Source: Verrucomicrobiaceae bacterium (lineage in GTDB: Bacteria; Verrucomicrobiota; Verrucomicrobiia; Chthoniobacterales; Chthoniobacteraceae). From it: a DNA stretch of 35,091 bases. Of this stretch, positions 1 to 35,091 are shown piece by piece (the stretch's first letter is position 1; every line of letters starts with the position of its first letter). The stretch covers positions 1-35,091 of the forward strand of contig SXWH01000001.1 in NCBI GenBank assembly GCA_005791535.1, in the 5' to 3' direction. Under the pieces are notes generated by a model. It did no database searches. It had not been told where the DNA came from and saw only the letters and a program-made list of their open reading frames with translations. The translations under genes and the position numbers were made by a program.

Positions 1-1280
1 CGCTCGGCGTGCTCGTCCTGCAGGACCTGTTCGCGATCCTTGTCCTCGCCGTGCAGCCGAGTCTGAATGAACTGAAGTTTTCGGTCGTCGGCATGTCGCT
101 CGTGCGCGTCGTGGTGCTCGTGGGAACGGCCATGCTCGCGAGCCGCTACATTCTCCCGGTGATTTTCAGAGCCGTGGCAAGAATGCCGGAGCTTGTGCTA
201 GTCGGCGCGCTCGCGTGGTGTTTCCTGCTCGGCGAGTTCGGCTCGTGGCTGAAGCTCTCGCGCGAAATGGGCGCGCTCGTCGCCGGCGTCTCGCTTTCCA
301 CTTTTCCGTACGCACTCGATGTCACCGCAAAAGTCACCAGCCTGCGCGATTTCTTTGTCACGCTCTTCTTCGTGGGTCTGGGGATGACCATCCCGATGCC
401 GGATACACAAATCGTTCTTTGGGCGCTGGGCTTCGCGGCCTTCGTGGTTTTCAGCCGCTGGCTCACGACCTTCACACCGCTCTACGCAATGGGCCAGGGC
501 CTTCGCGCGAGCGTGCTGCCCGCGCTGAATCTCAGCCAGATCAGCGAGTTCTCGCTGGTCGTGCTCCAGCTCGGCGTCGCATCGCACCACATTTCCGACC
601 AGACGAAAGGCATGGCTTCACTTTCCTTCGTGCTGCTCGCCACGCTGAGCGCCACGGCGATGATGAAGAGCGACGGCCTCGCACGGCGGCTCGTTCCGGT
701 GTTGAAGCGGACCGGACTGAAGGACCTCGACCACCAGCATCACGCCGGCGAGGACCACGGCGGCGGCGGACACGGCGCTGGAGCGCGCATCGTGATTCTG
801 GGATTCTTCCGCACCGCGAGCTCGCTACTCGCGGACATTCGCGCGCACGCACCGGAGCTGCTCGACGACCTCGCCGTCGTGGACTTCAGCCCCGTGGCCC
901 GCGAGGGACTTCAAAAGCGGGGCGTGCGGGTGATTTACGGCGACATCAGCCAGCGCGACACGCTCGTCCACGCCGGCATCGCATCGGCGCAGATGATTGT
1001 GTGCTCCGTGCCTGAATCGCTGCTGAAGGGCACGACGAATGAGAAGCTCGTCCGCCAGCTCCACGAACTCGCACCTGATGCAAAGATCCTCGTCACCGCC
1101 GAAACGCTGGCCGCCGTTCCCGTGCTCTACGCCGCCGGAGCCGACTACGTGAGCGTCGGCCGAGTCTTTGAAGCGTCGGACCTTCTCGCCGCGATGAAAG
1201 CCGTGCAGAGCGATGAACTCCCGCAAAAGCGCGCCGAGATGGAATCGCGAATCAGCACCCGCGAGGAAGTGCTGCCTTAA
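1..1280 (+). CDS. Kef-type cation:proton antiporter with RCK (TrkA-N) domain, 5' end missing
   Basis: The reading frame is open from the window edge and its real start lies upstream, so the GTG at 9 should not be taken as the start. The N-terminal half is a run of hydrophobic membrane segments beginning with LVLQDLFAILVL, which matches the conserved LxxQD segment of CPA2 (KefB/KefC, RosB-like) antiporters. The NLSQISEFSLVV stretch is also typical of the family. After the last membrane segment comes a His-rich linker (DHQHHAGEDHGGGGHG), then a Rossmann-like RCK_N domain with IVILGFF, VVDFSP and YGDISQRDTL. The family exchanges K+ or Na+ for H+ across the inner membrane under nucleotide or thiol control. 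The usual GxGxxG nucleotide loop is replaced by GFFRTA. The gene converges on galE and the two stop codons overlap. The family call is firm, but the ion specificity cannot be read from sequence. Confidence 0.88.
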   Translation, partial: LGVLVLQDLFAILVLAVQPSLNELKFSVVGMSLVRVVVLVGTAMLASRYILPVIFRAVARMPELVLVGALAWCFLLGEFGSWLKLSREMGALVAGVSLSTFPYALDVTAKVTSLRDFFVTLFFVGLGMTIPMPDTQIVLWALGFAAFVVFSRWLTTFTPLYAMGQGLRASVLPALNLSQISEFSLVVLQLGVASHHISDQTKGMASLSFVLLATLSATAMMKSDGLARRLVPVLKRTGLKDLDHQHHAGEDHGGGGHGAGARIVILGFFRTASSLLADIRAHAPELLDDLAVVDFSPVAREGLQKRGVRVIYGDISQRDTLVHAGIASAQMIVCSVPESLLKGTTNEKLVRQLHELAPDAKILVTAETLAAVPVLYAAGADYVSVGRVFEASDLLAAMKAVQSDELPQKRAEMESRISTREEVLP

Positions 1281-2248
1281 TCTCCGTAGCCGTTCGGGTG
1301 CTTCACATGCCACGCCCACGCGCTGGCGATGATCTTCTCGACGTCCTGAAACTGCGGCTTCCAGCCGAGTTCCGCGCGCACTTTGTCTGATCCTGCGATG
1401 AGGCGTGGCGGGTCACCCGCACGCCGCGGCTTCTCAACGACGGCGATTTTTTTGCCCGTGACCTTCTCACAAGTCGCGATGATTTCGCGCACGCTCGTAC
1501 CGCCGCCGGTGCCGAGGTTGTACTTCGCGCTCTGCGGCGCGGTGAGCGCGAGCATGTGCGCCTGCGCGAGGTCGAGGATGTGGATGTAGTCGCGGATGCA
1601 CGTGCCATCCGGCGTCGGGTAATCGGTGCCGTAGATCTCTACGTGCTCCTTTTGTCCGAGCGCGACTTTCAGCACGTTCGGGATGAGATGCGTCTCGATG
1701 CGATGATCCTCGCCATAAGTCTCGCTGGCGCCCGCGGCGTTGAAGTAGCGAAGCGCGACGTATTTCAAATCGTGAATCTCGCTATACCAGCGAAGCACCT
1801 GCTCAAACATGAGCTTGCTCTCGCCGTAAGGATTGATGGGGCGCTGCGGGAGCGTCTCATCAATCGGCATCCGGTCTGGCACGCCGAACGTGGCGCAGGT
1901 GCTGGAGAAGACGAAGCGCTTGCAACCGACGGCGTGCATGGCGTCGAGGAGGTTGATGCCGCCGACGACGTTGTTGCGAAAATACTTTGAGGGATTCGTC
2001 ATGCTCTCGCCGACGAGCGCGTTTGCCGCGAAATGCATCACCGCTTCCGGGCGCGTGGCTTCGAGCGCGTCCTCGATGTCGCAGCGCGTTTGCAGGTCGC
2101 CGGTGATGAGCTTCGCCCGCGGATCGACCGCTGAGCGATGACCCTCGGAAAGATTGTCGAAAACAGTAACGCCGTGGCCCGCGTTGAGAAGTTGCTCCAC
2201 GCAGACACTGCCGATGTATCCGGCTCCGCCGGTGACGAGAATATTCAT
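1277..2248 (-). CDS. galE: UDP-glucose 4-epimerase
   Basis: This 323-residue protein is an extended short-chain dehydrogenase and has the normal length for GalE. The NAD-binding loop GGAGYIG is at residues 7-13. The catalytic region has FSSTCATFG at about 114-122, with Ser/Thr at the position that contacts the sugar, and Tyr141 and Lys145 in YGESK form the YxxxK pair. DNLSEGH at 31-37 and GTCIRDYIH further on are characteristic GalE motifs. The enzyme interconverts UDP-glucose and UDP-galactose in the cytoplasm and feeds the Leloir pathway and surface polysaccharide synthesis. The ATG at 2248 places the Rossmann strand MNILVTGG at the very N-terminus, as expected. It is transcribed toward the antiporter gene and away from the surface-protein gene starting at 2375. 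It could be an epimerase for a related UDP-sugar, but the motif set favours GalE. Confidence 0.95.
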   Translation of the reverse strand: MNILVTGGAGYIGSVCVEQLLNAGHGVTVFDNLSEGHRSAVDPRAKLITGDLQTRCDIEDALEATRPEAVMHFAANALVGESMTNPSKYFRNNVVGGINLLDAMHAVGCKRFVFSSTCATFGVPDRMPIDETLPQRPINPYGESKLMFEQVLRWYSEIHDLKYVALRYFNAAGASETYGEDHRIETHLIPNVLKVALGQKEHVEIYGTDYPTPDGTCIRDYIHILDLAQAHMLALTAPQSAKYNLGTGGGTSVREIIATCEKVTGKKIAVVEKPRRAGDPPRLIAGSDKVRAELGWKPQFQDVEKIIASAWAWHVKHPNGYGD

Positions 2249-2374
2249 TGCGCCGTTGAAGTAGCGAAGCCGGCCACGGAGGCAAGGGGAGAACCTCGTT
2301 CACACGAATTTGTATCCCGCCGGTTACGGTTCAAAGACGGACACGGTCAAAGGTTCGCCGCAGGCTCGCGGGAT

Positions 2375-4036
2375 ATGATCACTCACGCTCCAATCGAAGC
2401 ACTCGAATCCCGAATCGCACCGGCAGGCCTTGTGATGGCCACGTATGACGCCGTGACGCACGAACTGGTCCTCACGGGAGACGACGCTTCCAATGCTGTC
2501 GCGATTTTCCAAACCGGCCCCACGACATGGCGCGTGGAGGGCCGCGAGGATGCGGGATTCTTAAATACGTCGATCAACGTGGCTGGCGACGAGCGCTTCG
2601 AGGTCGGGCCGATCGCAAAGCTCACCGTGGAGCTGCGCGGCGGAGACGATTCGCTCGATTTGATCAACCTGCGCTCCCTGAAATCGCTCGCCGTGGACAT
2701 GGGCTCGGGTTCGGACTCGGTGGAAACACTGGGCCTCGCAGTAAAGGGCGGTGCGACGTTCAACACCGGCGCCGGCATCGACATCGTGCAGCTCGACGGC
2801 CTCGCCGCCTCGATCGGCGGAAATCTTGAAATCAACGACTCCGCCGACGGCCTCACGTTCTCCTTCGACGCCGCTTCCTCCATCGTCGGCGGCCGCGTCG
2901 TTCTCACCGGAAGCGCCGGGCCCGACGTGTTGACCATGGCGACCGATACGAACTTGAAGATTGGGCGCGAAATCGTCTTCACCGGCAACGGCGGGTTGGA
3001 CCGCCTGGAGTTCGGCAGTCAGGGCACCGTCTCGATCGGACGGGATGCGCAGGGACGCTCAATCGTTTATGAAGGCGGGAGCTCACTGGATCGGCTCGCA
3101 ATCGGCAGCAGCAAGGTGACGCTCCTCGGCTCGGTGGAAATGAACGGCGCCGGCGGAAACGACATGCTCGATCTGGATGGCGGCATTGTTTCGATTGGCC
3201 GCTCACTCGCGGGAATATCGGTTTCGCTGACCGGCAGCGCGGGCGTTGATGAAATCGATATCAAGGGGAGTTCGTTCACCGCCGCAGGCCGCGTGCGTTT
3301 CGACGGCGGAACGGAGGCCGACCGGCTCGATCTTTCGGGAGCCCACCGACTCGTCTTGAAGGGAGGCGTGTCCTTCGACGGCGGCGCCGGTGCGGACGTT
3401 CTCGACATCGGCGCCGACACGCTCGCGATTTCGGGTGGTGTGACTTTTAACGGCGGCGATGATCCCGATACCGCGACGATTGACGCCGACGGGCTCATCA
3501 CCGGCGCGGTGGTGCTTAATCCCGGCGCGGCAACCGTCGGAACGCAGGGCGTGGAAGTAACGAGTCGCAGCGGTTTGCCGGGCGCTCTGAAGCTCAACGG
3601 CCCGCTCACCATCGATTCCACGGCGGCCTCATCGTCGAGCGTGGACCGGATCAAGCTCACAAACCTCAGTATCAGCGGCCCACTCTCGATGCTTCTCTCG
3701 AACGGTGGGAGCAGCGTGGACATCGACAACCTCTCGGCCGGCGGGGCAGTATCGATCGACACACGCGGTGGGAGTGACACCGTGGAAATCGAACGCGACG
3801 CAACCTTTGGCGCGTCGCTCTTCCGCAAACTCGCGACGATCATGCTCGGAGACGGCGACGATACGCTCCTCGTCGGCAAGGGCTCGAAAAACAACCGCGT
3901 CCTCTTCATGGCAAACATCACCGCAGACGGAGGCACCGGCACGGATTCGCGCAACGATATCGATGCAGACAACAAATACGGCCCCGGAGCCGCCTACTCC
4001 GAGAGCGCGTTCGAGACGCTGATTCCGACGGTTTAA
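2375..4036 (+). CDS. Surface protein with [10 protein letters not shown]-terminus and RTX-like Gly/Asp repeats
   Basis: This 553-residue protein has no known function that I recognise. The frame is open from 2138, but the ATG at 2375 is preferred because it lies outside galE and puts the motif ALESRIAPA at residues 9-17. Similar N-terminal LESR/LEPR motifs occur on large exported proteins of Verrucomicrobia and Planctomycetes (recollection, not searched). There is no classical signal peptide. The body is a regular series of beta-strand repeats with Gly/Asp turns, such as [35 protein letters not shown] and [13 protein letters not shown]. These resemble the calcium-binding nonapeptides of RTX proteins and would fold as a beta-roll or beta-helix. 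No catalytic domain, PEP-CTERM tail or membrane anchor is visible. Its last codon overlaps the purE stop codon on the other strand. Most likely it is an extracellular structural or adhesive protein. Confidence 0.7.
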
Positions 4037-4518
4037 GGAAGCGTCTGCCCGAGCACGTCGTCGGTCTGCTTTTTGCGGAAGGCGATCAATGCCTTCCGGA
4101 CCTTTGCGTCATGCAACGCGACGACGCTGACGGCCAGAAGACCGGCGTTCTTCGCACCGACCTCGCCGATTGCGAGCGTGCCGACGGGAATGCCACCGGG
4201 CATCTGTGCGATGCTGAGCAATGAATCCAGCCCGCTGAGCGCCTTGCTCTGCACAGGCACTCCGAACACCGGGAGATGAGTGTGCGCCGCGACCATTCCC
4301 GGCAGATGCGCAGCCCCGCCGGCGCCGGCAATGATGACCTGAATACCGCGGCCCGCGGCCGCCTTCGCAAACTCCGCCATGAGGTCCGGCGTGCGATGCG
4401 CGGAGACGACACGCTTTTCATGCGGCACACCGAAACGCTCCAGCATTTCCACGGCATGCTTCATCGTTTCCCAGTCGGACTTGCTGCCCATGATGACGGC
4501 GACGAGCGGTGATTTCAT
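4033..4518 (-). CDS. purE: N5-carboxyaminoimidazole ribonucleotide mutase, class I PurE
   Basis: This 161-residue protein has the normal length for bacterial PurE. Signature segments are [14 protein letters not shown] near the N-terminus, [11 protein letters not shown] in the middle, and [17 protein letters not shown] followed by [13 protein letters not shown]. The SAHRTPD loop carries the catalytic histidine of the family and [10 protein letters not shown] binds the substrate phosphate. PurE moves the carboxylate of N5-CAIR to carbon 4 in de novo purine synthesis. The frame stays open up to 4839, but the ATG at 4518 ([12 protein letters not shown]) gives the standard N-terminus, and the upstream extension has no PurE similarity. 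No purK lies beside it in the window, so it is probably transcribed alone. It is divergent from the secreted-protein gene at 4681 across a 162-base gap in which I see no clear promoter. Confidence 0.95.
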
Positions 4519-4680
4519 CCTTCGGAATCTGCGGATTACCAGCCCGTCTGTCGAGTTGGGAGATACCGGAGCGGAGCAGCGACCGGGATGGATACTCCGG
4601 CGGGTTCGTGACAATCGGCGCACCGCTGCCGCCAATCGATGGAGAGATCGGATATGCAATGGGCATAGAGTTCCCACGCC

Positions 4681-7600
4681 ATGAAGACTCATCTCGTATC
4701 GCGCAAGCTGCGGTTCGTCGCAGCGGCACTCATCACCACAATCGCCGGACTGCAAAGCCCGGCACAGGCCGACTCTGCGAGCCGGACTTTCACGTTCAAC
4801 AGCGACTTCGATCAAGGACTGCTGGTGAACGTTAATCACACCACCAACGATCAGCTGCAGCTCAACTCGGAAACGGGGACTTTCCCGTTCATATGGGTGG
4901 CGTGCTCATCGCGCGGGACCGTAACGCGAATCAACGTTTCCACCGGAGCAGTCCTCGGGGAATACCTCATGTCGCCGAATGGCTTCGCAAAGAATCCATC
5001 GCGGACAACCGTGGACGCTGCGGGCAACGTGTGGGTGGGAAGCCGCGACGAAGGCAGTTCAATCGACGGGACATTCGGCTACGGCTCGGTCGTAAAAATC
5101 GGCGTCGTCGTGGGAGGCACGCGCGGCTATCCGGACGGTCAGGGTGGATTTGTCGCGGACCCGCAAGGGCAGTATTTGAAGCCGCCGTTTCAATACAGCA
5201 CCGCAGTGGATCGCGACGGCGACGGACTGATTCGCACCTCGCGCGGCCTTGGGAATATCCTGAACTGGAACAATGTCACCGACGGAAACGGTGGCGGGCC
5301 CGCAATGGCTGCCGCGCCGGTGGAAGACGCCGAGGACGAATGCATTCTCATTTACCAGCGACTCAAGGATGCGCCCGGATGTCGGCACCTTTCCGTGGAC
5401 CGCGACAACAACGTCTGGGTTGGCGGATATCCGTTTGATTTGCGTCGCTTCTACAAGCTCGACGGAAACAACGGCGCAGCACTTGCGACGTTTGACGCCC
5501 GAACATTTGGCGCGGGAGGCTACGGTGGATTGATCGATGGTAACGGAATCCTCTGGTCGTCTAGCATCAGTCACAATGCCACTCTCCGCTATGACACGAC
5601 GACCGGTACCGGCACCGCGATTCCAGTTTCCCAATCATACGGGATGGGCATCGACAGCGCCGGAAACATCTGGAACTCCGGCTACGGCGGGCAAATCACC
5701 AAGATCACGCCGGCCGGTACGGTAGTCGCGGGATTTCCGAAATCGACCGGCGGCAGTGAAACCCGCGGTGTCGCCGTGACGGTCGACGACAACATATGGG
5801 TTGCGAACAGCGCTCAGGGGAATGTCGTGCGATTCGACAACGCCGGCAACGTGCGGAAGGTGATCAGCACCGGCGCCTATCCGACAGGCGTTGCAGTGGA
5901 TTCGTTCGGGAAGGTGTGGGTGACCAACTTCAATTCGAACAACACCGTCCGCATCAATCCGTCCGGCGGTACCGATGGATTGGGCGAGATCGATTTGACG
6001 GTGGACCTCGGGCCCGGTGCCGGTCCTTACAACTACAGCGACATGACTGGAAAAGTGCTGCTGGGCGCGATCCAGCAGGGCTTCTGGAGTGTTGTGCACG
6101 ATGGAGGAACTTCGGACATCGCCTGGAATGCCGTGAGTTGGAATGCGGATACGCCGGCTGATACCGGCGTCGCGGTAAGCGTGCGGGCTTCGAATTCGCA
6201 AGCCGGCCTTTCGAGTCTTCCATTCACGGCGGTAGTCAACGGTTCCGCACTCTCAGCCATCTCGGGCCGCTACATTGAAGTGAGGACCACGCTCTCGCGG
6301 TCCGGCGGCACGACAGCAACCCCGGTGCTGTTCGACCTCACTGTGCAGGGTCCGCGCGAACGTGACTTCATCGCAGTGACAGGCCAGACGGTCCCGAATG
6401 ATCCGCTCAACGTGCAGTGGAAATCGTTCGGCGCACCTGCGGTGAACGACTACGGATTCTCCGCATTTGTCGCAAAACTCCGCAGCGGCGTCGCGACGGT
6501 CTCCACGGCAAACGCGATCGGCGTGTTTACAAGCGATGCCAACGGCCCACAATTACTCGCCCAAACCGGATCTGTGCCGGCGGGCGTTACGGATAGTACG
6601 ATCGTCTTCAGCCGCTTCGCGGATGTGATGTTCAATGACTTCGGCGAAGCAGCGTTCTACGCGCAACTGAAGGCCACGGACAAAACCACCACCACCCTCA
6701 CGAAAGATAACGACTCCGGTGTGTGGCAGACTCTGAATGGCACCCTCACGCTTGTTGCCCGCGAGGGCGGCGAAGCGGCTGGCGTCCCTGGTGCGAAGTT
6801 CTCGAAGTTCCTCTCCGTCGCACTGCCGGCACGCGCGAATCTCGTCTTCTACGGTTCGCTGAAACAGGGCGTGGGCGGCGTGAGCAGCGTGGACGACACA
6901 GGACTGTGGGCGGTGGGTTCAACGGGACAGCTCGAGCTTCTACTCCGCGAGGGTCAGATGCTCGCCGTTCCCCCGATGGGATTACTCACAGTGAAACGCA
7001 TCGACGCACTGCGCGCCGTGAGCGGCGCAGCTGGCCAGGGCCACTCGATCAATAGCTCCGGCGAGGTGGTCGCGCGGGTCACGTTCGCCACACGCGAACA
7101 GGCGATCGTCGTATGCAGCACGTCCAATGTGCCCCAGATCGTCGCCATCTCGGGAACATCCACACCCGCCGAACCAATTGGCGCAATCTGGAAGACATTC
7201 GGGGTGCCATCCATTAATGACGCCGGAGACGTGGCATTTGCGGCGAAGCTCGCGACCGGTTCCGGTGGCGTCGTACCGGCCAACAACGAGGCCATTTTTG
7301 CCGAATCAGGTGGCGGTCCGCTAATGCCGGTCGTCCGCAAAGGGCTTACAGTCCTCGGTGCGTCGGGCATTGCGAGCAAGCTGGGCGATCCCGTGTTCAA
7401 CAACTTCGGCGACATCGCATTCGCCGGCGAGGCTCTGAACGTCGGGGTAAAAACAAAAGGCATCTGGAGCAACTTCGGCGGCGCGCTCTCCGAGGTCGCC
7501 ACCATCGGCGGAGCGCCCGCGGGCGTTCCCGGCGCGACGTTCAAAAAAATCAGTTCGCTGGCTCTCAGCGATAACGGCGTGCTTTTTGTAGCACAGCTCA

Positions 7601-7881
7601 CTTCAGGTGTCGGCGGCATCACCTCATCGAATGATGTCGGGCTGTGGGGACCTGAGGCAAACGGTTCCCTCGCAGCGCTCGTGCGCGAAGGACAGACGCT
7701 CAATGTGGACGGCACTCCAAAAGCCATCCGCATTTTCTCCGCGCTGCGGTCCGTGTTCGCTTCATCCGGCCAGCGCCGCACGTTCAACTCCCGCGGAGAT
7801 ATCGTGATCCAGGCGGCCTTTACCGACCGCACTGAGGGCGTGTTTGTCATCCGGAGTGGCGAACTTCAGATGATGGAGTAG
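4681..7881 (+). CDS. Secreted Vgb/NHL-like beta-propeller protein with duplicated C-terminal module
   Basis: This 1066-residue protein starts with a Sec signal peptide: basic [11 protein letters not shown], a hydrophobic core, and probable cleavage after AQA at residue 30. Residues about 45-440 hold propeller repeats of the virginiamycin-B-lyase/NHL type, each with a NxWV core: [36 protein letters not shown] and [10 protein letters not shown] jelly-roll-like linker follows. Residues 562-819 and 820-1066 are two copies of one module with shared strings (AGVPGA, GVGG, GLW, REGQ and NDxG/NNFG turns). The C-terminus has no PEP-CTERM or other recognised anchor, so the protein is probably periplasmic or secreted. 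Lyase activity should not be assumed, because the propeller fold is shared by many binding proteins. The start at 4681 is the first ATG giving a signal peptide. A strong hairpin follows the stop codon. Confidence 0.8.
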
Positions 7882-7888
7882 GGCGATT

Positions 7889-7900
7889 CGCGGATCCGCG
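7889..7900. repeat. 12-bp perfect palindrome CGCGGATCCGCG
   Basis: This perfect self-complementary 12-mer lies 7 bases after the stop of the secreted-protein gene and just before the larger terminator hairpin. It may be chance in GC-rich DNA. No protein is known to bind it. Confidence 0.4.
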
Positions 7901-7922
7901 ATTCGCTCCAGAACAACGTAAG

Positions 7923-7957
7923 GGCCCGCCGCCTGTCTTCGGACCGGGCGGCGGGCC
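7923..7957 (+). terminator. Rho-independent terminator with UUCG loop
   Basis: The arms GGCCCGCCGCC (7923-7933) and GGCGGCGGGCC (7947-7957) pair perfectly over 11 bp. Inside them GTC-TTCG-GAC forms a short inner stem capped by a UUCG tetraloop. TTTCGCGTTT follows on the plus strand, so it fits the gene ending at 7881. It also lies 9 bases beyond the halogenase stop on the other strand and may serve both convergent genes, although the minus-strand side lacks a good T-run. Confidence 0.8.
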
Positions 7958-7965
7958 TTTCGCGT

Positions 7966-9465
7966 TTACTTGCCAAAAAATCCCGGCGTCCACGTCCACT
8001 GCGGATGCCGGATGTAGGCGAGGGCCTCGGGAATGGTGAGGCCGGCCTTGCTCGCGACAGCGGTGCGGATGCGGTGATCGTTGAACTTCGCCAGCTCCGC
8101 GGGCGGTGGTGAGTAAAGGCGATCGTGCGGAACCTTCTGCCCGAGCAGCAGTGTGTAGAATCCGTCGAGCTGAAAGAGGCTGGTGGACGGCGGCAGAACG
8201 TCGAGCTGCGCAAACATCGACGGTCCGTTTTCGCGGTAGTGTTGCACGATGGATTCGGCACCGTGGAGCGCGACATCGCTCCGGCAGGCCTGCCAGAACG
8301 GCGTATCGAGCCGAGTGTTGAAACGGTAATGCACCGCGAGAAAGTCCCGGATTTCATCCCAGAGATTCCGGATGATGCGGTCGCACGATGCCTGCATGGT
8401 TGGTGAAATGCGGCAGTCGTTTTCCTCGAGCGCACCGGCGAGAAATCGAAGCGCCTGGCAGATGACGAAGATGGCCGTGGCTTCGAGCGGCTCGACAAAT
8501 CCGTGCGCATTCCCGACTGCGAAGACATTCCCGACCCAGCAGCGCCGGTAGCGTCCGGTGCGAAATTTTACGATGCGCGTGTTCTTCACGGACGGGTTCT
8601 TTTTCCGGAACTCCTGCTCAGCCTCATCGTCGCTGATGAATGCAGTGGAATACACGTAGCCGCGGTTGATGTGCTGCTCGTGTTCGATTTGCCATGCCCA
8701 ACCGGAGTCCATCGTCTCCGCGACAGTGTACGGGAGGATCGGCTCGGCGCCGCGTTCCCATCCACCGGCAACTGCACGGTCGCAAAAGAGCGCATCGGCG
8801 TAGCTGTCGAACGGCTCCTCCAGCGCCTTGCCGAGCAACTCGGAGCGGAAACCGCTGGCGTCAATGTAGAGGTCGGCGGTGAGGCGCTCGCCGGTGTTCA
8901 GCGTGAGCGAGGCGACTCCTTTTTCGCCGCGCTCCACGTGGTCCACCGTGGCTTCGGTGATCTCGATGCCGTGCTCCACGGCGATGCGCTCGAAATACTC
9001 CACCATCCATGCGTTCTCGATGTGGTAGGCGAAGTTGCGGCGAATGTCGGGCAGCCCGTTTTGAAGTCGCGCGAAGACTTTGCTGCGCGACATCAGCGCG
9101 GAGTTGATGTCGCAGTCCTCGAAGTCGTCCCACATGAAGTAGCCGTGCGTCTTTCGCACGCCCTCGAGTTGCGAAGCCATCTGCGGAGTGAACGTGTAGT
9201 TGAAATGCGAACGCGGTCCCCATTCAAACCGCACACCGAGTTTCCAGGTGGGACGCGCCTCGCGGTAGAAACGGGTTTGTTCAAGACCGAGGAAGCCGTG
9301 GAGGTGATACGGCAAATCCGACGTGCTTCCCTCGCCGACTCCAATGATTCCTATCTCGCGACTGCGCACGACGCGGATGCGCAGTTGCGGAAGTTTTATC
9401 TTGAGAGTGAGAGCGGAGAGGAAGCCGGCAGTGCCTCCGCCAAGGACGATGACGTCGCGGATCAT
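7966..9465 (-). CDS. Flavin-dependent tryptophan-halogenase family protein
   Basis: This 499-residue protein has the usual length for the PrnA/RebH family. The FAD-binding loop GGGTAG is at residues 9-14 and the family segment IIGVGEGSTSDL at 40-51. Lys75 in TWKLGVRF aligns with the catalytic lysine (Lys79 of PrnA) that directs hypohalous acid. DASG at 202-205 and VGNAHGFVEPLEAT ending at 330 match the FVEPLES/AT signature containing the conserved glutamate. The WxWxIP motif that marks halogenases reads WAWQIE at 256-261, with Glu instead of Pro. Such enzymes use FADH2 from a separate reductase to halogenate aromatic substrates. No reductase, NRPS or PKS gene is nearby. The gene lies 108 bases downstream of the CotH gene in the same direction. 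Family membership is clear; substrate and actual halogenation are unknown. Confidence 0.85.
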   Translation of the reverse strand: MIRDVIVLGGGTAGFLSALTLKIKLPQLRIRVVRSREIGIIGVGEGSTSDLPYHLHGFLGLEQTRFYREARPTWKLGVRFEWGPRSHFNYTFTPQMASQLEGVRKTHGYFMWDDFEDCDINSALMSRSKVFARLQNGLPDIRRNFAYHIENAWMVEYFERIAVEHGIEITEATVDHVERGEKGVASLTLNTGERLTADLYIDASGFRSELLGKALEEPFDSYADALFCDRAVAGGWERGAEPILPYTVAETMDSGWAWQIEHEQHINRGYVYSTAFISDDEAEQEFRKKNPSVKNTRIVKFRTGRYRRCWVGNVFAVGNAHGFVEPLEATAIFVICQALRFLAGALEENDCRISPTMQASCDRIIRNLWDEIRDFLAVHYRFNTRLDTPFWQACRSDVALHGAESIVQHYRENGPSMFAQLDVLPPSTSLFQLDGFYTLLLGQKVPHDRLYSPPPAELAKFNDHRIRTAVASKAGLTIPEALAYIRHPQWTWTPGFFGK

Positions 9466-9573
9466 GCGACAAAAATCACCGCGCCTCGGCGACTTGGCAA
9501 TTTCGGAATGCCTTCCAGCACGAGAATTCGCGGCTACGCGCAGCGAGCCCGCAAAAACGGTCCGCTTGCCCCA

Positions 9574-12500
9574 CTAAGGCGAGACAAGCGTCCGGATACG
9601 CATGAACTGCTTAATCCCGCCGGGCGCATACGGCGTGGCGCTCCGCCACGTCTGCGTGAAAGTGCCGTCGCCGTGATCGGTGCTGGAGACAAGCACCACA
9701 CTTGCGCCGCTGCTCCAGTCGGCCAGCGTGTCCGAGACCTCCGCCACGGTCGCGAGGTCCGCCGCAGGGCGGTGGCGGAAGGTGATTGCAAGATAGGTCT
9801 GCCCGCCGTCGCTCACGAACTGCCCGGCCGGGAGCACGCCCGTGTTTCGAACAAACGGATTGAGCGACAGCGCGTATTCGAGGGCGTTCGGAATTCCGTC
9901 GCCGTCGTCGTCACCACCCGCAGAAAGTGAATCGCTGTATGCCGTCCGCCACTGCCCGAAGGTCATCTGCGCGGAGGACTGCGCGGGGCTTCCGCCGATG
10001 TCCGCGCTTGCCGTCCAGTTTGCAGCGTTGTTGTGATCGATATTCGGCGCAGGCGAACGCAGCACAAGCGACGGACCGTTTCCGTCTGCAGCGACTGGCC
10101 ACGGTGCGATGTCATCATACGTCGCGCTGAATAGCGGCGTTGTGATGTTGTTCACGGTGAGCGCGAGCGTCAGTGTTTCACCGCCATTGCTCAGCCCCGT
10201 CTGGGCTCCGTCGACCAGTCCGAAAATTCCCGCAACCGCGCGGCCCGTTCCATATCGGGCCTCAAACGCTGCGACGCTTCGCACCACCACGCAGCGCGCG
10301 CCGGGCGCAAGCGTATAGCCGGTTGGGAAATCGAACACGACGCCATCGGTGAATTTCGCGCCCGTGAAATCGACCGTCGTCGGTCCCACATTCATCAGTT
10401 CGACGAACTCAAACATGTCGGGATTCGTGCTGATCGCTGTTTCCACCGACCGTGCCGGCGGCGCCGGATTGTAGTGGATTTCGCTGATGACCACATTTGC
10501 CGGACTCGGCGGCTGCGAGCCGACGGTGAAGTAAGCGCTGTTCACTCCGCTCCACTCCAAAGCCGCAGTACGTGCCCGCGTGCGGACGGTGCCCGAGCTG
10601 TTAAGGACAATACCCGACGCCGCGCTCGACCGCACGATGTCAACGCGTCCGTCGAAACTCAGGTCGTCCTCGGTCGCCGACGATTTGTGAACCTCCACGG
10701 CAAGCGTGTTGGTTCCTTCGATCAAGCTCGCGACCGGAATCGTGAACTCGTAGTACAGTGTGCTCTCGTCCGCACCTGTGACATTGCTCGAAGCGAGCGT
10801 CGTATTTCCGAACGAGGTGGGCGGCATGTTGGAGCGGCCCAGCTCCGTTCCATTCAGGTAGATCACCGCGCCGTCATCGCGCAGGACGAGGGCTTTCGCA
10901 GACTGAATCGAAGCCTTGTTTGTTATCGTGAAGGTCTTCCGGAAATACGTCGTGATGTTCCGGTTCGAAGCATTGCCGCCGAAGCCGATTACCGTGCCTT
11001 CGTCACCGTCGCCGTACCCAAGTTGCCCTGCACCGGACGGCCACGCGGAATCGTTGAAGCCGGAATTTTTCCAAGTCGAGACGGGTGCGGACGCCGTCAC
11101 GAGATATTTCCACACGGAGTTTGCCGGAATAGGCGACTCGGTGGTGAGACCGCCGTTGTAGATCTGCGCTGTCGGCGACGGCGCGCCGGTCGCACTCATT
11201 GGATCGCTGCCGTCGAGCGTGTAGTAGAGCACAGGCTCGGCGTGCGTGAGGTAAAGCTGAAAGCCAGCCGGCACCGTGCCGCCGTTCTGGCTGAACGTGG
11301 GTTGATCGATGCTGGGATAAAGCTGCACACTACGGAAGCGTGCGACGTCGATGGGCAGGATTGCGTCCCAATATCCCGTGCCTGCGGCGTTCATGTAGTT
11401 CATGTTGTTCAGCCACGTAGTCTCGCGCTTCTTCGCGCCTTCGCCATTGGCATCGCCCCACCGCGCGCTCTCGCAAACGATTGCCTTGTCGATCCGCGTT
11501 TGCAGTGCAGCCCAGCGCGCCTTTTGCCCCGTAGGCGAGAGCGGGCCATTATTGAAAAGAAGCTGGTGGATGCGCTCGCGGAACATCGTTTTGAACGGCT
11601 CGGCTCGGCGGAACTTGTCGTAAATCTTCGCCGGGCCAAACGTGTAGCCTCCATCCACGGCGGGGTCGCCCACCGATGCAAACGGCGCCGCGCTGCCGCG
11701 TCCGCTTGTGCGCGTCAGCGAATCATTTGAGATTTCCTGATCCCACGCCACGAACCGGAATCCCTCGCTCAATGGTCCGCGCCGGCGGCCGACCCAGTAG
11801 TTGTGATCGGGCCAGTCCTCGGCGCCCGCCGCGATGTGGGCTATCATGTAGTCGCGGAACGATGGCCAGTGGATGTAAATCGGATACGCGGGATTGCGTG
11901 TGCCGTCGGGATTATTGCCCAGAAGCTTCTGGCAGCGGACCGCGTCCGTGATGCCGGCGTCGTTCACGATGGCGACCATTTCGTTCCAAGCGGTCGCATT
12001 TCCGTCGTTCACTTCCTGAAAATCCTTCAGCACATCCCACTCGGTTTCGTCACCTCCAAAGGTCGTCGAGAACCACACCGCATTCGGGCGCTCGGCGAGA
12101 TTGTAGAGACCCCAGTAGAGGCCATTGATGTAGAGGTGCGCGTAAACGCCGCGGCAGTTCGGATGCCCGAGGGCATTCATCAAGTCGCGCATGTATTGGT
12201 CGCGCATGTATGTCGCTTTGTCGTTGTTCCAACGCTGCTCACCATCGGAAACGTCACCATCAATGACGGGCATCGAGTCGGTGGAACACGCGCGGAGCAA
12301 AAGCTGATCGAATGACTTCACGCCACCGTTGAAGATATCCTCCTTCAAGCGCGACCAGCCGTAGTCGCTTCGGAAATTCAGCCGCAGCGGATGCTTCGGC
12401 GTGAAGCCATGACCGCGGCTGGAATTTCCATGCGGCCGCACTCCGGCCTGAACGTGCCAGCCGGGCGAGCCGTCGGGATTGATCCACTCGATGCTCACTT

Positions 12501-14706
12501 TCCGCTCGCCAGCCATACCGCGCTGCGAGGTGTCGTAATAGATTCCCGCCGGTGCAGTCGGGCTGAAGAGCGATGCGATCGGCGACGTCATACTAATCGT
12601 CGGCAGCGATACGAGTCCCTCTGCGACGCTGTAACCAGGGAGCGTGGTGTTCACGACATTGGGATCCATGGCGTAATCCGCCGCGCGGCCTACCCAACTT
12701 GTGGGGTATCCCGGCGGCGTGTTCGACTGCGTGAGCACCTGCGAGGTGAAAATGTAGGTGTGCGAATCGACATTCGTGGAACGCAAGCCCGAGCCCGATT
12801 TATAAGCCATTGCGCGGATGTAGCCGGTCGCCGAAACAGACAGTGTCACAGTCGGTATCGCCGCCGCGTTCGCCGCCGGGACCTGAGTTCCGATTGTCGG
12901 CGAAGGATCGCTGCCGTCGAGCGTGTATGCAATCGTCGCGCCCGGCGTGGCGCAGGAGATGTTCACATTCTGCGCCGCGGAATAAAGTCCGCGTTTGGGG
13001 ATGAAGTTCGTATCCGCCACGAAGCCGAGAAAGCCGGTCGTGTTTGCGGTGCCGGGCGTCGGCGGATCCATGTAGATTGAAGTCCCATACGTCACCGTCG
13101 CGCCGGAGAGCTCCGCATTGATCAAGAACTCCGCGCTTCCCGCCGTGTCGTTCATTCCATGAATCGCGAGGACGTGATTTCCATTCGTGAGTAACGCGGC
13201 GGAGGCGGAGATATCGATACTCTCAAGCACCGAGGCTTCGCCGATTGTGCGATCGCTCGCCGCGGTTGAATTCCACGCGGGCGTGGCCGGCGCATTCCGC
13301 CGCGCGACTTCGACTCCGTCGATATAGGCCACGAAGCCGTCGTCGTACCGCACCTTGAGCGTGGCGGCATTGAAAGGTGTCACACGATTCACGGTGAAAG
13401 GAAGGCGCAGATACACGGAGGCGTTCACATTCCGCATTGCGGTCTGCGAGTTGGTGGTCACGTAGGGAGTAAGCCCCGCAAGCATGTCGGGCTGCGTGCC
13501 GCTGGCTAGAATCGACACGGCGGCAGGGCTCAGCGTTTCATTCCAAATCGAAACGTCGTCGATCTGACCCTCGTGGTACTGCGCGGCACCGGCGTCATTG
13601 GAAAAGCCGATGTTGATTTTCTTCTGCCAGTTGAAGTCCGAAGCCGCCTTCGCGCCCGACGCGACCTGAATGCCATCCACGTAAATGCGCTGCCCGGGAA
13701 TCGATGATCCGTAAGTATGCACCACGTGGTGCCACTGGTTGTCCGCGTAGTTCTTTCCCGTCGATGCGATGACCTCGTTATTCCACGTGCGAACGCCGAT
13801 ATTGCCGCCCGAGAGATACACGTGCCGGTCGTGACCGCCGGTGCCCAGATCGCTGTCCACGACTGCAAACAGGCCAGTCGTCGCCTGCGTCGTGCGGAAC
13901 CAGAAGGACGACGCATACGAGGTCTCCGAGACGTCGAGCGTCGCGGAAGCGTATTGGCTTTGCGCCCGGGTGAAGCCCAGCGACTTGCCCTCGCCAATCG
14001 CGCCGGGAAACGAGGTGTTATAAGTGGCGCCCAGCAAATCCACCGCAGGTCCTGTCGCGATGTTGTTCGCTGTAGTGTCGTCGAACGTCCAATACGCGAT
14101 GGGCTGGCTCGAACTCGCGCCGCCCACTTGATACCCGATGCGCGACGACGATGCCGTCCAGGCCGCATCATTGAAGGAAAGAGCGGTCCACGTCGTGCCG
14201 AGCGTGCCGTTGGCGGGAACGAGGTATTTTCCGGTGGAACTGGCGGCGACGAGATCCTGCGAATCCACGACATTTCCCTCGCCGAAACTGATATCCGCGC
14301 GCTGCGCCGGGTATCCGTTGAAGAGCGAAGGATACGTACCGTCCGGCTTCCGCAGGGCGAGATAACCGCCGGCGTTGTTGCCGAGCGAGAAGTTCGTGTG
14401 AAGCTCGGCGGCCGGATTCCGGCGATCCTTGCCGGAGGCGAAAATGACGCGGCGTTCTCCGGCATTCAACGTCATCGCCGGAAGCGGCCACAAAAAGGGC
14501 TGCTGGCTGTCATCGGAAAGAAACCACCCGGATAGACTCACCGCCGCCGCACCGTTGTTATACAACTCAATCCAGTCCGAACTGGCACCATCAACATCCA
14601 GAAGATGCCCGTCGTTTTCAGCGACAAATTCCGAAATGACGACTTCCCCATGGGCGAGGCAGAGCGAGGCGGCGAATGCGGCAGCGATGTGTCGAGGGCG
14701 AAGCAT
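9574..14706 (-). CDS. Secreted multidomain CotH-kinase/lamin-tail/LamG protein
   Basis: The frame runs to 14733, but the ATG at 14706 gives an ideal signal peptide (MLRPRHIAAAFAASLCLAHG), for 1710 residues. Order seen: lamin-tail domain at about 21-145 (VVISEFVAENDG, DWIELYN); a jelly-roll segment at 160-200; a LamG/concanavalin domain at 201-410 (IAYWTFDD, WHHVVHTYG, IYVDGIQV, IDDVSIWNE); the rest of the jelly roll at 413-533; a chitobiase-C-like segment with YTLDGSDPSPT near 594; a CotH kinase-like domain at about 725-1110 (VRPHGNSSRG, PLRLNFRSDYG, YINGLYWGLYNLAERP, FVAWDQE); a second YTLDGSDP segment; a second, uninterrupted jelly roll; and a second lamin-tail domain (VVISEIHYNPAPP). A GDDDGDGIPNALEYAL calcium-type loop precedes the end. 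CotH domains phosphorylate extracellular proteins in spore formers, but activity here is untested. No PEP-CTERM tail is present. Confidence 0.85.
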   Translation of the reverse strand: MLRPRHIAAAFAASLCLAHGEVVISEFVAENDGHLLDVDGASSDWIELYNNGAAAVSLSGWFLSDDSQQPFLWPLPAMTLNAGERRVIFASGKDRRNPAAELHTNFSLGNNAGGYLALRKPDGTYPSLFNGYPAQRADISFGEGNVVDSQDLVAASSTGKYLVPANGTLGTTWTALSFNDAAWTASSSRIGYQVGGASSSQPIAYWTFDDTTANNIATGPAVDLLGATYNTSFPGAIGEGKSLGFTRAQSQYASATLDVSETSYASSFWFRTTQATTGLFAVVDSDLGTGGHDRHVYLSGGNIGVRTWNNEVIASTGKNYADNQWHHVVHTYGSSIPGQRIYVDGIQVASGAKAASDFNWQKKINIGFSNDAGAAQYHEGQIDDVSIWNETLSPAAVSILASGTQPDMLAGLTPYVTTNSQTAMRNVNASVYLRLPFTVNRVTPFNAATLKVRYDDGFVAYIDGVEVARRNAPATPAWNSTAASDRTIGEASVLESIDISASAALLTNGNHVLAIHGMNDTAGSAEFLINAELSGATVTYGTSIYMDPPTPGTANTTGFLGFVADTNFIPKRGLYSAAQNVNISCATPGATIAYTLDGSDPSPTIGTQVPAANAAAIPTVTLSVSATGYIRAMAYKSGSGLRSTNVDSHTYIFTSQVLTQSNTPPGYPTSWVGRAADYAMDPNVVNTTLPGYSVAEGLVSLPTISMTSPIASLFSPTAPAGIYYDTSQRGMAGERKVSIEWINPDGSPGWHVQAGVRPHGNSSRGHGFTPKHPLRLNFRSDYGWSRLKEDIFNGGVKSFDQLLLRACSTDSMPVIDGDVSDGEQRWNNDKATYMRDQYMRDLMNALGHPNCRGVYAHLYINGLYWGLYNLAERPNAVWFSTTFGGDETEWDVLKDFQEVNDGNATAWNEMVAIVNDAGITDAVRCQKLLGNNPDGTRNPAYPIYIHWPSFRDYMIAHIAAGAEDWPDHNYWVGRRRGPLSEGFRFVAWDQEISNDSLTRTSGRGSAAPFASVGDPAVDGGYTFGPAKIYDKFRRAEPFKTMFRERIHQLLFNNGPLSPTGQKARWAALQTRIDKAIVCESARWGDANGEGAKKRETTWLNNMNYMNAAGTGYWDAILPIDVARFRSVQLYPSIDQPTFSQNGGTVPAGFQLYLTHAEPVLYYTLDGSDPMSATGAPSPTAQIYNGGLTTESPIPANSVWKYLVTASAPVSTWKNSGFNDSAWPSGAGQLGYGDGDEGTVIGFGGNASNRNITTYFRKTFTITNKASIQSAKALVLRDDGAVIYLNGTELGRSNMPPTSFGNTTLASSNVTGADESTLYYEFTIPVASLIEGTNTLAVEVHKSSATEDDLSFDGRVDIVRSSAASGIVLNSSGTVRTRARTAALEWSGVNSAYFTVGSQPPSPANVVISEIHYNPAPPARSVETAISTNPDMFEFVELMNVGPTTVDFTGAKFTDGVVFDFPTGYTLAPGARCVVVRSVAAFEARYGTGRAVAGIFGLVDGAQTGLSNGGETLTLALTVNNITTPLFSATYDDIAPWPVAADGNGPSLVLRSPAPNIDHNNAANWTASADIGGSPAQSSAQMTFGQWRTAYSDSLSAGGDDDGDGIPNALEYALSLNPFVRNTGVLPAGQFVSDGGQTYLAITFRHRPAADLATVAEVSDTLADWSSGASVVLVSSTDHGDGTFTQTWRSATPYAPGGIKQFMRIRTLVSP

Positions 14707-14827
14707 AGTAAGGCCGCGAAATGTAAGCCGCAAATCCGGCGGCGCAACTTCTTATAGACCGGAGTTTCGGCTTGCCATACGCGCCTCCTACCACTCCCCT
14801 TCCGGGAGAACGAGAATTCGCATACCC
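14707..14827. promoter_or_regulatory. Divergent intergenic region between two large secreted-protein genes
   Basis: These 121 bases separate the minus-strand CotH gene from the plus-strand PEP-CTERM gene and must hold the promoters for both. The most AT-rich point is TCTATAAG, read on the minus strand near 14755, a possible -10 element for the CotH gene. I cannot assign a convincing -35 box. GGGAGAACGAG, about 20 bases before the PEP-CTERM ATG, is too far upstream to be a good Shine-Dalgarno site. Confidence 0.35.
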
Positions 14828-17800
14828 ATGAACATCAAACTTCGTCCCGCGGTCCTCGACCGCAGCTTCACCCGAATCTTCGCAGCCGCAATCGCATGTG
14901 TCTCCGCACACGCAGCAAATCTCACGTGGGATATCACTCCCGGCACCATCGGAACCGGCGACAGCGCCATCACCGGCGGTGCAGGAACGTGGGACCTCAC
15001 AAACGGCAACTGGACGACGGACGGCGGCGCGAACAACATCGCGTGGACCGATGGAAACAGCGCGATTTTTCAGGGAACAGCCGGTGTAGTAACGCTCGGT
15101 GCGCCGATTTCGGCGAATGCAATCACGTTCAACAGCGCTCACACCATCACGGGCGGCACGCTGACGTTGGGCTCGGCGACGCCAACTATCACCGGGAATG
15201 GCGTGCTCGGCGTCATCTCGGCCGTCGTCGCGGGGACGAATGGGCTGTCGCTGACCGCAACCGGCACAGCGGGCGTTTATCTCGATGGTGCGAACACCTA
15301 TTCGGGCGTCACGACGGTGAACTCCGGCTTCCTCGTTGCCCGGAATAATTCGGCGCTCGGCTCATCCGCGGATGGTACTGTTGTCGCAAGCGGCGGCACG
15401 CTCCAACTCGAGAATCTTGGGGGTGTCGATACGGTGATTTCTAACGAAGCGCTGACCATTTCCGGAACGGGCATGCTCGGGAATCGCGGAGCACTCGCAA
15501 GCTGGACCGGCAACAATACGTGGGGCGGTTCGGTGACGATGGCGGCAAATAGCAGCGTGTTTGTAAACGCCGGAACGCTCGCAATCAACGGCGTGGTAGG
15601 TGGTACGGGCTTCAATCTGAGCAAGACTGGCGCAGGCCAGCTCACGCTCGGTGGCGCGGCATCGAACACGTACACGGGCACGACGATTGTGGACAACGGC
15701 AACCTCGTGCTCGCGAAAACCGGCGGCGCTTTTGCGATCGTCGGGAATGTGCAGATGGGCAACGGCACTGCAAACCAGCCGAACCTGCGTATGGGAGGAA
15801 ACGAGCAATTCGGTCCGGGCGTGGTAATGACCTTCGCCAATCCCGCAGGGCAGTTCACCCGATTTGACCTTCTCGGCACGACCCAGACGCTCGCCGGTAT
15901 TTCGAATACCACCGGCACTGGTGTAATTCAGAACGGAGGAATCGGGGTCGGAAGCGCGTCGAATGCGACGCTCACGCTCAACACGGCGGCTAATTTTTCC
16001 TACAACGGTTACCTGCGGAATTTCGATAACGTAAACAGTGGCGGTACCCTGAACGTGGTCAAGATAGGCACCGGAAAGCAGACGTTCGCCGGAGCCAACG
16101 TGAACTACACCGGCACCACCACCGTAAGCCAGGGCACGCTCGCGCTGAGCATGACGACGAATTTCAACTCCGCGACTACGGTGGCCGCCGGAGCGGCGCT
16201 GGAGTTAAACGACACGGGAAATTTCGGGCAGGGACCGGCTGGGGCGACGGTCGCCCTCGGAGGAAATCTCGACCGCACAGGCGGCGTCGGTTGGCTGGTT
16301 TGGACCGGAAAAGTGAGCCCAACTGCGGCGACGGCCGCCATCAACTTGAAGAATGCAGGTGCCAATGCCGGCACAGGCTTGGGCTGGCTGTTTTTGGACG
16401 GCGGATTGGGATCGAGCGGAGCGCAGACGCTGACGATCAATCACACGCTCGCCGATGGCACGACACCGAACAACAACCTCGCAACCGTGCTTCGCAATAA
16501 CAACAGCACCTACACTGGCGCAATCACGGTCAACAACGGCTCGCTGGTGATCGCCGGCGGCGTGGCGCTGGGCACGCAACTCGCGAATACGGCAGTCACT
16601 TTGAACAATGCGACGCTGCAATTCGCGACCGTCTTCGCATCGACTCAAAATACCGCCAACAATCTCCAAAGTATTGCTGGAACGGGAACGGTGTCGCTTG
16701 GCAGTTCCACGCTGAACATCGGTCTTAACGATGCTTCCAGCACGTTCGCCGGCAACGTGACCGGTTCCGGAGGAATTGCAAAGACGGGGGCTGGCAATCT
16801 CGCGCTCAGCGGAAACGGTGTGGCTTACACCGGCGGGACAACCGTGAACGCAGGGACGATGAGTCTCACCGACTCGCGTCTCGTCGCGGGCGCGAAGACC
16901 GTCGCAGCGGGAGCGACGCTGGAGATCAATTCCTCCATCCCGTTTGCGACACGCTGGAACAACTCGGGGACGATTTCCGGCGCAGGAACGATCAACAAAA
17001 CGGGAGCCGGCGTCTTCGGAACGACGGGCGCGGTGAACTTCTCCGGCACGATCAATATCCTCGGCGGACGGCTTCACAACGATAACGTGACCGGCAACTG
17101 GAGCGGCTCCACTGCGGATGTGAACATCAGCGCCGGTGCGGTGCTCGATTTACGCGCAAACGATATTTACGTGGATGAATTGAACGGTCTGGGCGAGATT
17201 TGGAACTCCCAGCCCGCAGGCGGCGGCGACGTTCTTTTCGTCGGCGTGGCGAACGGCAGCAGCACTTACGGCGGCAACATCCTCGGCAATGCCTCGCAGG
17301 CCGCCGACAGCCCGAACGGCGCGGTACTTTCACTCACGAAGCGCGGAACAGGGACGTTCACACTCACCGGCGCGGGCAACATCTACAGCGGCGCGACGAC
17401 CGTGGAAAATGGCATCGTTCGGATCTCCGGCGGCGACAACCGTCTGCCGGCCGCAACGAACCTCACCGTAAACGGCGGCGCGACCTTTGGTGGCACGTTT
17501 GATCTGAACGGGCTGAATCAAACCGTCAGCGCGCTGAGCGGCGCGGCGGGCACAGTGCCCGGCACAGTCATCGGCAACGGAATCCTCACCGTGAATGGCG
17601 CGGTGGCAACGACCTTCGCCGGAAACATCACCGGCACGACTTCGCTTACGCGCGCTGGCACTGGCGTCACCGCACTCACCGGCGCGAGCACATTCAGTGG
17701 GCCGACGCTCATCACGGGCGGCGCGATTCGCGAAGCGGCAGCCGGATCGCTTTCGCCAAATTCCAACATTCAGTTCAACGGCGGCGTGCTTGAAGCGGGC

Positions 17801-20800
17801 TTCGCGGATTTTGCGCTCACGACCGGAACCGGAGGGGCGCAAGTGCAGTGGCTCGGAAACGGCGGATTTGCCGCGTTCGGCGCTCCGCGCAATGTGAGCG
17901 TCGACGGCGGAGGCACGCTGACCTGGAACTCCGGCAGCTTCGTTCCCACAGGCTCCAAACTGCTCTTCGGATCCAGCGCTGCGGACAATACGGCCACGCT
18001 CGTAAACAACCTCGACCTTGCCGGCGCGAACCGCACCGTCGAAGTGATCGGAGGTCCCGCCGCGATCGAAGGCGCGCTCGCAGGCACCGTTTCAAACGGC
18101 ACGCTCACCGTCCGCGGCACGAGTGGTTCGCTCGCACTCACCGGCCAGGCGACGGCGGATGTTGTTGTGGACAACTCGAATGCAGCGAGCACGAACATCA
18201 TGAACCTCTTGCTCAATCGCGCAGGCGGAAACGCAATCGCGGGTGGCCTGCGAATTGGTGCGACTGACAGTGGTCAATGGGCGACCGTCCGCCTTGGCGC
18301 GAACGACCAGATCGCGGATACGACGGTCGTGAATTTCGGCGCAGTCTCGGGAAGCTGGTCATATCTCAATCTCAACGGCTTCAACGAAACCGTCGCCGGC
18401 CTGAGCAGCCTCCCGGGCAAGGATGGCGGCGTGCTCCAACTCGTGGAAGGCGACGTCTCACCTGCGACGAACAGCACTCTCACCATCAATGTCGCCAGCG
18501 GTACTCAGAACTACTTCGGCCATATCCGCGACCGAGGCAACGGCCCGACAAACGACCCAGGCGGCAACGGACGCCTCGGCATTGTAAAAGAGGGCGCGGG
18601 AACGCAGGAACTCGTCACCTGGAACACCCAGGTCTGGACGGGGCCGACCACGGTAAACAACGGCACGCTCCGTCTCGGTCTTGGTGGTTCGACCGGCGGC
18701 GGCGGCACGCTTTCCTCGGCGACAACGATTGCTGCAGGCGCAACACTCGATGTGACGAACGCCTCGAACCGCAACTGGTGGTGGCACAACGGTGGAATCA
18801 CCGGTGCGGGGAACGTCGTGAAGAGCGGCGACAGCATCGTCAACTTGATCGGAGCCACCGTAAACTACACGGGCACGACGACCGTGAACTCGGGCATCCT
18901 GCGCCTCACTGACGCGACCGCGTTCGCGAGCAACGTCACCGTCAATGCGGGCGCGTGGCTTGAGGAAAACCGGACGACCGGCAGCGGAAATCTCGCAATT
19001 TCAATGACCGGCGCAGGCGGCTACATCAAGCAGGGCGCAGGCGAGACGATTATCCCGACACCGGTTTCCATCGCACAGGTCGCGTTGCGCGCAGGCTTGC
19101 TCACCGCGGGTGCGGACAACGTGTTCACTTCCGCTACGACGCTGTCGCAGGGCGGAAACAGTTCGCAAACTTTCAAGCTGAACGGAACCACGCAGACGGT
19201 CGGCGGTCTCGGTGGGCAATACGATTTCGGCAACCGCATCCTCGGTGGAAGCCCGACGCTGTCGTCGCTCACCGTGAATATCGCGGCCGGCCAGCAGACG
19301 TTCTACGGCGGCAAAATCGGCGACGTCGGAACGGATGAAAACAATCTCGGCATCACCAAAACCGGCGGTGGAACACTCGTCCTCAGCGGAACCGGCAGCT
19401 ACACCGGCGGCACGGTCATCGCCGGCGGAACGCTCCAACTCGGCGCGAGCACCACGATGCCTGTGAACCTCGCAAATCTCGGCATCTGGCTCGACGGCGC
19501 GGACCCGGAAGCCGATGGCAGTGCGCCCGCAGACGGCACACCGATTTCCGTTTGGAAGAATAAAGGCACGCTCGGTGCGACAGGCGATTTCAGCGCCGTG
19601 GTGGGCCGGGAGCCGAGCTACGGTGCCGCCGGAGCTGGCTTGATGAACGGGAATCCGACGGTCCGCTTTACAGCGGATGCAGTCGTCGGCTTCGGGAACC
19701 AGACGAATTATGATCGTCTCACCAACCCCATCAATCTCGCCAACGGTCCATCGACCATCATCGTCGCGGGCCGCTATGCAGGCGCCACGGTGGACGAACG
19801 CAAACGCCTCGTCTCCGGGCTCGCAAACAACTACCTCCTCGGCTGGTGGGACAACGGCGAGAACACTGCCTATTACCAGAACGGATTCGCACCGGGGAAA
19901 GCAGCCGGAACGACAAACCCGCACGTCTATACGAGCGTGATGCGCGGGGACGGAATCGGCGAAACGTACGGCAATGCACTTGGACGCATGGGCGCGCTCG
20001 GCAACGCGTTCGGTCCGAATGGTCTCGCGCTTGGCGGCGGCAACACTTCCGGTGTGCAGGAATACTCAACCGGCGACATCGGCGAGCTCATCATCGCACC
20101 GGTCGCCATGAGCGACGCGGACCGCGGTGCAATCGAAGCCTACCTCGTGCGGAAATGGACCGGCTTTATGCCCGCCAACCCGCTCCCGACCACCGGCACG
20201 CTTTCACTCACCGCAAGCGGCGCGACGCTCAACATCAACGGCGTCACGCAGACGACCGGCAGTATTTCCGGTGTCGCCGGAACAAGCATCGCGCTCGGCG
20301 GCGGCTCACTCACCGCGGGAAATGACAACGGCACCGCGCAATTCGACGGCATCATCTCCGGCGCGGGCAATCTCGCGAAAACCGGCACCGGCACCTGGAC
20401 GCTGGGCGGCGCGAACACCTATTCCGCAGTCACGCGTGTCCAGAATGGAACGCTCGAACTCAGCGGCGGCGCGGACCGGCTCCCTACCAGCACCACGGTA
20501 ACGCTCGGTTCGTCCACAACCAGCGGAACACTCAAGCTCAACGGCAACAATCAGACCGTTGCCGGCCTTTCCTCGACGACCAGTCCCGCTGGCGCAAACA
20601 GCCGCATCATCAACGGCTCGCCCACGGCTGCGGTACTCACGCTGAACATCGCGAGCGGCACGAACAATTACTCCGGCAAACTCGGCGGCAGCACGCCGGA
20701 CGAAAACAACCTCGGCTTCGTCAAGCAGGGAACCGGAACGCTCGTGCTAGGGCAGTCGAGCACCTACACCGGCAGCACGGTCATCAGCGGAGGCACAGTG

Positions 20801-22291
20801 CAACTCGGTGGTGCCCGCGCATTGCCGACGAGCGCAGCCGTCTGGCTCGACGCGACCGACGGCGGTACCATCAACACCAGCGCGGGCGTCATCACCAGCG
20901 TCACAAACAAAGGAACGCTCGGCGCAAGCGGCAACTTCACCGCGCCGGCTGGGAACGAACCATCGCTCGCGTTCGAAGCCAGCATGGGCGGCAATCAGGT
21001 CATCCGGTTCGACGCGCTCACACCCGCAGGAAATGATCAGCTCAACAACGGGCTCAACTTCGCAAACGACGTCACAGTCGCCTACATCGGGCGGCTGGCG
21101 GGCACATCGAACCAGCGGCTTCTCTCCGCCAGCGGGAACAACTGGCTTCTCGGACCGTGGGGAGGAAACGGCGAGACTGCATTTTTCAACAACGGCTTCC
21201 TTTACAACGGCGGACTCGCGTCCACCGACACGCTGCCGCGCTTCCACATCGGCACCATCGCAGCGAATGGCGCAGCCGCCTATTACTCAAACGGCACGCT
21301 CCTCGGCACCGGCAGCGGTGTCGGGCCGAGCAGCCTGCGCCTTGGCGGCGGCTACCTCGCGAACGGGACGGAATTTGCCAGCGGCGATATCGGCGAGCTT
21401 TTCGTCTTCAACGGCGTTCTCTCCGATGCCCAGCGCACGCAACTCGACAGCTACATCGCTCGGAAGTGGTTCGGCCTCGGAAATACCGACGTGCTCCCGG
21501 CGACAACGGCAGTCAGCCTCAGTGGAGGCAGCACGCTCGATGTGAACGGCGTGAACCAAACCATCGCGAGCCTCGCCGGCGATGCGGGCACGACGGTCGC
21601 GCTCGGCAGCGGAACACTCACCGTCGGCAATGCCACAAGCACGACGTTCAGCGGCGCGATCAGCGGAAGCGGCACGCTTTCGAAAATCGGTTCAGGAACG
21701 CTCACGCTCGACGGCATCAGCGCGATCATCGGCAATGCCTACGTTCAAGTCGGCACGCTCAATGTCACCGGCACGCTCGGCGCTTCGCTCATTGAGGTGC
21801 AGAACGGTGGAACCCTCGGCGGAAATGGAAGCATCGGCGCGGACGTCTATGTTCTCGGTGGTGGAAAGCTGTCGCCGGGCACAAGCCCCGGTACACTCAC
21901 CGTGACCGGCACCACGTTGGATTTCAGCGATGCGGTGAACGCGACGAACACACAGTCGCTCGTCTTTGAACTCGGCACCGCAAGTGATCGCGTCAACCTC
22001 ACCACCGGCCAGTTTGGAATTGGAACCGGTGTTCTTGAGTTCGACGACTTCGCATTCAGCGCGGGCAGCGGATTCGGCCCGGGCACTTACACGCTATTCG
22101 ACAGCACGCAGGATGTCTTCGGTACGCTCGGCAGCTCGCTCAGCGGAACCGTCGGCGGATTCAGCGCAACGATCGCGCTGGCCGACACGAACAACGACAT
22201 TGTTTTGAACGTAGTCCCCGAACCCGGCAGCGCCACGCTGCTGCTCGGCGGCCTCGCGATGCTGGCCGGACGCCGCCGCCGGAAAGCGTAA
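14828..22291 (+). CDS. Giant PEP-CTERM protein with autotransporter-associated beta-strand repeats and two LamG-like domains
   Basis: The ATG at 14828 gives 2487 residues with a signal peptide (MNIKLRPAVLDRSF, hydrophobic core, cleavage after AHA at 29). The frame is open to 14429, but that extension has no signal peptide. The body holds about 13 copies of the PATR-type repeat, each with a KxGxGxLxLxG strand followed by YTGxTxVxxGTL, for example IAKTGAGNLALSGNG and ITKTGGGTLVLSGTG. These fold as a passenger-type beta-helix. LamG-like domains sit at about residues 1546-1777 and 1996-2214 (GIWLDGADPEADG, AVWLDATDGG, GDIGELxxF). The C-terminus is a classical PEP-CTERM signal: VVPEPG, the hydrophobic TLLLGGLAMLAG, and basic RRRRKA. 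No beta-barrel translocator is present, so despite the repeat name it is not an autotransporter. It is the expected substrate of the exosortase at 26105-27163. Confidence 0.9.
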   Translation: MNIKLRPAVLDRSFTRIFAAAIACVSAHAANLTWDITPGTIGTGDSAITGGAGTWDLTNGNWTTDGGANNIAWTDGNSAIFQGTAGVVTLGAPISANAITFNSAHTITGGTLTLGSATPTITGNGVLGVISAVVAGTNGLSLTATGTAGVYLDGANTYSGVTTVNSGFLVARNNSALGSSADGTVVASGGTLQLENLGGVDTVISNEALTISGTGMLGNRGALASWTGNNTWGGSVTMAANSSVFVNAGTLAINGVVGGTGFNLSKTGAGQLTLGGAASNTYTGTTIVDNGNLVLAKTGGAFAIVGNVQMGNGTANQPNLRMGGNEQFGPGVVMTFANPAGQFTRFDLLGTTQTLAGISNTTGTGVIQNGGIGVGSASNATLTLNTAANFSYNGYLRNFDNVNSGGTLNVVKIGTGKQTFAGANVNYTGTTTVSQGTLALSMTTNFNSATTVAAGAALELNDTGNFGQGPAGATVALGGNLDRTGGVGWLVWTGKVSPTAATAAINLKNAGANAGTGLGWLFLDGGLGSSGAQTLTINHTLADGTTPNNNLATVLRNNNSTYTGAITVNNGSLVIAGGVALGTQLANTAVTLNNATLQFATVFASTQNTANNLQSIAGTGTVSLGSSTLNIGLNDASSTFAGNVTGSGGIAKTGAGNLALSGNGVAYTGGTTVNAGTMSLTDSRLVAGAKTVAAGATLEINSSIPFATRWNNSGTISGAGTINKTGAGVFGTTGAVNFSGTINILGGRLHNDNVTGNWSGSTADVNISAGAVLDLRANDIYVDELNGLGEIWNSQPAGGGDVLFVGVANGSSTYGGNILGNASQAADSPNGAVLSLTKRGTGTFTLTGAGNIYSGATTVENGIVRISGGDNRLPAATNLTVNGGATFGGTFDLNGLNQTVSALSGAAGTVPGTVIGNGILTVNGAVATTFAGNITGTTSLTRAGTGVTALTGASTFSGPTLITGGAIREAAAGSLSPNSNIQFNGGVLEAGFADFALTTGTGGAQVQWLGNGGFAAFGAPRNVSVDGGGTLTWNSGSFVPTGSKLLFGSSAADNTATLVNNLDLAGANRTVEVIGGPAAIEGALAGTVSNGTLTVRGTSGSLALTGQATADVVVDNSNAASTNIMNLLLNRAGGNAIAGGLRIGATDSGQWATVRLGANDQIADTTVVNFGAVSGSWSYLNLNGFNETVAGLSSLPGKDGGVLQLVEGDVSPATNSTLTINVASGTQNYFGHIRDRGNGPTNDPGGNGRLGIVKEGAGTQELVTWNTQVWTGPTTVNNGTLRLGLGGSTGGGGTLSSATTIAAGATLDVTNASNRNWWWHNGGITGAGNVVKSGDSIVNLIGATVNYTGTTTVNSGILRLTDATAFASNVTVNAGAWLEENRTTGSGNLAISMTGAGGYIKQGAGETIIPTPVSIAQVALRAGLLTAGADNVFTSATTLSQGGNSSQTFKLNGTTQTVGGLGGQYDFGNRILGGSPTLSSLTVNIAAGQQTFYGGKIGDVGTDENNLGITKTGGGTLVLSGTGSYTGGTVIAGGTLQLGASTTMPVNLANLGIWLDGADPEADGSAPADGTPISVWKNKGTLGATGDFSAVVGREPSYGAAGAGLMNGNPTVRFTADAVVGFGNQTNYDRLTNPINLANGPSTIIVAGRYAGATVDERKRLVSGLANNYLLGWWDNGENTAYYQNGFAPGKAAGTTNPHVYTSVMRGDGIGETYGNALGRMGALGNAFGPNGLALGGGNTSGVQEYSTGDIGELIIAPVAMSDADRGAIEAYLVRKWTGFMPANPLPTTGTLSLTASGATLNINGVTQTTGSISGVAGTSIALGGGSLTAGNDNGTAQFDGIISGAGNLAKTGTGTWTLGGANTYSAVTRVQNGTLELSGGADRLPTSTTVTLGSSTTSGTLKLNGNNQTVAGLSSTTSPAGANSRIINGSPTAAVLTLNIASGTNNYSGKLGGSTPDENNLGFVKQGTGTLVLGQSSTYTGSTVISGGTVQLGGARALPTSAAVWLDATDGGTINTSAGVITSVTNKGTLGASGNFTAPAGNEPSLAFEASMGGNQVIRFDALTPAGNDQLNNGLNFANDVTVAYIGRLAGTSNQRLLSASGNNWLLGPWGGNGETAFFNNGFLYNGGLASTDTLPRFHIGTIAANGAAAYYSNGTLLGTGSGVGPSSLRLGGGYLANGTEFASGDIGELFVFNGVLSDAQRTQLDSYIARKWFGLGNTDVLPATTAVSLSGGSTLDVNGVNQTIASLAGDAGTTVALGSGTLTVGNATSTTFSGAISGSGTLSKIGSGTLTLDGISAIIGNAYVQVGTLNVTGTLGASLIEVQNGGTLGGNGSIGADVYVLGGGKLSPGTSPGTLTVTGTTLDFSDAVNATNTQSLVFELGTASDRVNLTTGQFGIGTGVLEFDDFAFSAGSGFGPGTYTLFDSTQDVFGTLGSSLSGTVGGFSATIALADTNNDIVLNVVPEPGSATLLLGGLAMLAGRRRRKA
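19169..20527 (+). repeat. Copy 1 of a ~1.3-kb intragenic duplication in the PEP-CTERM gene
   Basis: This copy starts at TFKLNGTTQTVGGL and runs through DENNLGITKTGGGTLVLSG, a LamG-like domain, a PATR repeat and the next spacer. The copy at 20528 follows in the same order: TLKLNGNNQTVAGL, DENNLGFVKQGTGTLVLG, then a LamG-like domain. Similarity is seen at protein level with many substitutions, so the duplication is old. Confidence 0.7.
20528..21773 (+). repeat. Copy 2 of the ~1.3-kb intragenic duplication
   Basis: This is the second copy of the unit described at 19169. Both copies place a LamG-like domain after GGTLQLG/GGTVQLG and follow it with LPTTGTLSL/LPATTAVSL and an NGVTQT/NGVNQT segment. 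The second copy is about 110 bases shorter, mainly in the LamG part. Confidence 0.7.
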
Positions 22292-22304
22292 GACGCCGGG
22301 CGCT

Positions 22305-24704
22305 TCAGGGCGCTGGCGGCGTTGCTTCGATAACCAAGGTTGCGGCGCCGACGGGCCCCGTGACTTTCAGCGTGAACGGCTGCTCGCTTCGAGTGCCGGT
22401 GCCTGCGGCTTCCACCATAGGCGCGCGCAGATTGTCCATCAGCAGTTTGCCGGAGATTGAATAGTCTCCGGTCGCGTGGCGGCCGCGCGCTTTTGTCAGC
22501 GTGATGGTCCGATCCTCGAGCGTGAACTCCGCTTCCGCGTCGGTGACGATGCGGCCCTTCCAATCGAGCGGGAGCTTCGCATTCCCGATGGTGAGCGAGC
22601 CGCCGAGTTTCAGGGACTTCAGCGCACCGTCCGCGGAGATGCTTCCGTTCACCACACCGCCGAGCGGCCACTCAAAGCCGCTCAAGAGCGCGGCATCCGC
22701 GAGCCGGAGATTCTTCGCGGTGAGCCGCACACGGCCGACCGTGTCCTCATTCAGGAGCTTGGTGAAATCGACCTCGGGCCAGCGCTGCCACACGTCGAGC
22801 GGCAGCAGCGCATCGCCTTCAAGCCAGGTCTCGCCGTTCTTTTGCAGGCGGATTCCGCTGAGGTTCACGAGGCTCGGGCCCACGCCTACGGAAGCGGTGA
22901 GGCTGGTTCCGTTCTGGTTGAGTTTGAAGCGGTCGAAAATGATCTGCTCCTTTTCAATCGTGCCCGCGAGTTCTGCATCGAGTGGATGCGTTGCGCTCGA
23001 ACCGAGCAGGTGAAAGCGCCCGACCTTGGCGGTGAAATCACCCTTGCGCTGATCGCCGGTCCATTTGCCCGACCAGGACAGCGAGGCGCTGCCTGCAATC
23101 GGCGCGGGCAGAATCGGCGGCCCGAGCAGCGCGCCATACGCCTTCAGGTCGCCAACATAAAGTCGCACGCGTCCATCGAAGCCGCCACCGTCGAGACTCA
23201 CGACTCCGTTGGCGCGAAGGTAGTCATCGTCGTTTTCAAACTGCACGTTGAAGATCTGGATTTCCCGGCCTTTGAAAACGAGCGCGCCTGTGAGTTGTTC
23301 GAGCGGTGCGGTGCGGTATTTCAGACCGGTGCCGTTTACGATAATCTGTCCATCGTACAAGGCACTGCCGCCGGGTTTAGCGCCGGAGCCGCTTACGGTG
23401 CCGCGAAGCGACAACTCACCCGCAGTGTAGGTGAACTCCGGGAGCAGCAGCGCGGAAAGTTCGGTGAGATTGCGGATGGATGCGTTGATCTTCAGATCAA
23501 AAGGCAGCTCCCACCACTTCGCGCCCGCCTGCGGCATCGCGAGCGTGCCGCTGAGCGAAAGCTCATTTGCGCCCTGCTTGAGATTGCATTCGGGAATACC
23601 GAGGCGCTGGTCCACAATCGAGAGCCCGAGCGTGAGCGTATCCCACTGTCGCGATTCCCACTGGATGCGGTCCGCTTCAAGTCGCAACCGCGTATCGCCG
23701 CGCGCGATGTCGCGCGGACTCCCGTGAAAGACAAAGCTGCCCTCGCGGATGATGCCGCCCGCCGCCTCGCTGATGCCGAGGAATGTGGACAGCGTTCCGA
23801 AATTGATCGCCGAAAACCGCCCGTTCGCACTCACGCTCAAATCGCGGCCCGCGGGCACGCTACCGGCCTCGGCCTCCAGCGTGCCGCCAAACGCGTCGAG
23901 TGTTGTCTTCAGTGAGAGTCGTCCTTTCGAAAGGTCGGCAAACGACAGCGTGAACGTGCGCACTTTCAGCTCCGGCGCGAGAGCGATCGACGCTGCGGTG
24001 ACGTTGTCGCCATCAATCGCCGTGCGCCCACGGACTTCGCGGAATGTCTTCTCAAACCACGGCGTCTTAATTGTGAGCCGTCCCGCAGTGAGGTTCCCGG
24101 GCTCGACCGAGCTTGCGATAAACTTCAGCCGCTCCACGCGCACGAACTCCGCGCCACGCTGGATGATGAAGTCTGCATCCCGCAGATCAAAATAGAGCGG
24201 CCCGCGAATGTTACCGCCGGTGACGTGCGACCGCAGCCACGCGGACGCGCCGGGCAAACTCTCGGCGGGCACCGCAGTCGGCACTTCGACTTTTGCCGAG
24301 ACGCCATCGAGCTCGAGTCGCTGCCAGCACGCGCCGTTGCCGCCCGTTGGCTCGGCGCCTACCTTTGCAGCCACCGACCGAATCCAGCCCGCGGCAGGCT
24401 CGGGGAAAATGTTGCTCCACGAAAACCATCCGCGCGCACGCCGGACTTCCATGCGCGTCACTGCTCCGGCGGGCGAAGTGTACGTCCACACCGTATCGCG
24501 CAGCACGATCGGCTCGAAGACCGTAGCCTCGACCGCGCCGATGCTCACATTCACACCACGTCGCCACGCCTCCGCCTTGACCAATCCGCGCACCACATGC
24601 GGAAACACAGGTGCCTGAACGGCCACACACATGGCCAGCACAAGCCACAGGAAAAGCAGCCGGAGCCTGCCGAAAAACCCGCGTTTTTTGCGCGATCTGC
24701 TCAT
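22305..24704 (-). CDS. AsmA/TamB-like membrane-anchored protein
   Basis: This 799-residue protein is read from the ATG at 24704. The frame extends to 24851, but the extension is not membrane-like and runs into the neighbour's start. The N-terminus is basic (MSRSRKKRGFFGRLR), followed by one transmembrane segment (LLFLWLVLAMCVAV), so the rest would be periplasmic. The remainder is low-identity beta-strand sequence with repeated LxLxGxL and VxxDGxxxxG strings, for example LSLRGTVSGSG, NGSISADGALKSLKLGGSL and DYSISGKLLMDN. This is typical of AsmA-like/TamB-like bridge proteins that span the periplasm and carry lipids or assist outer-membrane assembly. Family assignment rests on architecture and repeat style, not on a unique motif. 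It converges on the PEP-CTERM gene with only 13 bases between the stops and is divergent from the NlpC-like gene. Confidence 0.6.
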   Translation of the reverse strand: MSRSRKKRGFFGRLRLLFLWLVLAMCVAVQAPVFPHVVRGLVKAEAWRRGVNVSIGAVEATVFEPIVLRDTVWTYTSPAGAVTRMEVRRARGWFSWSNIFPEPAAGWIRSVAAKVGAEPTGGNGACWQRLELDGVSAKVEVPTAVPAESLPGASAWLRSHVTGGNIRGPLYFDLRDADFIIQRGAEFVRVERLKFIASSVEPGNLTAGRLTIKTPWFEKTFREVRGRTAIDGDNVTAASIALAPELKVRTFTLSFADLSKGRLSLKTTLDAFGGTLEAEAGSVPAGRDLSVSANGRFSAINFGTLSTFLGISEAAGGIIREGSFVFHGSPRDIARGDTRLRLEADRIQWESRQWDTLTLGLSIVDQRLGIPECNLKQGANELSLSGTLAMPQAGAKWWELPFDLKINASIRNLTELSALLLPEFTYTAGELSLRGTVSGSGAKPGGSALYDGQIIVNGTGLKYRTAPLEQLTGALVFKGREIQIFNVQFENDDDYLRANGVVSLDGGGFDGRVRLYVGDLKAYGALLGPPILPAPIAGSASLSWSGKWTGDQRKGDFTAKVGRFHLLGSSATHPLDAELAGTIEKEQIIFDRFKLNQNGTSLTASVGVGPSLVNLSGIRLQKNGETWLEGDALLPLDVWQRWPEVDFTKLLNEDTVGRVRLTAKNLRLADAALLSGFEWPLGGVVNGSISADGALKSLKLGGSLTIGNAKLPLDWKGRIVTDAEAEFTLEDRTITLTKARGRHATGDYSISGKLLMDNLRAPMVEAAGTGTRSEQPFTLKVTGPVGAATLVIEATPPAP

Positions 24705-24832
24705 CGATTTAAGAATGCCGCTGTTTGGATCTGCATCAGGAAAAGGGCGGCAGCCTAGCGTCCCTGCGAAAAAAGTCACGCCGCCCGAAGGAATGCTGGA
24801 TTTCGCCACCGGGGCGGGGCATTTACCGGCAT

Positions 24833-25336
24833 ATGCAACGCCTGTTCGCAATCGCCGCCGCCGTGCTTTCGCTCATGCTCTCCGCGTGCTCTTCGGGCAC
24901 GGTGCATTACCGCTACGATCCGTCCAAAGGTGGCCGCGTCGTCAACGGCCAGGCCGAGGTGGATGAGGACGCGCCCGAAGAGGTGAAAGCTGCAATCGCC
25001 GCCGGCAATCGCATCGCCGGACTTCCCTACTGCTACGGCGGCGGGCGTTGCGAGGGCATCGATCACGACGGTTATGATTGCTCCGGCGCCGCTTCCTACG
25101 TCCTGCGCGAAGCCGGCCTGCTCGGCGACTGGATGACTTCAAGCGGCTTCCGCAAATACGGTCGCAGCGGTCGCGGAAAATGGATCACCGTCTATGCGCG
25201 CTCCGGACACGTGTTCCTCGAAGTCGCCGGCCTGCGCTTTGACACCGGCTGGCACAACCACGGCGAGGGCCCGCGCTGGACAACCAGAAGCCGATCGTCC
25301 AACTCCACCGTCCTCCGCCACCCGCCGGGGTTGTAA
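24833..25336 (+). CDS. Small NlpC/P60-like lipoprotein, putative cell-wall peptidase
   Basis: The ATG at 24833 gives 167 residues with a lipoprotein signal peptide: MQRLFAIAAAVLSLMLSAC, lipobox LSAC with the lipidated Cys at residue 19. An upstream in-frame start at 24725 would bury this signal. The C-terminal part has a cysteine peptidase pattern: YDCSGAASYVL with candidate nucleophile Cys83, SGHVFLEV with His126, and WHNHGEGP with a third polar residue at His141 or His143. This matches the Cys-His-His order of NlpC/P60 enzymes, which cut D-glutamyl-diamino acid bonds in peptidoglycan peptides. The protein is short and has no SH3 domain. GLPYCYGGGRCEG before the catalytic Cys is the expected Y-x-x-GG type loop, with two extra cysteines that could pair. 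It is probably tethered to a membrane facing the periplasm. Confidence 0.75.
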   Translation: MQRLFAIAAAVLSLMLSACSSGTVHYRYDPSKGGRVVNGQAEVDEDAPEEVKAAIAAGNRIAGLPYCYGGGRCEGIDHDGYDCSGAASYVLREAGLLGDWMTSSGFRKYGRSGRGKWITVYARSGHVFLEVAGLRFDTGWHNHGEGPRWTTRSRSSNSTVLRHPPGL

Positions 25337-25371
25337 TGCGGGTCGGGTAAATCACGCACGAACGCCGGGTA

Positions 25372-26115
25372 CTACTTCAGCTTCACGGTGTCCTTCACCG
25401 CCTTCGGCGAGAAGGTGACGATGAATTCGCGGAGCATTTCGTCCACAGTCGCATCAACTTCGCCTTGTTTCGAGGGGTCGCGGGCTGTGGGGACGGTGGC
25501 GGTTACCGTGATGTAGGCCCAACGCTGGTTGTAGCCGGAGAGGAGCCGGTCTTTCATGTCGATGAACGTCCGCTCGAAGTGCGAACCGGTCGTCTCGGTG
25601 TGACCGACAAACCAATAGTAGCTGAGCATCCGGCCCGTGCCCGCGCGGCCGGCATCGTCTTTGAAAAGCTTCGTGTTATAGAGCCGCGTCGCGGTGAATG
25701 AACCCCGTCCGGGAACGTTGATCGCAACCTCGCGCTTGTCCGCGATGTTCCAGCCCTGCGTCGGCAGGCAGCGCTCAGCGCGGTGGATGCTGGTATTCAT
25801 GTCCTGCCCGGAAAGGACGACAGAGAGGGTGACCCCAGTGTAGCTGGGCGGGATTTCACCTTTCTTGCCACGGAAGTTACCGAGCGTGGTGTAGGCTTTG
25901 CGTGCGAAGCCGGTGTCTTCTCCGAGGGTGTCGCGCTCCTTTTTGGTGACTTCGAGATCCTCGCCACGCCACGCGCCGACGTACTCGGGCATTGCCGCCA
26001 TTTCGACGACGCCGAGCGGCTGGTGGCTGAGGCCTTTTGGCAGCACGAAAATGAGGCTGAGGCCGAGCGCGACCACGGCGAGGAGCACCGATGCGCGTTT
26101 GGAATCAGTAATCAT
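25372..26115 (-). CDS. epsI: EpsI-type exosortase-associated protein (DUF3485)
   Basis: This 247-residue protein starts at the ATG at 26115, which overlaps the 3' end of the exosortase gene by 11 bases and implies translational coupling. One membrane segment lies at about residues 8-25 (SVLLAVVALGLSLIFVLP). The family core is present: a PEYVGAWRGEDLEV-type strand near the N-terminus, then SIHRAERCLPTQGWNI, the HxxxxCxPxxGW signature of EpsI, and later SYYWFVGH. EpsI proteins are encoded next to, or fused to, exosortases in bacteria that make PEP-CTERM proteins and exopolysaccharide. Their exact biochemical role is unsettled. Here the two are separate genes. It converges on the NlpC-like gene across 35 bases without an evident terminator. 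Confidence 0.88.
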   Translation of the reverse strand: MITDSKRASVLLAVVALGLSLIFVLPKGLSHQPLGVVEMAAMPEYVGAWRGEDLEVTKKERDTLGEDTGFARKAYTTLGNFRGKKGEIPPSYTGVTLSVVLSGQDMNTSIHRAERCLPTQGWNIADKREVAINVPGRGSFTATRLYNTKLFKDDAGRAGTGRMLSYYWFVGHTETTGSHFERTFIDMKDRLLSGYNQRWAYITVTATVPTARDPSKQGEVDATVDEMLREFIVTFSPKAVKDTVKLK

Positions 26116-27163
26116 AGGAAATGGGGCCTTTCGCGGGCTTTTCGGGCGCACCGGCTGCGGGCGATGCCGGGCCGCCGGGCTTCGGGGGCTGTTTGCCAAA
26201 CCACTCGCCGAGCTTCGCCTTCAGGCCCGACCAGTCGCGGTCGAGCACATTGCCAAGGCCAACCATGGCGAGGACGGCAACGGGGAAGAAGACGAAGCCG
26301 GACCAATCGTGATAGAGTCCGGTCGCCGTCTTCGGGTCCAGGAAGCGCGCGAAAATGACGACGGAGAACACGCGGGCGAAGTTTCCGAATAGGGCGAAGA
26401 CAATCGCGCTGCCAAAGAGCACCCACTTTTTCAGCGCCGTGCGCATGTTGAACTCGGCGTAAAGCGCGGAGAGCATGAGCATGGCCATGAGCGACCGGAT
26501 GCCCGAGCAGCCGCCAGCGACTTCCATCGGCTCGAAACGGCCATCGGGTGAGCGAAGCATCGCGCCATCGACGATGATTGGAATTCCACAAATCGTGGAC
26601 ATTACGCGAATCGCCGTAGCCGTCTTCGCCTGAAGGCCGGCGGTGTTTTGCACAACGCTGCCCATCGGCGTCATGAAGAGCAGAAACAGGCACGGGAAAA
26701 TAAAAAGCCGCGCGACGTTTTTCCCCCACAAATACATAACCGTGCCGTAAATGAGCATCGGCAGCGCGAATATGGCGAGTCGCGGCTGAAGCATGCGGAC
26801 GGAGAGGACGTAGGCGACGATGCCTGCGCCGACCCACCACAGGCCGGCGTTCGAGGGCTCTTTCACAGCCGCCCAGAGCTGCTCCCGCTTGAGGTGCAGG
26901 AGAACGAAGAAAATCGGGATGATTGCCCAGCAGTGCACCTGATCGTTTTCCTCGTTCCAGCTCGCCGCGATCCATTGCGCGGCGGACTGGCTGCCGAGCA
27001 TGAAGGGTTTTGGCAGGAAGTAGAACAGCAGCACAACGAGCGCGAGCGCTCCGAGAATCGCAGTGGAAACCGGGTTCGATTTCAGCGCAGCGAGGATGGC
27101 TGCATTCGTCGCCTGCGGAGGCGCAGCTTCGGCGTCAGGTTGTTGCCGGGGTGTTTCGGACAT
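26105..27163 (-). CDS. Exosortase (PEP-CTERM sorting transpeptidase)
   Basis: This 352-residue integral membrane protein has about eight hydrophobic segments. The three catalytic residues of the family are in place: Cys219 in GGCSGIRS, Arg264 in NFARVFS and His285 in LYHDWSG. The exosortase is thought to cut PEP-CTERM proteins near the PEP motif and hand them to the export or glycosylation route. The ATG at 27163 (MSETPRQQP) was chosen; an in-frame ATG at 27202 would add 13 residues and cannot be excluded. Longer extension would run into the tRNA gene. The cytoplasmic C-terminal tail is Pro/Ala/Gly-rich (about 325-345). It is co-transcribed with epsI. No polysaccharide genes adjoin it, unlike many exosortase loci, but a matching substrate is encoded at 14828-22291. 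Confidence 0.92.
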   Translation of the reverse strand: MSETPRQQPDAEAAPPQATNAAILAALKSNPVSTAILGALALVVLLFYFLPKPFMLGSQSAAQWIAASWNEENDQVHCWAIIPIFFVLLHLKREQLWAAVKEPSNAGLWWVGAGIVAYVLSVRMLQPRLAIFALPMLIYGTVMYLWGKNVARLFIFPCLFLLFMTPMGSVVQNTAGLQAKTATAIRVMSTICGIPIIVDGAMLRSPDGRFEPMEVAGGCSGIRSLMAMLMLSALYAEFNMRTALKKWVLFGSAIVFALFGNFARVFSVVIFARFLDPKTATGLYHDWSGFVFFPVAVLAMVGLGNVLDRDWSGLKAKLGEWFGKQPPKPGGPASPAAGAPEKPAKGPISYDY

Positions 27164-27229
27164 GGGCAAAGAGACTATGCAGGGCACCGGGATGTTCAAC
27201 ATTTCCCACGGTTTTTTGAAAAACAAAAA

Positions 27230-27256
27230 GGGGCAGACCGTTGAACAGTCTGCCCC
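27230..27256 (-). terminator. Rho-independent terminator of tRNA-Leu
   Basis: The arms GGGGCAGAC (27230-27238) and GTCTGCCCC (27248-27256) pair perfectly over 9 bp around a 9-base loop. On the minus strand the stem is followed directly by TTTTTGTTTTT. It starts five bases after the CCA end of the tRNA gene, so it ends the tRNA transcript and separates it from the exosortase gene. Confidence 0.92.
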
Positions 27257-27261
27257 AAAAA

Positions 27262-27346
27262 TGGTGCTCGCGAGAGGACTCGAACCTCCACAGGTCTCCC
27301 TATATGATCCTGAGTCATACGCGTCTGCCAATTCCGCCACGCGAGC
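27262..27346 (-). tRNA. tRNA-Leu(CAG)
   Basis: On the minus strand the acceptor arms GCTCGCG and CGCGAGC pair over 7 bp, followed by discriminator A and an encoded CCA (27262-27264). The anticodon stem TATGA/TCATA encloses the loop CTCAGGA, giving anticodon CAG, which reads CUG leucine codons. A long variable arm (about TAGGGAGACCTGT) marks it as a class II tRNA. The T arm has GGAGG, loop TTCGAGT, and CCTCT with one G-U pair. The D-arm region has GGCGGAATTGGCAGACGCG as usual for tRNA-Leu. All arms are intact. Confidence 0.96.
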
Positions 27347-27500
27347 AAAACTCGGGGCGTGGATAGAAGCCGCCCAAGCCCCTTGTGGCAAGGGGAGTTT
27401 TCACAAATCCGCCAGCCGCCACGCCGGAAAAAGAGACCCCCGGCCGCCTGAAGGCGACCGGGGGCAAATGTCTGCATGCTTTTTTGCCGATGCAGGAGTA
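27347..27500. other. Intergenic region between tRNA-Leu and the roadblock operon
   Basis: These 154 bases hold the operon terminator at 27437-27464. They also contain a small hairpin CCCCTT-GTGGC-AAGGGG (27379-27395) that lies upstream of the tRNA in its direction of transcription. The tRNA promoter must lie here, but I cannot assign -35 and -10 boxes with confidence. I see no ORF. Confidence 0.5.
27437..27464 (-). terminator. Rho-independent terminator of the mglA/roadblock operon
   Basis: The stem CCCCCGGCCGCC (27437-27448) pairs with GGCGACCGGGGG (27453-27464), 11 of 12 positions, around a 4-base loop TGAA. On the minus strand TCTCTTTTTCC follows the stem. It lies about 36 bases beyond the stop of the MglB-like gene. 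Confidence 0.82.
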
Positions 27501-27983
27501 TCAGGCAGGCGTCGCGTCGCGTCGGAAGAGCGATTGCACGTCGTCCGGATTCATGTCGCAAAGGTCGAGGCCCATGTTGCCGCGGGCGTTGGCCACTTTG
27601 AGCTGTTCGGCAATCGCCTTCACCACGGGTGCTGCGTAGTACTTCATGGAGCCAACCGTCTGCTGCGTGCCGAAAACGAGGACAAGAAGCAGGTGTTCGT
27701 CGATGTTCAGGATGAGCGTACTGTAGGTTTCGCCCTGCTGATACATGCTGCTGAAGTTGTGCTCATTGACCAACTGCGCCATGAAGTGCGTGGCGTTGAA
27801 CGCGTTGGAGCCGAGGGTCGCGAGGGTCACAGTATCGAGCGATTCGCTGGAACCGTACTGGTGGATAAGGTAGCCAGCTTTCTCGACGATCATCGAAAGC
27901 ATCGCCTCGCTTTTCCTGACCAAATCCCGAAGGACCTGGTCGAAGAAATTCATGTCTTCTTCGATGAGTTGTGGAAATGCCAT
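27501..27983 (-). CDS. MglB-like roadblock/LC7 protein
   Basis: This 160-residue protein has the roadblock pattern. An N-terminal helix (MNFFDQVLRDLV) leads to strand SMIVEKAGYLIHQYG, with the conserved D/K-x-x-G turn. A long helix over about residues 55-72 follows, then strands SSMYQQGETYSTLILNID and HLLLVLVFG, and the closing helix VGSMKYYAAPVVKAIAEQL. In Myxococcus, MglB is the GTPase-activating partner of MglA and sets cell polarity; Ragulator-type and Rags-like pairs in other organisms use the same fold. The gene follows mglA by 13 bases and is the last gene of a three-gene operon ending in a strong terminator. GAP activity for this copy is inferred from position and fold. Confidence 0.85.
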   Translation of the reverse strand: MAFPQLIEEDMNFFDQVLRDLVRKSEAMLSMIVEKAGYLIHQYGSSESLDTVTLATLGSNAFNATHFMAQLVNEHNFSSMYQQGETYSTLILNIDEHLLLVLVFGTQQTVGSMKYYAAPVVKAIAEQLKVANARGNMGLDLCDMNPDDVQSLFRRDATPA

Positions 27984-27996
27984 GGTGGTTGCCGGG

Positions 27997-28596
27997 TTAT
28001 TTGTTGAGATACTTGTGGATAAGCATCTTTGTGATCATGTTCAGGGTCTCAAAAACTCCCTCGGTCTTGCTCGCAACCGCTTCGAAATACGGGACGTGGA
28101 CGTCGCGGTTGTTGAGCACGTATTCGAGATACTCGACCGGCGCGGCGTCGGGCGTGTCGCGCTTGTTGTACTGGATGACGTACGGAATGTCGTCGAGGTT
28201 GAGGTTGAGAGACTTCAGATTGTCCACCATGTGGCCGAAAGTCTCAATATTCTCGCCCATCTTGTCGTACTGACTGTCGGCGACAAATACGATGCCATCG
28301 ACTCCGCGGAGCACGATCTGGCGGGTCGCGTTGTAGATGACCTGACCGGGCACGGTGAACAGCGAGAACTTCGTCTTGAAGCCCTTGATGGTCGTGGCTT
28401 CGAGCGGGAAGAAATCGAAGAACAATGTGCGATCACTGCTCGTTGCGAGCGAGGTCATCTTGCCCTTGGCGGCCGGATCGGGCACCTGGACGTTTTCGTG
28501 AACCTGCTCGAGGTTGGTGGTTTTACCGCTCTTTGCAGGACCGTAATAAACGATCTTGAGCTGGAGCTCCTTGGTTGCGCGGTTGATAATGGCCAT
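27997..28596 (-). CDS. mglA: MglA-type Ras-like small GTPase
   Basis: This 199-residue protein is about the length of Myxococcus MglA. The P-loop GPAKSGKT is at residues 19-26. The switch-1 segment LATSSDRTLFFDFFPLE is at 50-66 and closely resembles the MglA signature. G3 reads TVPGQ at 81-85, with Thr where Ras proteins have Asp, a hallmark of the MglA family. VFVADSQ is at 103-109 and the base-specificity motif NKRD at 144-147. The protein should cycle between GTP and GDP states in the cytoplasm and localise to cell poles or surface machinery. It lies between two roadblock-domain genes, 21 bases after the upstream one and 13 before the downstream one, so the GTPase and its probable regulators are made together. 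No clear Shine-Dalgarno site precedes the ATG. Confidence 0.95.
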   Translation of the reverse strand: MAIINRATKELQLKIVYYGPAKSGKTTNLEQVHENVQVPDPAAKGKMTSLATSSDRTLFFDFFPLEATTIKGFKTKFSLFTVPGQVIYNATRQIVLRGVDGIVFVADSQYDKMGENIETFGHMVDNLKSLNLNLDDIPYVIQYNKRDTPDAAPVEYLEYVLNNRDVHVPYFEAVASKTEGVFETLNMITKMLIHKYLNK

Positions 28597-28617
28597 GATG
28601 TTTTTTGGGCTGGATGG

Positions 28618-30201
28618 TTATTGGTTTTGTGCGGCCAGCTCGTTGCAAACGAGGTGGAGTCCCGCAGGCAGGCTTTCCCCGGATTTACCGAGGGCGGCGA
28701 AAAAGAGTTTCCCGTTCCGGAAGAAACGGACAGTGCCGTGGTCGGTGTCGAGCGTGACGCAGTTGGTCGCGCCAAGCTGCATCTCGCCGGCGTACTGATC
28801 CATGCGGCCGAAAATTTGCGGCATGAAAGCAGCGAACGTATCCGCCGAGTATCCCTCCGGAAGACGCTGCGTGACGACAAGCCCTTCGCCGAGCGCGACA
28901 ACGACGCCGGCGACGCCCGGAAGCGCGCAGGTAAGCTTCACCAGCTCGTTCGGCGCCCAGTCTGTCTTGTCAGGCATCGCGAACAGCTCGCGGAGGTTCA
29001 TCGGGTCGCTCTTCGCGGCAACCGAAAGCGCAGCCGGCACCAGAGCAGGGGCCGCTACAACAGCGGGCGCCTCTTGCGCGAGCACAGCGGGCTGCGGCGC
29101 GACCTCGGCAGCTGGCCGGGCGACCGGCGCAGGCTCCTGGGAGGCGGGCATCGCGGCTGCAGCCGCGGGAGCGCGACCGGCAGCCGGGCCAAAGAAATCG
29201 GGAAGGCTCGTATCCGCCTGTGCCGCGCGCTTTCTGGCACCGGTCGCAGCGACGAACGCAGGAGCTACGATTTTCAGCGGAAGCGTAAACTGGGTATCAT
29301 CGGGGATATTCAGCACTCCCGTCGGCGGCGGAGTAAGCCAGCGGCGGATCTGCTCCCACGAGAATGCCACACGGCCCTTTTGGAGCAACGGACCGACTTC
29401 GCTTGCGGGGATCAGGATTCTGGAATCGCCGGGGAGCACCGACAGCTCGTTGCGGAACGATTCCTGCCAGCCGGCGGCGACTTCGACGAGAAGAAGCGAA
29501 AGTTCGCCGCTGAGATTGAGCTTTTCCTGCGCCGACGATGCCGGTGCCGGTGCCGGTGCCGGAGGCTGGCTGGCTGGCACGGGCGCGATGCCGGGCATCT
29601 TCAGCTTCCGCTCCTGCGCGGCAGGTTGAACAGGAGGCTCCGGCTGCCGGGCGGCGGCCAGCGGCGACGGTAGCGGTGCTGCCGGCTTCGGGGCCGGGGC
29701 GGGCGCGGCAACGTCCTGCGGATTCGCCACATGGCGCGAGTTCTGGTCGTCAAACAGACCGACTGCATCATCGGGCACTTCGTAGCTGCGCTGGTCATCG
29801 CGCCGTTTCAGTATCGTCGGGTTCACCGTCTTGAAGACCTCGGCGAGCGGGACATCCACCATCCGCTTGTCCTCAGCCTGCTCTTTGCGGAATGTCCCGC
29901 TCGGAGCCTGGCGGTAGAGACTCGCAAGTGACATGCGCACCGTCCCGCTTGGCAGTTGTTTCATGATCGCGGCGACTGGAAGCACGACCTTCACGTCCGA
30001 TGCGGGCATTTGATTCACCTGCTCTTTCAAGTCCGCAGGAAACCGATCCAAAATCGCGCGGAGCGACAACGAAGCAACGGCTACACCGCTGTGGGCCTCG
30101 GGATGACGGGAAGCCGGCGTCTCCGCGACTTTCGTGCGGACGGCGGTTTTTCCGGCGTGCTCACCATTCTTGGTGAAGAGTTTTTTCAGGAAGTTGAACA
30201 T
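28618..30201 (-). CDS. Two-module protein with C-terminal roadblock-like domain, first gene of the mglA operon
   Basis: I do not recognise this 527-residue protein as a whole. After the N-terminus MFNFLKKLF come two related modules, residues 44-150 and 231-337, aligned by VVLP/ILIP, L..G.V..S, P.G and VPL/LPL positions. They are joined by Pro/Ala-rich linkers (about 160-222 and 338-395). The C-terminal 400-527 has roadblock/LC7 character: helix NELVKLTCAL, strand GVVVALGEGLVVTQ, helix FAAFMPQIFGRMDQY, strands TNCVTLDTDHGTVRFF and KLFFAALG, and a closing helix. Short roadblock proteins bind MglA-type GTPases, so this domain may too. No signal peptide or membrane segment is seen, so it is probably a cytoplasmic scaffold. 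It is the promoter-proximal gene of the operon with mglA and the MglB-like gene. The module function is unknown. Confidence 0.75.
   Translation of the reverse strand: MFNFLKKLFTKNGEHAGKTAVRTKVAETPASRHPEAHSGVAVASLSLRAILDRFPADLKEQVNQMPASDVKVVLPVAAIMKQLPSGTVRMSLASLYRQAPSGTFRKEQAEDKRMVDVPLAEVFKTVNPTILKRRDDQRSYEVPDDAVGLFDDQNSRHVANPQDVAAPAPAPKPAAPLPSPLAAARQPEPPVQPAAQERKLKMPGIAPVPASQPPAPAPAPASSAQEKLNLSGELSLLLVEVAAGWQESFRNELSVLPGDSRILIPASEVGPLLQKGRVAFSWEQIRRWLTPPPTGVLNIPDDTQFTLPLKIVAPAFVAATGARKRAAQADTSLPDFFGPAAGRAPAAAAAMPASQEPAPVARPAAEVAPQPAVLAQEAPAVVAAPALVPAALSVAAKSDPMNLRELFAMPDKTDWAPNELVKLTCALPGVAGVVVALGEGLVVTQRLPEGYSADTFAAFMPQIFGRMDQYAGEMQLGATNCVTLDTDHGTVRFFRNGKLFFAALGKSGESLPAGLHLVCNELAAQNQ
29191..29511 (-). 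repeat. Module copy B within the roadblock scaffold gene
   Basis: This segment encodes residues 231-337. It aligns with copy A without gaps over about 30 residues starting at DSRILIPASEVG (259), with identical D, P, L, G, V, S and R positions. A gap of about three residues follows, and the PL strand and the (V/L)PD segment are then in register. Confidence 0.6.
29539..29562. repeat. Hexanucleotide tandem repeat TGCCGG x4
   Basis: There are four exact copies of a 6-base unit, coding for the PAPAPAPA part of the Pro/Ala linker on the minus strand. GGCTGGCTGGCT, a short tetranucleotide run, follows at about 29564. Copy-number change by slippage would add or remove PA pairs without breaking the frame. 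Confidence 0.85.
29752..30072 (-). repeat. Module copy A within the roadblock scaffold gene
   Basis: This segment encodes residues 44-150, containing DVKVVLPVAAIMKQLPSG from residue 69 and VDVPLAEVF from residue 115. See copy B at 29191-29511 for the alignment. Confidence 0.6.
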
Positions 30202-30382
30202 TTGGCTGAATGGGCTGGATTTGCAAAAAGGAGAAGTAGCAGCCGCAATGCCAACCCGCGTGGATGATCGAGAAATCGTGAATCATCACTCCGGATTCCA
30301 TCCGGCGCGGGGCTTGCTTTAAAAGTCATACGCAGCGCTTGTGCCTGCAGACCGCACCAATATAAACGTTCTTACTCGCATC
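30202..30382. promoter_or_regulatory. Divergent control region of the MglA/roadblock island
   Basis: This 181-base gap lies between the minus-strand roadblock/mglA operon and the plus-strand response-regulator operon, so both promoters should be here. Two small inverted repeats are visible. GATGAT...ATCATC lies around 30263-30287, and CCGGA-TTCCA-TCCGG follows at about 30291-30305. Either could be an operator, for example for a regulator acting on both operons, but they are short. No convincing sigma-70 boxes were found. Confidence 0.4.
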
Positions 30383-31438
30383 ATGGGTCATCGCCAAAAA
30401 ATTCTCATTCTCGACGACGAGCAGGACCTCCTCGAAATCTATCAGGAAATTCTGGCACGCCTTCCCTCGCAGCCTGAAATCCGAACCGCCAGCAAGGGGA
30501 CCGAGGCGATCGCAGCGCTTGAGGCGGAACCGTTTGCCCTCCTGCTGGTGGACCTCAATATGCCGCAGATGGACGGCTTTCAGGTGCTCGCCATCGTGCG
30601 TCGCCGGTTCCCGGCGCTCCGCACCGTGGTAATGACCGGCGCGACTGACGAAGACCTCCGCGGCCGCGCATACCGGGTCGGCGTAGACCTTTACATCGAA
30701 AAGCCGAAGACAGGTCGAGAGATCATCTTCTTCGTGGACTGCATTGAATCGCTGCTCGAACGCGAGAGCCAGGGTGGCTTCCGCGGAGTACAGAGCAAGA
30801 CCTTGCTCGATATCATCCAGCTCGAGTGCCTCACGCAAAACACCTGTGTGCTACGCATCACCAGCGAGAACGGCGAAGGCAGAGTATGGATTCAAAAAGG
30901 CGAGATCGTGGACGCCGCCGTCGAGGACAAGGCGGGCAAGGAAGCCATCGTGGAAATGCTCGCCTGGACGGCGGGGAACTTCGAAGTGCTCCCTTACGGC
31001 CTGCCGCGGCCGCGCACAATTTTCATGAACTACGAATCGCTGCTCATGGAAACCGCGCAATCCATGGACGAGGCGAACGAGGAATCCGCCGCCGAAAAAC
31101 CCACGCCCGAGACCATTCTCGCGTCGTTTGCGCGGTTCACCGGCGTACAGTTTGCCATCGCGGTGGACTCGGGCGAACACATGAAATACGAGCACTGGGG
31201 CGCCGACGAACCGGCCCCTATCGCGTTGTGGATCCGTGAGAACACCTCCGCCTTCAAAGCCCTCGGCGAAAAACTCGGATGCGGCGAACTGCTCGATGCC
31301 GAAACGCTCGGCAGCCAGCGGCACCTTTCCATCATCTCAGGTGACGAAGAGGCCCTCGGCATCGGCTTCACCCGCGCACTCGGCCTCCGCCAGATCCGCG
31401 AAACCCTCAAGCAAATCGAAGCAAAATGGGCATACTGA
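30383..31438 (+). CDS. Response regulator: receiver, PATAN (DUF4388) and roadblock-like domains
   Basis: The ATG at 30383 gives 351 residues starting directly with the receiver strand (GHRQKILILDDEQ). A GTG at 30341 would add 14 residues. The receiver has Asp11/Asp12, phospho-acceptor Asp57 in LLVDLNMPQMDG, Thr85 in VMTGAT and Lys107 in EKPK, so it should be phosphorylatable. Residues about 131-207 match the PATAN/DUF4388 pattern: SKTLLDIIQLECL, a strand ending in RVWIQKGEIVDA, then KEAIVEMLAWTAGNFEVLP. The C-terminal 250-350 looks like a divergent roadblock domain (QFAIAVDSGEHMKYEHWG, RHLSIISGDEEALGIGF and a final helix). There is no DNA-binding domain, so output is probably by protein-protein contact. 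The next gene overlaps its 3' end by 13 bases. Confidence 0.88.
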   Translation: MGHRQKILILDDEQDLLEIYQEILARLPSQPEIRTASKGTEAIAALEAEPFALLLVDLNMPQMDGFQVLAIVRRRFPALRTVVMTGATDEDLRGRAYRVGVDLYIEKPKTGREIIFFVDCIESLLERESQGGFRGVQSKTLLDIIQLECLTQNTCVLRITSENGEGRVWIQKGEIVDAAVEDKAGKEAIVEMLAWTAGNFEVLPYGLPRPRTIFMNYESLLMETAQSMDEANEESAAEKPTPETILASFARFTGVQFAIAVDSGEHMKYEHWGADEPAPIALWIRENTSAFKALGEKLGCGELLDAETLGSQRHLSIISGDEEALGIGFTRALGLRQIRETLKQIEAKWAY

Positions 31439-32142
31439 AGCCATTCCACCGCACCCAGGTCCCGATTGAGGCGAAGCGCATCCCGTCGGGATGTTTCGCC
31501 GTGAATCGCGCCGGCGCCATTGTCACCTCCACACTGCCGGGCTGGTTCTCCCAAAAGCTCACGGTTGAAATCGGCCGCGTTGTGGCGGAAGCCATCCGTT
31601 CCGCGCAGGAAACCGACCTCGCAGTCGCCGAGCTCCACATCAATTACTCGGGAATCGAAATCACCGCCCGCGACCTTCGCGGTGGTGCGCTCGTCTTCCT
31701 GCGACCCCGCAACAACACTTTTATCCGTCCGGAACTCTCTTCATCCATGAACTTCAAGAACATCGACGAATTCATCCTCCACATGGAGGCAAACATCGAA
31801 TGCTGGAAGCAATTCAACCAGTACATCAACCTCGCGCGGGACAAAAAGTTCACGCCTGAGGACGAAGCCCAATTTCTCGATCTCAAGAGCCTTCTCACGC
31901 AAGGCAGCGAGTCCATCGCCGCTGCGGAAGTCAAAGGCGGGCCACGCAAGGAGGAAATCCTCGCACTTTTCGCCGCAGCTCCGAGTCTGCGTTTCCTGTC
32001 GGATATGGGTGACGCAATTCCGACCGTGGAAGGCCAGTGGCACCGCATCTATCTCGCGCTTCAATCCCTGCTCGGCCAGCTCAAGGTCCAGCAGAACAAA
32101 GCCGAGGAGTCGAAGGGCTGGAGCCTCTTCGGCCGCAAGTAA
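31426..32142 (+). CDS. Roadblock-like protein with helical C-terminus
   Basis: This 238-residue protein overlaps the end of the response regulator gene by 13 bases, so the two are translationally coupled. Residues about 20-95 fit a roadblock fold: strands GCFAVNRAGAIVTSTLP, a helix KLTVEIGRVVAEAIRSAQ, and strands AVAELHINYSGIEITARDL and GGALVFLRP. Residues 100-238 are mainly helical and charged, with a FKNIDEFILHMEANIECWKQ helix, a DLKSLLTQG stretch and a basic end (WSLFGRK). I know no named family for the full protein. Position suggests it is the partner of the receiver protein or of the MglA GTPase encoded divergently. No signal peptide or membrane segment is seen. Confidence 0.7.
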   Translation: MGILKPFHRTQVPIEAKRIPSGCFAVNRAGAIVTSTLPGWFSQKLTVEIGRVVAEAIRSAQETDLAVAELHINYSGIEITARDLRGGALVFLRPRNNTFIRPELSSSMNFKNIDEFILHMEANIECWKQFNQYINLARDKKFTPEDEAQFLDLKSLLTQGSESIAAAEVKGGPRKEEILALFAAAPSLRFLSDMGDAIPTVEGQWHRIYLALQSLLGQLKVQQNKAEESKGWSLFGRK

Positions 32143-32176
32143 GTCGCGCATCAAATTTGCGGAGGTCCCGCGTAAT

Positions 32177-32222
32177 CAGCGGCGCATCCGGAGTCGGTCC
32201 TTGATCACTCCATGCGCCGCTG
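32177..32222. repeat. Perfect 11-bp inverted repeat between the roadblock-like gene and the P450 gene
   Basis: CAGCGGCGCAT (32177-32187) and ATGCGCCGCTG (32212-32222) are exact inverse complements separated by 24 bases. The structure begins 34 bases after the upstream stop and ends 19 bases before the P450 ATG. No T-run follows, so it is a weak candidate for an intrinsic terminator. It could be an operator or an mRNA hairpin shielding the P450 start. Confidence 0.65.
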
Positions 32223-32241
32223 TTCACATTCACGAAACAAC

Positions 32242-33381
32242 ATGAATCCAAGCCCCGATCCGTTCCGTGAAAAGCGACAGTCTGACGGCGTGCTCAAGTG
32301 CCCGTTTCATGGCGAGCCCATCACCATGATTCTCCGCCACGAGGACGTGCGGAAGGCGGCAAAGGACTGGAAGACATTCAGCTCCGACGCTCCGTTTCGC
32401 GTGCCGATTCCCTCCGAGGAAGGTGTGCGCACCATGCGCCAGCTCCCCATCGAAACAAACCCGCCCGAACACGGCGACTATCGCGAAATCGTGGAGCCGT
32501 TTTTCCGCAGACCGAAGACGCCGGAGATGATCGCGAAGGTCGAGGCACTCATCGACGAATTGCTCTCCGATGCGCTGCAGCGCGACTCCGTGGATGTCGT
32601 CGGCCACTTCGCGCTTCACCTTCAATCGCGGGCACTCACCTACCTGCTCGACGTCCCGGAGAGCGAGGCCGACACGTGGATCGGCTGGGGCACCCACGTC
32701 TTCAAAGTCGGCGAAGGCACGGCAAAAGGCGCCGCCCTCGAAGCCTACCTGCACGCGCAATTCGACAAAGCCGCCGCTGCACCGGGGAACGACTTTTTCA
32801 GCGCGCTCACACAGGCGGAGTTTCGCGGGCGCCCGCTCACCCGCGAGGAAATGATGGGGTTTGGAAATCTCACGTTCGCGGGCGGTCGCGACACGATCAT
32901 CTACTCCGTCTCCGCCATCCTCGCCCACCTCGGCCGCAATCCGTCGGCGCTGGAGTTCCTTCGCGAGGACCCGGCGCGCATCGTCCACGCGAGCGAGGAG
33001 TTCTTCCGCGCATTCATGCCGCTCACGCAAATCGGCCGCGTCTGCCCGGAGGACACCGACGTCCTCGGGACCACGGTGAAGGCCGGCGAGCGCATCGGCC
33101 TTTGCTGGTCCTCGGCAAACAACGACGAAACCGTCTTTGAAAACCCCGCGGAAGTCCGTCTCGACCGGAAGCCGAATCCGCACCTTTCTTTCGGCTTCGG
33201 CACCCATCTCTGCCTCGGCGCGCCGCACGCGCGGCTGCTCATTCGCACGCTTCTCAAAAAGCTCACGGAACGCGTGGCAAAAATCACCGTGCTTGAGGAA
33301 ACGCCCCACGTCGAACGCGAAGCCGTGTTCCAGCGCGAAGTCGGCCACGACTCGCTCGCGGTCCGCTTCTCGCCGCTTTAA
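32242..33381 (+). CDS. Cytochrome P450
   Basis: This 379-residue soluble protein is in the size range of small bacterial class I P450s. The heme loop FGFGTHLCLG is at residues 317-326 with the axial ligand Cys324. The K-helix ExxR is Glu253-Phe-Phe-Arg256. The I-helix reads AGGRDTI at 213-219, keeping the Asp-Thr pair used in oxygen activation. ETNPPEHGDYR at 71-81 matches the usual DPPEHTRLR region, with Asn for Asp. An ATG at 32212 would add ten residues but lies inside an inverted repeat; 32242 (MNPSPDPF) is preferred. No ferredoxin or reductase gene is adjacent, so the redox partner is elsewhere. The substrate is unknown. The stop lies 12 bases from the convergent Nif3-like stop. Confidence 0.93.
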   Translation: MNPSPDPFREKRQSDGVLKCPFHGEPITMILRHEDVRKAAKDWKTFSSDAPFRVPIPSEEGVRTMRQLPIETNPPEHGDYREIVEPFFRRPKTPEMIAKVEALIDELLSDALQRDSVDVVGHFALHLQSRALTYLLDVPESEADTWIGWGTHVFKVGEGTAKGAALEAYLHAQFDKAAAAPGNDFFSALTQAEFRGRPLTREEMMGFGNLTFAGGRDTIIYSVSAILAHLGRNPSALEFLREDPARIVHASEEFFRAFMPLTQIGRVCPEDTDVLGTTVKAGERIGLCWSSANNDETVFENPAEVRLDRKPNPHLSFGFGTHLCLGAPHARLLIRTLLKKLTERVAKITVLEETPHVEREAVFQREVGHDSLAVRFSPL

Positions 33382-33395
33382 AAGCCGGCCGGCTT
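33382..33395. repeat. 14-bp perfect palindrome at convergent stop codons
   Basis: AAGCCGGCCGGCTT overlaps the last base region of the P450 gene's end and reaches into the Nif3-like stop. As a loopless palindrome it would make only a short hairpin in RNA. It is a possible bidirectional terminator element, though T-runs are missing. Confidence 0.45.
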
Positions 33396-34149
33396 ACAGG
33401 CCCGTGGGGTGGTCGATGAAGTGCGACGGCAGCCGGTATTTCTTCGCAACGTGCTCCGCGAGGGCGCGGACGCCGAACGTCTCCGTCGCGTAGTGTCCGC
33501 CGTAAAAAAGGTTCACGCCCAGTTCCTCCGCCAGCGTGTAGCTGTCGTGCGGGCCTTCACCGGTGACGAAGGCATCGCAGCCGAGCGCCGCAGCGGCCGC
33601 AACTTCGCGACCTGCGCCGCCTGTCACCACGCCGATGCGTTTGATGCGCTCCGGTCCGCCGGGTGCGACGTGGACGCGTCCATTCACCGCTGCTTCGAGT
33701 TTTTTTGCGAGCGCGGCGCGCGTAGTCGCCAGCTCGCCGGTGAGTCCGATCATCTGTCCCTTTGCTGAAAACGCCGGCTTCGTCTTCTTCAAGCCCAGCG
33801 CTTTTGCGAGCAGCGCGTTGTTTCCAAGCACCGGATGCAAATCGAGCGGCAGGTGCGAGCTGAAAATCGCCAGGTCGCCATCCACCGCGATCTGCACCTT
33901 CCGCCGCAGCGCACCCGTGAACGGCTGCGCGCCGCCCCACAGCAGTCCGTGATGCACCAGCAGCAGCGTGCCCGGCACCGAGGCCGCCACGCGCAACACC
34001 GCTTCGCACGCATCCACCGCACAGGCCACGCGCGACACCGTGCCGCTGTTTTCAAACTGAAGCCCGTTGTGCGCGCCGGGGTAATCGCCGATGCGGGCGT
34101 GATCGAGGAGTTGCTCCAAATGGCGGACGATGTCTGCGAGTTTCGGCAT
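33394..34149 (-). CDS. Nif3-like dinuclear metal centre protein (YbgI family)
   Basis: This 251-residue protein starts at the ATG at 34149 (MPKLADIVRHLEQL). The longer open frame to 34461 runs antisense into the spmA-like gene and is not used. Family motifs are LVHHGLLWGG near residue 70 (two metal-binding His), SSHLPLDLHP (metal Asp and His), and GHYATETFG near the C-terminus (metal His and Glu). The C-terminal third has VTGGAGREVAAAAALGCDAFVTGE, a classic stretch of this family. Nif3/YbgI proteins form hexameric toroids with two metals per subunit. They are often annotated as GTP cyclohydrolase I type 2 or NIF3, but the physiological reaction is not settled. It is divergent from the spmA-like gene. 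Confidence 0.92.
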   Translation of the reverse strand: MPKLADIVRHLEQLLDHARIGDYPGAHNGLQFENSGTVSRVACAVDACEAVLRVAASVPGTLLLVHHGLLWGGAQPFTGALRRKVQIAVDGDLAIFSSHLPLDLHPVLGNNALLAKALGLKKTKPAFSAKGQMIGLTGELATTRAALAKKLEAAVNGRVHVAPGGPERIKRIGVVTGGAGREVAAAAALGCDAFVTGEGPHDSYTLAEELGVNLFYGGHYATETFGVRALAEHVAKKYRLPSHFIDHPTGL

Positions 34150-34234
34150 GGCGCGGACCGTACGAACACACGCCGCCAATCGCGAGCGCGAAAAATTTCC
34201 TTTGTTCCCCGCGCCGCTTGTTGTTCCTGACTCC

Positions 34235-35091
34235 ATGCTCAACATCATCTGGCTCGTCATGATCCTCGTCGCCGTGATCGTCGGCGGATTCAGCGGCAAT
34301 CTCGCCGCGATGACCGACGGAGCATTCAAAACCGCGAAGGATGCCGTGATGGAAATCGCCCTGCCGCTCGTCGGGCTTATGGCGATCTGGCTCGGCATGA
34401 TGCGCCTCGCCGAGCGCGCGGGACTCGTCGCTTTTCTCGCACGCGCACTGCGACCGCTCATGCGCAGGCTGTTCCCGGAGGTGCCCGTCGATCACCCCGC
34501 GATGGGCGCGATGGTGCTGAACATGTCGGCAAACATGCTCGGCCTCGGCAATGCCGCCACGCCGCTCGGCCTGCGCGCCATGAGCCTGCTGCAAAAGCTC
34601 AACCCGCTCCCCGGCGTCGCGAGCAATTCGATGGTCACATTCCTCGCCATCAACACCGCCAGCATCCAGCTCGTGCCCACCACCGCCATCAGCATCCTCG
34701 CCGTGCAGGGATCGAAGAGCGCATCGGCCATCATGGTGCCCGCATTGATCGCCACGACTGTCGCCATGACCGCGGGCGTCCTCGCCGCGCGGCTGCTCGC
34801 TCCGCTTTTCCCCGCGCGCCCCGATCCCGACGCCACCGCGGGCGCGGAAAAGGAAACCGCACCCGAGCCCGAGGTCGCGATCGCCGAAGCGCCCGCGCTT
34901 ACTTCCGGCGGACGCGCCATTCTCGCCGTGTTCTTCGCGGCGTTTGGCGCGATGGCCTTCATACTCATCGCTCCGCAGCTCGCGAACAGCCTGCCGGAGA
35001 AAATGGGATGGTCGTGGCGCTATGCCGATTACTGGCCGGGCCTCGGCAGCGGGCAGCGCGTGCTGCGCGCCATCTCGCTGCTCGCCGTGCC
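34235..35091 (+). CDS. SpmA-type nucleoside-recognition (Gate) membrane protein, 3' end missing
   Basis: From the ATG at 34235 (MLNIIWLVMILVAVIVGG) the frame stays open to the window edge, giving 285 complete codons. Membrane segments alternate with short loops. The signature NMSANMLGLGNAATPLGLRAM matches SpmA of Bacillus, as do MVTFLAINTASIQLVPTT and the MEIALPLVGLMAIWLGMM helix. Bacillus SpmA is about 196 residues, whereas this protein continues past that with an acidic Ala/Pro/Glu linker and new hydrophobic segments. That suggests an SpmA-SpmB type fusion whose second half lies beyond the window. In Bacillus, SpmA and SpmB act in spore core dehydration. In non-sporulating bacteria the function is unknown, with transport of a small solute the usual guess. 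Confidence 0.85.
   Translation, partial: MLNIIWLVMILVAVIVGGFSGNLAAMTDGAFKTAKDAVMEIALPLVGLMAIWLGMMRLAERAGLVAFLARALRPLMRRLFPEVPVDHPAMGAMVLNMSANMLGLGNAATPLGLRAMSLLQKLNPLPGVASNSMVTFLAINTASIQLVPTTAISILAVQGSKSASAIMVPALIATTVAMTAGVLAARLLAPLFPARPDPDATAGAEKETAPEPEVAIAEAPALTSGGRAILAVFFAAFGAMAFILIAPQLANSLPEKMGWSWRYADYWPGLGSGQRVLRAISLLAV

Follow-up and report, generated by a model that had tools for sequence, protein, structure and literature searches.

In Myxococcus xanthus the polarity module comprises MglA, MglB, MglC, RomR, RomX and RomY, and MglA is described as acting via SgmX to recruit the pilus motor PilB (PMC11580455). MglC, a second roadblock protein, forms a RomR/MglC/MglB complex, and a comparison with Ragulator has been drawn for MglC/MglB (PMC10329633); the preliminary description of the DNA studied here, which credited the Myxococcus system with one MglB, needs amending, since by the same report its roadblock proteins are not limited to one. 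As far as the account in PMC4316618 goes, Myxococcus mglA lies away from the genes for the response regulators it works with, and MglA proteins of Groups 2-5 have GTPGQ and are without the intrinsic arginine. In cyanobacteria PATAN domains are reported to bind PilB (PMC10519157, PMC7690835), and the PATAN-CheY phototaxis regulators PixG, PixE and LsiR are tied to type IV pilus direction and PilB.

The island that we describe in a stretch of 35,091 nucleotides from a Verrucomicrobiaceae bacterium (the window) is a new variant form of the MglA/MglB module. By analogy, the control of pili by MglA and the binding of PilB by PATAN regulators, each a known theme, appear to be joined in it. It shares with the Myxococcus module an MglA with arginine finger and TVPGQ, an MglB, a second roadblock level and a receiver protein as input, and we count probable action on pili through PilB recruitment as a further likeness; unlike that module, it has receiver and roadblock-like domain in a single protein, separated by PATAN, and its one locus encodes four roadblock-type domains, a scaffold of the form R-R-roadblock, and an added helical part, p5b. 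Receiver and PATAN are common to its regulator and to PixG, PixE and LsiR, whereas here the receiver comes first, then PATAN and then a roadblock-like domain, and the gene is encoded with MglA/MglB. Actinobacterial conservons (CvnA-D) similarly combine in a conserved operon a small GTPase, an MglB-type roadblock and a two-component part (PMC13343842); a conservon has a histidine kinase-like protein and a Group 2 GTPase, in contrast to the receiver and Group 1 motifs of the island. Group 3 of Wuichet and Sogaard-Andersen, as characterised in PMC4316618, also brings together MglA, one or two MglB and a protein bearing a receiver-like region, and from it the island differs by Arg56 and TVPGQ in its MglA. 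Eukaryotic Ragulator-Rag, with several roadblocks round small GTPases and possible membrane anchoring, is an analogy only.

Results

According to the reading-frame listing of the window, three genes on the (-) strand and two on the (+) strand stand back to back across 181 bases (30202..30382), so the two divergent operons with a common control region lie where the preliminary description had placed them. On the (-) strand are mglB (27501..27983; 160 aa), mglA (27997..28596; 199 aa, a Ras-like GTPase) and the scaffold gene (28618..30201; 527 aa). On the (+) strand are the response regulator gene (30383..31438; 351 aa, receiver-PATAN-roadblock), whose ATG start sits within a longer listed GTG frame, and the gene of a 238-aa protein (31426..32142), the start of which overlaps the regulator's 3' end by 13 bases.

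MglA carries the motifs GPAKSGKT, TVPGQ and NKRD, and the claim that they are intact holds well beyond the window: P-loop, R56, T57, TVPGQ and NKxD each occur in 81/81 aligned rows. Read from its motifs (P-loop GxxxxGK[ST], arginine beside the G2 threonine, TVPGQ and [NT]KxD), which lie at G19-T26, R56-T57, T81-Q85 and N144-D147, the protein carries the Group 1 set including the intrinsic arginine. Its closest PDB chain by phmmer is the MglA structure 3t12 (E 1.2e-60). The 160-aa MglB-like protein contains Robl_LC7 (Pfam, E 2.8e-7), and MglB structure 6izw aligns to its residues 7-155 (phmmer, E 1.9e-11), so that the C-terminal extension also aligns to a solved MglB; scoring 51 bits where the cut-off is 200, it falls below the narrower NCBIfam MglB equivalog model.

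We compared the island with the best 80 of 413 relatives by MglA similarity, mostly metagenome bins whose record titles may misname the organism. By tblastn matches 66 of the 80 loci have all five genes, oriented as in the window, each with mglB adjoining mglA and with the divergent arrangement, the gap being of variable length. Gene order therefore extends beyond the window's genome, the point on which the preliminary description had made itself refutable, and because of this recurrence the island, as judged from gene content, is more than a chance assembly and is not private to that genome. Among the other 14 loci nine run off the contig end, and five with flanking sequence lack the regulator operon at its expected position, although in one of those so counted, L050, a receiver-PATAN gene lies downstream, after mglB. 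Frames are uninterrupted and of usual length in 52 of the 66 five-gene loci; in the remaining 14 at least one is truncated, interrupted, fused or atypical in length, such as the regulator in L037 and the scaffold in L055. Alignments used 47 of 66 available rows for the regulator, 46 of 74 for the scaffold and 39 of 63 for p5b.

Of the 24 genomes of the family, 13 have this MglA together with p5b and 11 have neither. A phylum sample of 288 genomes contained p5b in two; an MglA more than 62% identical was found there only in the window's genome, so this sample says little on the spread of p5b. Six same-class loci gave weak R-domain matches (E 3e-2 to 6e-6), with MglB weakly matched in two of them, and a search for a PATAN gene in these six found none. 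Among 16 other-class loci, nine have a PATAN gene in the neighbourhood of mglA-mglB, which in one case encodes MshEN-REC-PATAN.

The scaffold was previously taken as a two-module roadblock protein; a roadblock is indeed present, and the two modules turn out to be two copies of another domain, R, followed by a single roadblock. From the N-terminal MFNFLKKLF the order is R1 (29722..30114, (-); residues about 30-160), R2 (29167..29529, (-); about 225-345) and the C-terminal roadblock (28621..29004, (-)), with proline/alanine-rich linkers. R1 and R2 are alike (hhalign 98.9%, E 1.2e-17) and form a family without a name, R1 having a convincing sequence match neither in Pfam nor in PDB; hhalign profile similarity to roadblocks is absent, and we reject R1 and R2 as roadblocks. 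Scaffold residues 419-492 are Robl_LC7 in Pfam (E 1.3e-5, 25.3 bits against a cut-off of 23), a family found at E<=1 in 44 of 46 aligned scaffolds (best 2.2e-10), and PDB roadblock 7f8f matches the same domain (E 3.4e-8).

The 238-aa protein had no Pfam family match at E<=1. Its equivalent is one fused gene in 13 of 64 loci and two genes in 51, which rejects a single ancestral protein; the window's protein is a fusion of p5a, a roadblock core, and p5b, a helical part. A frameshift error is an unlikely cause of the split, given that it recurs in 51 loci, that both halves are conserved, and that the junction is an ATGA stop-start overlap in 22 of the 51. The second roadblock-like protein of the preliminary description is in this way retained for its p5a core and given up as a single protein. 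For p5a (31489..31707, (+); residues 22-94) AlphaFold2 gives a bb-a-bbb fold with pLDDT mostly 92-96 per ten-residue block and lower at the ends. Foldseek matches the roadblock family (best E 2.3e-5), the top matches being roadblock, Ragulator and MglB with TM by target of 0.42-0.66 among the 50 listed, and the profile matches roadblock 7yh1 (E 3.8e-4). A full roadblock fold has flanking helices, and the p5a core is without them. Thus p5a is predicted from its model to have a roadblock fold, though Robl_LC7 was not among the best 25 of 29 Pfam families for its 78 members. The other half, p5b (31762..32124, (+); residues 113-233), belongs to no named family, is modelled by AlphaFold2 as five helices, and has 62% mean column identity over 39 rows.

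In the regulator, Response_reg and DUF4388/PATAN were both found by Pfam in 47/47 members scanned, and D11, D57 and K107 are invariant in the 47 aligned (of 66 rows available), which bears out the statement that the receiver Asp57 is intact. The C-terminus (31115..31432, (+); residues about 245-350) is modelled as helix-2 strands-helix-3 strands-helix with pLDDT about 90, a topology in agreement with the roadblock fold. Its best PDB profile match is roadblock 7f8f (E 0.025), hhalign against the scaffold roadblock gives P 4e-4 with probability 33-35%, and Pfam finds Robl in only 2 of 47 members, weakly (best E 0.011). Foldseek with the whole regulator model was dominated by the receiver, returning response regulators across the 50 matches listed.

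Encoding of four roadblock domains, in MglB, the scaffold end, p5a and the regulator end, is supported: by Pfam for the first two, by AlphaFold2 and Foldseek for the 238-aa protein, and for the regulator end by predicted topology with weak profile matches. The earlier count of one MglA with up to four roadblock-type proteins is borne out at the level of domains, and the fold is not confined to the 160-residue protein, the scaffold end being assigned it by Pfam and p5a by its predicted structure. A shallow profile comparison missed even MglB against the scaffold roadblock and was therefore redone with distant rows added to the profiles of scaffold roadblock, MglB, PATAN, R1 and R2, those of regulator end and p5a being unchanged. 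With the deeper profiles the scaffold roadblock recognised the other three. MglB with regulator end (P 0.015-0.02), MglB with p5a (P 0.017-0.043) and regulator end with p5a (P 0.07) were none of them better than the best control, p5a with R1 (P 0.016), and no hhalign probability between roadblocks exceeded about 35%.

A PilT match starts within 181 bases downstream of mglB, on the same strand, in 10 of 80 loci, and the one scanned is above the PilT family cut-off; all ten belong to a single clade of 16 rows in the MglA tree and therefore may represent one event. Such a match is absent from the other 70 loci, some of them cut short by the end of a contig. Of the nine same-order loci, six have a pilB-like gene directly next to the scaffold, and in 2 of 16 other-class loci such a gene comes after mglB; the three of these eight that were scanned (L137, L160, L140) have TIGR02538 as best fit, under its cut-off. 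L170, L171 and L174 also carry a pilB-like gene, immediately upstream of a divergent gene for MglA or for its R-domain protein. At E<=1e-20, neither PilB nor PilT was matched in 14 of the 16 other-class and 3 of the 9 same-order loci, two of the latter three ending at a contig edge. Pilus genes thus adjoin in three arrangements, pilB-scaffold-mglA-mglB, mglA-mglB-pilB and mglA-mglB-pilT. The window itself has no pilus gene next to the island; PilB-like, PilT and PilM proteins are encoded in its genome. PilT was present in 37 of 38 relatives, and the 11 family members that lack this MglA all have it; pili therefore do not need the island, and PilT presence is useless as a discriminating profile.

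Discussion

We consider it rather likely, reading from sequence and gene neighbourhood, that the island is a phosphorylation-controlled MglA switch acting on type IV pilus motors. Since pilus motor genes lie beside it in some relatives, it probably governs the place or timing of surface-pilus activity. A self-contained module built on the MglA GTPase would pass a phosphorylation signal to the motors: phosphorylation of Asp57 may alter the binding of the PATAN-roadblock part to MglB or to the scaffold roadblock, with MglB as putative GTPase-activating protein for MglA. The scaffold and p5a may keep the complex at the membrane through their short N-terminal stretches, and MglA-GTP and PATAN would jointly recruit or gate PilB/PilT, setting the place or the timing of pilus extension and retraction, with the R domains and p5b as possible adaptor parts. 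A bolder version of this scheme, tentative and on balance doubtful, is a Ragulator-like membrane platform, in which MglB, p5a and the roadblocks of scaffold and regulator would form mixed dimers round one MglA, and receiver phosphorylation would rearrange these, allowing PATAN together with MglA-GTP to load PilB or PilT. If true, it would put the myxobacterial MglA and cyanobacterial PATAN routes to the pilus motor into one complex and make the R domain a new motor-adaptor family.

The preliminary description left the choice between polarity and surface assembly, and the pilT/pilB linkage favours the polarity and pilus side. One could still argue that the island serves general cell polarity, gliding or another polar machine, with pilus genes merely as frequent neighbours; MglA is reported to serve gliding as well as pili in Myxococcus (PMC9481161), and the window, like 70 of 80 loci for PilT, has no such gene next to the island. 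We regard this as unlikely, given that pilT or pilB adjoins in three different arrangements and that PATAN, in the cyanobacterial reports cited above, points to pili. A role in cell-envelope or surface-layer assembly, suggested by the window's exosortase and EpsI genes and by a UppP-type gene beside p5b in 27 of 80 loci, is very improbable: the window's exosortase, EpsI, P450 and Nif3 had zero matches (E<=1e-5) across the analysed sequence of the 80 loci and of distant loci, which leaves surface assembly unsupported and its exosortase variant rejected, and UppP, a housekeeping enzyme, may be a passive neighbour.

Roadblock domains also serve as platforms without GTPase-activating activity, and it is conceivable that MglB alone acts on MglA, the other roadblocks being general dimerisation parts in a loose signalling cluster; p5a and the regulator end have diverged past reliable Pfam detection, and their profile matches to MglB do not rise above the controls. 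The packaging kept in 66 of 80 loci and the joint presence or absence of MglA and p5b in the family genomes make this distinctly unlikely. A pilus-directed switch, which we prefer, gains in interest from the locus encoding both MglA and a PATAN regulator that itself ends in a roadblock-like domain, kept together in many Verrucomicrobiota loci, so that single-complex action becomes testable. Two conserved parts without a name, the R domain and p5b, are now defined.

Some observations may be added on the surroundings of the island. Directly downstream of mglB the window carries its exosortase and EpsI genes. The UppP-type gene, assigned by clustering and in one case identified by family, encodes a cell-wall lipid enzyme and is a commoner neighbour than pilT. 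The island is also borne by Chthoniobacter flavus Ellin428 (locus L057), a named strain and not a metagenome bin, which we take to be an isolate.

Conservation of the island

According to our analysis the island is a new form of the MglA/MglB module, and the accessible text of open-licence literature on MglA, roadblock and PATAN systems and on Verrucomicrobi motility yielded no description of it. On contig C174 of the source assembly (5.16 Mb, 86.6% complete) the leftward operon encodes a scaffold of 527 aa, MglA of 199 aa and MglB of 160 aa, and the rightward operon, spaced 181 bases from it, encodes a 351-aa regulator, in which Pfam finds Response_reg and DUF4388 (PATAN), and a 238-aa protein whose gene overlaps that of the regulator by 13 bases. 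The top PDB matches of MglA and MglB are MglA 3t12 (1.2e-60) and MglB 6izw (1.9e-11). The GTPase motifs and the receiver Asp57, which the preliminary description had read as intact, are preserved throughout the alignments: the P-loop, R56, T57, TVPGQ and NKxD are complete in 81/81 rows, and D11, D57 and K107 are kept in all 47 aligned receiver rows. An arginine beside the G2 threonine together with TVPGQ marks Group 1 MglA (Wuichet and Sogaard-Andersen, PMC4316618); the accessible text of that paper mentions Verrucomicrobia once, under Group 5, and places PATAN genes near some Group 1 and 5 genes, in widely variable neighbourhoods.

The packaging of these genes, which in the preliminary description suggested a distinct module, is conserved past this genome. 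From an MglA scan of a species-genome collection, which gave 413 relatives, the best 80 loci were kept. Of these, 66 have matches to the full set of five genes, each oriented as expected, and in 52 of the 66 no frame is interrupted or of unusual length. Nine of the remaining 14 loci stop at a contig edge; in the other five (L034, L047, L050, L071, L110) the sequence reaches 2.2 kb or more past the scaffold on its upstream side, with the regulator operon not in place. A receiver-PATAN gene sits downstream of mglB instead in L050, and in the L034 genome 41 kb separate the regulator and 238-aa genes from this locus. Chthoniobacter flavus Ellin428 (L057) carries the whole island in its record. The exosortase, EpsI, P450 and Nif3 genes of the window had no matches in the compared stretches of related loci.

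Among 24 family genomes, window-type MglA and the helical part of the 238-aa protein (p5b) occur together in 13, 10 of which belong to one genus, and are both missing in 11, with either alone in none; one genome scored as absent, G015, has yet an MglA 35% identical. In a quick MglA tree, which came with long-branch warnings, the window MglA (27997-28596) clusters with those of the 80 selected loci (SH-aLRT 97), mostly bearers of p5b and of the roadblock core p5a from other Verrucomicrobiota, and is placed apart from those MglAs of its order that are linked to pilB. From this grouping and the presence in only 13 of the 24 family genomes, horizontal gain or repeated loss is a possible history.

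Roadblock domains and the p5a-p5b fusion

Up to four roadblock-type proteins had been proposed, and four roadblock domains have support. Pfam assigns Robl_LC7 to MglB (2.8e-7) and to scaffold residues 419-492 (1.3e-5), the latter domain being found in 44/46 members. The 238-aa protein has no Pfam match at E<=1; its p5a core, modelled by AlphaFold2 with pLDDT mostly 92-96 per ten-residue block, has two strands, a helix and three strands, and its profile matches a PDB roadblock (3.8e-4). The 50 Foldseek matches listed for p5a (best E 2.3e-5) are roadblock, Ragulator and MglB proteins or short dynein and axoneme chains, which we take to be roadblock light chains. The regulator end (245-350) is modelled, at pLDDT of about 90, as helix, two strands, helix, three strands and helix, which is the order of the roadblock fold. 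Beside this topology its scores are weak: the top PDB match of its profile is a roadblock at E 0.025, and Robl_LC7 is found in only 2/47 regulators (best E 0.011, position in the protein not given), so we rank it as the least certain of the four. The two AlphaFold2 models (pTM 0.40 and 0.56) do not fix the domain arrangement.

In a comparison of deeper profiles the scaffold roadblock matches the regulator end (P 4e-4), p5a (9e-4) and MglB, a known roadblock protein (2.6e-3). Set against six controls, the four roadblock profiles reached no P below 0.016; the MglB-regulator end, MglB-p5a and regulator end-p5a pairs (P 0.015 to 0.075) do no better than controls, and the hhalign probability among roadblock pairs is at most 35% throughout. 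The idea of a two-module roadblock scaffold has to be dropped: R1 and R2 are copies of one another (98.9%, E 1.2e-17) with no match to roadblocks and no convincing match to a named family, and the one scaffold roadblock is the C-terminal end.

By comparison with the related loci, the 238-aa gene of the window is a fusion. Where both halves were found, they are two genes in 51/64 loci (p5a of about 100 aa, p5b of about 130 aa), with an ATGA stop-start overlap at 22 of the 51 junctions, and one gene in 13/64; the fused state is one change on the quick MglA tree. With a mean column identity of 62% (39 rows), p5b has no convincing family match among 78 members and the best 25 of 29 families, the best E being 0.006 in one member. 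A p5b homologue (E 8.5e-14) lies directly after a PATAN gene in the order-level relative G030, on a different contig from mglA, which may mean that PATAN and p5b belong together as a separate pair.

A proposed link to pilus motors

Observed here are the parts, motifs, conservation and linkage; a regulatory action on MglA and the type IV pilus motors is what we infer. Downstream of mglB, a PilT match on its strand starts at a distance of at most 181 bases in 10/80 loci, all within one 16-row clade of the MglA tree, and the one representative scanned exceeds the curated PilT cut-off. As the window's genome (5.16 Mb) has 9 PilT-family matches, we estimate the chance expectation for such neighbours in 80 loci at well under one. 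In six of nine same-order loci without p5 (L136, L137, L138, L160, L161, L162) the scaffold has a pilB-like gene directly next to it; L164 and L165 stop at a contig edge and L163 has no pilB-like gene. In L170 and L171 a homologue of the L137 PilB is found a short way before a divergent MglA (430 and 237 bases upstream), and in L174 one precedes the R-domain protein of such an MglA in the same way; these homologues are 74-78% identical to the L137 protein. The 16 other-class loci have mglB in every case, a scaffold-like protein in 10 and a nearby PATAN gene in 9, one of these proteins being MshEN-REC-PATAN; a pilB-like gene follows mglB in two (L139, L140), and the other 14 have no PilB or PilT match at E<=1e-20. 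The PilB-like proteins that were scanned, five beside these genes and one beside mglB, fit TIGR02538 best, all below its cut-off. PilB-like, PilT and PilM genes are found elsewhere in the window's genome.

Against the pilus reading, the window's island has no adjoining pilus gene, PilT is present in 37/38 relatives with or without window-type MglA, and pilT is outnumbered as a neighbour by a UppP-type gene (27/80 loci according to clustering, with a family assignment for one member). In published work on Synechocystis, PATAN domains bind to PilB, the motor for extension (PMC10519157, PMC7690835), and in Myxococcus MglA recruits PilB via SgmX, two PATAN proteins being among the candidates of that study (PMC11580455). 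A receiver-roadblock-roadblock complex made up of RomR, MglC and MglB is broken by MglA-GTP (PMC10329633), whereas receiver, PATAN and predicted roadblock are a single chain in the island's regulator, so phosphorylation could set the MglA state and the choice of motor directly. The scaffold N-terminus (MFNFLKKLF) and that of p5a might serve as membrane anchors, which is a guess, as their hydrophobic moments do not stand out from those of other proteins.

Other observations

PilT-family ATPases are multiplied in G000 and relatives, most of the 38 relatives having 7-12 matches each. In locus L060 an undecaprenyl-diphosphate phosphatase (UppP) gene, identified by family, adjoins the island beside p5b, and at that place 26 further loci have a frame that falls into its blastp cluster. 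In family genomes, loci L166, L168, L169 and L174 have a divergent MglA (sharing about 30-36% identity with that of the window) with its own R-domain and/or roadblock-like protein ahead, so that an R-roadblock protein followed by MglA may form a two-gene unit of general occurrence. No such protein was seen ahead of the MglA in L170 and L171, and the divergent MglA of L170 as query matched in the window's genome solely the window's own MglA.

Elsewhere in the window, a 2620-aa protein (14429-22291, plus strand) carries nine passenger-associated repeats as well as a PEP-CTERM sorting motif and may be a substrate for the exosortase close by, which is encoded with an EpsI-like protein on the minus strand (26105-27151 and 25372-26199). 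The open frame of the exosortase extends back across a tRNA-Leu gene (27262-27346); the gene therefore probably starts further in. The minus strand also encodes a tryptophan halogenase-like protein (7966-9465) and one of 1719 aa (9574-14733) that combines Lamin Tail, laminin-G-like and CotH kinase domains.
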